A stretch of DNA of 64,000 nt from Nodosilinea nodulosa PCC 7104 (GTDB lineage Bacteria > Cyanobacteriota > Cyanobacteriia > Phormidesmidales > Phormidesmidaceae). Both the position numbers and the translations under genes were made by a program. Where the stretch lies: NCBI RefSeq assembly GCF_000309385.1, contig NZ_JH976537.1, forward strand, positions 1,966,029 through 2,030,028, in the 5' to 3' direction. Below, piece by piece: positions 1 to 64,000 of this stretch (position 1 is the first letter of the stretch; each line of letters begins with the position of its first letter). Below the pieces are notes generated by a model. The model was not told where the DNA came from. It saw nothing but the letters and a program-made list of their open reading frames with translations, and searched no databases.

Positions 1-192
1 CTGCGGGGAAACGAGCTGGCCGACTATCAGCGCTGGGTGGTGAGGGCAAGCGGGCGATCGCGCCACCAGTTCATCTATCTGCAAGTCCTGTACGTAGCCG
101 AGAGTGCTCGCCAGTGGAGCAATCGGCAGGGGAACAACGGCAGCGATTTTGTCCCCCAGGGCATCGGCTGGCTCAAGCACTGGGTCGAGTAG
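1..192 (+). CDS. 3' end of an unidentified protein (partial)
   Basis: An open frame runs from the first base to a TAG at 190-192 and encodes a 63-residue tail rich in Arg, Gln and Trp. Codon use resembles the neighbouring genes, so it is probably the true end of a gene that starts outside the window. I do not recognise the family. It is convergent with the ABC permease that ends at 220, leaving 27 bases between them. Confidence 0.5.
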   Translation: MRGNELADYQRWVVRASGRSRHQFIYLQVLYVAESARQWSNRQGNNGSDFVPQGIGWLKHWVE

Positions 193-219
193 CTGACTCA
201 GCTCGCGGTCAACTCGCTT

Positions 220-1002
220 TCAGCTCGACGCGCTGGTGTAAAACCGCAGGGCAAAGCGCCAGATCCGATTCGCCATCAGCATCAGCGCTGCCGCCAGCAG
301 GGCCGAGGCCAGCAGCCACCACCGCCCGCCCTGGCTCAGCATGGCCTGGGCGGGCACCGTGGTGAGAAAGGCCACCGGCACCACAAAGGTAAAAAACACC
401 CGATAGGCCACGGGGTAAGCCGCGATCGGAAACCGCCCCGCCTCCAGCAGCCCCCGCAGCACCTCGGTGACGTTATAGATTTTGACAAACCAAATGCTGG
501 TGGCCCCCAGCATAAACCACAGGCTGTAGAGGGTGACGGCCCCAAAGATTAGCGGCAGCAAGGCCAGCGCGTAATCGGCCCAGCCCAGACCCAGGCGGCT
601 GCCGCCGTAGCCAATCATCACCAAACCAAACAGCACGTCGGGCAAACCCCAGGGCGAAATAATCCGGGTAGACAGCCAGAACTGAGAGCTAATGGGCTTG
701 AGCAGCACAAAGTCGAGGGTGCCCTCCTGCACCTGGGTGACGATTTTGTTCAGGTTGGGAATCAGCACTGTGGCCGAAAACCCTTGCAGCACGGTAAACA
801 GGCCCAGCACCAGCAGGGCCGCTTCCCAGCTCCAGCCCTCGAATTCGTAGCCGGTGCGGTAGAACAGCGATAGGCCAAACAAGCTGCCCGCCAGCCCTCC
901 CAGACTGATCAGGGCGGTGACGATAAAGTTGAGGCGGTATTCGAGTTCGGCGGCGATCGCCGTGCTCCAAAACAGCCCCAGTACCTTCAAGTAGCGCTTC
1001 AT
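220..1002 (-). CDS. ABC-2 type transporter permease (DUF990-like)
   Basis: A 260-residue integral membrane protein with about six hydrophobic segments. The stretch EGTLDFVLLKPIS after the second segment is typical of the ABC-2 permease group formerly called DUF990, which works with an ATP-binding subunit in export. The start MKRYLKV at 1002 is preferred over an upstream in-frame codon at 1080, because it overlaps the stop of the preceding permease by one base (TAATG), which suggests translational coupling. It is the second gene of a two-permease unit. No ATPase gene lies next to the pair, so it must be encoded elsewhere. Substrate unknown. Confidence 0.8.
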   Translation of the reverse strand: MKRYLKVLGLFWSTAIAAELEYRLNFIVTALISLGGLAGSLFGLSLFYRTGYEFEGWSWEAALLVLGLFTVLQGFSATVLIPNLNKIVTQVQEGTLDFVLLKPISSQFWLSTRIISPWGLPDVLFGLVMIGYGGSRLGLGWADYALALLPLIFGAVTLYSLWFMLGATSIWFVKIYNVTEVLRGLLEAGRFPIAAYPVAYRVFFTFVVPVAFLTTVPAQAMLSQGGRWWLLASALLAAALMLMANRIWRFALRFYTSASS

Positions 1003-1790
1003 TAAGCACCCATCCCCGAATATTGCTTCAGCCCCCGCCGCCACAGCCAGCGGTTGAGTCCCCAAAACAGCGCTGACCACACCATCATCGCCATGAATCC
1101 CTGGGCCACGTTCTGGGGCCGGTTAATCAGCAAACTGGCCGGAAAATAAATCAGGTAGGGAAAGGGCGTCCACAGCACTACCTCGCGCACCGCATCGGGG
1201 AACAGGGATAGCGGAGCCACCATGCCCGACAAAAAGGTGTAGAGCAAAAACCAGAACTGCTCCAGGGCGCTGGCTCGCTCCGTCCAAAAGGCGGCCAGGG
1301 CAAAAGTGTACTGCATCAAAAACCGCAGGCAAAAGGCCAGCACGATCGCCAGCAGCCCCAGCACCAGGTTGTCGAAGCGGGGCAGCCAGGCGGCGTAGGG
1401 GTAGAGCAGCAAAAACAGCCCCACCAGCAAAACGGCAAAGGGCAGCCGGGCAAACCGCTCGGAGACATGGCTAAAAAAGTGCCGCCAGGCCGGGTCGATG
1501 GGTTGCAGCAGGTAGGGCGACAGCTTGCCCTCCACCACCTCGCGCTCAAACTCCCAGATCACCCAGACCACGGTGAACTGGCGGACCAGAAACACCGCCA
1601 GGAAATACTGCACCAGCTCGGTGGGGGTCAGATCAAAGCGATCGCTCTGGGCCGCCTCCACCCACAGCCCCATCAGAATCAGCGGAAAGGTGCCAGAGAG
1701 CACCCAAAACACCAGTTCGGCCCGGTACTCCACCATGTAGGCGTAGTACACCGACAGCATGACGCGGGCAATTTTAAGAGCCTTCTGCAC
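1002..1790 (-). CDS. ABC-2 type transporter permease (DUF990-like), partner subunit
   Basis: 262 residues with about six membrane segments. The N-terminus (MQKALKIARVML, then YMVEYRAELVFW) and the conserved VEGKLSPYLLQPID loop match the same permease group as the downstream gene, so the two probably form a heterodimeric membrane domain. The start is a GTG at 1790, chosen because the basic stretch before the first membrane segment is usual in this family; an ATG at 1760 is the alternative. It lies 79 bases downstream of the TetR gene on the same strand, so co-transcription with the regulator is possible. Confidence 0.8.
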   Translation of the reverse strand: MQKALKIARVMLSVYYAYMVEYRAELVFWVLSGTFPLILMGLWVEAAQSDRFDLTPTELVQYFLAVFLVRQFTVVWVIWEFEREVVEGKLSPYLLQPIDPAWRHFFSHVSERFARLPFAVLLVGLFLLLYPYAAWLPRFDNLVLGLLAIVLAFCLRFLMQYTFALAAFWTERASALEQFWFLLYTFLSGMVAPLSLFPDAVREVVLWTPFPYLIYFPASLLINRPQNVAQGFMAMMVWSALFWGLNRWLWRRGLKQYSGMGA

Positions 1791-1869
1791 CGTAAACCTC
1801 TTGGGCGTTCAGCCCTTATCCTACCAAGGTGCAACTCTGCTGCTAGAGCAGGGAGATATCAGGTTCAGG

Positions 1870-2460
1870 TCAGCGGCTAGGCGGAGCCAAGATCAATTCC
1901 AGGGCGCGGCGAACGTAATCTTGCCAGGTCTCAGCGGCCGGCGGAAAGATAGTGGCGTAGAGCATGATGCCGCTCATGGCATCGAAGACTAAGCCGGGAT
2001 CTAGATCGCTTGCAACTTCGTCCCTGGCCTTAGCCCGATCGATCACGGCAGCGAATGTCTGCCGCCGAGGCTCCAGGTATTTAGTCCAATAGATCTGCGC
2101 GAAGGTGGGATGACTGGTTGCGCTGCCAATAATCATAGCGACACTCTGCCGCCCTAGCGGAGTGAGAGTAATCTGGGCCGCATTTTCAATCAGGGCATCT
2201 ATGTCAGCCCAGAGGCTGCCTGCATCGGGCAACAGCACCTCTTCTCGAATGCTTTCGATCGCATCGGCAACCAGTTCTTCCTTACTGCTGTAGCGGCGGT
2301 AGATAGTGGTTTTGCCCACCCCGGCCCGAGCTGCGATCGCCTCAATACTCATGGTTGCAAAGCCCACCTCAGCCAGCAGATCCAGGGTGGCTTTCAGCAT
2401 GGCCTGGTGTGACTTGGCGCTGCGCGGTCTACCAGGGGATTTTTGATCGGCATCGGTCAT
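1870..2460 (-). CDS. TetR/AcrR family transcriptional regulator
   Basis: 196 residues. The N-terminal helix-turn-helix (about residues 17-63) has the TetR signature: ATLDLLAEVGFATMSIEAIA followed by ARAGVGKTTIYRRYSSKEEL. The rest is a helical ligand-binding domain of no specific subfamily. It is divergent from the COQ4-like gene at 2513, with a near-perfect palindrome (2479-2496) between them that suits a TetR dimer. The likely role is repression of itself and of that neighbour, perhaps also of the two permease genes downstream. The ligand cannot be guessed. Confidence 0.9.
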   Translation of the reverse strand: MTDADQKSPGRPRSAKSHQAMLKATLDLLAEVGFATMSIEAIAARAGVGKTTIYRRYSSKEELVADAIESIREEVLLPDAGSLWADIDALIENAAQITLTPLGRQSVAMIIGSATSHPTFAQIYWTKYLEPRRQTFAAVIDRAKARDEVASDLDPGLVFDAMSGIMLYATIFPPAAETWQDYVRRALELILAPPSR

Positions 2461-2478
2461 ATATGCCAGTATAATTTA

Positions 2479-2496
2479 CGATACCGTACCGTATCG
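2479..2496. promoter_or_regulatory. Palindromic operator between tetR and the COQ4-like gene
   Basis: CGATACCGTACCGTATCG is symmetric around the central GTAC except for one C/C pair. It lies 18 bases before the tetR start and 16 before the divergent start, where a TetR dimer would block both promoters. Function is inferred from position and symmetry. Confidence 0.65.
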
Positions 2497-2512
2497 AAAT
2501 AGAGGATGAGTC

Positions 2513-3007
2513 ATGCATCAACGTCCCCTCTACACCAGCAAAGACAGCACCCAAACCCTGCGAGAGGGCCTGGCAGAATATTACGCCCTCAATCCGCACA
2601 TTACGGTGCCCTCAACCCAGCCGCCCAGTTTTGGCAAAATTTTAGAGGCCCACGATGTTGGTCACGTCATCTATGGCTGCGATACCGGCATGTTCGACGA
2701 ACTAAGGCTCCTACCTCTGTTTTGGTGGACTAGTGCCTGCACCTTCCAGCGGTTTCGAGAACTGAGAAGGCAAAATACCGCCGCCGTCGATGTCATGTAC
2801 GACGACATGATTCGAGAAAAAGGTGCGCTTTGGCTTTATGGAGAAATCATCAGGGTGATTCCGCCGCTGATCCCAGAACTGGTGACTCTTTGGCTTAAGA
2901 CCCGCAACCACCAAAAACGATTGCCCTTTTTTGACTTCCAACCACTGCTCGATCGCTCGCTGCACTCGATTCGCCAAGAGTTTGATCTGCTGCCGCTGAT
3001 CAAGTAG
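2513..3007 (+). CDS. COQ4-like protein under TetR control
   Basis: 164 residues, no signal peptide. Residues 44-60 read HDVGHVIYGCDTGMFDE, which fits the HDxxHx(11)E metal-binding motif of COQ4-family proteins. The family is known from ubiquinone assembly and its metal site is implicated in head-group decarboxylation. The helical C-terminal half is compatible with that fold. Cyanobacteria make plastoquinone, so the actual substrate is open; the TetR neighbour suggests an inducible function such as modification of a small lipophilic compound. GAGG ten bases before the ATG at 2513 serves as ribosome site. The motif is seen; family membership is probable, not certain. Confidence 0.5.
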   Translation: MHQRPLYTSKDSTQTLREGLAEYYALNPHITVPSTQPPSFGKILEAHDVGHVIYGCDTGMFDELRLLPLFWWTSACTFQRFRELRRQNTAAVDVMYDDMIREKGALWLYGEIIRVIPPLIPELVTLWLKTRNHQKRLPFFDFQPLLDRSLHSIRQEFDLLPLIK

Positions 3008-3124
3008 CCCAGGATTGTCCAAAGATTAATGTCGCCATGGAAAAACTTTAACCTCAGCTGGCAAAGGGAAGGCTATATTTAGATAGCATTCGGTAACTTT
3101 AGATACAGTTTTTCGAGGTTCCCC

Positions 3125-3253
3125 ATGATTTCTCCCCGAGACCAGGCTCGTCATCTTCTAGTACGCAACCGTCAGCAGCAGCAAAATCGCCGGGCAACCA
3201 TGCTAGAGCGCTCTACCCGCGAAGTTTTGCCGCCCGACAATCATCAGGTTTAG
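3125..3253 (+). CDS. Small basic protein, 42 residues, unknown
   Basis: ATG at 3125 opens a 42-codon frame: MISPRDQARHLLVRNRQQQQ, then a basic stretch and the tail LPPDNHQV. It is rich in Arg and Gln and has no membrane segment. The GAGGTTCCCC before the start is a weak ribosome site. An AT-rich stretch at 3070-3110 could hold the promoter. No family recognised; coding is plausible because the frame is clean and sits alone between a gene and a terminator. Confidence 0.4.
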   Translation: MISPRDQARHLLVRNRQQQQNRRATMLERSTREVLPPDNHQV

Positions 3254-3483
3254 TTCTAAAGGCAGTTTCCTATGGTGCTGTGACTGAGCCGTTGCTTTAG
3301 CGTTCCACGCCGCAGTGAGCTTGCCCGTAAAAGACTGCGTTTGGTCGGTTTGCTTTTCAATTCATCTGTGACTCAGGCTAGCTTAATCGGTCATTAACCC
3401 TAGCTATCGCCCCAGCGATCATCATGAAAATGAACCATTCATGCATTTTGTCATGCGGTTCGCACCTGACTCACATCCAAGAG
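3254..3483 (+). ncRNA. Possible untranslated RNA ahead of an orphan terminator
   Basis: About 230 bases without a convincing ORF lie between the small gene and a strong terminator at 3484. Either this is a long 3' UTR of that gene or a separate small RNA. It does not match 6S, tmRNA, RNase P or a tRNA by eye. Low confidence. Confidence 0.2.
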
Positions 3484-3507
3484 GCCCGGCCAAGGTCGGG
3501 CTTTTTT
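3484..3507 (+). terminator. Rho-independent terminator
   Basis: GCCCGGCC and GGTCGGGC form an eight-pair stem (one G-U) with a very short AA loop, followed directly by TTTTTT. Oriented for plus-strand transcription, it ends the transcript of the small gene at 3125 or an RNA within 3254-3483. Confidence 0.75.
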
Positions 3508-3588
3508 CATGTCTGAAGTCGGCTGATGCCAATTTTGGCTTTTGGACTGGCGACTTATAGCTGTGGCTAGTCTGGTTAAGACAAGTCT

Positions 3589-3622
3589 CCTATGAACGTT
3601 CCAACGTTTGAACGTTCATAGG
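3589..3622. repeat. Perfect 13-base inverted repeat with three AACGTT boxes
   Basis: CCTATGAACGTTC at 3589-3601 and its exact reverse complement at 3610-3622 flank an eight-base loop that itself contains AACGTT, so three AACGTT boxes recur at eight-base spacing. No U-run follows on either strand, so it is a poor terminator; a protein-binding site or RNA-stabilising hairpin downstream of the response-regulator gene is more likely. Confidence 0.6.
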
Positions 3623-3674
3623 GTTTCTGGATGTCCTAACCAACGTGACTATGGCTATAAGATCCTCTCTGGTT

Positions 3675-4349
3675 TTAGTCGCGCAGCACGTAGCCAACCC
3701 CGCGCATGGTTTGAATCAGGCGGCTTTCGCCCTCGGCTTCGAGCTTGAGGCGCAGGTAGCGCACGTAGACTTCGATGATGTTGGAGTCGCCCATGAAGTC
3801 GTAGCCCCACACCTGCTCCAGGATGCGATCGCGGGTGAGCACCTGGCGCGGGTTGGTCATCAGGTAGTCGAGCAGGTCAAACTCCTTGGCGGTCAGCTCG
3901 ATCGGGCGCTGGCCCCGGCACACCTCACGGCTGCGGCGATCGAGGGTGAGATCGCCAAACACTAAAATCTCGGCATCCTGGGGTTCGGTGCGGCGCAGGT
4001 GGGCGCGCACTCTAGCCAGCAGCTCTTCAATGCTAAAGGGCTTGACCACGTAGTCGTCGGCCCCGGCATCCAGTCCTTCGACGCGATCGCTGACGTCATC
4101 TTTGGCGGTGAGCAAAATGACCGGCGTGGTGGTGCCGGTCTGGCGCAGGCGGCGGCACACCTCTACCCCGGTTAGCCCCGGCATCATCCAGTCGAGAATG
4201 ATTAAGTCGGGGATCTGGTCGCGGGCGGCCATCAGTCCCGAGAGTCCGTCGTGGGCTACATTGACCTCGTACCCCTCGTAGGACAGCTCCAGCTGCACAA
4301 ACTTGGCCAATTTCTCTTCATCTTCCACAATTAAAATGCGGGCGCCCAT
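3675..4349 (-). CDS. OmpR/PhoB-family response regulator
   Basis: 224 residues: receiver domain (1-118) with acidic pocket D10/E11, phosphorylation site D53 in LIILDWMMPG and conserved K103 in VVKPF; winged-helix DNA-binding domain (about 130-222) ending in RGVGYVLRD. The start MGARILIVEDEE at 4349 is preferred, as the upstream extension to 4397 overlaps the kinase gene and has no homology-like features. It follows the kinase stop by 13 bases in the same operon, so the two form a cognate pair. It resembles the manganese-responsive ManR type, but sequence alone does not settle the signal. Confidence 0.92.
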   Translation of the reverse strand: MGARILIVEDEEKLAKFVQLELSYEGYEVNVAHDGLSGLMAARDQIPDLIILDWMMPGLTGVEVCRRLRQTGTTTPVILLTAKDDVSDRVEGLDAGADDYVVKPFSIEELLARVRAHLRRTEPQDAEILVFGDLTLDRRSREVCRGQRPIELTAKEFDLLDYLMTNPRQVLTRDRILEQVWGYDFMGDSNIIEVYVRYLRLKLEAEGESRLIQTMRGVGYVLRD

Positions 4350-4362
4350 GGGTGTCTCCAAA

Positions 4363-5820
4363 TCAAATGGGTATGCGAAGGGTAAATACGCTGCCACAGT
4401 TCGGCTGTGACTGTACAGTAACCTGGCCCGCCATCGCTTCGACCAGCGATCGCACGAGCGTCAGCCCCAGCCCGGTGCCGCCGCTCGTGCGGGAGCGGGC
4501 CGCATCGACCCGGTAAAAGGGCTCAAAAATATCCCCCTGACAGGGCGCCGGGATGCCTGCCCCCTGGTCTTGTACCTGAATAGTAGCCCAGCCGGTCTCG
4601 GTTGTTAGCGAAACCTGCACCGGCTGCTGAGGATCGCCGTAGCGGAGGGCATTGTTGAGCAGCTCGATCAGGGCGGAGCAGAGTTTTTGGCGATCGACCT
4701 GAACCACGGTTGGGGCGCAGGCGTTTACCCGAACCCGGGCGGCGGGGCAGCCCTGGGTATCGATCGCGATCGCCACCGCCATGTGGATCACATCCTCCAG
4801 GTCGGTGGGTTCTAAATTAAGCCTGCCCTGACCATTATTGAGCCGGGCCAGGTCAAGAATTTCGGTCAGCAGTCGAGTGGTGCGGCTGGCCTCGGCGGCA
4901 GCAATTTCCAGCCCCTCCCGCTGGGCTTCGCTGAGGTTTTGCCCGCGCCGCAGGGTGCTCTCCAGGTAGCCCTGCACCAGCGACAGCGGCGTGCGCAGCT
5001 CGTGGGAAATGTCGTTGACCAGGCGCTTTTGCTGTCCCCAGGCCTTAGACAGACGGGCCAGCATCAGGTTGTAGCTGCGCACCAGCTCCTGTAGCTCGGT
5101 GGGAGCCGCCGCCAGGTTGAGGGACTGATCGAGGGTGTCGGCGGTGACCTGACCGGCCAGCCGATTGAGCTGACGAATCGGGCTGAGGGTGCGGCGAATG
5201 TAGAGGGCAAAAGCCACCGACAGCAGGCTGATCAGCAGCAGACTGGTGATCAGCAACATTCGCATCAGGCGCTGTAAGCCCTGGTATTCGGCGGTAATGT
5301 CGTCGGCAATGTAAAGCGTTGCGGGGGGCAGACCGGCCAAATTCAGGGGGCTGGCGCACACCACCAGCCGCCAGCCCTGCACCGGCAAAATTTTCACCCC
5401 CATGGGCAGGGGGGTGCTCAGCAGCGCTTCGCTCACGCCGGAGGTTTGCCACGATCCCATGGTCAAGGTCTCTGACTGAGCCAGGCGATCGCCCGTAGAT
5501 GTCACGACCCAAATGGCCAGATCGCCCGTGGCGCGGTAGTCAACCACCCGGTCGAGGGCCTCCTGGGGCGTCATCGTATCGCTGTAGTAGCGCACGTCTT
5601 CTTGCAGGCGATCGGCGATCAGAGCGGTGCCCTGACGGTGGCTGTTGAGCATAATCTCCTGCATGCGCCAGCCCATCCAGGCGGACAGCGCACCCACCCC
5701 CACCAGCGATGCCAGCACAACTCCGGCGGTAAGGCGCGTTTGCAGCGACCCCGGATCGACGCGGTGCCCCCGCAGCAAATGGCGAAAGGGCGTTATGGGT
5801 TGGAGCCAAAAATGCGCCAT
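4363..5820 (-). CDS. Membrane sensor histidine kinase
   Basis: 485 residues. Two membrane segments (about 30-50 and 186-208) flank a periplasmic sensor region of some 135 residues; then a HAMP linker, a HisKA domain with phospho-acceptor H273 in NDISHELRTPLS, and a HATPase domain with N-box (ELLNNALRYGD), G1 (DQGAGIP) and G2 (GGTGLGL). All catalytic motifs are intact. It is the first gene of a kinase-regulator operon. The periplasmic domain belongs to no family I can name; a ManS-like role is possible. It is divergent from the TVP38-like gene. Confidence 0.93.
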   Translation of the reverse strand: MAHFWLQPITPFRHLLRGHRVDPGSLQTRLTAGVVLASLVGVGALSAWMGWRMQEIMLNSHRQGTALIADRLQEDVRYYSDTMTPQEALDRVVDYRATGDLAIWVVTSTGDRLAQSETLTMGSWQTSGVSEALLSTPLPMGVKILPVQGWRLVVCASPLNLAGLPPATLYIADDITAEYQGLQRLMRMLLITSLLLISLLSVAFALYIRRTLSPIRQLNRLAGQVTADTLDQSLNLAAAPTELQELVRSYNLMLARLSKAWGQQKRLVNDISHELRTPLSLVQGYLESTLRRGQNLSEAQREGLEIAAAEASRTTRLLTEILDLARLNNGQGRLNLEPTDLEDVIHMAVAIAIDTQGCPAARVRVNACAPTVVQVDRQKLCSALIELLNNALRYGDPQQPVQVSLTTETGWATIQVQDQGAGIPAPCQGDIFEPFYRVDAARSRTSGGTGLGLTLVRSLVEAMAGQVTVQSQPNCGSVFTLRIPI

Positions 5821-6065
5821 AGCAAGGATGGGAGCCTACAGGGAAGGCCGGAGCAGCCGCTTAAAAACCTGATCTCGACTCTAGCAGCCCATTCTGAGAA
5901 CAGGCTGATACCCGCCCTCAGCCATACTTACACGATTCTCAGGCCGGTCTCAGCGGGCCGGGCTTGAATGGGAATGGTAGCCCCGAAAAACGCTTCTATT
6001 CTAAAACCGGCTTTGCGCCAGCTCGCCCCACCAATCTCTCGCCCGACTACACTGATGGATACCAG

Positions 6066-6920
6066 ATGGATACCAGACCCAAATCGCGCCCGGTATCGGC
6101 CCAAGCGCTGCGGTTTTTGCTGCGGCTAGGAATTGCCCTGGTGGGTGTGCCGGCGGCCCCGGCGGCGGCCCAGATGCTATTGATCGAGACGACCATGACT
6201 CCTTTGCTCCTAGCCCCAGAGGCCGTGACCCAGACGACGGTGATGGGCGCCGACCTCTCGCTGATTGCCTCTCTCCAGCAGCAGCTGGTGCAGGCCCTGG
6301 CTTGGATTGATGGCCTGGGGGCGATCGCGCCCCTGGCCTTTATCCTGCTCTACATTGTCATCACCGTGGCCTTTGTGCCCGCCTCGGTGGTTACCCTGGG
6401 GGCTGGGGTCGTGTTTGGCGTGATCAAGGGGTCCATGCTGGTGTTTGTGGGGGCCATGCTGGGGGCCACGGCGGCGTTTTTGGTGGGCCGCTACGTAGCC
6501 CGCGACTGGGTGGCCAGCAAAATCGCCCACAGTCCTCGGTTTCAGGCCGTTGACGACGCGATCGCCAAAGATGGCCGCAAAATTATCTTTTTGCTGCGGC
6601 TGTCGCCGGTCTTCCCCTTTAACCTGCTCAACTACTCCCTGGGGCTGAGCCAAATTTCGCTTAAAGACTACGTGATTGGCTCGGTGGGCATGCTGCCCGG
6701 CACCATTATGTACGTCTACCTGGGGTCGCTGGTGGGCAACCTGGCCACCCTGGGGGCGGGCGACGGCAGCCAAACTCCCGAGGCCGCCATGGTGCAGTGG
6801 ATTATTCGCGTTGTGGGCCTGATCGCCACGGTGGCGGTGACCCTCTACGTCACCCGCATTGCCCGTCGGGCGCTGAGCGCAGCCCTGCCCGACGAAGCGA
6901 TCGCCTCCGAGAAGCTTTAG
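6066..6920 (+). CDS. TVP38/TMEM64 family (VTT domain) membrane protein
   Basis: 284 residues from the ATG at 6066 (MDTRPKSR), which precedes a signal-like hydrophobic segment. An upstream ATG at 5964 would add 34 non-conserved residues. The VTT domain is shown by FVPASVVTLGAGVVFG, a Gly/Ala-rich GAMLGATAAFLVGRYVAR segment, and the signature RLSPVFPFNLLNYSLGL, with five or six membrane helices. VTT/DedA-type proteins act in membrane lipid homeostasis; some are lipid scramblases or flippases. Its 3' end overlaps the convergent metalloprotease gene by four bases. Confidence 0.88.
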   Translation: MDTRPKSRPVSAQALRFLLRLGIALVGVPAAPAAAQMLLIETTMTPLLLAPEAVTQTTVMGADLSLIASLQQQLVQALAWIDGLGAIAPLAFILLYIVITVAFVPASVVTLGAGVVFGVIKGSMLVFVGAMLGATAAFLVGRYVARDWVASKIAHSPRFQAVDDAIAKDGRKIIFLLRLSPVFPFNLLNYSLGLSQISLKDYVIGSVGMLPGTIMYVYLGSLVGNLATLGAGDGSQTPEAAMVQWIIRVVGLIATVAVTLYVTRIARRALSAALPDEAIASEKL

Positions 6921-8671
6921 CGCCGATCGCCAATCGGTTGATCTGGCGCGATGTCGTTCTCCAGCTTGTACTGGGTAATTAGCTGGGTCATTTTGTAGCG
7001 CATTTTGAGGTGGGTTTCGACCCCTTCGTAGGTGTAGCGGTTCAAGCCCCCTTGGTCGATCAGCTCCTTCAGGTAGCCGACGCGATCGCTCGGGTTGGGG
7101 TGCGAGGCAAACCAGCTCACCCCCTGGTTGCCGTACTCCTGCTCAAGGGTCAGCATCAGGTTGTGGAGGCCGTCGGCGGCGTAGTGGCCGTTGGCCAGCA
7201 GTTTGGTGCCCAAAATATCGGCCTGGCGCTCCATATCGCGGGAATAGCTCGACACCAGCAGGTTGGCGGTCAGGTTGGCGACTTCGGGCACGGGAATAAA
7301 CGAGGCCAGGCTGGCGGTCAGGTTTCCCTGGGTCACCATTTGAAAGCCGTGGGAGAGCACCGCGTGGGACAGCTCATGGCCCATCAGCCCGGCCAGCTCG
7401 GCCTTAGAATGGCTCTTGGTCAGCGCCCCGGCGTTAATAAAAACCTTGCCGCCGGGCAGGGCAAAGGCATTCAGGCTGTCGTCCATAATCACGTCAAAGG
7501 TGTAGTCAAACTCGTCGCGGCCCGCCAGGGCGGCCAGCTGCTGGCCGATGTCATTTACGTAGGCGCGAATCTCAGGGTCGTCGACCATGGGCAGCTGACG
7601 CCTCACCTGTTCAGCCGCCTGACTGCCCAGGCCGCTTTCCCCCTGCATCAGCAAAATGCCCGAGTTGAGGGCGCTAAACGGCCCAAACAGACCGCCTGTG
7701 AGAAAGTATCCGGCGGCCCCGGTGATGATGTTCGACACCAGGTTGCGGGTCAGGGTTTGGTTCATCTCGCCGCGAAAGCGATCGAGGTTCTGCCGCGACA
7801 GAGCTTCCATGGCCTCCGCTTCCGGGTGTTCGGGGTTGAGAATGGCGAACTGTTTAGCGGTAATCGCCGCCTCGATCCACTGCTCGCGGGCCATTTGCAC
7901 CTCGACCTGGGCCTTGAGCAAGTCGGGGTTATAGGGGTAGCGGGCGATCGCCGCCTCCAGCAGGCCCAGGGCCTCGTCAGCGCGATCGTTCTGCACCAGG
8001 TAGTGGGCGTAGAGGGCCAGGCCCGGCAGAAACTCCGGGTAATTTTTGACCAGCAGCTCCAGGGGAATCAACACCCGGTTGGGAAACTCTGACCCTGACT
8101 CGGCCCCGGCCTGGGCCTCGCGCCAGTAGACCTGCCCGGCGGGGGGCAGATCGGCAGGGTCGGTAAGCGGGGCGATCGCTTCCTCGGTTGTGGCCTCTGT
8201 CAGCCATTCGGGATCTTTGGCCGCCTGGTACAGCAGTTCGGCATCGGCGCGATCGCCCGCCTGGTAGAGGCGATCGGCCTGGATCAGCACCTCGCTGCGC
8301 TTGGCCTCCTCGGGCGAAAGCCCCGCCAGCAGCAGCGCTCGGCCCGCTGGTGAATCGGCGTCCAGCTCGGCGGCAGCGGGCTGGGTCTCCCCGCCCCCGT
8401 CGGGACCAAGGTCGGGCGTCGCGGGCTGCTTGGGCGGCAGCTTCAGCGTGCCGTCGGGCTGCTCTGGGGAGGGGGTGGGGAGGGTATTTTCCGGCAGCGT
8501 AGCCGGATCTACCCGGAGGGTATCCTCGGCGTTTGCCCCCGGGGTGGTTGCCGTTGCGGGTGGCTCGGCGGCCAGCCCAGCCGACCCGCCCAGCCCAACC
8601 CCCTGGCTCAGCAGTATCACCCCCAAAACACCGGCCAATACTGCCGCAAAAAATCGCTTTGGCTGCCGCAT
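6917..8671 (-). CDS. Secreted or membrane-anchored M48 metalloprotease with TPR repeats
   Basis: 584 residues from the ATG at 8671 (MRQPKRFFAAVLAGV), which gives a clean signal peptide; a codon at 8701 adds ten residues. Next comes a low-complexity Pro/Thr linker, TPR-like helices (about 115-305), and an M48 domain with zinc motif HELSH (near residue 432) and the third ligand Glu in SRDMERQAD (near 481). This architecture resembles BepA/LoiP-type periplasmic quality-control proteases acting on outer-membrane proteins. The TPR-before-protease order is reversed from BepA but common in cyanobacteria. Convergent overlap with the TVP38 gene. Confidence 0.9.
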   Translation of the reverse strand: MRQPKRFFAAVLAGVLGVILLSQGVGLGGSAGLAAEPPATATTPGANAEDTLRVDPATLPENTLPTPSPEQPDGTLKLPPKQPATPDLGPDGGGETQPAAAELDADSPAGRALLLAGLSPEEAKRSEVLIQADRLYQAGDRADAELLYQAAKDPEWLTEATTEEAIAPLTDPADLPPAGQVYWREAQAGAESGSEFPNRVLIPLELLVKNYPEFLPGLALYAHYLVQNDRADEALGLLEAAIARYPYNPDLLKAQVEVQMAREQWIEAAITAKQFAILNPEHPEAEAMEALSRQNLDRFRGEMNQTLTRNLVSNIITGAAGYFLTGGLFGPFSALNSGILLMQGESGLGSQAAEQVRRQLPMVDDPEIRAYVNDIGQQLAALAGRDEFDYTFDVIMDDSLNAFALPGGKVFINAGALTKSHSKAELAGLMGHELSHAVLSHGFQMVTQGNLTASLASFIPVPEVANLTANLLVSSYSRDMERQADILGTKLLANGHYAADGLHNLMLTLEQEYGNQGVSWFASHPNPSDRVGYLKELIDQGGLNRYTYEGVETHLKMRYKMTQLITQYKLENDIAPDQPIGDRR

Positions 8672-8879
8672 GACGCCTTCCTGCAACTGTTTTCTAGACA
8701 ACTAGTGGGGCCATGCTGCCTGGGGCTAGGTCGTGGGGGGCAACGCCCAGGGCTATTCTGCATGACGGGGTTTTGGCCGTCAGGTTCCTGCCTGGCACCC
8801 TTCTATTCTGATTAAAGCTTTGCCAAGCCAGAATCGGTGCTTCTATAATTTCGTTAAATAAATGTAACAGTGAAGCCCC

Positions 8880-9350
8880 ATGACCTTAGAAACGATTCAG
8901 CCCTGGCTCAACTTTGTTCACCCCGTGGTGATGTGGCTATTGCTGGCGACCACCCTCTACGCCCTTTACTTGGGGGTGCAGGCTCGCCGCACCCGCCTGG
9001 CCGATGCCGAAACCCGCAAGGAGCTGATCAAGGGCAAGTTTGCCCTCAAGCACCATCAGGTTGGCTCGGTGCTGCTGGCCTTTATGGTGATAGCCACCGT
9101 CGGCGGCATGGGGGTCACCTACCTGGAGGCGGGCAAGCTGTTTGTGGGGCCGCACCTGCTGGTGGGCCTGGGCATGGCAACGCTGATCGCCACCTCGGCG
9201 GCGCTGGTGCCCTTCATGCAAAAGGGCAGCGAAACGGCACGGCTCACCCACATCACCCTAAACATTGTTCTGGTGGGGCTGTTTAGCTGGCAGGCCTTCA
9301 CCGGCATGAAGATTGTGCAGCGGCTGCTGTCCGACCTGCAGGGCAGCTAG
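8880..9350 (+). CDS. DUF4079 membrane protein
   Basis: 156 residues with four hydrophobic helices. His residues at helix ends (FVHPVVMW, KHHQVGSVL, GPHLLVG, THITLNIVL) recall cytochrome b561-like four-helix proteins, and DUF4079 is widespread in cyanobacteria and plastids without an assigned function. The ATG at 8880 has little ribosome-site sequence before it, but no better start exists. It stands alone between the divergent protease and the convergent DUF1997 gene. Confidence 0.82.
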   Translation: MTLETIQPWLNFVHPVVMWLLLATTLYALYLGVQARRTRLADAETRKELIKGKFALKHHQVGSVLLAFMVIATVGGMGVTYLEAGKLFVGPHLLVGLGMATLIATSAALVPFMQKGSETARLTHITLNIVLVGLFSWQAFTGMKIVQRLLSDLQGS

Positions 9351-9456
9351 GGTACAGGCGTGAGGCCAGGGTTCAGGGGTTAATCTACGGCCTAACCCCT
9401 GAATCGGGCATCTACAGGACGGAAAAGATAGGGATGGATAAGGTGACGGATTGAGA

Positions 9457-10221
9457 TCAGCGCGGTTCGGCACCGCCCCCCGATCGCCGCCCCCAGCTTG
9501 ACCAAAAGTAGTGGCCCCGGTAGCTCTCGGGCAGCGGCAAGTTGTGGCTGTGGTGAAAGTCGTCCTGCACCTTGCGGGTCAGCCGCTTGGAGACCTGGCG
9601 CACCACCTGGTTGAGCAGGCGATCGCCCGAGGTCTTGAGCAGCGATCGCGGCACCGAGCTCAGCATGCGCGGCATGTGAATCTTGACCGCCAGGCTGAGA
9701 TCCCAGTCCACCTGTGTCATGGCTGTCGCCGGGGAGGCGGCCTCGGGGCACTCGTGCAGCCGCAGCACGGCGTGAAAGTCTACATCATAGCCGGGGGGCA
9801 CATAGCCGGGCACAGGCATGGTGTCGATGCGGTAGACCTGGTGATCGAGGGGCGACAGATACAGCCCTACCTTCGGCTCCACCTCGTAGCTCAGCACCGA
9901 AAAATGGCCTACCACCAGGGCGTAGCCGTGGTCAGAAATAGGCTCCACCTGCATCGGCTGAGCACAGCGGGTAAACCAGCCCCGATGGCTGTTCAGGTAG
10001 CGACCGACCGTGTCGATGTCGGCGGACATGTCCATTTTGCCGGCGTAGTGCCCCTCCAGCAGCAGCGCTTCCTCGGCAGGAGACGGCGGGGGGAGTTCGT
10101 CGGCGATCGCCGATGGGGGCAAGTCCTCAGCCACCCCATGCTCCATGCCAGCATCCTCTGTCGCTGATGTCAGCGGTAGGGCACTGGTATTTCGAGCGAA
10201 CGGCATGGATTCCAGAGTCAC
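9457..10221 (-). CDS. DUF1997 family protein
   Basis: 254 residues. After a variable N-terminal 60 residues, the core reads GHYAGKMDMSADIDTVGRYL, RCAQPMQVEPIS, and VGLYLSPLDHQVYRIDTMPVPG, then SVPRSLLKTSGDRLLNQVV and ends in PESYRGHYFW. This is the pattern of the DUF1997 family shared by cyanobacteria and plants, whose function is unassigned. No signal peptide; a second start at 10146 (MEHGV) is possible. Monocistronic and convergent with DUF4079. Confidence 0.8.
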   Translation of the reverse strand: MTLESMPFARNTSALPLTSATEDAGMEHGVAEDLPPSAIADELPPPSPAEEALLLEGHYAGKMDMSADIDTVGRYLNSHRGWFTRCAQPMQVEPISDHGYALVVGHFSVLSYEVEPKVGLYLSPLDHQVYRIDTMPVPGYVPPGYDVDFHAVLRLHECPEAASPATAMTQVDWDLSLAVKIHMPRMLSSVPRSLLKTSGDRLLNQVVRQVSKRLTRKVQDDFHHSHNLPLPESYRGHYFWSSWGRRSGGGAEPR

Positions 10222-10356
10222 TGTGCAACCACTTGCTTAAACAACATCAGGCAATGTAATTGCGCCAAAGCCTGCATCTATCGTAAGGCCTTAGTATCTC
10301 AAGTGTGCCCCGCAGAACTGTCATGCCCATCACGGTTTGCCATTCCGCTTTGACGC

Positions 10357-10383
10357 AACCAGCCCTAGGGCTGGTTTCTTTTT
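10357..10383 (+). terminator. Orphan Rho-independent terminator
   Basis: AACCAGCCCTAGGGCTGGTT is a perfect palindrome followed by TCTTTTT. It points along the plus strand, but the nearest plus-strand gene upstream (DUF4079) ends about one kilobase earlier, with the minus-strand DUF1997 gene in between. A small RNA in 10222-10356 is a possible client. Minus-strand reading has no U-run. Confidence 0.75.
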
Positions 10384-10433
10384 GGGCCACCATTCCGTAG
10401 AATCAGGCCAGTTACAACAGGGAGGCAGTAGCG

Positions 10434-11096
10434 GTGAAAGCATTTGTTGCGGGAGCAACTGGGGCGACTGGCTCTAGGATCGTGGACCAGCTCGTCAGTC
10501 GCGGCGTTCCTGTGGTCGCTTTTGTGCGCGATGCCGCTGCGGCCAGGGCTAAACTTCCCATTGACGTCACGCTGAGGGAAGGTAGCGTGACAGATAAAGA
10601 GAGCATTCGGCGCGCAATGGCAGACTGCACTGTCCTTCTTTCCGCCACCGGAGCCCGCCCCGGCTTTGATCCCACCGGCCCCTACCAGGTCGACTACGAG
10701 GGCAACAAAAATTTAGTAGATGTAGCAAAAGAGGTCGGCATTGAGCATGTTGTGATGGTGTCGTCACTCTGTGTCTCTCGCTTTCTTCATCCCCTCAATC
10801 TCTTCTTTCTAATTCTCTACTGGAAACACCAGGCTGAGGCCTATCTGCAAGCCAGCGGGCTCACCTACACCATCGTCCGCCCCGGCGGGCTCAAAGACGA
10901 CGACAGCGACAGCCGGGCGTTGATTATGGCCCCAGCCGATACGCTCTTTGAGGGCAGCGTGTCCCGGCAAAAGGTGGCCCAGGTGTGCGTCGAGGCGCTG
11001 TATCTACCCCAGTCGCGCAACAAAATTGTGGAAATCGTCGCCCAGGACAATGCCAATCCCCAGCCCTACGAGGCGCTGTTTGCCGGAGTGGCGTAG
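10434..11096 (+). CDS. Atypical SDR, NAD(P)-binding protein
   Basis: 220 residues starting at a GTG (10434) eleven bases after GGAGG. The nucleotide-binding motif is GATGATG near the N-terminus, followed by an extended-SDR-like core: VLLSATGARPG, VMVSSLCV, a YWKHQAEAYL helix holding the Tyr-x3-Gln variant of YxxxK, and SGLTYTIVRPGGL. Replacement of the active-site Lys by Gln (YWKHQ) points to an atypical SDR with a binding or reductase role on an unknown substrate. Such proteins are common in cyanobacteria and chloroplasts. Confidence 0.85.
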   Translation: MKAFVAGATGATGSRIVDQLVSRGVPVVAFVRDAAAARAKLPIDVTLREGSVTDKESIRRAMADCTVLLSATGARPGFDPTGPYQVDYEGNKNLVDVAKEVGIEHVVMVSSLCVSRFLHPLNLFFLILYWKHQAEAYLQASGLTYTIVRPGGLKDDDSDSRALIMAPADTLFEGSVSRQKVAQVCVEALYLPQSRNKIVEIVAQDNANPQPYEALFAGVA

Positions 11097-11198
11097 GAGC
11101 ATCGACTGTTGATTTAGGCCTGTTTCTAGCCACTCCAGCCATTGACTCTGCCCGCCCAGGGTATCTACAATGTAATTACTTCACCTGAGCCGACATCC

Positions 11199-11459
11199 AT
11201 GGGCACTGCTATTCGAACGCGCATTGTCAAAATCGGCAACTCACAGGGTATTCGCATTCCCAGGCTGCTGCTAGAGCAAAGCGGCCTTACTGCCGATGTA
11301 GAAGTGGTGGTTGAGGGCGACCACCTAGTCATTCGTACCGCATCTCACCAGCGCATGGGATGGGATGCCGCCTTTGCCGCCATGGCCGAGAATTGTGACG
11401 ACAACCTGCTAGACGCCACCAGCACCACAGACTGGGACGACGCTGAATGGGAGTGGTAG
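11199..11459 (+). CDS. mazE: MazE-type antitoxin (AbrB fold)
   Basis: 86 residues from the ATG at 11199. The first 45 residues form a swapped-hairpin AbrB DNA-binding domain (RTRIVKIGNSQGIRIPRLLL). The acidic tail (DDNLLDATSTTDWDDAEWEW) would wrap the toxin. It overlaps the toxin gene by 13 bases, the normal order and coupling of mazEF. Autorepression of the promoter just upstream is expected. Confidence 0.9.
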   Translation: MGTAIRTRIVKIGNSQGIRIPRLLLEQSGLTADVEVVVEGDHLVIRTASHQRMGWDAAFAAMAENCDDNLLDATSTTDWDDAEWEW

Positions 11460-11776
11460 CCGAACGCTTCGACGTTTTTTTGGTCAACCTCGACCCCACC
11501 GTAGGCAGCGAAATCAAGAAGAGTCGCCCCTGCGTCATAATTTCTCCCGACGAGATGAACCGCTACATCGCAACGGTGATCGTTGCGCCCATGACCACCA
11601 GGGGAAAGCCATACCCCACGCGGGTCGCCTGCCAATTTGAGGGCAAGCGTGGGCAAATTGTGCTGGACCAAATTCGCACGGTAGATAAAGCTCGGCTGGT
11701 AAAGCATTTAGGGCAGATTGCCTCAGAGGAACAGCGGCTTCTGCTGGCCATTCTGGCGGAAATGTTTGCACAGTGA
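11447..11776 (+). CDS. mazF: MazF/PemK-type mRNA interferase toxin
   Basis: 109 residues. The family pattern is clear: VFLVNLDPTVGSEIKKSRPC, then VIISPDEMNRY, TVIVAPMTTRGKPYPTRV and QIVLDQIRTVDKARL, containing the conserved basic and Asp/Thr residues of the RNase site. The substitution pattern suggests an active toxin. It starts inside the antitoxin gene. The next plus-strand gene is far off, so this is a two-gene module. Confidence 0.93.
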   Translation: MGVVAERFDVFLVNLDPTVGSEIKKSRPCVIISPDEMNRYIATVIVAPMTTRGKPYPTRVACQFEGKRGQIVLDQIRTVDKARLVKHLGQIASEEQRLLLAILAEMFAQ

Positions 11777-11888
11777 AGGTGCGATCGCCCATATTTCTTG
11801 GCCACTTACGCTCCCACGCATCCGTTGCAGATATTCTCCATCAAAAAAGCACAGTCAAAAAATCACGGTGGCGGCGGTATTACGGACT

Positions 11889-12257
11889 CTAATCGGCCTC
11901 AAAAACACGCTGAACCTGTTCTAGAATTTGCTCAGACCAAGCCTCATTTTGAGAGATAGTCAGGATAATACGTTGATAGGGCGACTGCTTCAATTCTAGG
12001 GTCAGATAACCCCCAGTTTTTGTCGCATACCAAAACTCTTTGCCGCGCGGGGTGTAGTAGGTTCCCGCTCGAATGACACCGGGCAGTGCTGTTCCCGGTG
12101 CCCGTAAATCTCGCCAGGATGTTTGCGGTGGCGCTGTACTCACTCGGGTAATATGGTCGAGGGGAATCGCAAACGGATTGGTCAACGTGAAAGCCCAAAG
12201 TTACTCATACCATTTCAAATCAATGAACAAGGTGGTATCGGTCAATGTCAGGTGCAT
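11889..12257 (-). pseudogene. PH-domain-like protein interrupted by one in-frame TAA
   Basis: Reading from the ATG at 12257 gives 18 codons (MHLTLTDTTLFIDLKWYE), then TAA (12201-12203), then the same frame runs on as LWAFTLTNPFAIPLDHITRV and 83 further residues to the stop at 11889. The joined 122-residue product looks like one small PH-fold beta protein, with strands before and after the stop. A single C-to-T change (CAA to TAA) explains it. A truncated product from a TTG at 12185 is possible. Family assignment is moderate; the uninterrupted frame on both sides is directly seen. Confidence 0.6.
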
Positions 12258-12446
12258 GGCTTCTGCCTATTCTGAACTGAACCAAAGAACTTGCAGCTAG
12301 AAGATGACTCGGACTGCTCGTATAGTACGCTACCATAATTCTATCTTTCAGTAGGGGACAGCGACGACTGTCCAGCCTAAGCTAGAATTCTCAATTTTTT
12401 AATAGCTCAGTTTTTCTTTAATAGTTTTTATTTAACAGTAATCAAA

Positions 12447-13322
12447 GTGCTGAGAAACTCCAGCAAGCAGTGGCGTCAAGAAATTCAAGATTTGATCCGG
12501 GGCGCATCGGGTGGTTTTTTGTTTGGCATTCCGCTGCTCTACACTATGGAGGTCTGGTGGATTGGCTCTTCAGTCAAGATGGCGCGGCTGCTGTTAGCTA
12601 TGCTGCTAACTTTTTTTATTGTGCTAATGCTAAACCGGACGGCGGGTTTTAGAAAGGTAAACCAGGCGACTCTGCAAGATGAGCTGATGGATACGGTGGA
12701 GGCGATCGCGATCGGGCTAGTCTGCACAGGCTTCATGCTCATTTTATTGAGAGAAATCACCTGGGAAACATCGCTATCTGAATCTTTGGGCAAGCTGATT
12801 TATGAGAGTGTGCCGTTTACGCTGGGTGTTGCCCTGGCAAATCAGTTTCTGAGCGGCGAAGACGATTCTGAAGCCAACGCAGAGGACTCCAAACCCGCGT
12901 CACAACCCAAAAAGCAGGGCACCCTTTTCAATACGCTGGCCGACCTTGGCAGCACGCTCATTGGGGCCATGATTATCGCTTTTAGCATTGCCCCCACCGA
13001 TGAAGTGCCGATGCTAGCCGCTGCGGTAGATGGGCTGTGGTTGCTTGGGGTAATGGGTGCGTCACTGGTTATTTCCTATGCGATTGTGTTTGCGGCGGGC
13101 TTTGCCAACCAGCCCAAACGGCGACAGCAGAAAGGGTTGTTTCAGCGTCCCCCCAGTGAAACCGTGATGTCCTATCTGGTGTCTTTGGGGGCTGCCTGTG
13201 TAATGTTAGTTTTTTTCGACAAATTACAGTGGGATGATCCCTGGCAGCTTTGGCTCAGTCATTCCATTTTGCTGGGTCTTCCCGCCACCGTTGGCGGGGC
13301 GGCAGGCCGCTTGGCGATTTAA
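12447..13322 (+). CDS. TIGR02587/DUF2391 integral membrane protein
   Basis: 291 residues, seven or eight hydrophobic segments. GGFLFGIPLLYTMEVWWIG near the N-terminus and SIAPTDEVPMLAA in the middle are the recognisable parts of this family, of unknown function. The gap around residues 135-165 is a charged loop. The start is a GTG at 12447; no ATG lies in frame before the conserved region. It is followed after 39 bases by the TIGR02588 gene, and the two occur together in many bacteria, so they probably form one complex. Confidence 0.85.
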   Translation: MLRNSSKQWRQEIQDLIRGASGGFLFGIPLLYTMEVWWIGSSVKMARLLLAMLLTFFIVLMLNRTAGFRKVNQATLQDELMDTVEAIAIGLVCTGFMLILLREITWETSLSESLGKLIYESVPFTLGVALANQFLSGEDDSEANAEDSKPASQPKKQGTLFNTLADLGSTLIGAMIIAFSIAPTDEVPMLAAAVDGLWLLGVMGASLVISYAIVFAAGFANQPKRRQQKGLFQRPPSETVMSYLVSLGAACVMLVFFDKLQWDDPWQLWLSHSILLGLPATVGGAAGRLAI

Positions 13323-13361
13323 ACGCTCTTGTAATTTTAAGAAAGGCTAATCAAAATACCC

Positions 13362-13832
13362 GTGGAAACGATGCAGGAAGAAACCGGAGAGTCTATAGAG
13401 CTAGCTGAAGCACCAGATAAAATCGCGGATGCCATCAAAACGCACGTTCAGCAGCCTTCCCGCAGTGTCGCAGAATGGATTTCGTTTGGCTTTTCATTGT
13501 TAGTTGTGGGCGCGATCGCTGGACTAGTGGTGTTCAGTTGGTCAACCGAAGGCGATCGCCCGCCAAGTTTGACCCTCAAGCCAGGAGGCAAAATTCGCCA
13601 AGAGAATCAGCAGTTTTATGTCCCCTTTGAGCTGACCAATACAGGGGGAGAGACCGCTGAATCGGTGCAGGTCAGCGCCGAGTTAAAAATAAACGGCGAA
13701 GTAGAAGAATCGGGCAATGTTGAAATTGATTTTTTAGCCCGAGATGAAACGGCGGAAGGCGCATTTGTGTTCAACCAAAACCCTGACCAGGGAGAACTGG
13801 TTTTGCGGGTGAGTAGCTATAAAAAACCCTAA
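13362..13832 (+). CDS. TIGR02588 family protein, partner of TIGR02587
   Basis: 156 residues from a GTG at 13362 (or 153 from the ATG at 13371). One membrane helix (about 43-62, ISFGFSLLVVGAIAGLVVF) is followed by an extracytoplasmic beta-rich domain (PSLTLKPGGKIR, FYVPFELTNTGGETAESVQV) that looks like an immunoglobulin-type fold. Second gene of a two-gene operon with the polytopic TIGR02587 protein; probably its accessory subunit. Function unknown. Confidence 0.82.
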   Translation: METMQEETGESIELAEAPDKIADAIKTHVQQPSRSVAEWISFGFSLLVVGAIAGLVVFSWSTEGDRPPSLTLKPGGKIRQENQQFYVPFELTNTGGETAESVQVSAELKINGEVEESGNVEIDFLARDETAEGAFVFNQNPDQGELVLRVSSYKKP

Positions 13833-13940
13833 AGCGATCGCGGCAGGCTGGAGATTGACTTTCAAGGGTTAGCTCAATCGATGAGCAGCTCGATTGGCAA
13901 TTGCACTTAAAAAGCCCTTGGCAAATGTGTATTTGCGCGG

Positions 13941-14324
13941 CTAGGCACCGAGGCCGGACGACGAAATTAGGCAGACTTCCATAGCTTGAATTAAGCCCTG
14001 CTCAATGGTGAAACGGTGGCCGACATGCTCATCGGCAAGCACGGCCCCGGCCAGATCGCGCACGACCTGATGCACCTCGACCAAGACCAGCCCAGCCCCC
14101 TCCGGGTGAAAGGCAACTGGCTCGACGTGTGGATCGATTTCGCTCCACTGCTCCGTCCAGTAAGCGCGGATTGCTTCAGGACCACGAACAAAACCGCCTT
14201 TAAACGCCTTCGGCCAGGCTACATCGGGCGTCATAAGGGCGAGGGCGGCATCAATGTCGCGCGCGTTGAAGGCCGCGTATGCTGCCCGTAGCAGCTCAAT
14301 TTCTGGTGCAGGCTGATCTGGCAT
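13941..14324 (-). CDS. NTF2-like / SnoaL-like protein
   Basis: 127 residues from the ATG at 14324 (MPDQPAPEIELLRAAYAAFN). The first helix plus ARDIDAALALMTPDVAWP and GPEAIRAYW are standard for small alpha+beta cone proteins of the NTF2-like superfamily, which include ketosteroid isomerases, dehydratases and many binding proteins. No specific catalytic set is recognised. An upstream in-frame codon at 14381 adds residues of no obvious homology. Confidence 0.82.
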   Translation of the reverse strand: MPDQPAPEIELLRAAYAAFNARDIDAALALMTPDVAWPKAFKGGFVRGPEAIRAYWTEQWSEIDPHVEPVAFHPEGAGLVLVEVHQVVRDLAGAVLADEHVGHRFTIEQGLIQAMEVCLISSSGLGA

Positions 14325-14709
14325 AGGAGATGAGGTCGAGCGATCGGGCAGGGTCTCACTAACATAGTGCCTAACGACCAAGTTAACCAGACGCAGATAG
14401 CCTTAGGGCTTGTCATCAATTCTGGCTAAAATCCTGATTCCGCCAGCCTTGTCACGCCCGACCCCAAAAACAGGCTAGGGGCTGTAACCGTCAACGCATA
14501 GCTGTTTCCTCAGCGGCTTTTCCGCCCGTCTCAGCGACATTCCGCAGGCCCTAACCGTCTGCCCACGCCTACAGCCAGCAGTAGCCAAGTGACTGGGTCA
14601 CCCACCCCAAGCCCGCCCCTGTAAAAACTCTCCCTCTTTAGGCTTACATACTTGCCTCTGGCCCTCTCGCTATAGTTATGCCATAGCGGCTGTGGAGAGA
14701 CCTTACAAC
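14325..14709. other. Intergenic region with a repeat copy and the oxidoreductase promoter
   Basis: Divergent promoters of the NTF2-like gene and of the molybdopterin oxidoreductase. It holds a partial copy of an interspersed element (14406-14490). TATAGTTAT at 14670 could be a -10 element. No gene seen. Confidence 0.5.
14406..14490 (+). repeat. Partial copy of an interspersed element, related to 57839-57964
   Basis: About 85 bases that match the reverse complement of 57878-57964 over nearly their whole length, including GGGC-TGTCATCAATTCT at the end and the internal CAGGCTAGGGGCTGTAACCG. Only one end with the inverted-repeat motif is present here, so this copy is truncated or diverged at its right side. 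Confidence 0.7.
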
Positions 14710-17022
14710 ATGACCGATCGCAATCGACCCGGTGGTGACGCGACCTCGCCTGCCGAAACTCACCTAGCTCCGGTAAATTCCGGCGTCGAAGACGAGGCTA
14801 TCCACGCTCCCGAAGTTGGCGGCGGCTTGCCGGTCATCCAATACTGGGCCGAAAAGTCGCTGTCGCCCCAGGGACCGCAGATTTGGAAAAAGCTGTTCCA
14901 CAAAAGCGCCTGCCTCTCCTGCGCCTGGGGCACCGGGGGGCAGAACGGCGGCTTTCAAAATGAGCTTGAGGAAACGCTCCAGCGCTGCATGAAAAGCGTA
15001 CAGGCCATTTCATCGGAGCTACAGCCGGGTCTGAGCGATCACTGCTTCGATCGCCACACCATCCCCGAGCTGCAAGCGCTCACCTCCCGCCAGGCCGATC
15101 GCCTCGGTCGCCTCAGCTTTCCGGTCATTCGCCGGGCCGGGTCTGACCACTACGAGCGCATTACCTGGGAGGAGATTTACCAGATCACGGCCACCGCCTT
15201 TGCCCTGCCGCCTGAGCGGGTGGCCTCCTACAGCTCGGGGCGATCGTCCAACGAGGCGGCCTTTTTGCTGCAATTGATGGTTCGAGCGCTGGGGTCCAAC
15301 AACCTGGCCGACTGCTCTGACCTCTGTCACGCCCCGTCTACGGTCAGCCTCAACAAAGTGTTTGGCACCGGCACGTCGTTGGTCAGCCTGGAGAGTCTGC
15401 GCCAGACCGACTGCGTGGTGCTGGTCGGCTCCAATGCCCCGGCCAACCACCCCCGCTTGATGAATGAGCTGATTGAACTGCGCGATCGCGGCGGCAAAGT
15501 GATCGCCATCAACCCGGTCAAGGAAGTCGGCCTGGTCAAATTTGGCTCCCCGGCGCACCCGCTGCGGCTGGTGCAGGGGGAAGACATCGCCTCGCTGTTT
15601 TTGCAGCCGATTCCCGGCAGCGACCTGGCTCTGTTCGTGGGCATTCAAAAGGTGCTGCTGGAGCGCGGCTGGGTGCAGCTCGACTACCTCAAGGCCTACA
15701 CCGAAAACTGGCAGGCGGTGATCGACCAGGTCAACGCTACCGACTGGGAGGCGATTATCGCCACCTGCGGCCTGACGCTGACGGAGATTGTGGCGGCAGC
15801 GGAGATAATTCACGGTTCTAAGCGAGTCGTCTTTGCCTGGGCCATGGGCATCACCCACCAGGCCAACAGCGTAGACAACATCTTCAGCATGGCCAATACC
15901 GCCCTGATGACCGGCAACGTGGGCAAGCCCGGCGCGGGGATGATGCCGATTCGCGGCCACTCCAACGTGCAGGGGTTTGGCTCCATGGGGGTGACCGCCC
16001 ACCTCAAAGACAAAATTCGCGAGGCGCTGGAAACCCTGCTGGGCAAATCGCTCAGGCGAGAACCCGGCTACGACGCCCGCGCCCTGATCGAAGCAGCAGA
16101 CCGTGGCGACGTAGACACCTTGCTGTGCTTAGGGGGCAACCTCTACGCGGCGAACCCCGACCTGACCCAGGCCAAGCGCGCCCTGGGCAATATCGACACG
16201 ATTGTCTACCTCGCCACCAAGCCCAACCAGGGTCACTTCCACGGGCTGGCCAGGCAGAACACGATCATCGTGCCGGTCTACGCCCGGTTCGAGAATCCCC
16301 ACAAAACCACCGTCGAGTCGGGCAACAATTTTGTGCGGCTGAACGACCCCGGCAAAACCCATCTCAGTGAGGCCGACCTGGTTTCCGAGGTAGAATTTTT
16401 GACCGAGCTGGCCCACCGCCTCCACGGCGACCAGCCGATCGACTGGCGCAAGCTGCAAGACACCCGCTACGTGCGCCAGCTGATCGCCCAGACCATTCCC
16501 GGCTACGAAAAGATCGGCGATATCGACGACACCAACGCCGAGTTCACCATTGGCGGGCGAATTTTTCTAGAGCCGAAGTTCCCTACGCCCTCGGGCAAGG
16601 CCGAAATGCAGCTTACCCCGCTGCCCACCCTCACCCTGCCCACGCTGGCGGAATTTGGCCTGCCCAATCCCGCGCAGCCTGCCCTGGTGCTGGCGCTGAT
16701 TACCGGACGCAGCTACGGCCAGCACAACACTGTGGTTTACAAAGAATACGACCAGTATCGGGGGATGCCCCACCGCCAGTGCATTTTGATGAATCCTGCT
16801 GATGCCAAGCGGGTGGGCCTGGCCCAGCACCAGCGAGTGAGCGTGCGGGGCGATGCCGGGCAGCTCGACAATATCGAGATTATTTTCGGGGAGGTGCGAT
16901 CGGGGGCGGCGCTGATGTTTTACCCCGAGGCCAACGTGCTGATGAAGGCGCGCATTGAGCCCAGGGCAGGCACTCCGGCCTATAAGCGAGTGCCCGTGGC
17001 GGTGTTTGCCCAGCCTGCATAG
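14710..17022 (+). CDS. FdhF/YdeP-family molybdopterin oxidoreductase
   Basis: 770 residues from the ATG at 14710; a GTG at 14692 adds six. Motifs: CLSCAWGTGG near residue 70, the counterpart of the CPGCAWP cluster region in YdeP-like proteins; molybdopterin-binding stretches such as NAPANHPRLMNELIELRDRG and MTGNVGKPGAGMMPIRGHSN; and a C-terminal MopB_CT domain (TGRSYGQHNTVVYKEYDQYR, PADAKRVGL). Annotated members are formate-dehydrogenase-like, and YdeP is linked to acid stress, but the substrate is unproven. No accessory subunits or FdhD gene are adjacent. Cytoplasmic. Confidence 0.9.
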   Translation: MTDRNRPGGDATSPAETHLAPVNSGVEDEAIHAPEVGGGLPVIQYWAEKSLSPQGPQIWKKLFHKSACLSCAWGTGGQNGGFQNELEETLQRCMKSVQAISSELQPGLSDHCFDRHTIPELQALTSRQADRLGRLSFPVIRRAGSDHYERITWEEIYQITATAFALPPERVASYSSGRSSNEAAFLLQLMVRALGSNNLADCSDLCHAPSTVSLNKVFGTGTSLVSLESLRQTDCVVLVGSNAPANHPRLMNELIELRDRGGKVIAINPVKEVGLVKFGSPAHPLRLVQGEDIASLFLQPIPGSDLALFVGIQKVLLERGWVQLDYLKAYTENWQAVIDQVNATDWEAIIATCGLTLTEIVAAAEIIHGSKRVVFAWAMGITHQANSVDNIFSMANTALMTGNVGKPGAGMMPIRGHSNVQGFGSMGVTAHLKDKIREALETLLGKSLRREPGYDARALIEAADRGDVDTLLCLGGNLYAANPDLTQAKRALGNIDTIVYLATKPNQGHFHGLARQNTIIVPVYARFENPHKTTVESGNNFVRLNDPGKTHLSEADLVSEVEFLTELAHRLHGDQPIDWRKLQDTRYVRQLIAQTIPGYEKIGDIDDTNAEFTIGGRIFLEPKFPTPSGKAEMQLTPLPTLTLPTLAEFGLPNPAQPALVLALITGRSYGQHNTVVYKEYDQYRGMPHRQCILMNPADAKRVGLAQHQRVSVRGDAGQLDNIEIIFGEVRSGAALMFYPEANVLMKARIEPRAGTPAYKRVPVAVFAQPA

Positions 17023-17054
17023 GCTGGGAATATGGATTGACTCAGCATGGCTTG

Positions 17055-19568
17055 CTAGGGTAAGGCCTCTGTCTTACTTCCCTGGGCTAGGGTATTGGCG
17101 GTGAGCAGCGTCGTTGCTTCAGTCGCTGGCAGGGGTTTGGCCCAGTAGTATCCCTGCCCAAACTCGCAGCCCAGCGATCGCAGGGCTGCCGCCTGCGCCT
17201 GAGTTTCTATGCCCTCGGCAATTAAATCCATACTTAGGGTGTGGCCCAGGCCAATAATGGTGCGCACAATTTCGTGGTCTTCGCGGCTGTTTCCCATGTT
17301 GCGAATGAAGGACTGATCGACCTTCAGGGTGTCGATAGGAAAGCGCCGCAGGTAGCTCAGCGACGAATAGCCGGTGCCAAAATCATCCATCCCCAGCCGA
17401 CAGCCCAGGGCCTTTAGTCCCAGCATTAGGTCAATGGCGGTGTCGACATCGCCCATCACCATGCTTTCGGTAATTTCAAGCTTGAGGCTGCGTCCGTCGA
17501 GGGCTGTCTCCCGTAGAATTTGCCCGAGCTGATCGGCCAGATGGGGCTGCTCAAACTGCCGCCCCGACAGGTTAATGCTGACCATCAGCGGGTGGTCAGG
17601 AAAATCTTGCTGCCACTGACGGGCCTGGCGGCAGGCCGTGCGGCAGATCCACTCGCCCAGGGGCAAAATCAGCCCAGTTTCTTCCGCCAGCGGAATAAAT
17701 CGGGCTGGCGACACAAATCCCTGGTGGGGATGCTGCCAGCGCACTAGAGCCTCAAACCCGGCAATATTTTCAGTCTCCAGGTCAACAATGGGTTGGTAGT
17801 ACAGCACAAACTCCTGTTGGGCGATGCCGTGGCGCATCTCGGTTTCGAGGGTAAACTGGTCGGCGGCGTTAGCCATGCTGGCCGCAAAAACCTGGTAGCG
17901 AGACTGGCCACCGCGCTGGGCACGGTACATGGCGGTTTGGGCATCGCGCAGCAGGTGCTCGGGAGTGCAGGCCTGCTGCGCCTGCGGCACGACGATGCCG
18001 ATGCTGGCTGTGATGGCAATATCTTGACCGTTCAGGCTGAAGGGCTCGCTCAGCGCCTGCTGAATTGTATTAGCCAGGCTGGTTAGAAACTCCCGATCGC
18101 TCTGCCTGAGGGCCAGCGCAAAGTCATCGCCGCTGAGCCGACCGAGCTGTGCTGTGCGAGGAATGACGCGCCGCAGGCGATCCACAGTCATGAGCAGTAG
18201 GCGATCGCCCAGGGTCTGCCCCAGACCGGCATTGACCTGCTTAAAGCGATCAAACCCCACCACCATAATGCCGGGTGGATTCAAATGCTGCCGCCGAGCT
18301 GGGGGCATCAGGTGCCGGTGGAGGTGCTTAAGCCAGGCGCGACGGTTAAGTAACCCCGTGAGCGTATCGCGGCGGTGGGTGTAGAACAGCCGGTAGGCCA
18401 TCGTCACGCCCAGGGCCAGGAAAAAAACCGCCGAGGGTTCGACCAACGGAATCCAGAGCATCCGGAGAAATAGTCCCCAGCCCAGAGAATACATCAGTCC
18501 CAGGGCGGCCAGCCCGCCAAGCCCCAGCCCCAGGGGATGGCTAAAGTTCCACGCCAGGACCGCTCCCAGAATCGCCCAGCCCCACAGCCACAGCACCTCT
18601 CCCCAGCGGGGCCAAAACCCAAAGACCGATCGCTGGTGCAGAGCTATATCCAGCAGCTGGCTGATAATTTGGGCGTGGATAACGACCCCAGGCGCGTTAA
18701 ACGTTTCAATGTCGTCGCTGTAGGGGGTGTACAGCATATCTTTAAGGCTGGGAGCAGTGGTGCCAATCACCACAACGCGATCGCTAATCTGATCGGGTTC
18801 TACGGCCCCTGCCATGACCTGGCTCCAGGTCACCATGGGAGCCGGGCTATGGCGGCTGCGGTAGTTGAGCAGCGTTTGATAGCCGCGGGTGTCGGCTCGC
18901 TGGTAGCCTCCAGCGGTAGCTCGCAGGGGCCGAATGGGTGTTTGGCCCAGCCACAGGGCCTCAGTATCGTAGCGAAACCCTTTACCGATGGCAGCCAGGT
19001 AGCGCAGGCTGACCCGCAGGGCAAAGGAGTAATAGTCCTGATCGTCGCCAGCAACAAACAGCAAACTGCGCCGCAGCACTCCATCATCATCCAGGGCAAG
19101 GTCGTTAAAGCCAATCCGCTCGGGGGGCACCCCCGGTGGCGCGGCAATACCACTCGCAATATTGGTGATGGCCACCAGATTCTCGGCCTGCATCGCTGAT
19201 TTTAGATCTGGTTCCCCAGGCGGGTGCGACAAATCGCGGTAGAGATCCAGGCCAATAACCCGTGGCCGATGGCGCTGAAGCTGGGTTAACCCCTGGGCCA
19301 ATACCTGATCGCTGAGGGGCCAGCCGTAGCGGTGCAGATCGGTCTCACTGATGCCGACAATCAGTAGGCGACTGTCAATCGCGAGGTCGGCCCGCCGCTG
19401 CATAAACTGGTCGAAAACCTTCAGCTCCAGCGGCTCCAGCCAGCCTGGCATCTGTAGCCCTACCAGCAGTAGCGAGGTTAAAACGCTGCTCAGCAGTATC
19501 GCCTGTGCCCCCGCCCGCAGGCGACGGGGCACAGGGTAGAGCAATGGCCAACGGCGAAAAAACTCCAT
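17055..19568 (-). CDS. CHASE2 sensor with GGDEF and EAL domains
   Basis: 837 residues. N-terminal helix (22-40), periplasmic CHASE2 domain (about 45-315), three membrane helices (about 322-395), GGDEF domain (about 398-560) and EAL domain (about 572-825). The cyclase signature is SGDDF (479-483), with the first Gly replaced by Ser and Asp for the fourth-position Glu. The EAL motif (EALVRW, 606-611) and DDFGTGYSSLSYL are intact. It likely hydrolyses cyclic di-GMP, with cyclase activity uncertain. The DUF928 gene lies nine bases upstream, forming one operon. Confidence 0.93.
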   Translation of the reverse strand: MEFFRRWPLLYPVPRRLRAGAQAILLSSVLTSLLLVGLQMPGWLEPLELKVFDQFMQRRADLAIDSRLLIVGISETDLHRYGWPLSDQVLAQGLTQLQRHRPRVIGLDLYRDLSHPPGEPDLKSAMQAENLVAITNIASGIAAPPGVPPERIGFNDLALDDDGVLRRSLLFVAGDDQDYYSFALRVSLRYLAAIGKGFRYDTEALWLGQTPIRPLRATAGGYQRADTRGYQTLLNYRSRHSPAPMVTWSQVMAGAVEPDQISDRVVVIGTTAPSLKDMLYTPYSDDIETFNAPGVVIHAQIISQLLDIALHQRSVFGFWPRWGEVLWLWGWAILGAVLAWNFSHPLGLGLGGLAALGLMYSLGWGLFLRMLWIPLVEPSAVFFLALGVTMAYRLFYTHRRDTLTGLLNRRAWLKHLHRHLMPPARRQHLNPPGIMVVGFDRFKQVNAGLGQTLGDRLLLMTVDRLRRVIPRTAQLGRLSGDDFALALRQSDREFLTSLANTIQQALSEPFSLNGQDIAITASIGIVVPQAQQACTPEHLLRDAQTAMYRAQRGGQSRYQVFAASMANAADQFTLETEMRHGIAQQEFVLYYQPIVDLETENIAGFEALVRWQHPHQGFVSPARFIPLAEETGLILPLGEWICRTACRQARQWQQDFPDHPLMVSINLSGRQFEQPHLADQLGQILRETALDGRSLKLEITESMVMGDVDTAIDLMLGLKALGCRLGMDDFGTGYSSLSYLRRFPIDTLKVDQSFIRNMGNSREDHEIVRTIIGLGHTLSMDLIAEGIETQAQAAALRSLGCEFGQGYYWAKPLPATEATTLLTANTLAQGSKTEALP

Positions 19569-19577
19569 GCCCTACCG

Positions 19578-20246
19578 CTACTGCACAACGGTGATGAGAT
19601 TGAGCGCTTCTAAGATCTGATTCCACTGAGTCTGTACCCCCTCGTTGCCAGGATAGGTTTGGCGTAGCTCTACCATCAGGGCGATCGCGTCGTTCCAAAG
19701 GCCCTCCTGCTGGTAGGTATTGACCAGATCAAGCTGGGACTCGACCAGGGTCGTATCGGCAGGGGCAGGGGTAACAGGCACGCGGCGCAGCCAGCCCTCT
19801 AGCACAACGTTCTGCGACAGATCGCGAGGGTTGCAGGCGACGACAAAGTACCAGTGATAGTCTTGGTCGGGAGCGACCAGATTGGCAGGCAGATGCACCC
19901 CAACTATAGGCTCAGCACCCGCGACCAAGCTGGTCTCGTAGAGGCGATTTTCATTGGCATCGCTGAGAATAAACTGGCCGTGGTAGGGGGTTTCTGCCGT
20001 AGGCATGGAAAAGTATAGCGAGGGGCGATCGCTGGCCGTTACCCCCAGGTTGCTAGCGGGGTTGAGTGCCGCCATAGCTCGGCTGTCGATGGCACAGGTG
20101 CCGCGGGTGCCACCGCCTACCCGGCGGCCCGGAAACTCATTCCGGGAGTTGCTGTCAGCCTGGGCCTGCCTAGGTGCAAAAATAGCCAGTCCGAAGACTA
20201 TTCCCAGGATTAAAAATACTTGCTTTGGACCAACTCGACTCATCAT
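19578..20246 (-). CDS. DUF928 family secreted protein
   Basis: 222 residues with a signal peptide (VGPKQVFLILGIVFGLAIFA). GRRVGGGTRGTC and PYHGQFILSDANENRLYET are typical of DUF928, followed by LVAPDQDYHWYFVVACNPRD. Function unknown, but in filamentous cyanobacteria DUF928 genes commonly sit with CHASE2 and CHAT genes, as here. Start MMSRVGPKQVF at 20246. It is co-directional and nine bases from the CHASE2 gene. Confidence 0.85.
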   Translation of the reverse strand: MMSRVGPKQVFLILGIVFGLAIFAPRQAQADSNSRNEFPGRRVGGGTRGTCAIDSRAMAALNPASNLGVTASDRPSLYFSMPTAETPYHGQFILSDANENRLYETSLVAGAEPIVGVHLPANLVAPDQDYHWYFVVACNPRDLSQNVVLEGWLRRVPVTPAPADTTLVESQLDLVNTYQQEGLWNDAIALMVELRQTYPGNEGVQTQWNQILEALNLITVVQ

Positions 20247-20546
20247 GGGTTTTAGCTGTTATGAATGACGATTTTTCAGAGGTGTGCTAAACAAGCCACC
20301 TACCTATTGGTAGCGCCTAATACACCAAAACAATTCCGTTTAATCACGCAGGCCGCCCAAAAGGGCCTAATCTTTTCGTAAAGAAAGCAGACTGTGCGTA
20401 AAGCCGACAACCCTTCCCGGCTTGACGTACAGCTATACCAGGAAGGCATTGCTGAACTGAGGCCTGAATTTGGGTAGGGACAAATGGCCATTTGCCCGTA
20501 CGAGAGGCGTGGCTTTTTGATTCATACCTGTTTTCAGCAGCCTTCT
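20247..20546. other. Spacer between CHAT and DUF928 genes
   Basis: 300 bases without a credible gene; short frames here have no codon bias. It must hold the promoter of the DUF928-CHASE2 operon unless that is read through from the CHAT gene. Contains the palindrome at 20477-20497. Confidence 0.5.
20477..20497. promoter_or_regulatory. Near-perfect palindrome, possible operator
   Basis: CAAATGGCCATTTG at the centre is exactly symmetric and is flanked by GGGA on the left and CCC on the right, giving ten pairs with one bulged A. It lies 231 bases upstream of the DUF928 start and 50 after the CHAT stop. No U-run follows, so operator is favoured over terminator. Confidence 0.4.
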
Positions 20547-21911
20547 CTACCAGGGACTGCTGATCAGGCTAAAACTGGCCCAGTAGTAGGGGGAGGACAG
20601 ATCGGCCTCGCCACTGGTGGCTAAGTCAGCAGGTATCGCCACAGCGCCCCGCGTCAGCAGCAGCTGATCGTCCTCAAACCGAACCTCGCCGTGCAGGAGG
20701 GCAAGCTGGGCCTGGCGCAGGGCTTCGGCCTTGGTGGTCGTCTGCCCCAGATAGCTGTAGAACTCATTCATCAGGGCCAGGGTACCGGCATCGTCCACAT
20801 TCCACAGGCTGGCCATTGCTGACTTCACCCCCGACTGTAGAGCTAATCCGGCAAAGCCCAACTCAGCCTCGTCGTCCCCGATCGCCGTGCGGCAGGCGCT
20901 CAGCACCAGCAGTTCCAAATTGGGAGAGTTCCAGGGCACTTGGCCCATGTCATTGAGGTGGAGCTGACGATCCCAAAGCTGAATATAAGAATTGCTGGGA
21001 TTGCCCGGTTCGAATACCGCATGGGTGGCCAAATGGACCACCGTAGGCGATTGCAGCCGCAGCCACAGCCGCAGATTAGGCAGCGTAAACCCTTGGTTAA
21101 GGAAGGATCGACCCCGCCAGGCCGTTTCCTCCGGTCGGGCTCCCTGGAGCTCCCATAGAATGCTGGAGATTTCTGTCGGCACCGCTGGCAAAGGTTCCTG
21201 GGTCTGAAATTCAGAGGCTCCCATGACCAAAATATTGCCGGGCCGTAGGGCGCTGTAGTCGGTCTGAATGAGGTTAAAGGCAGGAATGCGGGTAAGGCTG
21301 TACTTCTCAATTAAAAACTGATTGCCGTCGTAGAGCGCCGCCAGGGGCAGCCCCCGCACCCCATTGCCCAGGCAAAAGAGTATTGTGTCAATGCCCTCCG
21401 CGTCTAAAAATTCGCTTTCGTAGGGCTCAATAATCCACTGGTAAAGCTGCTGGGCGGCAGGGCGATTGCGGCGGGGAACCACGCTGCTGGTTTCGAGCAT
21501 AAAGTCGTTGACCACCCGGCGCAGTTCGTCGTCGGGCACGTCGTGGAGATCGCGCACGATGGGCTGCCCCTTGGCGGTCAGCAGCACCAGGTGAAGATGG
21601 TCGCCGCGGGGCATAATCCACAGCACGGCAGGTTTGGTGTTTGTTTCAGCGCCCAGGCGAGCCAGTGTAGCGGCAATTTCCTCCGGCCCCTGGGTGACGT
21701 CCATGGGGCGATCGCCAAAGTAGTTGGCAAAGTCTTGCTCTTGGCCCTGCTCCATGGCCATCACCTTTTCCCGCAGGGTTTGAGCGGCGGCGGGTAGGGC
21801 ACTGAAGGCTGCGATCGCCACCGCTAGGCCCAGCGAAGCTAGTTTCGAGCGCGATCGCGCTGCCTGGCTGATGGAAGTCTGTGTTAACCGCCGACGAAAG
21901 TTCACAAACAC
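20547..21911 (-). CDS. CHAT-domain protein (caspase-like peptidase fold)
   Basis: 454 residues. An N-terminal signal or membrane segment (about 24-44, ASLGLAVAIAAFSALPAAAQ) precedes a short region and a C-terminal CHAT domain (about 150-454). The catalytic pair is visible: H297 in HLATHA and C340 in LVLSACRTA. The domain ends in SSPYYWASFSLIS as usual. There are no TPR repeats, unlike many family members. CHAT proteins are often stress or defence peptidases; here the neighbours DUF928 and CHASE2-GGDEF-EAL suggest an envelope-associated signalling set. Confidence 0.92.
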   Translation of the reverse strand: MFVNFRRRLTQTSISQAARSRSKLASLGLAVAIAAFSALPAAAQTLREKVMAMEQGQEQDFANYFGDRPMDVTQGPEEIAATLARLGAETNTKPAVLWIMPRGDHLHLVLLTAKGQPIVRDLHDVPDDELRRVVNDFMLETSSVVPRRNRPAAQQLYQWIIEPYESEFLDAEGIDTILFCLGNGVRGLPLAALYDGNQFLIEKYSLTRIPAFNLIQTDYSALRPGNILVMGASEFQTQEPLPAVPTEISSILWELQGARPEETAWRGRSFLNQGFTLPNLRLWLRLQSPTVVHLATHAVFEPGNPSNSYIQLWDRQLHLNDMGQVPWNSPNLELLVLSACRTAIGDDEAELGFAGLALQSGVKSAMASLWNVDDAGTLALMNEFYSYLGQTTTKAEALRQAQLALLHGEVRFEDDQLLLTRGAVAIPADLATSGEADLSSPYYWASFSLISSPW

Positions 21912-22057
21912 GCGTCTTATCCTAAATGCACGAGTGGGTAGCGCTTAGCGCTTTGGCCAAGGGTGCCCAGAGCAAATGGATAACTCCGCTGCAAACTATG
22001 TTATTTGGCAAACAATTTACATTGTGCGGATAGAGAGCCCTACCTCGCGAAAATACC

Positions 22058-24097
22058 CTAGCCAGCGGTGACGGCTGCTGCCGCTTCCGCGCTTTCTGGG
22101 GATACTTCTTCAAAGCGAATCACGTCTTGGCGGGGGCTGGCATGGCTGACCCGCACCTGGAGCTGTTCCCCAAGGGCAACGGCGCGGTTGAACCGCATGG
22201 CCAGCTCCAGGCCCAAATCTTCCACCATAATCAGCCCCAGGCCTTCGTCTTCGCGCAGCCAGCGCAGCAGCATGACATCCCAAACTCGATCCTGGTGGCG
22301 GCGCAGGTATTCTAAGGCCCAGTAGCGCTTAGTCTGACGCTCGACCAGGGTGGCTTCGTAGGCGGCAGAGCTGGCTCCAATGGCTAACTCCGTCACTTCT
22401 GTGGAAGAAAAGGGCAGCGGCTCGCCCCGCAGGTGAGCCTTGAGCTGAAAATGAGTGACCAGGTCCAGATAGCGGCGAATTGGCGAAGTCACCTGGCTGT
22501 AGCTCTCCAGCCCCAGGGTGGCATGGCGGCTAGGCGTGACACCTACCTCGCTGCGGGTCATGCAGCGGCGAATGGCCGAGTCGCGTACCCAGCCCGTGGG
22601 CAGGGAAATTAGCTCCTCGTCGGAGGGGAGTTCGGGCTGGGGCTGGCTGCGAAAGGGAATCGCCAGGGCGTGGGCTTGGCCGTAGCGGGCGGCCACCTCC
22701 CCGGCCAAAATCATCATTTCGGCCACCATCTGCCGGGCCATGGAGTCGTTGAAGACTTCAATTACGATGTCGTCTTCAGCTTCAGATACCTTAATACTCG
22801 ACTCGGGCATGTTGATGCTGATCGCCCCCTGGGTCATTCGCCACTGGCCCCGCACCTTGGCCCAGTGGGCCAGCCCCTGGAGTTCTGGCTCGGCGGTAAT
22901 GCCCAACTCCAGCATTTCATCGACATCGTCGTAGGTGAGGCGATAGGTAGGGCGAATCAGGGTGGGGTGAATGGTGTAGTCTCGAATGTCTCCATCGTCT
23001 GTGAGGTCGATGCCGAAGCTGAGGGCGCAGCAGATATGGCCTTGAATCAGGCTCATAGCGCCAGTGGCCAGCTCGACCGGAAACATGGGGATCATGCCGG
23101 TGGGCAGGTAGACCGTGGTGCAGCGGCGACGGGCCTCTAGATCTAGATCGTCTCCCGGCATTAGCCAGCGGGTCGGATCGGCGATGTGCACCCAGAGGCG
23201 ATGACTGCCGTCTGCTAACGTCTCTAGGCTGAGACCGTCGTCAATTTCTTGGGTGCTGACATCGTCTACGGTGTAGACCTTGAGGTGAGTGAGGTCTAGG
23301 CGCTGGGCATCGGGGTCCGGTGGCGGAGACTGAAGACGCTGCTTCGCCATGGTAAGAGTTTCCTCAGAAAAATGACTGGGGACTTGGCTACGGCGCAGAG
23401 CTAGGTTTTCGTGGGCGCTCCATAGTCCCAGTGCCACTAGGGTATCAAATGCACCTGCTGCTGTCGGAGGCTGGCTCAGAGCATTGAGAATTTCTACCGC
23501 CTGGGTGCGCTGGTTTGACTCGTCTCCAAACAGGGCCAGGCGCTCTAGGGTTTCAATGCGGGGGCGATCGCCTTTGTCCCAGGCTACGGCCTCTCCTGCT
23601 AGCCCCTGCTGGGTCTTGGTTAAAAACGATTCCCACTCCTGCTGCCGCTGAGTCTCTCGCTCAAGCTGCAGCCGCAGTTCGCTGACCTGGGCCGCAGGGC
23701 GCGGTTCGTAGCGATCGCCCTTTTGTTTAAAGAAAATTTTGTCTTCGACCAGCAGCCGATGGGCCGCATAGCAGAATGTCGGCCCCTGCTCAGAAAATAG
23801 CAGCTGCGCCAAAGAAGCCGGGTCGGCAGTCTCCCCGGCTTCTGATAAGAACTCCCAGGCTATTTCTAGGCTGGAAGGGTCAATGTAGGGATCGGCCTCC
23901 GCCAAAAAGGGGCCGATATCCGTGGGCTTGTAGATCTCGCCATCGACCTCGTAGGTGAGGTCACGGGGGTGCAGGGTGTGGGCTTGGCCACGCTCATCGA
24001 TAACGACCCAGTTTTTTTTGCCTTCGGGCCGGTCTACCACCCCTAAGCGGTGCTGTCCCTGGTGCTTAAATTCGACTAGCGTTCCTTTGTCAACCAA
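22058..24097 (-). CDS. RNase II/R-family 3'-5' exoribonuclease
   Basis: 679 residues. An N-terminal OB-like region (TLVEFKHQGQHRLGVVDRPE) is followed by the RNB catalytic domain, with VYTVDDVSTQEIDDGLSLE containing the metal-binding aspartates, the DDVDEMLELG stretch and TRSEVGVTPSRHATLGLESY followed by SQVTSPIRRYLDL, and a C-terminal S1-like domain. It lacks the long basic tail of E. coli RNase R, which is normal in cyanobacteria. Degrades structured RNA from the 3' end. It is the third gene of an operon with rpmG and rpsR (35-base gap). Confidence 0.93.
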   Translation of the reverse strand: MVDKGTLVEFKHQGQHRLGVVDRPEGKKNWVVIDERGQAHTLHPRDLTYEVDGEIYKPTDIGPFLAEADPYIDPSSLEIAWEFLSEAGETADPASLAQLLFSEQGPTFCYAAHRLLVEDKIFFKQKGDRYEPRPAAQVSELRLQLERETQRQQEWESFLTKTQQGLAGEAVAWDKGDRPRIETLERLALFGDESNQRTQAVEILNALSQPPTAAGAFDTLVALGLWSAHENLALRRSQVPSHFSEETLTMAKQRLQSPPPDPDAQRLDLTHLKVYTVDDVSTQEIDDGLSLETLADGSHRLWVHIADPTRWLMPGDDLDLEARRRCTTVYLPTGMIPMFPVELATGAMSLIQGHICCALSFGIDLTDDGDIRDYTIHPTLIRPTYRLTYDDVDEMLELGITAEPELQGLAHWAKVRGQWRMTQGAISINMPESSIKVSEAEDDIVIEVFNDSMARQMVAEMMILAGEVAARYGQAHALAIPFRSQPQPELPSDEELISLPTGWVRDSAIRRCMTRSEVGVTPSRHATLGLESYSQVTSPIRRYLDLVTHFQLKAHLRGEPLPFSSTEVTELAIGASSAAYEATLVERQTKRYWALEYLRRHQDRVWDVMLLRWLREDEGLGLIMVEDLGLELAMRFNRAVALGEQLQVRVSHASPRQDVIRFEEVSPESAEAAAAVTAG

Positions 24098-24132
24098 GCT
24101 AACACCCTAGCGATCGCCATCTTTAGCCTAGT

Positions 24133-24348
24133 TTAGCCTTCCCCATTCACATAGGGCAGCAGGGCAATAATGCGGGCACGTTTGATGGCGGTAGTGAGAT
24201 CCCGCTGTTGCTTAGCGGTCAAGCCGGTGATGCGGCGGGGCAGAATTTTGCCGCGCTCGGTGATGAATTTGCGGAGCAAATCGACGTCTTTATAGTCAAT
24301 TGGGTCTCCGGGCTTGATTGGAGATACTCGACGACGGAAATAGGCCAT
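24133..24348 (-). CDS. rpsR: 30S ribosomal protein S18
   Basis: 71 residues: [35 protein letters not shown] and [21 protein letters not shown] are diagnostic of S18, which binds the platform of the small subunit next to S6 and S11. Start at 24348, five bases after the rpmG stop, in the common cyanobacterial rpmG-rpsR order. Confidence 0.98.
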
Positions 24349-24353
24349 GGGTC

Positions 24354-24542
24354 TTACTTGATTTCTTTGTGGATGGTGTGCTTGTTGCAGTGGGTGCAGA
24401 ACTTCTTCAGCTCAATGCGGTTGGTCGTGTTGCGACGGTTTTTTTGGGTGGTGTAGCGCGATACACCGTTAGAGCGCTTGTCCGGGTTAGTCCGGCACTC
24501 GGTGCACTCTAGGGTTATGACGAGGCGGACGCCTTTGGCCAT
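24354..24542 (-). CDS. rpmG: 50S ribosomal protein L33
   Basis: 62 residues with two CxxC zinc knuckles (CTECRT near residue 12 and CTHCNKH near 48), so this is the zinc-binding (C+) form of L33. First gene of the rpmG-rpsR-exoribonuclease operon; the promoter must lie in the 410-base region beyond 24542. Confidence 0.98.
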
Positions 24543-24953
24543 GACAGGTCACCTAAAAATAGGGCGGGCACAAAATAAAACACAGTCTTTCATTATTTCA
24601 CAGCTGCCGCCAAATCGCCAAGATAAATATGATGGCAGAGCTAGCTGGGTTATGTCGTTGATTCTGAGTCGTCTAGGCAAAGCTGTTTCTCCGTGGGGGC
24701 GTGGGGCTGACCCTTGGGAAACAACGTGTCATTAAAGTAATGATTCTTGGCGCGGCGCACAAGCTGGGATATAGGCCAGATCTGCTGCTGGGGCCATTTC
24801 GCTGGCCCCAGACCCCCATCGACAAGGACGTTCCGCCGTCCTTGACCTCACGGAAAGGATGGATCGATCATCGGTTTAAACCTCTGTCCTGCAAATGGGC
24901 CTGTGGGAAACATTTAACCCCCTCATCTCCCCATCCCCTCATCTCCCCATCCC
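24543..24953. other. Intergenic region with two perfect hairpins and C-rich repeats
   Basis: About 410 bases without a gene. It holds the promoter of the ribosomal operon at its left end, two perfect stem-loops at 24789-24844, and a short tandem of CCCCTCATCTCCCCAT at about 24919-24955. Confidence 0.5.
24789..24844. other. Two tandem perfect eight-pair hairpins, possible structured RNA
   Basis: TGGGGCCA-TTTCGC-TGGCCCCA (24789-24810) and CAAGGACG-TTCCGC-CGTCCTTG (24823-24844) are exact stems, both with six-base loops, twelve bases apart. Neither is followed by a U-run. The paired layout suggests RNA structure or a regulatory site; no known riboswitch was recognised. Confidence 0.4.
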
Positions 24954-25508
24954 CTAACCCACCTTTTGCTCTACCCCAAACCCTACCAAGGCCAGGGTAT
25001 CCATCGCCTCTCCCTCGGCGGGGCGTTTGTAGTTGAGAATGCGGCGAATGCGCAGGGTGGGGTTGATTAGCTGGATGGAGTCGACGGAAACGACGCGGGT
25101 GTAGGGGGTGGTCATGAGCAGTTCGCGGTTGTTCTGGCTGTAGGTGAAGCCGGAAATAATTGGGCGGTCTTCTTCGTAGGCGCGATCGCGCAGATAGTCG
25201 CCGCTGAGCACGGCACCCTCCTGTGCTTTGGGCACAAACAGCGCCCGCAGCTCCTGGGAGACTTCTTCGCCCTGGTCGGAGATGGTGTGAAAGGCTAGCT
25301 GAAACCCTGGCAGCTGGTCGATGTTTTCCACCGGGCCGTAGCCGTTGTCGGCCAGCACCTTGCGCCGCAGCTCGGGGGTGATGGCATCGACGCGGAAATC
25401 GGTGTGCGATCGCTCAATTTCCTGATGGGTGAGGTAGTGGTAAGTGCGCTCGATCGACCACTGGCCAATGCAGCAGTCGAAAAAGTAGGTGATATCGGCT
25501 AAATCCAT
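24954..25508 (-). CDS. Phycobiliprotein lyase, CpcS/CpeS family
   Basis: 184 residues. FFDCCIGQWSIERTYHYL at the start and GDYLRDRAYEEDRPIISGFTY in the middle follow the ten-stranded lipocalin-like CpcS/CpeS pattern. These lyases attach phycocyanobilin or phycoerythrobilin to a cysteine, usually the Cys-82-type site of phycocyanin, allophycocyanin or phycoerythrin. Which bilin and which target cannot be told. It is divergent from a second family member at 25793, so the two may form a heterodimer like CpcS/CpcU. Confidence 0.82.
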   Translation of the reverse strand: MDLADITYFFDCCIGQWSIERTYHYLTHQEIERSHTDFRVDAITPELRRKVLADNGYGPVENIDQLPGFQLAFHTISDQGEEVSQELRALFVPKAQEGAVLSGDYLRDRAYEEDRPIISGFTYSQNNRELLMTTPYTRVVSVDSIQLINPTLRIRRILNYKRPAEGEAMDTLALVGFGVEQKVG

Positions 25509-25792
25509 GGCGATCGCCCCAGGGCATACACGGCAACTCCTACGGTATCAGGGTTGATGGTGGCTCTGCTCGATCGATGTCAGCCCCGCCCCGGGCGCAC
25601 CCCTGATTAAGTATTAATGCTTACAGAATCTTTGAGAGAACCGCGTAGGATGGGCGGCAGCTTGGCTAAATGCCCTAGAGGAGTGATTGTCGGACGGCCG
25701 CCCGCTCACTATCATAAAGAAAACTAAGGTTAAGAAAATTAACAAATCCATTTTTCTGGATTGACTTTCATGACCTTATACCCGTTGCCTGG

Positions 25793-26338
25793 ATGGTTGC
25801 TATGCCCTTATCCGCTGATGTCGCTCAACTTTTGGCTGAACCTCTGGTGCAGGCTTTTTTTCAGGAAACCGCCGGAGAATGGCGATCGGATCGCCGCTAC
25901 TACACCCTCAAAAGCGGAGAGACTCAGGAGGTTGTTAGCCAGATTAGGATTGAGTTCTTGCCTGCCGGGGCGGAGCAGCTGATCGAACTCGCTGAGTTGC
26001 ACCAGCTCAGCCCAAGCCAGCCGCTGATTTGCGGTACGACGGTGGCCTGGGAAAGTGACTATGTGGGCACCGGCAAAAAGCCTGTGGTGGGCAGCACGGT
26101 TTTTGGGGTGCGGGGCACAACTTTGTACCGCGATCGCGGCTTTGCCACCCCCAAGCCCGTCACGGCTCAGTATCACTTCAACGACAGTCGTACCCTGGTG
26201 CTCAAAACCCAGTACAACGACTCGCGCTTTGAGGAAGAGATTCGGCTGATTGGTCAGCGCTACCGCACCCGCCAAACCGTGATCTCCCGCGCCGGGGAAG
26301 AACTCATGATTGGTCAATATTTGGAAACGCGGCGCTAG
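25793..26338 (+). CDS. Phycobiliprotein lyase, CpcS/CpeS/CpcU family
   Basis: 181 residues from the ATG at 25793; the alternative ATG at 25802 removes three. FFQETAGEWRSDRRYYTLKS is the N-terminal signature of the family, and VVGSTVFGVRGTTLYRDRGF and TRQTVISRAGEELMIGQYLE mark the conserved later strands. Cytoplasmic. It lies head-to-head with another CpcS-type gene 284 bases away. CpcU-like or CpcS-like function is likely; assignment of which needs alignment. Confidence 0.88.
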   Translation: MVAMPLSADVAQLLAEPLVQAFFQETAGEWRSDRRYYTLKSGETQEVVSQIRIEFLPAGAEQLIELAELHQLSPSQPLICGTTVAWESDYVGTGKKPVVGSTVFGVRGTTLYRDRGFATPKPVTAQYHFNDSRTLVLKTQYNDSRFEEEIRLIGQRYRTRQTVISRAGEELMIGQYLETRR

Positions 26339-26429
26339 AAGAACGCTCTGGGCTAAAAACCCGGGGTGCTGGACCGATGGCCAGCATTCATAGCAATGCT
26401 GCAAAGACGTTCGGTTTCTGCCTCTAGGG

Positions 26430-27437
26430 CTATCGCAGTGCCTCTATTACGGTGGGGCTCACTAAGCCCCAGTGGGGGTTGCCCTCCCCCGTGGTGAGGC
26501 TGACCCAGCCCAGTCCTTCGCTGGTGCCAGCCCAAATTTTGTTGCCTGTGTTGGGAGAAAGCGACAGAATTTGCCCCGAAGGCAGCGAAGGCACCTGGCC
26601 CAGTAGCTCGCCACTGTCGGGCTTGAGCTTAAACAGGCCGCTGGTGGTGCCCACCCAAACATTTCCGGCCCGATCAAACTCGGTCGTTTTTACGTTTTTG
26701 CCCCGCATAGCCCCAACCGATCGCACCAGTTCAGCCCTTACTGGGTCCACCACCAGCAGGCTGCTGGCGGTGCCCACCCAAAGATTGCCGTTCGGGCCGA
26801 GGGTAAGCGACTGTACGGCTCCCCCTGGCAAATCGCCCACTTCGCGGATGGGAAAGGCGTTGGCGGTGTTGATCTGCACCAATCCATTGAGGGTGCCGAC
26901 CCAGAGGTTGTTGTTGCCATCGAGGGCGAGGGCGTTGGCGCTTACCCCCGGCAGCCGCTGCACGGTGGTCATCAGCAGGCCGCGATCGGGGCTGATCATG
27001 ACCAGGCCGCGATCGGTACCGGCCCAGAGAAAACCGCGACTGTCGATCAGCAGCGACAGAACTCGGTTTGAGGGCAGCTGGAAGTTTTGGGCCGTGATCG
27101 CATTGGTGCGCGGATCAACCCGCACCAGCCCGTCAAAGCTGCCGACCCAGATGCGGCCCACCCGATCCTGGGCCAGGGCTTCGAGGGTGCGGCTTGGTAT
27201 TCTGACCCGCTGGAGTATTTGTCCCGTTTCGGGATTGATGCGCGCCAGCCCGGCCCAGGAGCCGACCCACAGGTCGCCGGTAAAGTCGGGTTGCAGGGCA
27301 GTAACGCGGTAATCGGCGCTGAGGGGAGCCTGGGCCAGGATAGACGGGGCCGGGGTGCTGGCGTACAACGAGGCGGGCAGAGGGTTGAGCTCTCCCATGG
27401 ACAGCGCTAACGACGATAGAACCAGCAGGCTTAACAT
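26430..27437 (-). CDS. Secreted beta-propeller protein
   Basis: 335 residues from the ATG at 27437, which opens a signal peptide (MLSLLVLSSLALS) after GGGGAGAG; a TTG at 27512 is an alternative. At least six repeats of about 43 residues have the form LWVGTxxGLxxINPxTG (for example DLWVGSWAGLARINPETG, NLWVGTLNGLVQINTA), which is the two-component-regulator propeller pattern usually found in the sensor part of hybrid kinases. Here it stands alone without a kinase domain. Possible periplasmic binding or scaffold role; function unknown. Confidence 0.82.
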   Translation of the reverse strand: MLSLLVLSSLALSMGELNPLPASLYASTPAPSILAQAPLSADYRVTALQPDFTGDLWVGSWAGLARINPETGQILQRVRIPSRTLEALAQDRVGRIWVGSFDGLVRVDPRTNAITAQNFQLPSNRVLSLLIDSRGFLWAGTDRGLVMISPDRGLLMTTVQRLPGVSANALALDGNNNLWVGTLNGLVQINTANAFPIREVGDLPGGAVQSLTLGPNGNLWVGTASSLLVVDPVRAELVRSVGAMRGKNVKTTEFDRAGNVWVGTTSGLFKLKPDSGELLGQVPSLPSGQILSLSPNTGNKIWAGTSEGLGWVSLTTGEGNPHWGLVSPTVIEALR

Positions 27438-27640
27438 AATCTCTCCCCACGGTTGGCGATGGCGTGCAGCAGCCCCGAATAGACTGACCTTCAAGGCTTT
27501 AGAGCACCTCAAGCGTTACAGTATATCGGCAATCTCAGGGGTTGGAGTCCCTGGGCAGAATTTGTTGACCAGCACTCCTCGGGCGCAATCCAGAGGCTGC
27601 TTCAAGGAACTTGAGAATCCCTCACCTTGGTTCACGTTCA

Positions 27641-27661
27641 TTCATAATTTTAAGTTATGAA
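27641..27661. promoter_or_regulatory. Inverted repeat upstream of rbcL
   Basis: TTCATAA-N7-TTATGAA is a perfect seven-base inverted repeat with the T-N11-A shape of LysR-type sites. CbbR/CmpR-like LysR regulators control carbon-fixation genes in cyanobacteria, so a role in rbc regulation is plausible but inferred. Confidence 0.4.
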
Positions 27662-27714
27662 TGTATACAGATCTTCCAAAATTAAACTTATCCAATCGCT
27701 GATAGTATGCTAAC

Positions 27715-27729
27715 CATACGGTAATTAAA
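27715..27729. promoter_or_regulatory. GTATG-N5-CATAC inverted repeat upstream of rbcL
   Basis: A perfect five-base inverted repeat, 203 bases before the rbcL start. It resembles but does not match the NtcA consensus GTA-N8-TAC, as the spacing is nine. Candidate operator or part of a promoter. Confidence 0.35.
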
Positions 27730-27931
27730 AATACTGAAAGTGCTCGCAAGGCAGCCGTTTTGAAGGGTGCTTTGCGGTGTGGCTTGGGTATTTCTACTCG
27801 TCTCACATTGGCGTGGACTGACCGGAGCTTGGGCTAAACAGAGGCTTCCTTCGTTGAGGGAGTCTGCTTGTGTGCGGCTGGGCTACAGAGGTTCGCTCGA
27901 GGGATTTCTTAGATTCACAGGATAGGGAGAT

Positions 27932-29362
27932 ATGTCTTACTCTCAGACAACGACTCAATCGAAAGCTGGATACAGCGCCGGGGTTAAGGACTACAAACTG
28001 ACCTACTACACGCCGGACTACACACCTAAAGATACGGACATCCTGGCGGCGTTCCGGATGACCCCCCAGCCCGGTGTGCCCCCCGAAGAGTGCGCCGCTG
28101 CTGTGGCCGCTGAATCCTCTACCGGCACCTGGACCACGGTGTGGACCGACCTGCTGACCGACATGGATCGGTACAAGGGTCGCTGCTATGACATCGAGCC
28201 GGTACCGGGTGAAGATAACCAGTACATTTGTTATGTAGCCTATCCCCTCGACCTGTTTGAGGAAGGCTCGGTTACCAACCTACTGACCTCTCTGGTCGGT
28301 AACGTGTTTGGTTTTAAGGCTCTGCGCGCCCTGCGTCTCGAAGACCTGCGCATTCCGGTGGCCTACCTCAAGACCTTCCAGGGGCCTCCCCACGGCATTC
28401 AGGTAGAGCGCGATCGCCTCAACAAGTACGGTCGTCCCCTGCTGGGCTGCACCATTAAACCTAAGCTGGGTCTGTCGGCTAAGAACTATGGCCGCGCCGT
28501 GTACGAGTGCCTGCGCGGCGGTCTCGACTTCACCAAAGACGACGAGAACATCAACTCTCAGCCCTTCCAGCGCTGGCGCGATCGCTTCCTGTTTGTGGCC
28601 GACGCCATCCATAAGTCCCAGGCTGAAACCGGTGAGATCAAGGGTCACTACCTGAACGTCACCGCCGCCACCTGCGAAGAGATGATCAAGCGGGCCGAGT
28701 ACGCTAAAGAACTCGACATGCCGATCATCATGCACGACTTCTTGACCGGTGGCTTTACCGCCAACACCTCCCTGGCTCACTGGTGCCGCGACAACGGCGT
28801 GCTGCTGCACATTCACCGCGCCATGCACGCGGTAATCGACCGCCAGAAGAACCACGGCATCCACTTCCGGGTGCTGGCCAAGTGCCTGCGCATGTCTGGC
28901 GGTGACCACATCCACACCGGGACCGTTGTTGGCAAGCTGGAGGGCGATCGCGCCGGCACTCTGGGCTTCGTTGACCTGCTGCGCGAAAACTACATCGAGC
29001 AGGACAAGTCTCGCGGTATCTACTTCACCCAGGACTGGGCTTCCATGGGCGGCGTCATGGCCGTGGCCTCCGGTGGTATCCACGTGTGGCACATGCCCGC
29101 GCTGGTGGAAATCTTCGGCGACGACTCGGTGCTTCAGTTTGGTGGTGGTACTCTGGGCCACCCCTGGGGTAACGCGCCTGGTGCAACCGCCAACCGCGTG
29201 GCTCTCGAAGCCTGCGTTCAGGCCCGTAACGAAGGCCGCGACCTGGCCCGCGAAGGTGGCGACATCATCCGCGAAGCCTGCAAGTGGTCTCCCGAACTGG
29301 CTGCCGCCTGCGAACTGTGGAAGGAAATCAAGTTCGAGTTCGACACCGTTGACACCATCTAA
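27932..29362 (+). CDS. rbcL: RuBisCO large subunit, form IB
   Basis: 476 residues, full length. Active-site residues are visible: K176 and K178 in [11 protein letters not shown], carbamylated K202 with the metal ligands in FTKDDENIN, the [20 protein letters not shown] loop-6 approach and the [11 protein letters not shown] phosphate-binding loop. Fixes CO2 onto ribulose 1,5-bisphosphate inside carboxysomes. First gene of rbcL-rbcX-rbcS. Start [13 protein letters not shown] at 27932 follows GGGAGAT. Codon use is strongly biased (C-ending), as expected for a very highly expressed gene. Confidence 0.99.
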
Positions 29363-29552
29363 GTGCCTGGCGGGTGCTGCGGTACCCGCTCCGGGGCGGT
29401 TTAGGGCGCGTTGGTCAGTTCACCGATTCGCAGGGTTCCAAAATTTTGGGGAATGCTGCACAAGTTACCGAATCTTCAACCCATTCGAGCTTAGATCAGG
29501 GCTACCAACCGCCACCATGGCGGGGTCTGCGTCAATCGTTTGAGAGACATCG

Positions 29553-29981
29553 ATGGACCTTAAGCAAACGGCTAAAGACACCGCCAAGGTGCTCACTAGC
29601 TACCTGACGTTTCAGGCTGTGAAAACGGTGCTGAATCAGCTCAAGGAAACCAACCCCGCCCGGGCCTATTGGCTCAATGCGTTTTCCACTAAAGAAGCCC
29701 TTCAGGATGGCGAAGCCTACCTGAGTGCGCTCCTAGAAGAAAGCGCAGATCTGGCCATTCGAGTGATGACCGTACGGCAGCACATTGCAGAAGGTATCTG
29801 CGAGTTTTTGCCCGAGATGGTGGTCACGAGCATCCAGCAGGCCAATATGGAGCACCGCCGCCAGCATTTAGAGCGCATTACTCAGTTGGGGAATGCAGCG
29901 CACGTAGTAGATTCTGAACTTGTTGTGGACGCTGATGTGCCGCAGGAGTCTACTGCCGAGTCAGACCCTTCCTCTGAGTAA
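29553..29981 (+). CDS. rbcX: RuBisCO assembly chaperone RbcX
   Basis: 142 residues, mostly helical: [20 protein letters not shown] and [20 protein letters not shown] are conserved RbcX stretches. The dimer clamps the C-terminal peptide of RbcL and aids assembly of the L8 core. The last 20 residues are an acidic, non-conserved tail. Located between rbcL and rbcS, 190 bases after rbcL, the usual cyanobacterial position. Confidence 0.97.
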
Positions 29982-30066
29982 ATGCCCTGGGTTCAACGCC
30001 GTTACTGTCTATCGATTTAGTTCACGGCACCAGCCGATCCTAAATTCGTTAAAACCACGAGGAATC

Positions 30067-30414
30067 ATGAAAACTCTGCCAAAAGAGCGTCGCTTTGAAA
30101 CGCTGTCTTACTTGCCTCCTTTGACCGATGCTCAGATCGAGCGCCAGATTTCCTACATCCTCAAGCAGGGCTATTTCCCCGCTGTTGAGTTCAACGAAGA
30201 TTCGAATCCCGAGACTTACTACTGGACTCTCTGGAAGCTGCCCATGTTTAACGCGACCTCTACTCAGGAAGTGCTGAGCGAAGTGCAGGCCTGCCGTTCT
30301 GAGTACTCCAACTGCTACATTCGTGTGGTGGGTTTTGACAACGTTAAGCAGTGCCAGATCGCTAGCTTCATCGTGCACAAGCCCGGCGCTACTAGCAGCG
30401 GCTACCGCTACTAA
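30067..30414 (+). CDS. rbcS: RuBisCO small subunit
   Basis: 115 residues: [35 protein letters not shown] and [20 protein letters not shown] are diagnostic. The start at 30067 follows AGGAATC; an in-frame extension to 29920 overlaps rbcX and is not conserved. Last gene of the operon, followed by a strong hairpin at 30447. The tail GATSSGYRY is slightly longer than in some homologues. Confidence 0.98.
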
Positions 30415-30446
30415 GGTCTTACTTGTAAGGGGTTAGACAACGAGCT

Positions 30447-30485
30447 AAAGGGCGGCGAGGATATCCTTGTCGCCCTTTGTGTTTT
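30447..30485 (+). terminator. Terminator of the rbcLXS operon
   Basis: AAAGGGCG at 30447-30454 pairs with CGCCCTTT at 30471-30478 around an inner GAGGATATCCTT stem, giving about 14 pairs, followed by GTGTTTTGGG. The long stem and position 32 bases after rbcS suit a terminator or stabilising 3' hairpin; the U-run is imperfect. Confidence 0.7.
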
Positions 30486-30572
30486 GGGTTTGGGATATGC
30501 CAGGTGAGTTAGGCTTTTAACCCCGCTAGCACCATAGCGATCGCAGCGGCTTTATTACTATGGCTCCCGTAA

Positions 30573-31184
30573 CTACTGCCCCGCGGCAAAAACCTGGTCG
30601 GTTGTTAGCTGCAAATTGGGAAATCCTGGCGAGCTGATGGTATCCCCCTGGCGAAAAAGCTGGGTTTCGTAGACGCCATCAACCCAGCGGCAGATGGTAA
30701 TGGTCGGCTGCTTAGGATTGCCGATGTAACGACGCCCGCCTAGGCCCAAGTAGTCCACAATCCAGTATTCACAGATGCCCATAGCCTCGTAGTCTTCAAA
30801 CTTACGGGCATAATCATCGGGCCAGTTAGTGGAGACGACCTCCACCAAGAGCTTGATCGAACTGGAAAGGGTAATTACCGACTCTCGCTTCCATAGCGGT
30901 TCTTGGGCTAGCGCAGCACTATCTACCAGCAGCACATCGGGCTTGTAGCCACTTTCATAGCCCAAAGGTTGAATCAGTACCGTGTTAGGGATGAAATAGT
31001 TGAGGTTTTCCTGCTCTAGGAGAACATTAAACTTGCGGTTCAACAATCCAACCACCTGCTCATGTGCCCCGGTTGGCTGCATTTCAACCACAACTCCATC
31101 GTGCAGCTCGTAGCGTCCGGATTCTGGCACCCAGGCCAAAAACTCCGGCAGGCTCATGTATGGCTGAGATAGCGCCTGAACCAC
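30573..31184 (-). CDS. Uma2 family endonuclease-like protein (DUF820)
   Basis: 203 residues from a GTG at 31184. The PD-(D/E)xK-type core is visible in GYKPDVLLVD and LLVEVVSTNWPDD followed by a DYARKFEDYEAMGICEYWIV helix and strand. Uma2 proteins are expanded in filamentous cyanobacteria, often dozens per genome, without a proven role. Monocistronic. Confidence 0.88.
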   Translation of the reverse strand: MVQALSQPYMSLPEFLAWVPESGRYELHDGVVVEMQPTGAHEQVVGLLNRKFNVLLEQENLNYFIPNTVLIQPLGYESGYKPDVLLVDSAALAQEPLWKRESVITLSSSIKLLVEVVSTNWPDDYARKFEDYEAMGICEYWIVDYLGLGGRRYIGNPKQPTITICRWVDGVYETQLFRQGDTISSPGFPNLQLTTDQVFAAGQ

Positions 31185-31290
31185 TGATTTGCCCCCTAGA
31201 TATTGTTAGAGGATGGGTGCGATCGCAAAAAGTCATAGCAGCTTCTCTTCAGCGATCGCCTTGCCTGTGGTCTGATTCTACAATCTGGTT

Positions 31291-31785
31291 CTAGCGCTGG
31301 GTGCAGGTGGCCAGCAGCTGCTGGTCTAGATCCGAGAGGGTGGCGATCGCGTACATGCCCTCCAGCTGTGCCGGGGCGCCCTCCCCAGCGGCGCTCGCTA
31401 CGGTAGAGTTTCCCACCAGGGCGACCGAGTAGGGCGATTCGCTCTGGTCATAGGCGTCGGTGACCACCAGGTCGAGGGCCCCACTTCCCACGGTGCCGCG
31501 CACGCAGTCAAAGGAGGAGGAGGGCTGGTAGACAGCGCCGCTCAAGCGCCCTTCCTTGGCTTCAAAGACAAAATAGACGGCCCCAACGGTGTTGGCCACG
31601 GGCGATTCGCCGTAGAGGTAGGTGCCATTGGGTAGGGCAGAGGTGCTTCCCGATGCGCTGTGGGCCATGGCAGAAAGCCCAATGACGGCGGCGGCAGCGG
31701 TCGCCAAACGGAGGAGGCTGGTCTGTAGGCGATCGCCCCAGGGGAGGGCTGTGGGCTGGGTTAAAGCGAGGGAAGAAGAGGCCAT
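31291..31785 (-). CDS. Secreted protein of unknown function
   Basis: 164 residues from the ATG at 31785; a GTG at 31800 adds five. The signal segment is LLRLATAAAAVIGLSAMAHS. The mature part (NGTYLYGESPVANTVGAVYF, GRLSGAVYQPSSSFDCVRG) is beta-rich, with two Cys about 70 residues apart that may form a disulfide. I recognise the look of conserved cyanobacterial exported proteins but no named family. Confidence 0.72.
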   Translation of the reverse strand: MASSSLALTQPTALPWGDRLQTSLLRLATAAAAVIGLSAMAHSASGSTSALPNGTYLYGESPVANTVGAVYFVFEAKEGRLSGAVYQPSSSFDCVRGTVGSGALDLVVTDAYDQSESPYSVALVGNSTVASAAGEGAPAQLEGMYAIATLSDLDQQLLATCTQR

Positions 31786-31910
31786 GACGGGGGGATTCAC
31801 GCGACATCATCAATATCCCTCGAAGGGCTGATGCGCGTGGTGATAGGCCCCCGCCGCAGGGGTGATGTCGATAGGAAGAGGGTGTGATCTAGATCAGTGA
31901 AAAAAGGAAT

Positions 31911-31938
31911 AAAAAAAGGAAGGAGCCAGGCTCCTTCC
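31911..31938 (-). terminator. Rho-independent terminator of psbO
   Basis: On the minus strand GGAAGGAGCC pairs with GGCTCCTTCC with almost no loop, followed by seven T and then ATTCCTTTTTT. It lies 47 bases after the psbO stop. Confidence 0.85.
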
Positions 31939-31984
31939 CGTTGAGAATATTTGAGAATAACAGGAGTTCAGGTCAAGGCCGAAC

Positions 31985-32809
31985 TTAAGCTTCCTCAAGG
32001 CGGGCATAGAAGACGCCTTGGACCTTGATATCGACGGGCTTAGCGGTACCCATATCGGTGTCAGAGGGCTGTTCTGCCTCAAAGGTGCCGCCAATTTCGC
32101 CGGTGGCACCGTCAATCTTGGAGACCCGCAGAGAGATGCGGCCCTGGCCGATGTCAAAGGCTTTGGTGTTTTCCTTGACGTATTCTTCGCTGTCACCGCT
32201 GGCGGGCAGGGCCACTGCGGTATCGTAGCCGGTAGCTAGACCGCGCCCCTTAGGATCTAAGAAGTTAGAGGTTCGGTAGGAAGGCACTTTATATTCGCCT
32301 TCAAAATCCGTGGAGGTCGTCAGGGCGCTCTGCCCAGGCTGCGACTCTGCCACCAGCCCCTTAACCGTAAACAGAAAAGGCTCCTGCTGTCCGCCGGGCA
32401 GCTGCACAGTAATGGCCTGGAAATCCATGCCGCCGGTCTCAGAGAAGACCAGGCTGCCGTCGGACTTGAGCGACAGGTCGCCGCGCACCTGATCTAGGCT
32501 AGAGGTGTAGCGGGTGAGAACTTTGCCAGGTATATAGGCAGCATCTTGGCGCTTGGAGGCTTCTTCTTTGACGAAGTAAGCGGTCGGCTCGATGCACATT
32601 CCTACCAACTGGTAGGTTTTGCCGTCTTCCAGGGCTATGCTGCCCCGGGTCATTTCGGAAAGCTGTGGGCACTTGTTGGCCAGGCCTGTATTGCGGATTT
32701 GGTCGTAGGTCAGGGGCACACTACTGGCGGCACTAGGCGCTTCGCTACAGGCTGTCAGTACACTCAGGCAAATGGCCAAGAATGCAACTAAGAGGGCGCG
32801 ATACCTCAT
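31985..32809 (-). CDS. psbO: Photosystem II manganese-stabilising protein PsbO
   Basis: 274 residues. The lipobox-like LTAC at the end of the signal peptide (MRYRALLVAFLAICLSVL) is usual in cyanobacterial PsbO. Diagnostic stretches: LTYDQIRNTGLANKCPQL, with the first Cys of the conserved disulfide, then VGMCIEPTAYFVKEE with the second, GGMDFQAITVQLPGG, and EEYVKENTKAFDIGQGRISL. It stabilises the Mn4CaO5 cluster on the lumenal side. Monocistronic, with a strong terminator at 31911-31938. Confidence 0.98.
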   Translation of the reverse strand: MRYRALLVAFLAICLSVLTACSEAPSAASSVPLTYDQIRNTGLANKCPQLSEMTRGSIALEDGKTYQLVGMCIEPTAYFVKEEASKRQDAAYIPGKVLTRYTSSLDQVRGDLSLKSDGSLVFSETGGMDFQAITVQLPGGQQEPFLFTVKGLVAESQPGQSALTTSTDFEGEYKVPSYRTSNFLDPKGRGLATGYDTAVALPASGDSEEYVKENTKAFDIGQGRISLRVSKIDGATGEIGGTFEAEQPSDTDMGTAKPVDIKVQGVFYARLEEA

Positions 32810-33233
32810 GGTCTACCTCAAAATTTAGTATGTAAAAGGCGCTGTCAAACTACTCAGATAATGCGACAGCCGTTGGCTCTGGGCTGCTATGGTGCTTGCC
32901 AGAATAGCCCTGGCGCAATTGCTCCTAGGGGCCGGTCTAACACCTCCGGAGAGGCGGCGCCAATGACCATTGCGAGCGACGGGAGTAACAATCTGCTCCT
33001 AAAGCCCGACAACAATACTGGGCTTGCCCTCAGCCAGTAAAGCCTCAAGTAAGCATTCTACATGGCTCTGGGCCTCTTTCCTACGATTTGAAACCCTGGC
33101 CTTAGACAAGGCTAAAATCGATCGGTCCAGCCGCACCAAGCCCAGGCAGGCAGGGCTTTACAAAAGTCTGGAGTTGGCGTTTACTACCAGGCAGCTAACA
33201 TTAAGCTATTTAACAGATCTTTGGCTTTGCCCC
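32810..33233. other. Divergent promoter region of psbO and a hypothetical gene
   Basis: 424 bases without a convincing gene. An in-frame upstream extension of the plus-strand gene reaches 33024, but it lacks conserved look. Promoter of psbO expected next to 32810. No repeat or hairpin stands out. Confidence 0.5.
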
Positions 33234-33602
33234 ATGACCGACTTTCCGCCTGGCGATCGCTGCGACAATCTACCGGAAGACCTTGCCACCCTGTCACACT
33301 TGATTGACCGAGCTGCCCTGGGGCGTCGAGGGCAGAGCCTGAACCTGTTAGCCCTGCTGCGGCTGCTAGAGCAGCAGCACCGGGACATCCGGGAGACCCT
33401 CTTTCGCGACGCCCTGCCCGACAATCGCCAGCACCTCTACGCTCTGCTCAGGGACATCGAAGTCAATGGGGGCTGGCCCTACATTCAGCGTATGAAGCTG
33501 AAAGCCCTGTTGGCTAACGTGCCCGACCTAGATTTTGCCTCCCTCTTTCCACCCCCTACGGCGACCATCGAAGAAGACAAGTTTCCGGGGGAAGAAAAGT
33601 AG
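33234..33602 (+). CDS. Conserved-looking cytoplasmic protein, unknown
   Basis: 122 residues from the ATG at 33234 (MTDFPPGDRCDNLPEDLATL). Helical: LIDRAALGRRGQSLNLLALL, LLRLLEQQHRDIRETLFRDA, LPDNRQHLYALLRDIEVNGGW, then an acidic C-terminal tail. Codon use matches neighbours. No signal peptide, no metal motif. I do not recognise the family. It precedes the glycosyl-hydrolase-like gene by 60 bases and could share its transcript. Confidence 0.7.
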   Translation: MTDFPPGDRCDNLPEDLATLSHLIDRAALGRRGQSLNLLALLRLLEQQHRDIRETLFRDALPDNRQHLYALLRDIEVNGGWPYIQRMKLKALLANVPDLDFASLFPPPTATIEEDKFPGEEK

Positions 33603-33662
33603 AGCGTTTTTTCGTCTCAAACGTTACCCTAAACGTTCGCTGTGCAGCGCCCCGGTTGTCTA

Positions 33663-35216
33663 ATGGCTCACTCTTTTTCTCCGGCTCGGTTTCGTGGCTC
33701 CCTACGGCAGCTAGCTAGGCCGCTGCTTTTGCAGGGGCTGGCTCTGGCGTCTGGGTTGGCCGGTTTGGGGATATTCCCCATCGCTGGCGCGAGGCCTGCC
33801 CTGGCTCTTAACGCCTACTGCCAGGTCACCCAGGCCGATGCCCTGGCCAAGGAAAACCTGCGCAAAGCTGCCCTGGCGGGAGATGCACCCTCCCAGCAGC
33901 AGTACCAGGCGATCGTGAACCAGCACACCGAGGCGCTGCGCCAGTGCCGCAGCCGCACCTGGCCCCAGCACCAGGCCGTGTGGGTGCGCCTCTACCCCTG
34001 CGATTTGCAGCCCGGTATTTTAGATGCCCTGTTCGATCGCATCGTCAACCTGGGCTACAACGAAGTCTATGTCGAAGTGTTTTACGGCGGCCAGGTGCTG
34101 CTGCCCCAGGCCGACAACCCTACGGTGTGGCCTTCGGTGGTGCAGGCCCCCGGCTACGAACGCCGCGACCTGTTTGCCGAGGCCCTGGAGAAGGGCCGTC
34201 AGCGGGGCCTTGAAGTAGATGCCTGGATGTTTGCCCTCAACTTTGGCTATTCCTACGGCCTCCGGAGCGATCGCGAGCAGGTGCTGGCCCTCAATGGTCG
34301 CGGCCAAACCACCTTTACCTACGCCAAAACTGGCTCCTCTAGCAACCCCGATGAAGTCTTTGTAGACCCGTATAACACCCAGGCCCAGGCCGACTACAGC
34401 CGCATGCTGGGGGCGGTGCTGCGGCGGCAGCCCGACGGCGTTTTGTTTGACTATGTGCGCTATCCCCGCGGCGTTGGCGCCAACTCCGTGGCCGATAGCG
34501 TTGACGATCTGTGGATCTATGGCCAGGCCTCGCGGGATGCCTTTTTGCGGCGGGCGGTGAACCAGCAGGGGCAAGAGCTGATGCGCCGCTACATCAGCCG
34601 GGGGTATTTGACCGATCGCGACATCGAAGACGTGCGCGATTTATACCCCAACGAGGCCGAGCCGCTGTGGCAGAGCCGCACCCCGTCTCCCCCTTTGGCA
34701 GCGGGCCAGGAACCACCCAGCCCGGCCAGCCTCAGGCCCCAACTCCAGGCCGAACTGTGGCAGCTCAGCGTGGCCCACGCGGTGCAGGGAGTGGTTGACT
34801 TTGTCAAGCTAATTGGGGAGCAGGCCCAGCGCACGGGCATTCCCTCGGGGACGGTGTTTTTCCCGGAAGGGAATCAGACGGTCGGAACCGGCGGCTACGA
34901 CTCGCGCTTGCAGTACTGGGATCGCTTTCCGACCTGGATGAGCTGGCACCCGATGGCCTACGCGGTGTGCGGCAACACCGGCTGCATACTAGACGGCGTG
35001 CGGCGGGTGCAGACCATGGTGCCGAGCGGCACGTCGCCCGTCATCGCGCCGGCACTGGCGGGCATTTGGGGCCAGTCTACCTACAACCGTCCCGCCCTGG
35101 AAACCCAGATGGAAGCCCTGCGGCGGGCGGCACCGGAGATTACCTCGGTCAGTCACTTTGCCTACTCCTGGCAAGATCCGGAGTTCGATCGGGTGCGAAA
35201 GTTCTGCTCGCTCTAG
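33663..35216 (+). CDS. Family 10 glycosylhydrolase-like protein (GHL10/DUF187 type), exported
   Basis: 517 residues from the ATG at 33663 (an upstream GTG at 33642 is possible). A hydrophobic segment at about 20-50 is a signal peptide. The TIM-barrel part has AVWVRLYPCDLQPGILDALF, GYNEVYVEVFYGGQVLLP, RGLEVDAWMFALNFGY and VLFDYVRYPRGVG, typical of the putative GHL10 family. Its catalytic residues are not firmly known. Substrate may be a cell-envelope or sheath polysaccharide. Confidence 0.82.
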   Translation: MAHSFSPARFRGSLRQLARPLLLQGLALASGLAGLGIFPIAGARPALALNAYCQVTQADALAKENLRKAALAGDAPSQQQYQAIVNQHTEALRQCRSRTWPQHQAVWVRLYPCDLQPGILDALFDRIVNLGYNEVYVEVFYGGQVLLPQADNPTVWPSVVQAPGYERRDLFAEALEKGRQRGLEVDAWMFALNFGYSYGLRSDREQVLALNGRGQTTFTYAKTGSSSNPDEVFVDPYNTQAQADYSRMLGAVLRRQPDGVLFDYVRYPRGVGANSVADSVDDLWIYGQASRDAFLRRAVNQQGQELMRRYISRGYLTDRDIEDVRDLYPNEAEPLWQSRTPSPPLAAGQEPPSPASLRPQLQAELWQLSVAHAVQGVVDFVKLIGEQAQRTGIPSGTVFFPEGNQTVGTGGYDSRLQYWDRFPTWMSWHPMAYAVCGNTGCILDGVRRVQTMVPSGTSPVIAPALAGIWGQSTYNRPALETQMEALRRAAPEITSVSHFAYSWQDPEFDRVRKFCSL

Positions 35217-35348
35217 CTGTTCGGCTGGCGTGAGCGCGGCGTGAGGCTGGACGGGCGCGGCCATTTGGCGTTTGTGGGCAGGTTCTGACCTGGCTTTGGG
35301 GCGGCAACCCGTCTTTCTGTATTCTTGAGGTTTCTCTTGAACCTCTCC

Positions 35349-35378
35349 ACCTTGCCCCCCCTTGCCCCCCTTGCCCCC
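35349..35378 (+). repeat. CCTTGCCCCC tandem repeat before a start codon
   Basis: CCTTGCCCCCC occurs about three times in tandem immediately before the ATG at 35379. It replaces a normal ribosome-binding site and belongs to the same class of C-rich short repeats found throughout the ABC operon at 52-56 kb. Confidence 0.6.
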
Positions 35379-35966
35379 ATGGAAGCGATACAGCAGCAGT
35401 CTGGCCCGGTTACGCTGGTGATCTCGGAGGTCGTTGACCCCAGCCAGGTACCGGCCTACGAGGCCTGGACCAAGGGCATCAACCGCGATGCCCGGCAGTT
35501 TGCTGGGTTTTTAGGGGTCGATATTATTCGCCCCCGCGACCACGCCCACCCCGAGTACGTGGTGATTGTCAAGTTTGAAACCTACGAGCACCTGCGCTGC
35601 TGGCTGATGTCGCCCACCTACCGCGCCTGGATGGATAAATCCTACGGTCTGGTGGCGGCCCGATCGCAGCAGCACCTGCCCAACGGCCTGGAACTCTGGT
35701 TTACTCTGCCCAGGGGGCTGGCCCAGGGGCGATCGCCTGTGACCAGCCCGCCCTACTACAAGCAAGTGGTGCTGGGCGTGCTGGCGGTGTACCCGCTGAT
35801 CTTGCTGGCCAACTGGCTGCTGGGGCCGTTGCTGGTGGGGCTGCCCTCGCTGCTGGGGCTGTTTGTCTCGGTGATTTTTGTCTCGGCGTTGCTGACCTAC
35901 CCCGTGATGCCGTGGTTGAGCAAGGGGCTAGCATTTTGGCTCTATCCCAACGCCCGCCGTCGCTAG
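35379..35966 (+). CDS. Antibiotic biosynthesis monooxygenase (ABM)-domain membrane protein
   Basis: 195 residues from the ATG at 35379 (MEAIQQQSGPV). The ABM domain (about 8-105) reads VTLVISEVVDPSQVPAYEAW, GFLGVDIIRPRDHAHPEYVV and FETYEHLRCWLMSPTYRAWM. Two or three membrane helices follow (about 125-190). This ABM-plus-membrane layout is common in cyanobacteria and plants; function unassigned. The C-rich repeat directly before the ATG leaves no clear Shine-Dalgarno. An alternative start at 35325 reads into the repeat. Confidence 0.82.
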   Translation: MEAIQQQSGPVTLVISEVVDPSQVPAYEAWTKGINRDARQFAGFLGVDIIRPRDHAHPEYVVIVKFETYEHLRCWLMSPTYRAWMDKSYGLVAARSQQHLPNGLELWFTLPRGLAQGRSPVTSPPYYKQVVLGVLAVYPLILLANWLLGPLLVGLPSLLGLFVSVIFVSALLTYPVMPWLSKGLAFWLYPNARRR

Positions 35967-36061
35967 CCCGGCGAGGCTGGGGCAACTCTGGCGGCCCAAA
36001 TACCCAGGGGTTTTGATGCCTTTTAGGGGGTCAGGCATGGGGCCGATCGCGGGCGGGTCGT

Positions 36062-39000
36062 CTAGGCCTGGACCTGCTGCTCCGCGACGGGGGTGACGAC
36101 ACCGCCATCGAGGTCGATCGCCAGCAGATAGAGAATGCGGCGCAGGGGAATTTTGACGTGGGTGGAGCGCTCGACGAGTTCTTGGCCCAGGTTGTAGATG
36201 GCCTGCTCGATCAGGTAGTTGCCGAGCAGCACCTCTAGCTCCCGCTGGGTTTGGGGCAGGAAGCTGTCGCGGGCGGCGGTGGCCAGATAGGCCTTGGTAA
36301 AGGTGGTGCTGACCCAGCGGTACCAAAATTCGGCCCACTGCTGTAGCTGATGGCGTTGCTCGGGCTGGCTCATGCCGCTCTCGATTTCGTTGTCTAAGGC
36401 AATGGTGGCGGCGTAGTAAAACGATTGCAGCATGCTGGCCACGTCGCGCAGGGGCGATCGCTTCATCCGTCGCTCGCTCAAGGTGCGGGCGGGGTCGCCC
36501 TCAAAGTCAATGATAACGAAGTCTTTGCCCGTGTACAGCACCTGCTCCAGGTGGTAGTCCCCGTGGCAGCGGGTGCGCAGGGCCGTAATCTTGTGGTTCA
36601 AAACCGATTGAAACCGCTCCAAACAGGCATCGTGCTGACCTAACACAAGCGCCGCCAGCGATCGCGTGTCGGGGGGCAGCGTGCTGAGGCGGTTTTTCAG
36701 CAGCAGGAAGACATGGCCGATCAGGTTGCGGCTGTACTGGTAGATCGATCGCTGGTAGAGCGAGGTAAACGGCTCCGGCGCAAAGGCCGGGGTGTCGGCG
36801 TCGACGCTGAGGGCAATGTGCAGCTCGGCGGTGCGCTGCCCCAGCAGCTGTATGTTGGCCAGGTAGCTGTTGATTGCCTTGCAGGCCGGAATTTGGGACT
36901 CGACCGAGGGCAGCGGGCAGTAGGGCAGCGGAAAAAAGACTTCCTCAGGGGAGGCCTCGGGGTCGACCCCGGTCGCCGGTTCCAGAGCCAGGGGCGAGCC
37001 AACGGGCATGGGCGCTTCGGCAATGTCCGACTGATCCATCACCACCAGGTCGAAGTAGTCGCGCAGATGGTCGATGGTGTAGTCCCAGGCGCTGCGGGTA
37101 TCGGGGATGAACTCTTGCAGCAGGCCGATCGTGATCGGTTCTGCGTCGGGGCGGTGGTAGTCCAGGGTGCCTGCGATCGAGGGAATGTGGCTGAAGTGCT
37201 GGTGCCGATCGAGAAAGCGGCGGACTTCTAAATCGGGGTGGAGCCCTTCTTCGACCTTCTGAAATAGCTTCAAAATCAGGCGGTTTTGGGGGGCAATGCT
37301 GCCGGGTTTGCCGTAGGCGATCGAGGTATTGTTGTGCAGGCCCTTGAGCAGGGTAGGCTCAAACGGCAGGCCGCCGCCGCTGCCCGCCCCAGGCTGGCCC
37401 CCGCTGGCGTCGCCCTCGATGGAGGTGCCGGGCTGGTCGCGGCTTAGCTCATCGAAGAGAGCCGTTTTGGTGGTCAACAGTTTCCCCGCCGCATTCTCGT
37501 AGATCTGGTGGCGGGCCATGCCCTCTAGCAGGGCGGTCAAAAACGCTTTGTCGGCGATCGCGTCAAACAGCACCGCTACATCGTCGCTCTGGGCCAGCTT
37601 GAGCCGGGCCACTACCGCCTGGGGCAAGTCTGCCAAAAGCTGAAGCGCCTGGTCTCCCTCGGCCATGGCCAGAAACAGCACGTAGGTCTGCGGGTCGCCC
37701 TGAATGTAGTCGACCTGTAGCTCAACCATCTGGGCGTGGCTGCTGCCGTAGGGAATGGCGATCGCCCCGACAATGTGCGCCGTTTGCACCGTGCGGGTGC
37801 GGCCCCCAAACCAGCGGTGGCTGGCCAGGTAGCGGGGCAGCAGGGTTTCTAAACTGGCGGCAAAGCTGCGGGCCTCTGCCGACTGGAGCCGGGCGAACGC
37901 CCTCTGCCAGGTGCTATCTAGCATCGGCAGTTCGGCCAGCGGCGCGGCCTCGGGCAGGGCCGCCACCTGGGGTTTGAGGGTAAACCAGTAGACGGCGTAG
38001 GCGCCAATGCTTAGGAAGTAGGGCGACTCATCGATGGGGGGAAACTCGGTGCGGCCAAAAATTTCGACGGGCATCCACCCCTTCAGCGCCGACAGCTCCA
38101 GCTCGACGGTCTGCACGAAGCGAGACAAATTCGCCACCACCAGAATTTTTTCGTCTTCGTAGGTGCGGGTAAAGGCCAGCACCTTGCGGTTTTCGGGGTG
38201 CAGAATCTGAAAGTCGCCGCTGCCCAGGGCTTGAAAGTGCTTGCGCATGGCGAGCAGGCGCTTCATGGCGTTCAGCAGCGAGGTGGGGTTGGCCCGCTGG
38301 GCCTCGACATTTACCGTGGCGTAGTGGTACTCGGCCTCGACAATCAGCGGCAAAAACAGCCGTTGGGGGCTGGCGCTGCTAAAGCCAGCATTGCGGTCGA
38401 AGTTCCACTGCATGGGGGTGCGCACCCCGTTGCGATCGCCCACGTAGACGTTGTCGCCCATGCCAATTTCGTCGCCGTAGTAGAGCACCGGGGTGCCGGG
38501 CAGCGACAGCAGCAGGCTGTTGAGCAGCTCGATCTGGCGGCGATCGTTGCCCAAGAGCGGGGCAAGCCGCCGCCGAATGCCCAAATTCACCCGCATCTCT
38601 GGGTCCTGGGCGTAGACGCGATACATGAAATCGCGGTCTTCATCGGTGACCATTTCCAGCGTCAGCTCGTCGTGGTTGCGCAAAAACAGGCCCCACTGGC
38701 AGTTGTCGGGAATGGCGGGGGTCTGCTGCAAAATATCTGCGATCGGAAAGCTGTCCTCCATGCGCAGGGCCATAAACAGGCGCGGCATCAGAGGAAAGTG
38801 AAAATTCATGTGGCACTCGTCGCCCTCGCCAAAGTAGGCGGCGGCATCCTCGGGCCACTGGTTGGCCTCGGCCAGCAGCATCCGGTTGGGGAAGTTTTCG
38901 TCTACGTGCTGGCGCAGCTGCTTCAAAAAGGCGTGGGTCTCGGGCAGGTTTTCGCAGTTGGTGCCCTCGCGCTCGTACAGGTAGGGCACCGCGTCCATGC

Positions 39001-39616
39001 GCAGCCCGTCGACCCCCATTTCCAGCCAAAAGTCCATCACGTCGAACACGGCCTGCTGTACGGCAGGGTTGTCGTAGTTCAAATCGGGCTGGTGGGAGTA
39101 GAAACGGTGCCAGAAGTAGGCGTTGGCCACCGAATCCCAGGTCCAGTTGGAGGTTTCAAAATCCTGGAAAATAATCCGCGCTTCCTGGTATTTCTCGTAG
39201 GTGTCGCTCCAGACGTAGAAATCGCGCTCGGGGCTGCCCTTGGGCGATCGCCGCGCCCGCTGAAACCACGGATGCTGGTCAGAGGTGTGGTTGACAATCA
39301 GCTCGATAATGACGCGAATGCCCCGCTGGTGAGCCGCCTGCAACAGCTCCTTAAAGTCGTCCAGCGTCCCATAGATGGGATTTACATTCATGTAGTCGGC
39401 GATGTCGTAGCCATCGTCGCGCAGCGGCGACGGAAAAAACGGCAGTAGCCAAATGGCCGTCACGCCCAGATCTTGAAGGTAGTCTAGCTTCCCGGTGAGG
39501 CCCCGAAAGTCACCAATACCATCGCCGTTGCTGTCGGCAAAAGCGCGCACGGGCACTTCGTAAATGATGGCGTTCTTAAACCACAGGGGATCATTCTTCA
39601 AAGTCAACTCGTCCAT
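36062..39616 (-). CDS. treS: Trehalose synthase / maltokinase fusion (TreS-Mak)
   Basis: 1184 residues from the ATG at 39616. The GH13 TreS domain (about 1-540) holds [20 protein letters not shown], nucleophile Asp in [10 protein letters not shown], acid/base Glu in [11 protein letters not shown] and Asp in [11 protein letters not shown]. The C-terminal maltokinase-like domain (about 560-1180) has [20 protein letters not shown] and [15 protein letters not shown], the kinase catalytic loop and metal motif. TreS interconverts maltose and trehalose; Mak makes maltose 1-phosphate, which feeds GlgE in other bacteria. GlgE is not in the window. Divergent from malQ. Confidence 0.95.
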
Positions 39617-40004
39617 TTGGCACAATATCAGCCCCTACGCTAGCGGAAATGGTTTGCTCCGTCATCTTCCCGAGGTAAGAGCGATCGCGTCGCAGCGCCG
39701 CAGGACCGCCCGCTAAAAGAGATTTTGCCGGTTCCATCAGACTCGGGGCTGTGTGCTGGCCGAATAAAACACGGTGGGCCGACAGCATCGGTTCGCTCAA
39801 CCCGGTCAGGGCACCCATCCAAGCCCTAGGGGGGATGCCACTGGCGGAGATTTTCTTTTATCAATAGCAAGGCAGATTCCGCTGATTCTCTCCACAGAGC
39901 CTATAGGAGCAGCGTTTGCCCTGCTGCGTCTTTGCCCGAACCCGCCTGACCGTGGCGGCGGAGGGGCAGGCGGCAGTTATCCTCAATCCCAGCGATTAAT
40001 TCCC
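39617..40004. other. Divergent promoter region of treS-mak and malQ
   Basis: 388 bases between the two starts. A frame continues upstream of malQ to 39774 but looks non-coding. HIP1 sites and a GGCGGCGGAGGGGCAGG purine tract at 39954 are the only notable sequences. Confidence 0.5.
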
Positions 40005-41516
40005 ATGAGTTTTCAACGTGCCAGCGGTGTTCTACTGCATCCCACCTCGCTTCCAGGCCGCTTTGGCATTGGCGATCTCGGCCAGGCCGCCTACGCCTTT
40101 ATCGATTTTTTGGCGAAAAGTGGGCAAACGCTGTGGCAGGTTTTGCCCCTGGGGCCTACGGGCTACGAGCATTCTCCCTACATCATGAACTTCAGCACCT
40201 TTGCGGGCAATCCGCTGCTGATCGACCTGGAGCAGCTTGCCGCTGAGGGGCTGCTAGAGGCCGAGGACTTAACGCCCCTAACCGACGTAGACCCAGAGCG
40301 GGTTGATTTTGAAAAGGTGATTGCCCACAAAACCCACTTTTTGCGGCGGGCCTGCGATCGCTTTTTCTCCATGCCCGAGCGGCAGGAAAACTTTCATCAA
40401 TTTTGCCAGGAGCAATCCTCTTGGCTGGATGATTTTGCCTTTTTTATGGCGCTGCTAGAGGCCAACGAAGGCAAGAGCTGGAACTTCTGGGAGCCCGCGA
40501 TCGCCCGCCGCGAACCGGAGGCGCTGCAAGCCCAGCGGGAAGCCCTAAAAGACCAGATTCAATACCACCAATTTGTGCAGTTTAAGTTCTTTGAGCAGTG
40601 GCAAAAGCTGCGCCAGTACGCCAACGACAGAAATATCAAAATCATTGGCGATATTTCTATCTATGTGTGCCACAACAGCTCCGATGTGTGGGCCGACCCG
40701 GAGATCTTTAAGCTCGATCCCAACACCTTTGAACCGGCCTACATCGCCGGGGTGCCGCCCGACTACTTCAGCGCCACCGGCCAGCTGTGGGGCAACCCGG
40801 TTTACAACTGGGAGAAAGTTGAAAAAACAGATTTTGCCTGGTGGATCAAGCGATTTCAGGTGACACTCCAGTACGTCGATATTGTGCGCGTCGACCACTT
40901 TCGCGGCTTTGAGGCCTACTGGCAGGTGCCCGCTGGCGAAGAAACTGCCATCGGTGGAGAGTGGATTGAAGCGCCCGGCGAACGGTTTTTCATTGCCCTC
41001 GAAAAAGCCCTGGGAACGCTGCCAATTTTGGCCGAAGATCTCGGCATTATCACCCCCGAAGTGGAGACCCTGCGCGATCGCTTTGACTTCCCGGGCATGC
41101 GAATTCTCATGTTTGCCTTTGGCGATGACCCCGACAACGCCTACCTGCCCCACAACTACACCCGCAACACCGTGGTTTACCCCGGCACCCATGACAACGA
41201 CACGGCGATCGGCTGGTGGCAGCAGGCCAGTGACGCAGAAAAGTGGTTTCTCGCCCGCTATGCTGGCTATAGCTCGCCCGAGGCGATCGAAGACATCAAC
41301 TGGCTGCTGATTCGCACCGCGCTGTCCTCCGTGGCCGATCTGGCGATCATTCCCTTGCAAGACCTGCTGGATTTAGACGGGCGATCGCGCATGAACGACC
41401 CCAGCCACAACGACGGCAACTGGCGCTGGCGCTACCGCAGCTCGACGCTGCTGACCCAGGCCTTGAGCGATCGCCTGCTGACCATGACTCAGCTCTACAG
41501 CCGCTCGGGGGGCTGA
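40005..41516 (+). CDS. malQ: 4-alpha-glucanotransferase (amylomaltase)
   Basis: 503 residues from the ATG at 40005 (MSFQRASGVLLHPTSLPGRF). GH77 motifs: LPGRFGIGDLG, nucleophile Asp in VDIVRVDHFRGFEAYW, acid/base Glu in LAEDLGIITPEV and stabilising Asp in GTHDNDTAIGWW. Transfers maltodextrin units during glycogen turnover, complementing the divergent TreS-Mak gene. Its last 22 bases overlap a decayed minus-strand frame. Confidence 0.97.
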   Translation: MSFQRASGVLLHPTSLPGRFGIGDLGQAAYAFIDFLAKSGQTLWQVLPLGPTGYEHSPYIMNFSTFAGNPLLIDLEQLAAEGLLEAEDLTPLTDVDPERVDFEKVIAHKTHFLRRACDRFFSMPERQENFHQFCQEQSSWLDDFAFFMALLEANEGKSWNFWEPAIARREPEALQAQREALKDQIQYHQFVQFKFFEQWQKLRQYANDRNIKIIGDISIYVCHNSSDVWADPEIFKLDPNTFEPAYIAGVPPDYFSATGQLWGNPVYNWEKVEKTDFAWWIKRFQVTLQYVDIVRVDHFRGFEAYWQVPAGEETAIGGEWIEAPGERFFIALEKALGTLPILAEDLGIITPEVETLRDRFDFPGMRILMFAFGDDPDNAYLPHNYTRNTVVYPGTHDNDTAIGWWQQASDAEKWFLARYAGYSSPEAIEDINWLLIRTALSSVADLAIIPLQDLLDLDGRSRMNDPSHNDGNWRWRYRSSTLLTQALSDRLLTMTQLYSRSGG

Positions 41517-41863
41517 GGGGGAGTGCGATCGAACCCCTGGGCGATTTCATTGAGGATGCTCTCGATAGTTGCGGCTTTGTCAACGTGGCCCACCTCGCTG
41601 AGCATTTCCGCCAAGACGAGTAAATAAGTTTTCTCGGCAATCAAATGCTCATAGTCGTCAGGGGGGCCCCAGTAACCATAAATCGGTACAAAACCTTCTG
41701 GAATAACTGTGTTTTCTATTTCACGGTCGTATTCATCTAGAGCATCGGGATAGATAACGCCAAAGCCGCCATCACTATTGCCAAAACCTTGTTGTTTGAC
41801 CGCATAAGCCGCTAGCTCAGTCAGCGATCGCCCACACCCATAGCCAGGAACGCTCGTTTTGCC
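41495..41863 (-). pseudogene. Decayed or N-terminally truncated gene of unknown family
   Basis: From just after a TGA (41864-41866) an open frame of 122 codons runs to a TAG at 41495. It has natural protein features: GCGRSLTELAAYAVKQQGFG, VIYPDALDEYDREIENTVIP, IYGYWGPPDDYEHLIAEK and LLVLAEMLSEVGHVDKAA. There is no ATG, GTG or TTG near its beginning, so the N-terminus is lost or in another frame. It belongs to the accessory region that follows. Family not recognised; immunity-type or barnase-inhibitor-like small proteins look similar, but this is a guess. Confidence 0.5.
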
Positions 41864-42170
41864 TCAGCAAGCCTAAATTCTCAGCAGAAAAAAGTAATCT
41901 ATGCTACAGTCAGGGCGTTGAGTATTTAAATTAGACTCAATTAAGGTTTGAGCTTTTCGCTACAAAGCACATAGGGTCTGGTCGCCTGAGAGAATTGCCG
42001 GATTCCACAGAGTTTATTGCACAGTTCCTTTGGCGAATGCGAAAAAATGGCGAAGCTTCAGCATGATGAAAATCATGCATTTTTTGCGTAGAAATTAAAC
42101 CTGAGAACCCCAAAGGACCTGGCCAGTCTTTCGAGGATTTTTAAGACTAATTAAAAGAGATTTTTTTTCA
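41864..42170. other. AT-rich intergenic region before the DUF1611 gene
   Basis: 307 bases without a gene, markedly richer in A and T than the DNA to the left. It contains ATGATGAAAATCATGCAT and AAAGAGATTTTTTTTCA just before the start. Probable promoter and left edge of acquired DNA. Confidence 0.45.
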
Positions 42171-43292
42171 ATGGAAATGAAAAGACAAACAGCCCTAGTT
42201 TACTGCGAAAAACAATTTGGCTTGGTAGACGGCAAAACTGCTGCAGCGTTGGTTCGACATTCTGAAATTTATACCATTGTCGGAATTATTGACAGCTCAC
42301 TAGCTGGCAAAGACGCCGGGGAAGAATTGGGGGAAGCTAGAAACGATATTCCCATATTTGCTGATCTCGGTGATGCTTTAAGCTACCTTTCAACGGTGCC
42401 AAGCTGTTATATCTATGGCAAGGCTCCCTTAGAAGCTTGTATCGCCAGCGATGAAAGGCTTTTAATTGTAGAAGCCATGGAGCACGGGATGGATATTGTC
42501 AATGGACTCCATCAGTTCTTCTCCGAAGACCAAGAGTTTGCCGATGTGGCTGTACAGCACAACGTTGAAATCAAAGACATTAGAAAATCGCCTCAGCTAA
42601 AAGACTTGCATGTTTTTACGGGGAGAATATCTGAAGTCAATGTTCCTGTCATTGCAATGCTGGGCACGGACTGCGCCTGTGGGAAAATGACCACTGCCGT
42701 AGAACTCAACAAAGCGCTCAATAAACTTGGCATTAAATCGGTATTGGTGGCCACCGGCCAAACCAGTCTGATGCAGGGCGCTATGTATGGCGTGTCGATC
42801 GATGCCCTGATTTCGCAGTTTGTAATTGGCGAAATAGAGCACGCCGTTCTTCAGGCAGTTGAGCAGGAAGATCCTGACATTATTTTAGTTGAGGGCCAAA
42901 GTGCCGTTAGCCACCCCGCGTTCATGAGTTCTCTGGGCATCTTAAAGGGAAGCATGCCCGACGGCATTATTCTTCAACACCCACCGGCTAGACGGTTCCG
43001 GTGTGATTTTCCTAATCTGGCGATGCCGAGTGTTGAGAGCGAAATTGCGCTAATTGAGGCCGTTTCTGAGGCTAGGGTAATGGCGATCGCCCTCAGCCAC
43101 GAAAACCTGACCAATGAAGATATCTTGAGCACCATAAAGACCTACGAGCAGCAGTTTCAGCTGCCAACAACGGATGTCTTGAGCTATGGCTGCAATAAAC
43201 TCGTTCAAGCCTTAGCCGACCGTTTTCCCGCGCTAAACCTCAAGATTCAGCAAACGCAGCTAGAAAAAATTCCTGTTTTGACAACGAGATAG
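42171..43292 (+). CDS. DUF1611 family P-loop-like protein
   Basis: 373 residues. An N-terminal Rossmann-like part (about 5-150) precedes a C-terminal domain with a P-loop at 165-175 (GTDCACGKMTT), VLVATGQTSLMQGAMYGVSI and IILVEGQSAVSHPAFMSSLG. The family is DUF1611; its characterised member DgcN works in D-glutamate catabolism as an N-acetyltransferase. The downstream PLP racemase (23 bases away) supports amino-acid stereochemistry as the theme. AT-richer than surrounding genes, so probably acquired. No adjacent transporter or dehydrogenase. Confidence 0.82.
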   Translation: MEMKRQTALVYCEKQFGLVDGKTAAALVRHSEIYTIVGIIDSSLAGKDAGEELGEARNDIPIFADLGDALSYLSTVPSCYIYGKAPLEACIASDERLLIVEAMEHGMDIVNGLHQFFSEDQEFADVAVQHNVEIKDIRKSPQLKDLHVFTGRISEVNVPVIAMLGTDCACGKMTTAVELNKALNKLGIKSVLVATGQTSLMQGAMYGVSIDALISQFVIGEIEHAVLQAVEQEDPDIILVEGQSAVSHPAFMSSLGILKGSMPDGIILQHPPARRFRCDFPNLAMPSVESEIALIEAVSEARVMAIALSHENLTNEDILSTIKTYEQQFQLPTTDVLSYGCNKLVQALADRFPALNLKIQQTQLEKIPVLTTR

Positions 43293-43315
43293 GCATGGCT
43301 GTCAAAGCATAGAAA

Positions 43316-44401
43316 ATGGATATTTTTCTGCCAAGGATAGAAATTTGCCTGTCAAAAATACGGGAGAATGCCAGGATTCTGTCTGAGTTGTATGGACAAA
43401 ACGGCATTTCTCTCATGGGAGTTTCCAAGGCCGTGCTCGGAGAGCCTGCCATTATCGAAGCTATGGTTCAAGGCGGAGTAAAGTACATTGCCGACTCTCG
43501 CCTTGAAAACATCCAGAAGATGAAGGCAGCTGGAATCGCAGCCCATTTTGTGCTTCTGCGCACTTCCCCAAGCCAGGCGGAGGCGATTGTTAAGGCCGTA
43601 GACATTAGCCTTAACTCGGAGATTGAAACCCTAAGAAAGCTTTCTTACCATGCAAACGCCGATGACAAAACTCATCAGGTTATTGTCATGGTGGAGATGG
43701 GCGATTTGCGCGAAGGTGTACTCCCCTGCGATCTGTCTGAGTTTATTCGAGAAGCCCTTACGCTAACGCATATCAACATTGCTGGAATTGGCTGTAACTT
43801 AGCTTGCCATGGCGGCATCAAGCCAGACCGCAAAAACATGGACAACTTGTCCGAGCAGGTCAATAGCCTTGAAAGAGAATTTCAGTTTGGCTTAGGAATT
43901 ATTTCGGGAGGTAATTCGGCAAACTATGAATGGTACAAGGCCGCCCAGGATGTCGGCAGAATTAATAATCTCCGCCTGGGTGAATCGATTCTTTTGGGCT
44001 GCGAAACCGTGCACCGAAAGGCCATTCCAGGTTTACACACCAAAGCATTTCAGCTCTTTGCCGAAGTGATTGAGTCGAAGCGGAAGCCATCCCTGCCGAT
44101 CGGCGAGATCTGCCAGGATGCTTTTGGGAGAGTGCCTACTTTTCTAGATCGAGGCGTTCACCAGCGCGCTATCCTAGCCTTGGGAAGGCAAGATGTTCTG
44201 GTGTCTGGCCTGAAGCCGAATAGCGCGCTAGACATACTAGGTGCTAGCAGTGACCACATGATTATTGATAGCGATCGCCACAATTTGCAGGTGGGAGATG
44301 AGGTGAGTTTTAATCTGGATTATGGCAGCCTTCTCACCGCCATGACCTCTCCCTTTGTTCGAAAGGAGTTTATAAACTGTAGTGCGGCGATGGCATTGTA
44401 A
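43316..44401 (+). CDS. PLP-dependent alanine/ornithine racemase-like enzyme
   Basis: 361 residues. Fold-type III racemase: the PLP-binding Lys is K38 in LMGVSKAVLGE; VKYIADSRLENIQKMKAAGI, then LRTSPSQAEAIV, HINIAGIGCNLACHGGIKPD and GIISGGNSANYEWYKAAQ carry the phosphate and pyridine contacts; LRLGESILLGCETV closes the barrel. Similar proteins are annotated as alanine/ornithine racemases. The C-terminal part (DVLVSGLKPNSALDILGASS, VGDEVSFNLDYGSLL) matches that group. Substrate unknown. Operon with the DUF1611 gene. Confidence 0.85.
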   Translation: MDIFLPRIEICLSKIRENARILSELYGQNGISLMGVSKAVLGEPAIIEAMVQGGVKYIADSRLENIQKMKAAGIAAHFVLLRTSPSQAEAIVKAVDISLNSEIETLRKLSYHANADDKTHQVIVMVEMGDLREGVLPCDLSEFIREALTLTHINIAGIGCNLACHGGIKPDRKNMDNLSEQVNSLEREFQFGLGIISGGNSANYEWYKAAQDVGRINNLRLGESILLGCETVHRKAIPGLHTKAFQLFAEVIESKRKPSLPIGEICQDAFGRVPTFLDRGVHQRAILALGRQDVLVSGLKPNSALDILGASSDHMIIDSDRHNLQVGDEVSFNLDYGSLLTAMTSPFVRKEFINCSAAMAL

Positions 44402-44430
44402 GTAAGTTTGATAATCTATAAAACGCATTT

Positions 44431-44482
44431 CGACTCCGCTCAATGCTCGATCCGTTTCTGGGCAGAGAGTTGAGCGGAGTCG
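44431..44482. repeat. 13-base inverted repeat (CGACTCCGCTCAA)
   Basis: CGACTCCGCTCAA at 44431-44443 and TTGAGCGGAGTCG at 44470-44482 form a perfect stem with a 26-base loop, downstream of the racemase gene. GC-rich compared with its surroundings and similar to interspersed repeats in cyanobacterial genomes. Confidence 0.6.
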
Positions 44483-44605
44483 TTTTGCTCCGCAACGCTA
44501 TCGCGAACACGAAGTGTCTCCCAAAGGGGAAAACCCAAAAACTCAAGCTGGGTTTAATTTGGCCCTCCTACTTAGCGCTGCCCATTAACCGCAGTACGAA
44601 TCCCC

Positions 44606-44645
44606 GATTGCTTACAGATTGCTTACAGATTGCTTACAGATTGCT
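44606..44645 (+). repeat. Tandem 11-mer GATTGCTTACA, 3.6 copies
   Basis: Three full copies and a seven-base partial copy of GATTGCTTACA. The partial copy ends exactly at the TA into which the IS630 element is inserted (44645-44646), so the IS interrupted or abuts the array. Confidence 0.85.
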
Positions 44646-45811
44646 AATATCAAGTCCGGCTAATCAACCCTAGAATGGATGATGGAGTTGCAAAACAGGT
44701 ATAACGCGAGATGGGGCGTCGACTGAAGCTAGAACCACATTTGACCATTGAGGAACTGGAACAGTGCTATAAATCGGCTAAGAGCGGGATTGAACGGGGA
44801 CATTATCAGCTGATCTGGCTGTTGCAATTGGGCAAGAGTACCGCTGAGGTCTCTGAGGTTAGCGGCTATAGCCGAGCTTGGATTTATGAAGTGGTTAGAA
44901 GCTATAACCGCGAAGGCCCGGCGGCGCTGGGTGACCAACGACAGCATAATCCAGGCCATGGGCAGGTGATTCTCGATGATGAGCGGCAAGCCTTATTGTA
45001 CCAAGCCTTGCAGGAGGAGCCGCCGGATGGCGGATTCTGGAATGGGCGCAAGGTGGCCGACTGGCTCAGTGAGCACCTAGGCCGTCCGGTTCACCGCCAA
45101 CGGGGTTGGGAGATTCTCAAGCAGATGGAGTTTTCTCTCAAGGTGCCTCGTCCCGAGCATCAGCACGCCGCTACCGAAGAGGAGCAGCGGGTGTGGGAAA
45201 AAAAATCTGCAGGCTCAACTGGAGACGATCCAAACCGCTCATCCCGACGCCGACGTTCAACTATGGGCCATGGACGAACATCGCTTGGGACTCCATCCCA
45301 TCCTGCGCCGGGTGTGGGTCGATAACTGGTTTGGGTCGCTCAGTGCTCCTGTCCACTGTCGCTATGACTGGTTTTGGCTCTATGGCTTTGTCCATCCTCG
45401 CAGCGGGCAAACCTATTGGTGGCTGTTGCCTCGGGTCAATGTCGATCTGTTTAATCGAGCCTTGGCTGATTTTGCCGAACACTTTGGCATTGGCCCCAAC
45501 CACCGAGTCGTGCTGGTCATGGATCAAGCTGGGTGGCATACCTCAGAGCAGGTGGTCGTACCGGAAGGCCTACACCTTGCTTTTCTCCCGCCTTATTCCC
45601 CGCATATGCAACCGGCAGAGCGACTCTGGCCTATTCTCAACGAAGCCTTGGCTAATCGAGTGTTTGAGACCCTCGATGACCTCCTGGAAAAAGTGGAGCG
45701 ACGCTGTGTACAACTCCTGAACCTGCCCGATTTTATCTCAGGCTTGACCCAGTTCCATTGGTGGAAGGTGTTTCAATGCTAAGTGTGGCTGATTAAGCGG
45801 ACTTGATATTA
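44645..45811 (+). mobile_element. IS630-family insertion sequence, complete
   Basis: Both ends read TAATATCAAGTCCG inward (44645-44658; reverse complement at 45798-45811) and the similarity continues for about ten more bases (TAATCA with two mismatches). The outer TA at each end is the IS630-type target duplication. Length is about 1.16 kb. The single transposase gene has all DDE residues and a frameshift site, so the element looks able to move. Confidence 0.93.
44711..45782 (+). CDS. IS630 transposase made by programmed -1 frameshift
   Basis: The first frame (44711 onward) encodes the helix-turn-helix part (MGRRLKLEPHLTIEELEQ, SGYSRAWIYEVVRSYNREGP). A run of eight A at 45198-45205 (GAA AAA AAA T) allows a -1 slip into the second frame, giving VWEKK-NLQAQLETIQ and then the DDE domain: WAMDEHRLG, VLVMDQAGWH and YSPHMQPAERLWPI, to a stop at 45782. 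The fused product is about 357 residues. The zero frame alone ends at 45325. Frameshifting at an A-run is common in IS630 relatives. Confidence 0.9.
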
Positions 45812-45846
45812 CAGAATGATTCTCCGGCAACCAATATTCACTGAAT

Positions 45847-46752
45847 CTACTCTGCCCCCGCGGCATGTAATCGATCGGCAAGCTCAGTAATCTTGTCGCC
45901 CATGGTCAGCTTTTGGCGCCAGCGAGTAGGGATTCCCAGTTCTCCGTAGTAGGCTCCGGCTACTTGACCACAGATGGCGGCGGTTGTGTCGGCATCATCG
46001 CCCAGATTGGCAGCAGCAAGAATGGCTTGTGCGTAGGTTTCTGTGGTTAGAAAACACCAGAGCGCAGCCTCTAAACTGTCGACAACGTATCCCGAACCGC
46101 GAATGTCGTCGGCTGGCTTGTTCTGATACTCCCCCCGAGCGATGGCCTGCAGGGCCGGAGATGCAGCCATCTCCAGGTCATTGCCAAAAAGAATTTCTGT
46201 TTTACTGGCTCCTGAGAGGGCGCGGAACAGCATGTCCCCAAACAAACGGCTGGCATCGACACATTCGGCGGCGCCATGGGTTGTGCGAGAGCTCTCACCA
46301 CAGAAGTGCAAAACGCGATCGCGATCTGAGGCATAGAACATGGGCACCGGGGCAAGCCGCATGAGGCAGCCGTTGCCAGCCGACCTGGGATGTGTGGAAC
46401 CGCTAAATGGATCGCCAGAGATTTTGTACTGAGCCAGAGCCTGCCTGACGGTATTGCCGATGTCAAAGCAGTCGCCAGTGCTGCTGAGGTAGCCGGTTTC
46501 GTGCCAATCGCAGTAGCGATTCATTTGATCGACGGCATCAAATCCACCGATTTCAATCAGGCTGGTGGCTAAGCACAGCGCCATGGATGTATCGTCGGTC
46601 CACTGGCCAGGCTTGAGGTTAAACGGCCCGCCGCCGACCATATCGACCACCGATGAAAATGAACCACGGCGACGAAATTCGACCGTTGTGCCCACGGCAT
46701 CGCCAGCGGCCAGCCCCAGTAAGCATCCTCGAAACCGTTCTGATGGATTCAT
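45847..46752 (-). CDS. ADP-ribosylglycohydrolase family protein
   Basis: 301 residues. Motifs for two Mg ions are intact: GLAAGDAVGTTVEF, GQWTDDTSMAL and the C-terminal NLGDDADTTAAICGQVAGAY. Such proteins (DraG/ARH type) remove ADP-ribose from proteins or related adducts. No ADP-ribosyltransferase is adjacent. Start MNPSERFRGCLLGL at 46752. It lies right of the IS630 element in the accessory region; its own stop is 36 bases from the IS end. Confidence 0.93.
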   Translation of the reverse strand: MNPSERFRGCLLGLAAGDAVGTTVEFRRRGSFSSVVDMVGGGPFNLKPGQWTDDTSMALCLATSLIEIGGFDAVDQMNRYCDWHETGYLSSTGDCFDIGNTVRQALAQYKISGDPFSGSTHPRSAGNGCLMRLAPVPMFYASDRDRVLHFCGESSRTTHGAAECVDASRLFGDMLFRALSGASKTEILFGNDLEMAASPALQAIARGEYQNKPADDIRGSGYVVDSLEAALWCFLTTETYAQAILAAANLGDDADTTAAICGQVAGAYYGELGIPTRWRQKLTMGDKITELADRLHAAGAE

Positions 46753-47227
46753 AGAAATTTTTTTAAGCCGGGCGTCAGCGTTATTTTGCTCGATCTCTCT
46801 GAAAAATTAAGGGCTCTCTGAAAAATTTAAGGGATGTTGGGTTAATTTACGAACGGTTCCGGCGGCTCTCTTACTTGCGTGGGCTTGAGCCTGGAGGGAT
46901 GCCCGATTGACTGACAAAACCCTAGAAACCCTTATGCTGCCGTAGGTTGGGTGAAGCGCCAGCGTAACCCAACAAAGCGATTACTGGTGTTGGGTTCTCT
47001 CCGCTGGAGACGCTACGCGAACGCTTTGCTCAACACCAACCTCCATCCGAACGTTTGTTGGTCAATCAGGGGGAGAAGCAGGCTGGGAGCTAGCTAACTC
47101 AGGCTCTGGCATACGGAAGCACTGTAGTGAGCATTACAACTCCCAGAGACAAACCCCGGCACCATCAGTGAAACGGTCTCCCGCAGCTGCACTGCTGCCC
47201 GGAACCGGCATTGGAGAGGCTGTCACC
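46753..47227. other. Repeat-rich intergenic region
   Basis: 475 bases with no gene. Holds a duplicated GGCTCTCTGAAAAATT-like unit at 46790-46830, the hairpin repeat at 46941-47040 and the start region of the response regulator. An in-frame extension of that regulator to 47168 is unlikely to be translated. Confidence 0.5.
46941..47040. repeat. Interspersed hairpin repeat of cyanobacterial type
   Basis: GTTGGGT (46946) pairs with AACCCAAC (46966), and TGGTGTTG (46985) with CAACACCA (47031). Between them is GGAGACGCTACGCGAACGCT, a sequence type scattered in many cyanobacterial genomes. Probably a non-autonomous repeat. Confidence 0.65.
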
Positions 47228-47902
47228 ATGCGAATTCTGTTGGTTGAGGACGATCATCTCCTGGCGGTGTCGCTATCGGAAGCCTTGGAAGCTCAGCGCT
47301 ACACCGTAGATGTTGCCCACGATGGTGAAATCGCCTGGCAGCAAATGAGTCTGTTGCCCTACGACCTGATGCTGATGGATGTAACGCTGCCCCAGGTGGA
47401 TGGCCTTACCCTGTGCCAGCGCATGCGATCGCACGGCTTGGCGTCCCCGGTGCTAATGCTAACGGCCCGCGATACGAGTTCCGACAAGGTGGCTGGGCTC
47501 GATGCCGGGGCAGATGCCTACATGGTTAAACCCTTTGACCTGTCTGAGCTGATTGCCCAAATTCGCGCCCTGCTGCGGCGAGGGCACATGGCCCAACCCA
47601 CGGCTTTACAGTGGGAAGCCCTGCGGCTGAACCCCAGCACCTACGAGGTGCTGTATCAAAATAATCCTATCTGTCTAACGCCGAAGGAGTTTGCCATTCT
47701 GGAGCTGCTGCTGCGCCACGGCCGCCGAGTGCTGAGTCGCCACTTTATTCTAGAGTCGATCTGGCACCTGGAAGATCCTCCGGGTGAGGAAACGGTTAAG
47801 GCCCACCTGAAGGCTCTGCGGCAGAAGCTCCGCAAAGCCGGGGCTCCTCGCAACTTCATTGAAACCATCCACGGCTTAGGCTATCGCCTGATGCCCTGCT
47901 GA
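47228..47902 (+). CDS. OmpR/PhoB-family response regulator
   Basis: 224 residues from the ATG at 47228 (MRILLVEDDHLLAVSLSEAL). Receiver: acidic pair D8/D9, phosphorylation site D51 in LMLMDVTLPQVDG, K101 in MVKPFDLSEL. Winged-helix effector: LTPKEFAILELLLRHGRRVL and FIETIHGLGYRLM. Ends 21 bases before the convergent stop of a CHASE-domain kinase, its probable partner. No other kinase lies near. Confidence 0.93.
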   Translation: MRILLVEDDHLLAVSLSEALEAQRYTVDVAHDGEIAWQQMSLLPYDLMLMDVTLPQVDGLTLCQRMRSHGLASPVLMLTARDTSSDKVAGLDAGADAYMVKPFDLSELIAQIRALLRRGHMAQPTALQWEALRLNPSTYEVLYQNNPICLTPKEFAILELLLRHGRRVLSRHFILESIWHLEDPPGEETVKAHLKALRQKLRKAGAPRNFIETIHGLGYRLMPC

Positions 47903-47923
47903 GGCTTGCCCCCAGCGATCGCA

Positions 47924-49690
47924 TCAGTGGACCCTGGGCAAAACGGCTGCAATGCAGGTTCCCCCCGTGGGTTCGCTTTGAACGGTTAAATGTCCTGCCA
48001 TCAGCTCCACGCAGGTTTTTGCCACCGCTAGCCCCAGCCCCGTACCCTGCACCTGACCCACATTGTCGCCGCGATAAAACGCCTCAAAAATGTGCCCCTG
48101 GGCCGCCGTTGGAATGCCGATACCCCGATCGATGACCTGGAAGGTCCAGGTTTCTGCCGTAGCCGTGACCACCAGGCGAATGGGGCAGCCAGGGGGAGAA
48201 TACTTAACCGCATTGGACAACAGGTTGGTGAGCACCGATTGCAGCAGCTTTTTATCGAAATAGACTTTGACTTCCAAATCCTGGCCCTCTAGCAAAAGGG
48301 TTTGGCCGGGCAGAAGCTGAATTTGATCGCACACCTGACGGCAAAACAGCCCCAGTTCTAAAATTTCGGGGTTCACCTCCAGCTTGCCTGCCTCGGCCCG
48401 CGTCAGCATTAAGATATCTTCGACCAGCTGCCCCATGCGGCGAGCCGCCAGCTGAATGCGCTCCACTACAGTGGTCTGCTGCTGGGGGGTCAGGCTGTCT
48501 CGATTGGCCCCCAGGGACTGGGCGGAAACGCTGATGACGCTGAGGGGAGTCCGCAACTCGTGGGAGGCCATGGAAAACAGGCGCAGTTTTAGATCGCTGA
48601 GCTCGCGGCTGCGCCGTAGTTCCGACTGCCAGCGCGTCAGGTAAACCAGCAGGACCGTTGTGAGCAAGAGACCAATTAGCGCCGTCGCCAGCGCGGCCCA
48701 GGGGAGGGCGGGATAGCGAGGCGGTAGAAACAAAAGCTGCCACTCCCGCTGACCCAGGCTCAGGGTTGCCGTGCAGCTGAGGCCGGGGGCGCAAAGGAGG
48801 GCGGGGCTAGGGATCTCTACCCCAGACCTCCCCACCGGGAATTGCCCTTTGCCCCAGTCGGAAACCACCTGCTGTTTCTCCGCATCGTAGAAACCCAGCA
48901 GCTGCTCATCGTCTTTAGCCGTCCGATCCAAGATGTAAAAATCGACGTCGTAATCCAGATCGGTGAGCGACTCTTCCACCACATCGGCGACCCGAAATAC
49001 GCCCAGAATGTAGCCCTGGAGCCGCTGCCGCCGCTGGGTCAGGCTGATTGCAGATTGGCGATAGACCGGCAGAAACACCAAAAAGCTGTACTGGTTCTCG
49101 GCCCTGTCCTGCACCAGCTGAATCCGCCCCGTGGCGGCCATTTCCCCCGTATCCCTGGCGCGCTCCAGGGCGATGCGGCGCGTGCTGTCAGAGGCTAAGT
49201 CGTACCCTAACGCGGCCTCATTGGTCTGCCAGGGCTCTAAAAAGGTGACGGGCACGTAGCTGCTGCGCTCTGAGGCCCGCACCAGGTTGCCCGCAGCATT
49301 TCGCTCGGTGATGCCCAGCTCTGGCTGTCGGGTTCTGGTCTGGAGCCACTGCTCGTAGGCGGTGCGATCGCGCTGGCTGAGCAGGGGTGCCCACTCCAAC
49401 GCCTGAATGCCCGGATAGGTCGCGATCGCCCGCTGGACAAATCGACTAAACGCTGGCTCAGTCACAGCTTGGGCATTGGCGCTATACAAGTCGCCCACCG
49501 ACAGCAGCAGCTCGTTGTAGCGATTGGTGGTGCGCTGCAATGCGGTTGTCAGGTTGTTGATTTGCTTTTGAAACTCGCTTTGGCGAGACAGTCGCTCCCA
49601 TCGACCCACCCAGAATGTGGCCGCCAAGGTTGTGCCCAGGCCCAAAGCCAGAATAAGCCCGAAGGGAAGATGGCGGGAACGGAAAGACAT
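47924..49690 (-). CDS. CHASE-domain sensor histidine kinase
   Basis: 588 residues from the ATG at 49690 (MSFRSRHLPFGLILALGLG). TM1 at about 10-28; periplasmic CHASE domain (about 60-250: FVQRAIATYPGIQALEWAPL, GYDLASDSTRRIALERARDT, VFLPVYR); TM2 about 330-350; HisKA with FSMASHELRTPLSVISVSAQ; HATPase with N-box (NLLSNAVKYSPPGC), G1 (DRGIGIP) and G2 (GTGLGLAVA). CHASE domains bind small extracellular ligands. Unusually it faces its probable regulator tail-to-tail. Confidence 0.93.
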   Translation of the reverse strand: MSFRSRHLPFGLILALGLGTTLAATFWVGRWERLSRQSEFQKQINNLTTALQRTTNRYNELLLSVGDLYSANAQAVTEPAFSRFVQRAIATYPGIQALEWAPLLSQRDRTAYEQWLQTRTRQPELGITERNAAGNLVRASERSSYVPVTFLEPWQTNEAALGYDLASDSTRRIALERARDTGEMAATGRIQLVQDRAENQYSFLVFLPVYRQSAISLTQRRQRLQGYILGVFRVADVVEESLTDLDYDVDFYILDRTAKDDEQLLGFYDAEKQQVVSDWGKGQFPVGRSGVEIPSPALLCAPGLSCTATLSLGQREWQLLFLPPRYPALPWAALATALIGLLLTTVLLVYLTRWQSELRRSRELSDLKLRLFSMASHELRTPLSVISVSAQSLGANRDSLTPQQQTTVVERIQLAARRMGQLVEDILMLTRAEAGKLEVNPEILELGLFCRQVCDQIQLLPGQTLLLEGQDLEVKVYFDKKLLQSVLTNLLSNAVKYSPPGCPIRLVVTATAETWTFQVIDRGIGIPTAAQGHIFEAFYRGDNVGQVQGTGLGLAVAKTCVELMAGHLTVQSEPTGGTCIAAVLPRVH

Positions 49691-49747
49691 GGAAATAATC
49701 TGCAAGAATGCTTATTGTTGCATAGCTTTTGAAATTGGAAAAACGGC

Positions 49748-50146
49748 ATGACTGAAATGCTTAAACTAGCCGTCAACGGCACTTTAATGCGCGGCCTAGA
49801 GCTGAATTCTAACCTCTTAAATGTGGGGGGTAGGTTTCTCTATGAGGCGACAACGACACCCACCTATCGCCTTTGGTCCATTGGCGATGTACACCCTGCG
49901 ATGGTCCGGGTAAATGAGGGAGGTACAGCGGTAGCCCTAGAGATTTGGGCGGTGCCAGCGGCAGGCTTGATCCAGGTATTACAGCAGGAACCGCCAGGAC
50001 TCTCGATTGGCAAAGTCAAGCTGAGCAGCGGAGAAGTCGTGCTGGGGGTATTGGCAGAACCCATTTTGTGTGAGGGGCAAACGGAGATTACCAGCTACAA
50101 CGGTTGGCGGGCTTATATGGCAGAAAGAGCGATCGCCACAAAATGA
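49748..50146 (+). CDS. Allophanate-hydrolase C-terminal-like (AtzF-C) domain protein
   Basis: 132 residues. The sequence MLKLAVNGTLMRGLELNSNL, then EATTTPTYRLWSIGDVHPAM, GGTAVALEIWAVP and GEVVLGVLAEPILCEGQTEI resembles the C-terminal domain of AtzF-type allophanate hydrolase (gamma-glutamylcyclotransferase-like fold) without the amidase part. Such stand-alone proteins are often next to amide or urea transport genes. It starts 57 bases from the divergent kinase and precedes the ABC operon, so may be co-transcribed with it. Confidence 0.78.
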   Translation: MTEMLKLAVNGTLMRGLELNSNLLNVGGRFLYEATTTPTYRLWSIGDVHPAMVRVNEGGTAVALEIWAVPAAGLIQVLQQEPPGLSIGKVKLSSGEVVLGVLAEPILCEGQTEITSYNGWRAYMAERAIATK

Positions 50147-50336
50147 CGTCTTGGGATAATCTTCCCGATTTCTTCCCGATTTCTTCTCGAAATTTTGCCG
50201 GGGATAAAGATAGGTTTAAGCCTAACTTTTAGGTGAACTTCAGCTGGCCTCTTTTAGATTGTAGTAATTTTTACTGTTTTTTGAAAGACGCCAGCAAAGT
50301 TTATTTTCTACCTTTACCTACACCCCAAACATTGCC

Positions 50337-52016
50337 ATGCGACGCCGACGCCTAATCAAAACCAGCCTGGGTCTGACCGTCGGGCTAACCCTGGCTAACG
50401 GGCTCAAAGCCTGTAGCTCCAAACCATCTTCCTCCGATTCAGCCGCTGCCCCCGATGCAGCGGGCAAAGTCTCCGACGCGAAGCTAACCATGGTGCAGGG
50501 GGGAGGCTTTCCCAACGGCCTGGATCTGCACCGGGTGGGTACGAACCGCCCGGCCTACGGCATTTCCTGGGCGATGTACGACCGGCTGATGACTTTTGGC
50601 ACCAAAGAGCTGCCGGATGGGTCGCTTTCCTACGACTACACCGTGCTAAAACCCGAACTGGCAGAAAGCTGGGAAATGGCCGAAGACGGCATGTCCGTCA
50701 CCTTCAACCTGCGGCAAGATGCCACCTTCCACGATGGCGCGCCGGTCACTGCTAACGACGTCAAATGGTCCTACGACCGGGCCGTATCGATCGGCGGCTT
50801 TCCGACCTTTCAAATGAAGGCCGGTGCCCTGGAAAATCCTGACCAGTTTGAGGCCGTCCATGACCACACCTTCCGGGTCAAGTTTCTGCGCCCCGACAAG
50901 CTGACCATGATCGACATGGCGGTGCCGATTCCGGTAATTATTAACGCCGAGTTGGTGAAGCCCCACCTGACCACCGAAGATCCCTGGGGGGCCGAGTGGC
51001 TCAACAATAACGATGCGGGCGGCGGCGCGTACACCCTGAGCGAGTTCAAGCCCAACGAGCGCATTACCCTGACCCGCTTTGACGACTGGAAGTCTGGCCC
51101 CCTGCCCCAGATCAAAGACGTGATTGTGCTGAACGTACCGGAGGCAGGCAACCGCCGCGCTCTGCTGGAAAAAGGCGACATCGACATCAACTACGACCTC
51201 TCGGAAAAAGACCAGAAAGAACTGGCGGCGATGGACAAGTTCGCCATGGTCTCGACGCCGATTGAGAACTGCCTGTACTCCGTCGATATGCACAGCAACC
51301 CCGAGCTAAAGGGGAAAGAAAACCCCTTCGCCGACGTGAAGGTGCGCCAGGCGGTGGCCTACGCCATTCCCTACGACGCAATTATGGATACGGCGCTGTA
51401 CGGCCAGGCCGTGCCCATGTACGGCACCGGCAGCTTTGAGCCAGATTCTGTCACCTGGCCCCAGCCCACTCCCTACAAAACCGACCTGGACATGGCCAAA
51501 AAGCTGATGGCCGAATCGGGCTATCCCAGCGGATTTGAGACCACCATCGCCTTCGACATGGGCACCAAAGAATGGGCCGAGCCGGCGGTGACCCTAATTC
51601 AGGAATCCCTGGCCGAAATCGGTATCACAGCCAGTATCGAAAAAGTGCCCAACGCCAACTTCCGCTCGGTGCTGGTGGAGAAGAGCCGCCCGATGATCAT
51701 CAACAACTTCGGCGGCTGGCTCAACTATCCCGACTACTTCTTCTTCTACGCCTACCATGGGCAGGATGCGACCTTTAACGGCAGCTCCTACAAAAACCCT
51801 GAAATGGACAAGCTGATTGAGGGTGCCCTGGCCTCAGAACCAGGCGAACCCGAATACGAGAAGGATGTGGAGAAATTTATCGGCCTGGCCTGGCAGGAAA
51901 TGCCTCGGGTGCCCCTGGTGCAGCCGAAGCTTTCGGTGGCGATGCAGCCCAGCGTCAGCGGCTACCAGTACTGGTTCCACCGGCAGCTGGATTTCCGGCA
52001 GTTGGAGAAGGCTTAG
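50337..52016 (+). CDS. ABC transporter substrate-binding protein, peptide/nickel (SBP_bac_5) type
   Basis: 559 residues. The N-terminus (RRRRLIKTSLGLTVGLTLAN then ACSS) has a basic stretch, hydrophobic core and lipobox-like LKAC, so it is probably an exported lipoprotein. SBP_bac_5 features: YDRLMTF, LKPELAESWEMAEDGMSVTF, LRQDATFHDGAPVTANDVKW and VRQAVAYAIPYDAIMDTALY. Family members bind oligopeptides, nickel or other small molecules. First transport gene of an operon with two permeases and two ATPases. The substrate is not evident. Confidence 0.92.
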   Translation: MRRRRLIKTSLGLTVGLTLANGLKACSSKPSSSDSAAAPDAAGKVSDAKLTMVQGGGFPNGLDLHRVGTNRPAYGISWAMYDRLMTFGTKELPDGSLSYDYTVLKPELAESWEMAEDGMSVTFNLRQDATFHDGAPVTANDVKWSYDRAVSIGGFPTFQMKAGALENPDQFEAVHDHTFRVKFLRPDKLTMIDMAVPIPVIINAELVKPHLTTEDPWGAEWLNNNDAGGGAYTLSEFKPNERITLTRFDDWKSGPLPQIKDVIVLNVPEAGNRRALLEKGDIDINYDLSEKDQKELAAMDKFAMVSTPIENCLYSVDMHSNPELKGKENPFADVKVRQAVAYAIPYDAIMDTALYGQAVPMYGTGSFEPDSVTWPQPTPYKTDLDMAKKLMAESGYPSGFETTIAFDMGTKEWAEPAVTLIQESLAEIGITASIEKVPNANFRSVLVEKSRPMIINNFGGWLNYPDYFFFYAYHGQDATFNGSSYKNPEMDKLIEGALASEPGEPEYEKDVEKFIGLAWQEMPRVPLVQPKLSVAMQPSVSGYQYWFHRQLDFRQLEKA

Positions 52017-52021
52017 GAAAG

Positions 52022-52190
52022 TGGGGGTGCGAGGGTGCGAGGGTGCGGGGGCGCGAGGGTGCGAGGGTGCGAGGGTGCGGGGGTGCGGGGGCGCAAGCTT
52101 CTCGGTTCTCAAATGTTTATCCCCTCCACCCCCCTTGCTCCCCTGCTCCCCTGCTCCCCTGCTCCCCTGCTCCCCTGCTCCCCCGCCCCT
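52022..52190. repeat. Octamer repeats in the SBP-permease spacer
   Basis: About nine copies of GGTGCGAG/GGTGCGGG (52022-52096), then about six tandem copies of GCTCCCCT (52136-52190). The second block is complementary in type to the first (purine-rich versus pyrimidine-rich on the plus strand). An open frame crosses the block, but it is not protein coding. Confidence 0.8.
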
Positions 52191-52234
52191 TCGCGCGCTC
52201 TGCCAATGCATCATCCCGCAACTTGAGACCCACC

Positions 52235-53263
52235 ATGGCCAAACATTCCATCAGCAAAATTATCGGACAGCGCATCTTAGGGGCAATTCCCAGCGTCATC
52301 GGCGTGGTGATTGTTACATTTCTGCTGACCCGCGCTCTGCCCGGCGACCCGGCGGCCTTCTTTGCTGGACCTGCCGCGACGGCTGAGGCGATCGATGAGG
52401 TGCGCCGTAACCTGGGGCTGGATAAAACCCTGCTGGAGCAGTTTTTTCTGTATATCGGCGACCTGTTTCGAGGCGACCTGGGGGTATCGCTGACGACGGG
52501 GCAGACGGTGGGGTATGACCTCCTGACCCGACTCCCCGCTTCCCTTGAGTTAACGCTGGCGGGGCTGGTGTTTGCGATCGCCCTGGCTCTGCCCCTGGGC
52601 ATTCTCGCCGCCACCCGCCCCAACTCCTGGATCGACCACGGCGTGCGCTTGCTGGCCACCGCTGGGGTATCGCTACCCACCTTCTTCACCGGGCTGTTTT
52701 TGATCTATGTGCTGTATTATCAGCTGGGCATTGCCCCTGCGCCCCTGGGTCGCCTGGATATTCTGTTCAGCCCGCCCACTCACATCACCGGCTTTTATTT
52801 AATCGATAGCCTGCTGACCGGCGATCTGGAACTGTTCTGGGTGGCCGCCTCCCAGCTAGTTTTGCCCGCCATTACCCTGGGGCTGTTTGCCCTGGCCCCG
52901 CTGGCCCGCGTCACTCGCGCCTCCATGCTGGGGATGCTCTCCAGCGACTTCATTCGCACCGCTCGCGCCAGCGGTTTGCCGCCTCGCCAGGTGCTGTTTG
53001 GCTACGCTTTTCGCAACGCCATGCTGCCAGTGATTACGACTCTAGGCGTGGTGTTTAGCTTTCTGCTGGGGGCCAACATTTTGGTGGAGAAGGTCTTTGC
53101 CTGGCCCGGCATTGGCTCCTACGCGGTTGAGGCGCTGGTGGCATCGGACTACGCCCCCATTCAAGGATTCATTCTGACCATGGCGCTGCTGTACGTGGTG
53201 CTGAATTTGCTGATCGACCTGCTCTACGTGGTGATTGACCCAAGAGCGGGGGTGGATGCGTAG
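52235..53263 (+). CDS. ABC transporter permease, DppB type
   Basis: 342 residues from the ATG at 52235 (MAKHSISKIIGQRILGAIPS). RALPGDPAAFF and the six-helix membrane domain with EAA-loop-like DFIRTARASGLPPRQVLFG are typical of the DppB/OppB permeases. The long upstream open frame to 52043 is an artefact of the octamer repeats. Works with the DppC-type permease downstream. Confidence 0.93.
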   Translation: MAKHSISKIIGQRILGAIPSVIGVVIVTFLLTRALPGDPAAFFAGPAATAEAIDEVRRNLGLDKTLLEQFFLYIGDLFRGDLGVSLTTGQTVGYDLLTRLPASLELTLAGLVFAIALALPLGILAATRPNSWIDHGVRLLATAGVSLPTFFTGLFLIYVLYYQLGIAPAPLGRLDILFSPPTHITGFYLIDSLLTGDLELFWVAASQLVLPAITLGLFALAPLARVTRASMLGMLSSDFIRTARASGLPPRQVLFGYAFRNAMLPVITTLGVVFSFLLGANILVEKVFAWPGIGSYAVEALVASDYAPIQGFILTMALLYVVLNLLIDLLYVVIDPRAGVDA

Positions 53264-53430
53264 GAAGGCGGGGGATCCGGGGAGCGGAGGGGCTGGGGGG
53301 CGTAAGGGGCCAGATACTCACTGTCTCTCACCTCCTCAATGCTCAGGTGCTCATATCCCTCTCTCCCCATCTCCCCTGCCCCCTTAGCTCCCCTGCTCCC
53401 TAGCCCCTAGCTCCCACCCATCCCTCTCCC
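53264..53430. repeat. C-rich spacer repeats between permeases
   Basis: First a purine tract (GGCGGGGGATCCGGGGAGCG), then CCCCTGCCCCCTTAGCTCCC and CTGCTCCCTAGCCCCTAGCT. The same TCCCCTGC class of words as in the other spacers of this operon. Confidence 0.65.
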
Positions 53431-54279
53431 ATGACGACCACCACCTTCCAACACACCCGCTACGTGATCAGCGAAAACTGGATCACCTTTGGCGCTTTCG
53501 CTCTGTTTCTAGTGTTCGTGCTGTTCGCCATTTTTGGCGAGGCCGTTGCTCCCTACGATCCGCTGGCCAGCAATTCTGCGATCGCCCTTCAGCCCCCATC
53601 CCTCTACCACTGGTTTGGCACCGATCAGCTGGGGCGAGATGTGCTCAGCCGGGTGATGGTGGCCACTCGGCTCGACCTGGGCATTGCGGTGATGGCGGTG
53701 GCGCTGTCGTTTTTGGTCGGCAGCCTGTTGGGCACCTGTGCTGGGTACTTTGGCGGCTGGGCTGACCGTATTATCTCCCGCTGCATCGATACGCTGATGG
53801 CCTTTCCGCTGTTTGTGCTGGCCATGGGGCTGGTCGCCGCCCTGGGCAACACGGTAGAAAACATCATTCTGGCGACGGCGGTGATCAACCTGCCGCTATA
53901 TACGCGGGTGGTGCGCTCCGAAGTGCTGGTGCGGCGCGATGCGGGGTTTGTAGAAGCAGCCCGGCTGACCGGCAACGGCGACTGGCGAATCATGGCCAAG
54001 CACCTGTTCCCCAACGTGCTGCCGGTGATGATGGTGCATGTGTCGCTCAACATGGGTTGGGCCATTCTCAACGCCGCTGGGCTGTCGTTTATTGGCCTGG
54101 GCGTTCAGCCCCCCACGCCGGAATGGGGCATCATGGTGGCCGAAGGGGCGACCTACATTGTCTCGGGGGAGTGGTGGATGGCGCTGTTCCCCGGCGCGGT
54201 GCTGATGCTGGCGGTGTTTTGCTTTAACCTGCTGGGCGATGGGCTGCGGGATTTGATCGATCCGAGGATGCGAACTTGA
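53431..54279 (+). CDS. ABC transporter permease, DppC type
   Basis: 282 residues. A DppC/OppC-type protein with LFGTDQLGRDVLSRV-like motif (here WFGTDQLGRDVLSRVMVATR), the EAA loop FVEAARLTGNGDWRIMAKHL and GLSFIGLGVQPPTPEWGIMV. About six membrane helices. Pairs with the DppB-type permease. Start MTTTTFQHTRYV at 53431 lacks a clear Shine-Dalgarno, as the region before it is C-rich repeat. Confidence 0.93.
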   Translation: MTTTTFQHTRYVISENWITFGAFALFLVFVLFAIFGEAVAPYDPLASNSAIALQPPSLYHWFGTDQLGRDVLSRVMVATRLDLGIAVMAVALSFLVGSLLGTCAGYFGGWADRIISRCIDTLMAFPLFVLAMGLVAALGNTVENIILATAVINLPLYTRVVRSEVLVRRDAGFVEAARLTGNGDWRIMAKHLFPNVLPVMMVHVSLNMGWAILNAAGLSFIGLGVQPPTPEWGIMVAEGATYIVSGEWWMALFPGAVLMLAVFCFNLLGDGLRDLIDPRMRT

Positions 54280-54325
54280 GGAAGGTGGGGGAGCAGGGGA
54301 GCCAGGGGGCAGGGGAGAAGGATAT

Positions 54326-54697
54326 TTAGATCAGCCAGGGGGCAGGGTTGTGGATGATTTTGACGAGCTTGCCGAGAATACGGTCGTAGTTGTTTTCGAG
54401 TTCTGAGCCTAATTCCTCGCTTAAGTAACCGCAAGTAACCGCAAATTTAATCCAGGTTTGAGTCTCAGCGGCTTCTGCTTCAGAATCGCTCAATTTAGCC
54501 ACAAAAGCCGCTTTATACCGACGTTTTCGCCATGCCTCAGCCAGGTTTGCCCATGCCGATCGAGACGACCGCCGAATTTGATCCGTTAATGAATAGCGTT
54601 CCTCCTTAGGAAAGCACTGGCTCACCTTAAAAACCTGCATCGCCATCTCAAATGCGAGCTGATAAACCTCCAACCCCTGATGCCCCCGAATCGCCAT
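54326..54697 (-). CDS. Four-helix bundle protein (S23 / rRNA intervening-sequence type), antisense in the ABC operon
   Basis: 123 residues: HQGLEVYQLAFEMAMQVFKV, DQIRRSSRSAWANLAEAWRK and AETQTWIKFAVTCGYLSEEL are the family pattern. These proteins were first seen in 23S rRNA intervening sequences but many are free-standing, as here; function unknown, possibly linked with diversity or mobile elements. It is the only minus-strand gene between the permease and ATPase genes. C-rich octamer repeats flank both sides. Confidence 0.88.
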   Translation of the reverse strand: MAIRGHQGLEVYQLAFEMAMQVFKVSQCFPKEERYSLTDQIRRSSRSAWANLAEAWRKRRYKAAFVAKLSDSEAEAAETQTWIKFAVTCGYLSEELGSELENNYDRILGKLVKIIHNPAPWLI

Positions 54698-54729
54698 TTT
54701 CCAGACCCCTAAAAAACTGCTCCTATTTT

Positions 54730-54801
54730 TCCCCCCTCTCCCCTGCTCCCCCTCTCCCCTGCTCCCCCTCTCCCCTGCTCCCCCTCTCCCCTGCCCCCAC
54801 C
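54730..54801 (+). repeat. Tandem 16-mer before the DppD-type start codon
   Basis: CTCCCCTGCTCCCCCT recurs about four times and ends one base before the ATG at 54802, so no ordinary ribosome-binding site is present. Built from the same octamer word as the other spacers. Confidence 0.8.
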
Positions 54802-55833
54802 ATGACTCTCCAGCAACCCACCAGTTCCCTAGCCCCCCCGCCCCCTAGCCCCCCCGCCCCCCTGCTTTCGGTTCACAACCTCACGGTCGAATTCCGCACT
54901 CGCTCTGGCGTGGTCAAAGCCCTAGAGGCAGTAGACTTTGCCATTAATCCCGGCCAGACCGTCGGCATTGTCGGGGAAAGTGGGTCGGGCAAGTCGGTGA
55001 CAGCGTTTACTCTGATGGGCGTGCTCGATCGCGCAGGCAAAGTCACGGCTGGTCGAGCGCTGCTTCAGACCGATGCGATCGCTGTGGATCTCCTCAAAGA
55101 ACCGGAATCGTCGCTGCGGCAGATTCGGGGAAAGGAGGTGTCGATGATCTTCCAGAACCCCCGCACCGCGCTAAACCCGATTCGCAAAGTAGGCAAGCAG
55201 ATTACCGATGTGCTGCGCTGCCACACGGAGATTCCCCAGGCCGAGCTGAGGCAGAAAGCCCTGGAACTGCTGGCCAGCGTTCGCATCCCCGATCCTGAAA
55301 AACGCTACGATGCCTACCCCTACGAGCTATCGGGCGGTCTCTGCCAGCGGATCATGATTGCCCTGGCCCTAGCCTGCTCCCCCAAGCTGCTGATCGCCGA
55401 CGAACCCACCACAGGGCTCGACGTCACCACCCAGGCGACGGTGATGAACCTGATCAAAGACCTGGCTGACCAGCGCCAGATGGCCACGGTGCTGATTACC
55501 CACGACCTGGCCCTGGCATCGGAATACTGCGATCGCATCGTCGTCATGCACGCGGGTCACGTGGTCGAATCGGCCCCCACCCACACCCTGTTCACCCATC
55601 CCCGCCACCCCTACACCGCCAAGCTAATCGCCGCCACCCCCGAACCCCACAAAACCTTCGCCGACCTCACCCCCATCCCCGGCAACCTGCCTGACCTGAA
55701 GTCGACGAATTTGCCCCCCTGTCGGTTTAGTGGGCGGTGCGATCGCTTTGAAACCGGAGTCTGTGACCAGGTGCCCTTAGCACGAGAATCCCTGGGTGAT
55801 GGGCATCAGGTGGCCTGTTGGAAACCGCTTTAG
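54802..55833 (+). CDS. ABC transporter ATP-binding protein, DppD type
   Basis: 343 residues from the ATG at 54802 (MTLQQPTSSLAPPPP). Walker A GESGSGKS, Q-loop MIFQNPRTALNPI, signature LSGGLCQRI (usual LSGGMRQR variant), Walker B LLIADEPTTGLDV, H-loop ITHDL. The C-terminal extension has Cys residues (CRFSGRCDRF, CDQVPLARE), typical of the oligopeptide-transporter ATPases and their Fe-S or Cys cluster. The Pro-rich N-terminus is unusual and reads the repeat codons. Confidence 0.94.
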   Translation: MTLQQPTSSLAPPPPSPPAPLLSVHNLTVEFRTRSGVVKALEAVDFAINPGQTVGIVGESGSGKSVTAFTLMGVLDRAGKVTAGRALLQTDAIAVDLLKEPESSLRQIRGKEVSMIFQNPRTALNPIRKVGKQITDVLRCHTEIPQAELRQKALELLASVRIPDPEKRYDAYPYELSGGLCQRIMIALALACSPKLLIADEPTTGLDVTTQATVMNLIKDLADQRQMATVLITHDLALASEYCDRIVVMHAGHVVESAPTHTLFTHPRHPYTAKLIAATPEPHKTFADLTPIPGNLPDLKSTNLPPCRFSGRCDRFETGVCDQVPLARESLGDGHQVACWKPL

Positions 55834-55839
55834 GTAGAA

Positions 55840-56038
55840 GAGAGGGGGAGCAGGGGGGAGGGGGAGCAGGGGGGCAGGAAACGCTATGGTTTTGGATTCT
55901 ACCGATTGAAAAGTCCCAATTCCAATATCTGGCATCCCCACATATCAAATGCCCTAATTTCAGAATATCCAGCCCCCCTACCCCCCTACGCTCCCCCCTA
56001 CCCCCCTAGCTCCCCTGCCCCCTAGCTCCCCTGCCCAA
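55840..56038. repeat. Octamer-like repeats between the two ATPase genes
   Basis: GAGGGGGAGCAGGGGGGA is followed by about 100 bases of ordinary sequence and then CCCCCTACGCTCCCCCCTAC and CTAGCTCCCCTGCCCCCTAG up to the ATG at 56039. Purine and pyrimidine halves face each other, so a long stem or triplex is possible. Confidence 0.7.
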
Positions 56039-57043
56039 ATGACCCACCTCACCCAACCACTCCCAATAACCCAAACCCCTCTACTCCAGGTCCGCGATCT
56101 GTGCAAAACCTTCCCCGTGAGCAAACAGGCTCACCTTCACGCGGTGGACCATGTTTCCTTCGACATTCAGCCGGGGGAGAGCCTGGGCCTGGTGGGAGAA
56201 TCGGGCTGCGGCAAGTCCACGCTGATTCGGCTGATTACCCGGCTGCTGGATGTGACCTCGGGGGAAATCCGCTTTGACGATACGATTTTGAGCACCATTG
56301 CGGTGCGGCAGTTTCCCCAGAGTGCCTACCGGGCAAAGATTCAGCTGGTGTTTCAAGACCCCACCGACAGCCTGAATCCCCGCTTTACCGCCTACGACAC
56401 CATTACAGAACCGATTCGGCGGCTCTCGAATCTTAAGGATAAGGCTCAGCTCCAGGGGCGCGCCGCAGAACTGGCCGATCTGGTCGGCTTGCCCCAGGAA
56501 CTGCTGAGTCGGTTTCCCCACCAGCTCTCGGGCGGCCAAAAGGCGCGGGTGGGAATTGCCCGCGCGATCGCCCTCAACCCCAGGCTGCTGGTGCTCGATG
56601 AACCCACCTCGGCCCTGGATGTGTCGGTGCAGGCGGTGATTTTGCATCTGCTGGCAGACCTGAAGGCTCGCCTGGGTATGAGCTACCTGTTTGTTTCCCA
56701 CGATTTAAATGTGGTGCGGCTGCTGTGCGATCGCATCCTGGTCATGTACCTGGGCAAAATTGTGGAAGCTGGTCCGGTAGAGGAGGTCTTTAACCGCCCC
56801 CGCCACCCCTACACCGAGGCGCTCATTTCTGCGATTCCCAGCTTTGAGGCCAAGCCCCACCCAATTTCGCTCAGCGGAGAACCGCGCAGCCCCATCAACC
56901 CCAGCCCCAGCGTGTGCCGCCTCTACGGTCGCTGCCCCAAGGGTGAAGACCGCTGCGAGCAAGAGATGCCTACCCTACAGAGCGTGGGGCCAGAACACTG
57001 GGCCGCCTGCCATGCCTCAACCGCCCCGACAGCAGTCTCCTAA
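56039..57043 (+). CDS. ABC transporter ATP-binding protein, DppF type
   Basis: 334 residues. Walker A GESGCGKST, Q-loop LVFQDPTDSLNPR, signature LSGGQKARVGIARAI, Walker B LLVLDEPTSALDV, H-loop FVSHDLNVV. The C-terminal Cys-rich extension (CRLYGRCPKGEDRCEQ) is present. Last gene of the five-gene transporter. Together with the SBP, two permeases and DppD-type ATPase it makes a complete ABC importer for peptides, nickel or a similar solute. Confidence 0.95.
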   Translation: MTHLTQPLPITQTPLLQVRDLCKTFPVSKQAHLHAVDHVSFDIQPGESLGLVGESGCGKSTLIRLITRLLDVTSGEIRFDDTILSTIAVRQFPQSAYRAKIQLVFQDPTDSLNPRFTAYDTITEPIRRLSNLKDKAQLQGRAAELADLVGLPQELLSRFPHQLSGGQKARVGIARAIALNPRLLVLDEPTSALDVSVQAVILHLLADLKARLGMSYLFVSHDLNVVRLLCDRILVMYLGKIVEAGPVEEVFNRPRHPYTEALISAIPSFEAKPHPISLSGEPRSPINPSPSVCRLYGRCPKGEDRCEQEMPTLQSVGPEHWAACHASTAPTAVS

Positions 57044-57052
57044 CCCCGCTGC

Positions 57053-57361
57053 TCAGTCCAAACGGGCGGGCGGGTGCTCAGATGCTGAATTTCCCTCACC
57101 CAGGTCCTCTGGCTCCCAGAAGGCTAGCCATTCCTCCTCCGGTGGTCCCCAGAAACTCATCCAGTCAGGCTCTAGGGCTGGGGGCTGGGGCGACCTGCCG
57201 CTAGGGCGCTGGGCCACAGGCGTTAATGATTCAAAATCGGGGCACCGCCGCTGCCCTGGCCCCGCTGGGTGTACCGCACAGACCAAATAGGGACTGCGAG
57301 CGTTGAACCGACAGCTCCGACACTGCCGCTGAGGAGAGAGGTTGATAGAAACGTTGACCAT
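57053..57361 (-). CDS. DUF6464-like Cys-containing small protein
   Basis: 102 residues from the ATG at 57361. CRSCRFNARSPYLVCAVHPA and CPDFESL give four Cys plus His, a probable zinc or Fe-S site, in the pattern of the cyanobacterial DUF6464. Its stop is ten bases from the convergent ATPase. Long Pro/Ser-rich C-terminal tail. Role unknown. Confidence 0.75.
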   Translation of the reverse strand: MVNVSINLSPQRQCRSCRFNARSPYLVCAVHPAGPGQRRCPDFESLTPVAQRPSGRSPQPPALEPDWMSFWGPPEEEWLAFWEPEDLGEGNSASEHPPARLD

Positions 57362-57525
57362 TGACAAGACACAGCTGCTGTCTACTCAAGCCGATGAAGC
57401 AATTTTAGCCCCCACCGATTATTCCAGCACCCATGCAAGCATGGCCGCGAGCTGCTGTTGCGGTTTGCCAGAGCAAGCCCAGCATAGTTACCACCGACAA
57501 GCTCGGCACTGGTTTGTTGAGATTA

Positions 57526-57830
57526 TCTGCTGAACATTCAAAATACGTTGCAACGCGGCCCGCATCCTGGCATAGGGTTCTGACGCCGACGATAGGCGCG
57601 GCAGCGACGCCTGAGTGCCGCATTTTGAGCCTCATTATGATTGGCAATGTGGCATACCCCTCTGCCATGGGGCCAATGGCCGTCAACGGGTGCTCCAGTT
57701 TTACCCAGGACCAAGTGCCGCTGACCTGAGATCCTTCGATCTTCAGCGCGACTTCCAGATCTTCTCGCCAAGTTTTTCGGGTCAGGTAGGCCTTTGGACA
57801 ATTACAGAGTGCCAAATAGACATTGGCCAA
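57526..57830 (-). pseudogene. Transposase C-terminal remnant with two frameshifts
   Basis: Three frames carry consecutive transposase pieces: REDLEVALKIEGSQV and HPLTAIG in the first, then NHNEAQNAALRRRCRAYRRR in the second, then YARMRAALQRILNVQQII in the third. Together they look like the C-terminal half of an IS transposase of a type common in cyanobacteria. The frame changes and loss of the start show decay. Apparent ORFs of 141 and 87 residues here are only parts of it. Confidence 0.65.
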
Positions 57831-57838
57831 GCCCCCTA

Positions 57839-57964
57839 GGGGCTGTCATCAATTAATCACCAATGGCCTAGGAATTAGCGGTTACAGCCCCTAGCCTGTT
57901 TTTTGGGTCGGGCGTGGCAACACCTGTGGGATAAGGATTGTAGCGAGAATTGATGACACGCCCC
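57839..57964. mobile_element. 126-base element with imperfect terminal inverted repeats (MITE-like)
   Basis: The left end is GGGGCTGTCATCAATT (57839-57854) and the right end is AATTGATGACACGCCCC (57948-57964), which inverted reads GGGGCGTGTCATCAATT, differing by one inserted G. An internal block (CGGTTACAGCCCCTAGCCTG) is shared with a partial copy at 14406-14490. No coding capacity. It lies between the two transposase remnants. Confidence 0.75.
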
Positions 57965-58012
57965 AGTACTCGAAGGCTGAAATATCTCCACCGTTTTGGC
58001 GCGCTTGGCTCC

Positions 58013-58288
58013 CTAGCTTCCCCGCTCCCTAGCTTGCAGAAATAAGCCTAAGGTACGGCCTGTAGCCCGATCGCCCATTCCTTCGGTGCGGCTATTTAAC
58101 GCCATGGCCACGACTGAACTGCGGGGCGCGGAGTCGAGCCATAGCGGTGCTGGTGCGCTCCTCAATCGCTTGCCGCAGTCGCTGCAGCGATATCGCTGGA
58201 GGCGCACCCCGTCTGAAAGCGATTCTCGCCCATTTTGTAAGGTCTGTTGGCTCTGGCAGTGAGGACAGGCTATGGCTCTGGAACAGTT
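58013..58288 (-). pseudogene. Transposase N-terminal remnant (zinc ribbon and HTH)
   Basis: Frame reads CPHCQSQQTLQNGRESLSDG, then VRLQRYRCSDCGKRL and later TEGMGDRATGRTLG. Two CxxC pairs (CPHC and CSDC) and a helix-turn-helix are typical of InsA-like transposase starts. There is no start codon in frame, and after the HTH the frame runs into CTAGGGAGC-type repeats and stops. Non-functional. Confidence 0.65.
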
Positions 58289-58335
58289 GCACTGCTAACG
58301 CTTTACCCATCACCGTTTAGCGGACCAGTGCCCAT

Positions 58336-58635
58336 TTAATCAAACAATCCCTCTACGGTTTGGCGAAAGACAATCAGGGCGTGGGTTTCTTGAAAGGGTT
58401 TTAGATCTTCTAACAGCTGATCAGAGAGAGCTGTTGCAACGATTGTTTTGATTTCAATATTGGTGTTGTAGCCCGCAATATCGCCCATGCGTCTGCCGTG
58501 GCTACCCGCGCCCTTGGCGGGCACAATGGTGTAGCCAGAAACCTTTAGCTCAGTGAGCAGATGGATCAAGCGCTCCTGCAACACCGCTTCGCCGATAATG
58601 GTAACGAGAGTACCTTTGGTCAAAGAAGACGACAT
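58336..58635 (-). CDS. PII-like signalling protein
   Basis: 99 residues from the ATG at 58635 (MSSSLTKGTLVTIIGEAVLQ), nine bases after GGAG. The ferredoxin-like PII-superfamily pattern is seen: LLTELKVSGYTIVPAKGAGS (T-loop region), NTNIEIKTIVATALSDQLLE and a C-terminal strand ALIVFRQTVEGLF. It lacks the long T-loop of GlnB, resembling short PII-like proteins that sense bicarbonate, AMP or other nucleotides. It ends the minus-strand gene run from 59906. Confidence 0.72.
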   Translation of the reverse strand: MSSSLTKGTLVTIIGEAVLQERLIHLLTELKVSGYTIVPAKGAGSHGRRMGDIAGYNTNIEIKTIVATALSDQLLEDLKPFQETHALIVFRQTVEGLFD

Positions 58636-58669
58636 ATAAATCTCCAAAATTAACTACACCGACAAGTAT

Positions 58670-59356
58670 TTAGCTGGTTTGAAAACTTTGCTGCGACATT
58701 TGCTGGCCGAGCTCTTTTTCCATTTCCCTGGGAATGCCTGAAACATTAGTGAATGTTGTGCTACTTACATTTATGCCGCCCAGATTGGCATCTTGAAGAT
58801 CGACCTGGTCTAGCGTGGCCTGGCTTAAATTTGCGCCATACAAATTTGAGCCGCGCATGCTGAGGCTGATCAACGTAGCTCGATGCAAATTGGCGTGGGC
58901 TAGGTCGGCATTGTCTAACGTTGATTGTTCGATGACTGCACCAATTAAAACAGAGCGGCGAAAGTCGGCGCTGACTAAGTTCGCATGGCTGAATTGCGCC
59001 TCTGCCAAATTGGCATCGGAAAATTTAGCGCCGCACAAATCGGCCTGATCGCCAAACCGAGACAGGCTTAGTTTCGCTCCGGTCAAGTCGGCATTGCACA
59101 GATCAGCGCCATCGAAGGTGGTCTCAATGAGGATGGCGCAGACCAAATTTGCATTGCTAAGATTGGCCCGACTTAGCACAGCATGGCTCAGGTTTGCCCC
59201 CGCTAAGGTTGCATTGCTCAAGTTTGCGCCAATCAGGCTGGCTTTGTTTAGATTGGCCTTGCTCAGATTGGCGTTGCTAAAATCAACCCCGTCTAGGCAT
59301 TGCTCGCTAAAGTCTTGCCCGCTCAGGTCTTTACCCGCAAAATCGTGGCTCATCAT
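58670..59356 (-). CDS. Pentapeptide-repeat protein
   Basis: 228 residues. From about residue 8 to 215 it is nearly continuous A(D/N)Lxx repeats (for example ANLSKANLNKASLIGANLSN and ADLCNADLTGAKLSLSRF), expected to fold as a right-handed quadrilateral beta-helix. No signal peptide. The start (MMSHDFAG) overlaps the upstream gene by four bases (ATGA), showing coupling. Such proteins are abundant in cyanobacteria, mostly with unknown roles. Confidence 0.92.
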   Translation of the reverse strand: MMSHDFAGKDLSGQDFSEQCLDGVDFSNANLSKANLNKASLIGANLSNATLAGANLSHAVLSRANLSNANLVCAILIETTFDGADLCNADLTGAKLSLSRFGDQADLCGAKFSDANLAEAQFSHANLVSADFRRSVLIGAVIEQSTLDNADLAHANLHRATLISLSMRGSNLYGANLSQATLDQVDLQDANLGGINVSSTTFTNVSGIPREMEKELGQQMSQQSFQTS

Positions 59357-59595
59357 ACACCTCCTAAAACAGGCTCAGCGCCGACTGGCAGCGCCTGCAC
59401 CTGGCCCGGCCGCTGATGTAGGGTAGGACCGATTTCCAGCAGCTGTAGGGTGATGGGTTCCCTCAGGTCGCGATTGTTTCGCATGGTCCTTAGCGCCTGC
59501 TGGTGAGCAGCTTCGACAATGCCCTTGACCTCGCGATCGATCACCTGGGCGGTTTCTTCGCCCACGGAGCGGCGGGCATTGGGCACACTGTCCAT
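59353..59595 (-). CDS. FtsH C-terminal-like small protein
   Basis: 80 residues. SVGEETAQVIDREVKGIVEA followed by AHQQALRTMRNNRDL matches the helical region after the zinc-binding domain of FtsH proteases (usual form: SEETAxxIDxEVxxIVxxAYxxAxxIL). The AAA and protease parts are absent, so it is a separated or relic domain. Frame and coupling with its neighbours (stop 59353, ATGA overlap with the pentapeptide gene; 2-base gap to the gene upstream) indicate it is translated. It might bind or titrate FtsH complexes. Confidence 0.65.
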   Translation of the reverse strand: MDSVPNARRSVGEETAQVIDREVKGIVEAAHQQALRTMRNNRDLREPITLQLLEIGPTLHQRPGQVQALPVGAEPVLGGV

Positions 59596-59597
59596 TT

Positions 59598-59906
59598 TTA
59601 GCTAACCCTAAAGGAAATCAAGATGAGAACAGCGACAAAGAGAATTGCTCCTGCTCCCAACAAGATATAGCGCTGCTGCTGCCGGGAAGAAGGATACGTG
59701 GATGGATATATCTTGGGCTCGGTAGCAAAGTTATTAATCAGCCCTTCATCATCTACTGTAGATCCGGGAATAGCAGCTTCCTCGGTTTGGGCATCGTCAT
59801 CATGGCGAATATTGACTTGAACTTCAGCAGGAATTAGCTCACTGCCGTCACTAACACTCTTTGAGTCAAGTTTAGCGTCCTGTGGATCGGGCTTGCTATT
59901 AACCAT
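59598..59906 (-). CDS. Single-pass membrane protein, unknown
   Basis: 102 residues. Acidic cytoplasmic or lumenal N-terminus (about 75 residues, DDDAQTEEAAIP) and one C-terminal helix (YILLGAGAILFVAVLILISF), so tail-anchored type. AGGAG seven bases before the ATG at 59906. First gene of the tight run: its stop lies two bases before the FtsH-like start. No family recognised. Confidence 0.7.
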   Translation of the reverse strand: MVNSKPDPQDAKLDSKSVSDGSELIPAEVQVNIRHDDDAQTEEAAIPGSTVDDEGLINNFATEPKIYPSTYPSSRQQQRYILLGAGAILFVAVLILISFRVS

Positions 59907-59990
59907 GTCATCTCCTTATATAGGTTACGTTGTCTTTTTTTGGCTAATGCATAAATCGAGCATCAGCACAGATATAAGCTGCCTCTCTGC

Positions 59991-60389
59991 CTACTGCCGT
60001 GGTTTCTGAGCAGATTCTTCCGCTTGGTTGACCTGCAATAATTTGCAATCAATTTTGTCTAGTCTAGATCTGTTACGTCGCTGCGAATAAACTTCTAAGT
60101 AAGACTCTGGAAAGGCCTCAAACAAGACACGTTCTTTCATAAAAATAATGCGCTCAAGGTAGCAGGCTGCCCCGCGCATGACTCGAACATTTTGAACACT
60201 GGCCGTATTGTTGATGTAGTAACAAAGGATAGGGAACGACGATTGAGTCGGCAATTCGGGTGTTAAAAGAGAAAGCAGATAGGTCATAGTGTCAAATGGC
60301 TGAAGCCGCCACTTACAAAACTGCTTACAAATGTCCCATGGGGATGTTTCATTAAATGCTTGATTTGCATGAAGTGTATGAGAATGCAA
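59991..60389 (-). CDS. DUF1830 domain protein
   Basis: 132 residues from a TTG at 60389; an ATG at 60287 (MTYLLSLLTPEL) is also possible. The domain (about 52-118) reads ILCYYINNTASVQNVRVMRG, CYLERIIFMKERVLFEAFPE and LEVYSQRRNRSRLDKIDCKL, the DUF1830 pattern (positions of FERVVFPGQ and LEIHT). DUF1830 proteins are small and found almost only in cyanobacteria; function unknown. Same direction as the downstream PII-like gene run, separated by 84 bases from it. Confidence 0.75.
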   Translation of the reverse strand: MHSHTLHANQAFNETSPWDICKQFCKWRLQPFDTMTYLLSLLTPELPTQSSFPILCYYINNTASVQNVRVMRGAACYLERIIFMKERVLFEAFPESYLEVYSQRRNRSRLDKIDCKLLQVNQAEESAQKPRQ

Positions 60390-60443
60390 TGCATCGTTGC
60401 ATTTAGCTCCAGGTTTAGCTGCCGCAACGCAAAAAAGGAAGCA

Positions 60444-60965
60444 TCAGGCTAAATTCTTCTCGAAGATAGTCTGGGAACTCCAGGAAGCAGGCTTTTTCCA
60501 TAGCCTATGATTGGCTACCCAGCCTTGAATATTAGTCTGACACAGCGCCTGAGACAGATGCACCAAATTCCAAACTTCATCAACCAAAGCATCGATATCA
60601 ATGGGTTTAGACAGATGAGACTCCATATCTTCGATCAAATCTTGAGCAAAACTGGCTGAGCAATAGGCAGAAGCTACAAGGATGGGGATGATCCGATTTT
60701 GACCCAGGGCAATAGCCCTAGCCCGCCGAATCAATAGCCTAATGTCCTCGTCTAGAAATCTGATTTCACAGATTAAGATGTCGGGCAAAAAGTGATCTAA
60801 CAAAGTTAATGCATCCGCAATAAATTCAGCTGTTAGCACCTTTGCGCCGTGGCTCTCAAATAAGGTTTCGCACAGATATCGGCTGTCAAAGTCGTTGTCT
60901 ACCACAAGGATCTGCACGTTTTTGAGTATGCCAGAGTTAGGAATATTCTGACTTAGATTGGGCAC
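60444..60965 (-). CDS. Receiver-domain protein with Glu at the phospho-site
   Basis: 173 residues from a GTG at 60965. Receiver fold: ILVVDNDFDSRY (acidic pair), ILICEIRFLDED, and SHLSKPIDIDAL with the conserved Lys. The residue at the phosphorylation position is E67 instead of Asp, which often mimics the phosphorylated state. There is no output domain; the last 40 residues are not recognisable. Possibly a constitutively active or phosphorylation-independent partner-binding protein. Confidence 0.82.
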   Translation of the reverse strand: MPNLSQNIPNSGILKNVQILVVDNDFDSRYLCETLFESHGAKVLTAEFIADALTLLDHFLPDILICEIRFLDEDIRLLIRRARAIALGQNRIIPILVASAYCSASFAQDLIEDMESHLSKPIDIDALVDEVWNLVHLSQALCQTNIQGWVANHRLWKKPASWSSQTIFEKNLA

Positions 60966-61073
60966 AGCGATAACCCTACCGGGATAAACATCTGGTTGAC
61001 AAGAGTCGCTTTGAATCTGTCGCAGTGCTCAATCGGTAAATGCAGCACCGCTTTCCAGCGCGGGCATAGCCTG

Positions 61074-61259
61074 TCAACAATGACCGCAGCGCCAGTACTG
61101 CCGATTAGACTGAATATGGCGCACTAAAACATAGGAACAGCAAGGGCATAGTTGCCTAACTCCGATAGTACGCCTTCGATCGGCTGAGCTAAGTGGCCAG
61201 TGTGGTTTTTTCAGGGTAGACGTTGGTAATTCAACGGCAGTCGTCATAGCCTTATCCAT
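61074..61259 (-). CDS. Small zinc-ribbon protein
   Basis: 61 residues. CPCCSYVLVRHIQSNRQYWR and then CGHC give four Cys as two CxxC pairs about 17 residues apart, a zinc ribbon. The first half is basic and variable. Start at 61259 (MDKAMTTAVELP). It is followed by the receiver gene 109 bases further along the minus strand and preceded by the ApcA-like gene, 21 bases away. Confidence 0.68.
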   Translation of the reverse strand: MDKAMTTAVELPTSTLKKPHWPLSSADRRRTIGVRQLCPCCSYVLVRHIQSNRQYWRCGHC

Positions 61260-61280
61260 GGAATAAGCTGACGGCGTGGC

Positions 61281-61766
61281 TCACTCAAAAGATTGAATGA
61301 GGTAGTCAAAATAAGCGCCAACTTCGCCGGCATCTTCCGCTGACAGCAGAGCACAGGCTATGGTCTTCATGACCCGAACGCTTTCGGCTACAGCCTCCAG
61401 GGGAGTGCCCAGGGAATTGTACATTTGGCGCATTCCAATCAGGCCAATTTCCTCAATGGGAGCTACGTCTCCAGTGGCTACACCGTAGGTGATGAGGCGC
61501 AGGTAATAGTCCATATCGCGCAGACAGGTAGCGGTCATGTCTTTGCCGTAGGCGTTACCGCCGGGAGCCACTAAACTGGGAATGCGCTGAAATAGCTGAC
61601 TGGCGGCTTGCTTGATGATGCGATCGCGCCCTTCACCCAAGGCCTTAACCAGACGCAGTCGGCGATCGCCGCTGGATACAAATAGCTTAATCTGGTCAAG
61701 TTCCCCAGGAGTTAGGTAGCGACACTCGGCATCGGCCCTGACAATTAGCGCGTTGATGATGCTCAT
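61281..61766 (-). CDS. Allophycocyanin alpha-like phycobiliprotein, isolated paralog
   Basis: 161 residues, normal length. Close to Apc[61 protein letters not shown] and [20 protein letters not shown]. The bilin-binding C81 is present. An extra C15 and many changes elsewhere separate it from a standard ApcA. It is not with apcB or apcC, so it is a secondary alpha-type subunit, perhaps a red-shifted or linker-associated variant. Upstream 300 bases contain a MITE-like repeat. Confidence 0.9.
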
Positions 61767-61824
61767 ATTTTCAGCCTGCTTAACTATGGATAAATTAGAC
61801 TCACTGAAGCAACCTGACAGGATG

Positions 61825-61961
61825 TTTGAAAAGTCCTATTTTTTGTAGCAAAAGTGGAGATCTCCCTAAATCCCCTTTTTTTAAGGGGGACTTTTACCCC
61901 CCTTTTTAAGGGGGCAGGGGGATCAGCAGGTGGCCAAAGCTACAGCAGATCACTTTTCAAA
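61825..61961. repeat. MITE-like element with TTTGAAAAGT ends and GGGG/CCCC hairpins
   Basis: TTTGAAAAGT (61825-61834) is repeated inverted as ACTTTTCAAA (61952-61961). Inside are CCCCTTTTTTTAAGGGG and CCCCCCTTTTTAAGGGGG. The inner part is a common type of cyanobacterial interspersed repeat. It sits directly upstream of the ApcA-like gene. Confidence 0.75.
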
Positions 61962-62063
61962 TGCTCTCTGAGAAGGCCAGCGTCAATGTAAAGTGATTCC
62001 CCCAGGATAAAAGCTAGGGGAATTGAGAATAAGGCCTAAGGCTGGAGACAACTCGGCTATGGC

Positions 62064-62246
62064 CTAGTCAATACTTTTTTTGACCTGATCTTTAATATCC
62101 TCAGCGGCGTTGCGAACGTTTGCCTCGGCCTGTTTAGCCTTGCCCTTAACCTGGGCCTCATGATTTCCGGTTAGATCGCCAACGGCTTCTTCGATTTTGC
62201 CTTCAGCATTTTTAGCCGCCGCTTTAACTCTGTCTTCAATGCTCAT
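62064..62246 (-). CDS. CsbD family stress protein
   Basis: 60 residues from the ATG at 62246 (MSIEDRVKAAAKNAEGKIEE). The pattern AVGDLTGNHEAQVKGKAKQA and a Lys/Ala/Glu-rich helical remainder mark the CsbD-like family, small general-stress proteins of unknown mechanism. An upstream in-frame codon at 62294 is unlikely. No Cys. It is the first of the minus-strand genes reading toward the ApcA-like gene, 297 bases from it. Confidence 0.9.
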   Translation of the reverse strand: MSIEDRVKAAAKNAEGKIEEAVGDLTGNHEAQVKGKAKQAEANVRNAAEDIKDQVKKSID

Positions 62247-62425
62247 AATGATGTTCCTTTTGTATTTGCAATACGCTAAATTTGCTTTAGCCAACCGTCT
62301 TGCTCCATTCTTATGGATGGATGTTGTATTTAGTAAGTGAATTGTTTGAATTCATAAATACGTCATAAGATTAAACACACTTAAGCGTAGTTACTCTTGT
62401 CTTATAGCGTGCGTATCAATTTTTC

Positions 62426-64000
62426 TCAGGCTCCCCGCCATTCCCTATCTTCCAGTTCCTTTTGGGGCAGCAGCAGCGTGGCTTCAATGTCTTGGCGAAT
62501 CTTTTCCGTCACTTCGCAGTTGCTGTTTAAACAATCGACCAGGAGCTGGTTGGCATCGTAGTAGTGCTTTAGCACCTGCTGTTGCTCAGTGCTAAACTGC
62601 CAGGGATGATGAATATTGCGGTAGTGGGAAATTGTGCCTTGGAGCTGCTCAACCCAGGCCGAATAGTTTTCTTTCCACCAGGTTTGCAGCCGCTCTTGGG
62701 TTTGGGATGAAGCAGGCAGTTGGTCTTTCAGCTGTTGCAGAGATTTATAGAATCCAACATCCAAAACCATCACCAAAATATTGTTGAGTGCCTCGCTACA
62801 GGCATTGGCATAGGCAAAATCTTGGCTGTGGTCAACGGCAAACTCGACCAGCAAATTTTCGAGCGCAGCATCTAAAAAGATGCCCTGATCTAAGGTACTG
62901 GCCAGAGCAAACTGGTCGGCGCTGTGGGGGCTCTGGGCCAGGGCCAGATAAAACGCGCGAGTGGTGGCTAGCTTAGGCTCGGGTAGAACAGTTTGAGATT
63001 TCTCGCTGGCCCATCTCAAAAAATCTTGCAGGTGGGGGTCTTGGGCTACCAGGGCGTCAATTTCCTGCTTCATCAGCTGCACTAGCGAGTCGGCGCTGCG
63101 CAGCATGGCGGCGGTCAACAAAAAAACCTCGTGCCAGTGGGGATCGGTAATATGGCTGACCAGTCCGCCCAAGGTCTGCTCTAGGGCGTGCAGGTTGTGG
63201 GTGGCAACGATCTTTCGGGCCGTCAGGTACTCTTGAAACGCCAGGTAAGAGAACGAAAAAATGCCCCGCGCTCGCTCGATCAGCAGTCCGTGCTGAGCCT
63301 CGATCGCCTTGAGCATGGCTTCACTTTCGAGCTGCAGCTCTTCGGGGTCTAGGCTCGCCCCCGCCAGGTTTTTCAGGTAGTCTTCGATGTACTGCTCAAT
63401 GGTGCGCTGCTCAAAAAAGTACTGCCCCTGCTCAAAGGTGACGGCGGCCAGCTGGCTCAGCAGCTTGATTTTTTGGGGCAGCAAAAACCTGCGATAGGCG
63501 TCGTCGCGCTCCACGCCTTTGGTTTCATCCCACTTGCCCAGCAGCAGGTCTAGCCCCTGCTTGTAAAAGGCCGTGCGCTTGCTCGGGAACTGCCCTTCGC
63601 CCTGAAACACCCAGCAGGCCAAATGCAAAAACAGGGGTGTAGCGACAAGCTGGCGAAACTGCCAGTTTTCGGGCAGATCTAGCTTTTGCACAAACTCGAC
63701 CGCCTGGGCTTGCCCTCGGGATGTGGCGGTTTTGCCCAGGGCTATAAACCATTTTTGGGCAAAGGTGGCAATTTGCGCTTGGGTAAAAGGGGCAATTTCA
63801 ACATCGGTAAAGCCGCGCAGCGCTAGCTTTTGGGCGGCAGTGCGGCAAGACACCACAAAACGGTTGCGGTAATACTTGTCTGAAAAGGCGCGAATTTCTC
63901 GCATGACGGCGTTGATATCCTGGTTGAGGACTTCATCTATGCCGTCCATCAGCATCAGCACCCGTCCTTCTTGAAGCAGGATTTCAAGCTGGGCTGGGTC
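62426..64000 (-). CDS. NACHT-domain NTPase, C-terminal part (runs off the window)
   Basis: The frame is open to the window edge; 524 residues are visible. LQEGRVLMLMDGIDEVLNQD is the Walker B and sensor region of a NACHT domain, FVVSCRTAAQKLALRGFTDV follows, then winged-helix and helical repeats (RTAFYKQGLDLLLGKWDETK, ARGIFSFSYLAFQEYLTARK). STAND proteins of this type act in conflict or anti-phage defence. The N-terminal effector and Walker A lie beyond 64000. The C-terminal segment (from about residue 400 here) is an unclassified helical domain. Confidence 0.9.
   Translation of the reverse strand, partial: DPAQLEILLQEGRVLMLMDGIDEVLNQDINAVMREIRAFSDKYYRNRFVVSCRTAAQKLALRGFTDVEIAPFTQAQIATFAQKWFIALGKTATSRGQAQAVEFVQKLDLPENWQFRQLVATPLFLHLACWVFQGEGQFPSKRTAFYKQGLDLLLGKWDETKGVERDDAYRRFLLPQKIKLLSQLAAVTFEQGQYFFEQRTIEQYIEDYLKNLAGASLDPEELQLESEAMLKAIEAQHGLLIERARGIFSFSYLAFQEYLTARKIVATHNLHALEQTLGGLVSHITDPHWHEVFLLTAAMLRSADSLVQLMKQEIDALVAQDPHLQDFLRWASEKSQTVLPEPKLATTRAFYLALAQSPHSADQFALASTLDQGIFLDAALENLLVEFAVDHSQDFAYANACSEALNNILVMVLDVGFYKSLQQLKDQLPASSQTQERLQTWWKENYSAWVEQLQGTISHYRNIHHPWQFSTEQQQVLKHYYDANQLLVDCLNSNCEVTEKIRQDIEATLLLPQKELEDREWRGA

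Follow-up and report, generated by a model that had tools for sequence, protein, structure and literature searches.

The described system closest to the locus presented here is the DgcN/DgcA pathway, in which a DUF1611 protein, the D-glutamate N-acetyltransferase DgcN, likewise goes with a racemase, DgcA, of the enolase superfamily. Two other DUF1611 proteins, 2obn (Anabaena Ava_3511) and 2g0t (Thermotoga TM0796), have entries that give no function, and on the racemase side the nearest described family is Orr (NF040742). Judged by titles and abstract openings, none of the papers listed in the literature searches describes a DUF1611 gene paired with such a racemase gene, and the matches to DUF1611 itself concern, in their titles and abstract openings, other subjects.

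The gene pair and its closest relatives

The window, i.e. the whole stretch of 64,000 nucleotides that was analysed, is part of contig 1 of the 6.9-Mb genome of Nodosilinea nodulosa PCC 7104 and carries the following features:

41894..41907, no strand assigned: candidate NtcA-type palindrome GTAATCTATGCTAC (GTAN8TAC), from a pattern match and its place relative to the leader motif
41934..41961, + strand: conserved leader motif with the dyad CTCAA-N7-TTGAG, a possible operator or start region
42171..43292, + strand: DUF1611 gene, accessory copy, 373 aa, DgcN relative
43316..44401, + strand: gene of an ornithine-racemase-like PLP enzyme, 361 aa, alanine-racemase fold
44431..44482, + strand: putative terminator-like inverted repeat with 18-nt arms, then TTTT

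Against Pfam, the accessory DUF1611 protein matches DUF1611 (226.9 bits) and DUF1611_N (72.5 bits) and the racemase matches Ala_racemase_N (80 bits), all above cut-off. The nearest NCBIfam models are DgcN (NF041892) for the former, with 157.8 bits against a cut-off of 480, and Orr for the latter, with a full-length match of 388.3 bits against a cut-off of 480; since both scores are below the cut-offs, neither protein is a certified member of the respective family. Of the D-amino-acid module proposed in the earlier note, the acquired pair of DUF1611 and racemase genes stands but the step to D-glutamate is not supported by these scores.

The predicted structure of the accessory DUF1611 protein (mean pLDDT 88.0) matches 2obn (TM 0.84), 2g0t (TM 0.76) and DgcN (7xrj, TM 0.66), although the sequence identity to 2obn and 2g0t is only ~30%. 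The P-loop GTDCACGKMTT is conserved, and a profile alignment shows it to be common to the accessory protein and DgcN together with an EGQ motif, which is followed by His-Pro in the former and by His-Val in the latter. The model and the profile match to 7xrj thus give the protein the DUF1611 fold with P-loop of DgcN. The resemblance to the DgcN/DgcA pathway, a DUF1611 protein encoded beside a racemase, ends with the partner, which is a PLP enzyme here. In turn, the racemase departs from Orr in being paired with a DUF1611 protein. Its model (mean pLDDT 87.5) has alanine racemase 4y2w as best match (TM 0.73) and Lys38 is invariant in 31/31 sequences; from family knowledge and the alignment we take it to be the PLP-binding lysine, and the protein has both the alanine racemase-like PLP fold (type III) and the PLP-lysine. 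Alanine racemase uses the tyrosine of its GYADG motif as second catalytic base, and in an alignment that is weak (hhalign probability only 5%) Arg291 stands opposite this tyrosine of the host alanine racemase. The host genome encodes its own alanine racemase (407 bits), so that D-alanine for the cell wall does not depend on the pair and a role as cell-wall alanine racemase was rejected.

A second, core DUF1611 paralogue is found at C1:1.331 Mb, directly behind an enolase-superfamily gene (Pfam MR_MLE) whose best NCBIfam model is DgcA (NF042940; 198.3 bits, cut-off 400). The core paralogue itself scores 214 bits against DgcN (cut-off 480), its GC3 is 0.70 and that of the adjoining enolase is 0.69. 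Anabaena Ava_3511 resembles this core copy in kind. Given that it is the core DUF1611 and not the accessory one that adjoins a DgcA-like enolase, the window pair is of a separate kind. No DgcA-type gene of the enolase superfamily is present beside the accessory DUF1611, which in the window is surrounded by malQ, the PLP racemase gene and an insertion element; the missing DgcA partner remarked upon in the earlier note is thus indeed absent from the pair, but an enolase of the DgcA kind does occur in the genome, next to the core DUF1611.

Composition and distribution

The two genes are separated by 23 bases and differ from their surroundings in base composition, in agreement with the earlier note. 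Indeed, the GC content is 0.475 for the DUF1611 gene and 0.489 for the racemase gene, compared to a mean of 0.608, and GC3 is 0.50 and 0.53, compared to a mean of 0.731 (sd 0.08), the reference being ORFs of 250 aa or more, 140 in all, sampled from sixteen stretches of 20 kb in this genome. GC3 equal to or lower than that of the pair occurs in 3 of these 140 ORFs, and a GC content as low or lower in 8 of 576 overlapping 2,231-bp windows of the genome sample. Low GC alone is not unique to the pair, since further AT-richer stretches lie at 12-14 kb and 60-63 kb of the window. The donor may have been a lower-GC genome. Furthermore, two HIP1 octamers (GCGATCGC) are present in the pair, i.e. 0.9 per kb compared to 1.28 in a 320-kb genome sample, so that the pair is at home in cyanobacteria and long resident there.

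Relatives were collected from contigs of other genomes, and both genes were present in 37 of 40 racemase loci, a synteny that bears out the association proposed in the earlier note. The three exceptions are L088, where another gene takes the place, L089, which lies at a contig end, and L090, with 31% identity. Carriers include Cyanobacteria, Nitrospinota, Nitrosomonas and others. The pairing of DUF1611 and racemase genes is not due to chance and the two form a conserved unit. Both genes were also found in all 11 cyanobacterial loci fetched with wide flanks and in 7 of 13 plasmid regions, which were fetched out of 21 plasmid records matching the racemase. In 15 of 54 two-gene loci the spacer has the same length of exactly 23 bases, among them L055, L057 and L085 (Nitrospinota) and L067 (Nitrosomonas). 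Scores of relatives against Orr reach 411 bits (L067) and 406 bits (L081). A passage of PMC12363236 reports the racemase label LYSR in Nitrospinia, and the genes labelled there are possibly these racemase genes.

Within the phylum, 13 of the 386 genomes have a racemase match that exceeds 250 bits. At family level some DUF1611 match exists in 61 of 63 genomes, and the accessory pair is carried by 14 of the 63, each time with both genes, and by 5 of 26 congeners.

Horizontal spread and vertical inheritance

Synteny was examined by blastn (E 1e-10) with positions 35001-50000 of the window as query. On the left side of the pair, nine congeners without it have a conserved malQ gene, after which their similarity to the window ends between 41503 and 41513; malQ is conserved also in the carrier G412, whose pair sits on a different contig. 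In the stretches around the pair that were fetched from four other carriers of the genus, the pair gives the only matches, with the addition of 41888-41968 in G412.

Divergence was compared for 13 of the 14 family carriers, G423 having yielded no core-type DUF1611. Relative to the window genome, identities in 12 family genomes range from 0.53 to 0.88 for the core DUF1611, from 0.68 to 0.80 for the accessory DUF1611 and from 0.64 to 0.77 for the racemase. Three congeners display 86-88% identity in the core protein and 78-80% in the accessory copy, and G430, which belongs to another genus, is as close as these congeners in the accessory copy (78.6%). Hence, compared to the core gene, the accessory DUF1611 shows lower likeness within the genus and higher likeness between genera. 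The divergence of the DUF1611 protein is closely correlated with that of its racemase partner, with r 0.90 over 13 family genomes and 0.95 over 51 loci. Given the fact that the pair is accessory, that it stands elsewhere in congeners and that its divergence tracks the core paralogue weakly, we conclude that it has spread horizontally. The accessory distribution, GC3 and the identities support the acquired, AT-richer module of the earlier note.

Vertical inheritance within the family, with repeated losses and the low GC content as a relic, is the explanation that the earlier note had set against acquisition. The identities of the accessory and core DUF1611 proteins do correlate (Mantel r 0.48, P 0.001), so that some vertical signal is left, and the HIP1 frequency speaks for a long stay in cyanobacteria. 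Both the occurrence of the pair in only 5 of 26 congeners, at other places, and its likeness relative to the core gene, lower within the genus and higher between genera, stand against this explanation, which is thereby disfavoured and which we regard as very improbable.

A racemase tree was built from 71 of 78 rows after a length and stop filter. Copies from Nitrospinota, Nitrosomonas and one Planctomycetota fall within a group of 18 rows, five of them cyanobacterial, whose support of 87 is not starred. On this tree the label Cyano requires 4 changes, of which no more than 1 is forced by starred branches, and there are warnings on several long rows. Phage cargo was rejected, with one 30% relative among viral contigs.

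The leader and its NtcA-type site

With at most 8 substitutions allowed, the 28-base leader motif was found in 14 of the 29 non-redundant loci from cyanobacteria and in no other locus scanned. It stands 227-432 bases before the DUF1611 start. A shared regulon was rejected, a near pattern of the motif occurring once in the genome. An exact GTAN8TAC lies 40-45 bases upstream of the motif in 9 of the 14 motif-bearing loci; of the other five, two have GCA for GTA, one ends in TAA and two have none. Counting up to 450 bp upstream, GTAN8TAC is present in 15 of the 29 cyanobacterial loci, from which seven duplicate family loci had been omitted and which are related and hence not independent, compared to a mean of 3.7 and a maximum of 9 in 500 mononucleotide shuffles and to 1, 0, 0 and 4 for four altered patterns in the same loci. 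The site is absent from 25 non-cyanobacterial loci and from six picocyanobacterial loci that carry the pair; L038, whose sole site is at -482 and thus beyond 450, and L083, with none in 700 bp, belong to neither group. In the window, GTAATNTRTGYTAC at one mismatch or fewer has 1 match with 0.06 expected, and the looser GTAN8TAC has 10 with 3.7 expected, so that it is fairly common.

NtcA is encoded in the host genome (385 bits). In passages of PMC3898017, the NtcA consensus is GTAN8TAC and at activated promoters it is centred ~41.5 before the transcription start. The palindrome at 41894-41907 fits this consensus as a candidate site, and transcription would start near 41942, inside the dyad of the motif, if the NtcA distance were canonical. 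The cyanobacterial pair would apparently be under nitrogen control. Alternatively, the leader could be conserved for another regulator or through plain shared ancestry, with no nitrogen control, to which we grant a considerable chance, though well short of even. Indeed, no canonical -10 box is seen in the leader at NtcA spacing, the motif at 41934-41961 is itself conserved, also in L052 and L054 which have no exact site, and ChIP in Anabaena gave, according to passages of PMC3898017, 2,424 NtcA-bound regions, few of them at nitrogen genes. The enrichment of GTAN8TAC over shuffles and altered patterns and its absence outside cyanobacteria (0/25) argue against this alternative.

A structured RNA in the leader was rejected (alignment with 8 pairs, -1.47 kcal/mol, covariation term 0), and Rfam gave one sub-threshold snoRNA match, located within the coding region.

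Proposed function

The reading that we prefer, and to which we give somewhat less than an even chance, is that of an accessory operon whose racemase makes a D-amino acid and whose DUF1611 protein conjugates the D-form, with a switch by NtcA in cyanobacteria. PLP racemases act on free amino acids, whereas enzymes like DgcN use up the amino group. The two genes would form an accessory operon spreading horizontally, in which the PLP racemase would interconvert the L- and D-form of a free amino acid; solely on family grounds, ornithine and lysine come first as candidates. The DUF1611 protein, as a relative of DgcN, would conjugate the D-form, most likely by N-acylation, which would pull racemisation one way, so that the two enzymes in series would lead from an L-amino acid to an N-acyl-D-amino acid. 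The nitrogen regulator NtcA would switch the operon in cyanobacteria. The predicted folds, the conserved pairing, the joint spread and the enriched NtcA-type site were computed here; the acylation, the direction, the substrate and the regulation in the cell are what we infer. Points against this reading are the scores of both proteins below the NCBIfam cut-offs, Arg291 opposite the catalytic tyrosine, the lack of a canonical -10 box, the five motif-bearing loci with no exact GTAN8TAC ahead of the motif, the relatedness of the loci, the frequency of GTAN8TAC in the window and the picocyanobacterial pairs that have no site.

In L088, a metagenome bin labelled Heimdallarchaeota, a D-Ala-D-Ala-ligase-like gene stands 1 base before the racemase gene, in the place of DUF1611 (Pfam Dala_Dala_lig_C, 97.6 bits; NCBIfam, 137.9 bits, below the cut-off of 243). 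This swap points to a D-amino acid that is made and then conjugated. A wider version, rather unlikely as it stands, would be a roaming two-gene module of an Orr-like racemase and a swappable partner, either DUF1611 or an ATP-grasp relative of D-Ala-D-Ala ligase, yielding a novel product, either an N-acyl-D-amino acid or a D-dipeptide, in cyanobacteria, in the nitrifiers Nitrospina and Nitrosomonas and in further marine bacteria, under NtcA control in cyanobacteria.

The pair could also serve catabolic salvage under nitrogen shortage, the racemase turning environmental D- into L-amino acids with the DUF1611 protein in a parallel or helper role, as DgcN/DgcA do for D-glutamate. The NtcA-type site before the pair and the marine origin of many relatives would suit salvage, as would the proposal, in passages of PMC10845958, that DgcN-DgcA is the main route for D-Glu as sole nitrogen source in Shewanella. 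Yet the host already has a DgcA/DgcN-like pair, and no transporter recurs beside the pair among the best 25 families of 84 neighbours. From family knowledge, moreover, a PLP racemase, unlike the enolase DgcA, needs a free amino group and hence allows no N-acylated intermediate, and we consider salvage unlikely. Still less probable is that the DUF1611 protein is a P-loop ATP-dependent ligase acting on the D-amino acid to give a D-peptide or amide. The conserved P-loop, a weak fold similarity of the model to dethiobiotin synthetase (3mle) and the ATP-grasp ligase-like gene that replaces DUF1611 in L088 would all agree with a ligase, but DgcN, the only relative named by its activity, has the same P-loop and is titled acetyltransferase (7xrj).

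If conjugation of a D-amino acid is correct, the pair would represent a second kind of DUF1611 and racemase module beside DgcN/DgcA, common to cyanobacteria and marine nitrifiers and apparently nitrogen-controlled in the former, and a candidate for an enzymatic step by which D-amino acids are formed or removed. What goes beyond the earlier note is how widely the pair occurs, its leader with the NtcA-type site and the partner swaps. According to passages of PMC12363236 and PMC10845958, D-amino acids count among the components of recalcitrant marine organic matter.

Neighbouring genes

Besides L088, four single cases of other partners were, like it, picked by eye without a background count: an Amidohydro_3 gene overlaps the racemase end in L082, an M20 peptidase gene lies between the DUF1611 and racemase genes in L063, an M20-type amidohydrolase follows 819 bases downstream in L058, and L086 has a peptidase S51 gene upstream and a converging M20-like gene downstream. 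Of these, L082 and L063 count together with L088 in favour of the preferred reading. A function from neighbours was rejected, no general partner appearing among the 84 neighbours scanned of 153, in which Band_7 (3) and T2SS pilotin (3) are the commonest families.

At a distance of no more than a few kb from the pair, SPFH/Band_7 genes (HflK, HflC or one SPFH gene alone) are present in L035, L037, L079, L071, L044 and L047-L049, the hosts being a Ruegeria plasmid, a Vibrio plasmid, a gammaproteobacterial bin, a Gomphosphaeria bin and four picocyanobacteria, here also without a background count. Stress-type genes, which could be plasmid stress islands, stand near the pair in L092 (1-2591), L034 (372-2341), L037 (10015-11358) and L057 (8134-8583). 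Among them, Hsp20, GroEL and GroES occur in Vibrio europaeus, GroEL and GroES in Phaeobacter and NhaA in Vibrio parahaemolyticus, and PsiE directly follows the racemase in a Nitrospinaceae bin.

In the window, a short tandem repeat GATTGCTTACA at 44610-44645 separates the terminator-like repeat from the insertion element (44645-45811), which we take to be IS630-like. The element has 25-nt terminal repeats (44645-44669 and 45787-45811), and its transposase is split over the frames 44711-45325 and 45270-45782, which overlap at an eight-A run.

A protein of 167-171 aa that belongs to no Pfam family directly precedes DUF1611 in L057, L067, L073, L085 and L087 (~5250-5770), from two Nitrosomonas and three Nitrospinaceae bins, as if it had moved with the pair as a three-gene unit. 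On alphaproteobacterial plasmids, proteins of 104 and 117 aa precede the pair in L034 (5229-6722), L035, L038 and L097, in three of these four together with a 280-aa protein, and in Roseibium relatives of the 104- and 117-aa proteins are found ahead of what is left of a broken racemase.
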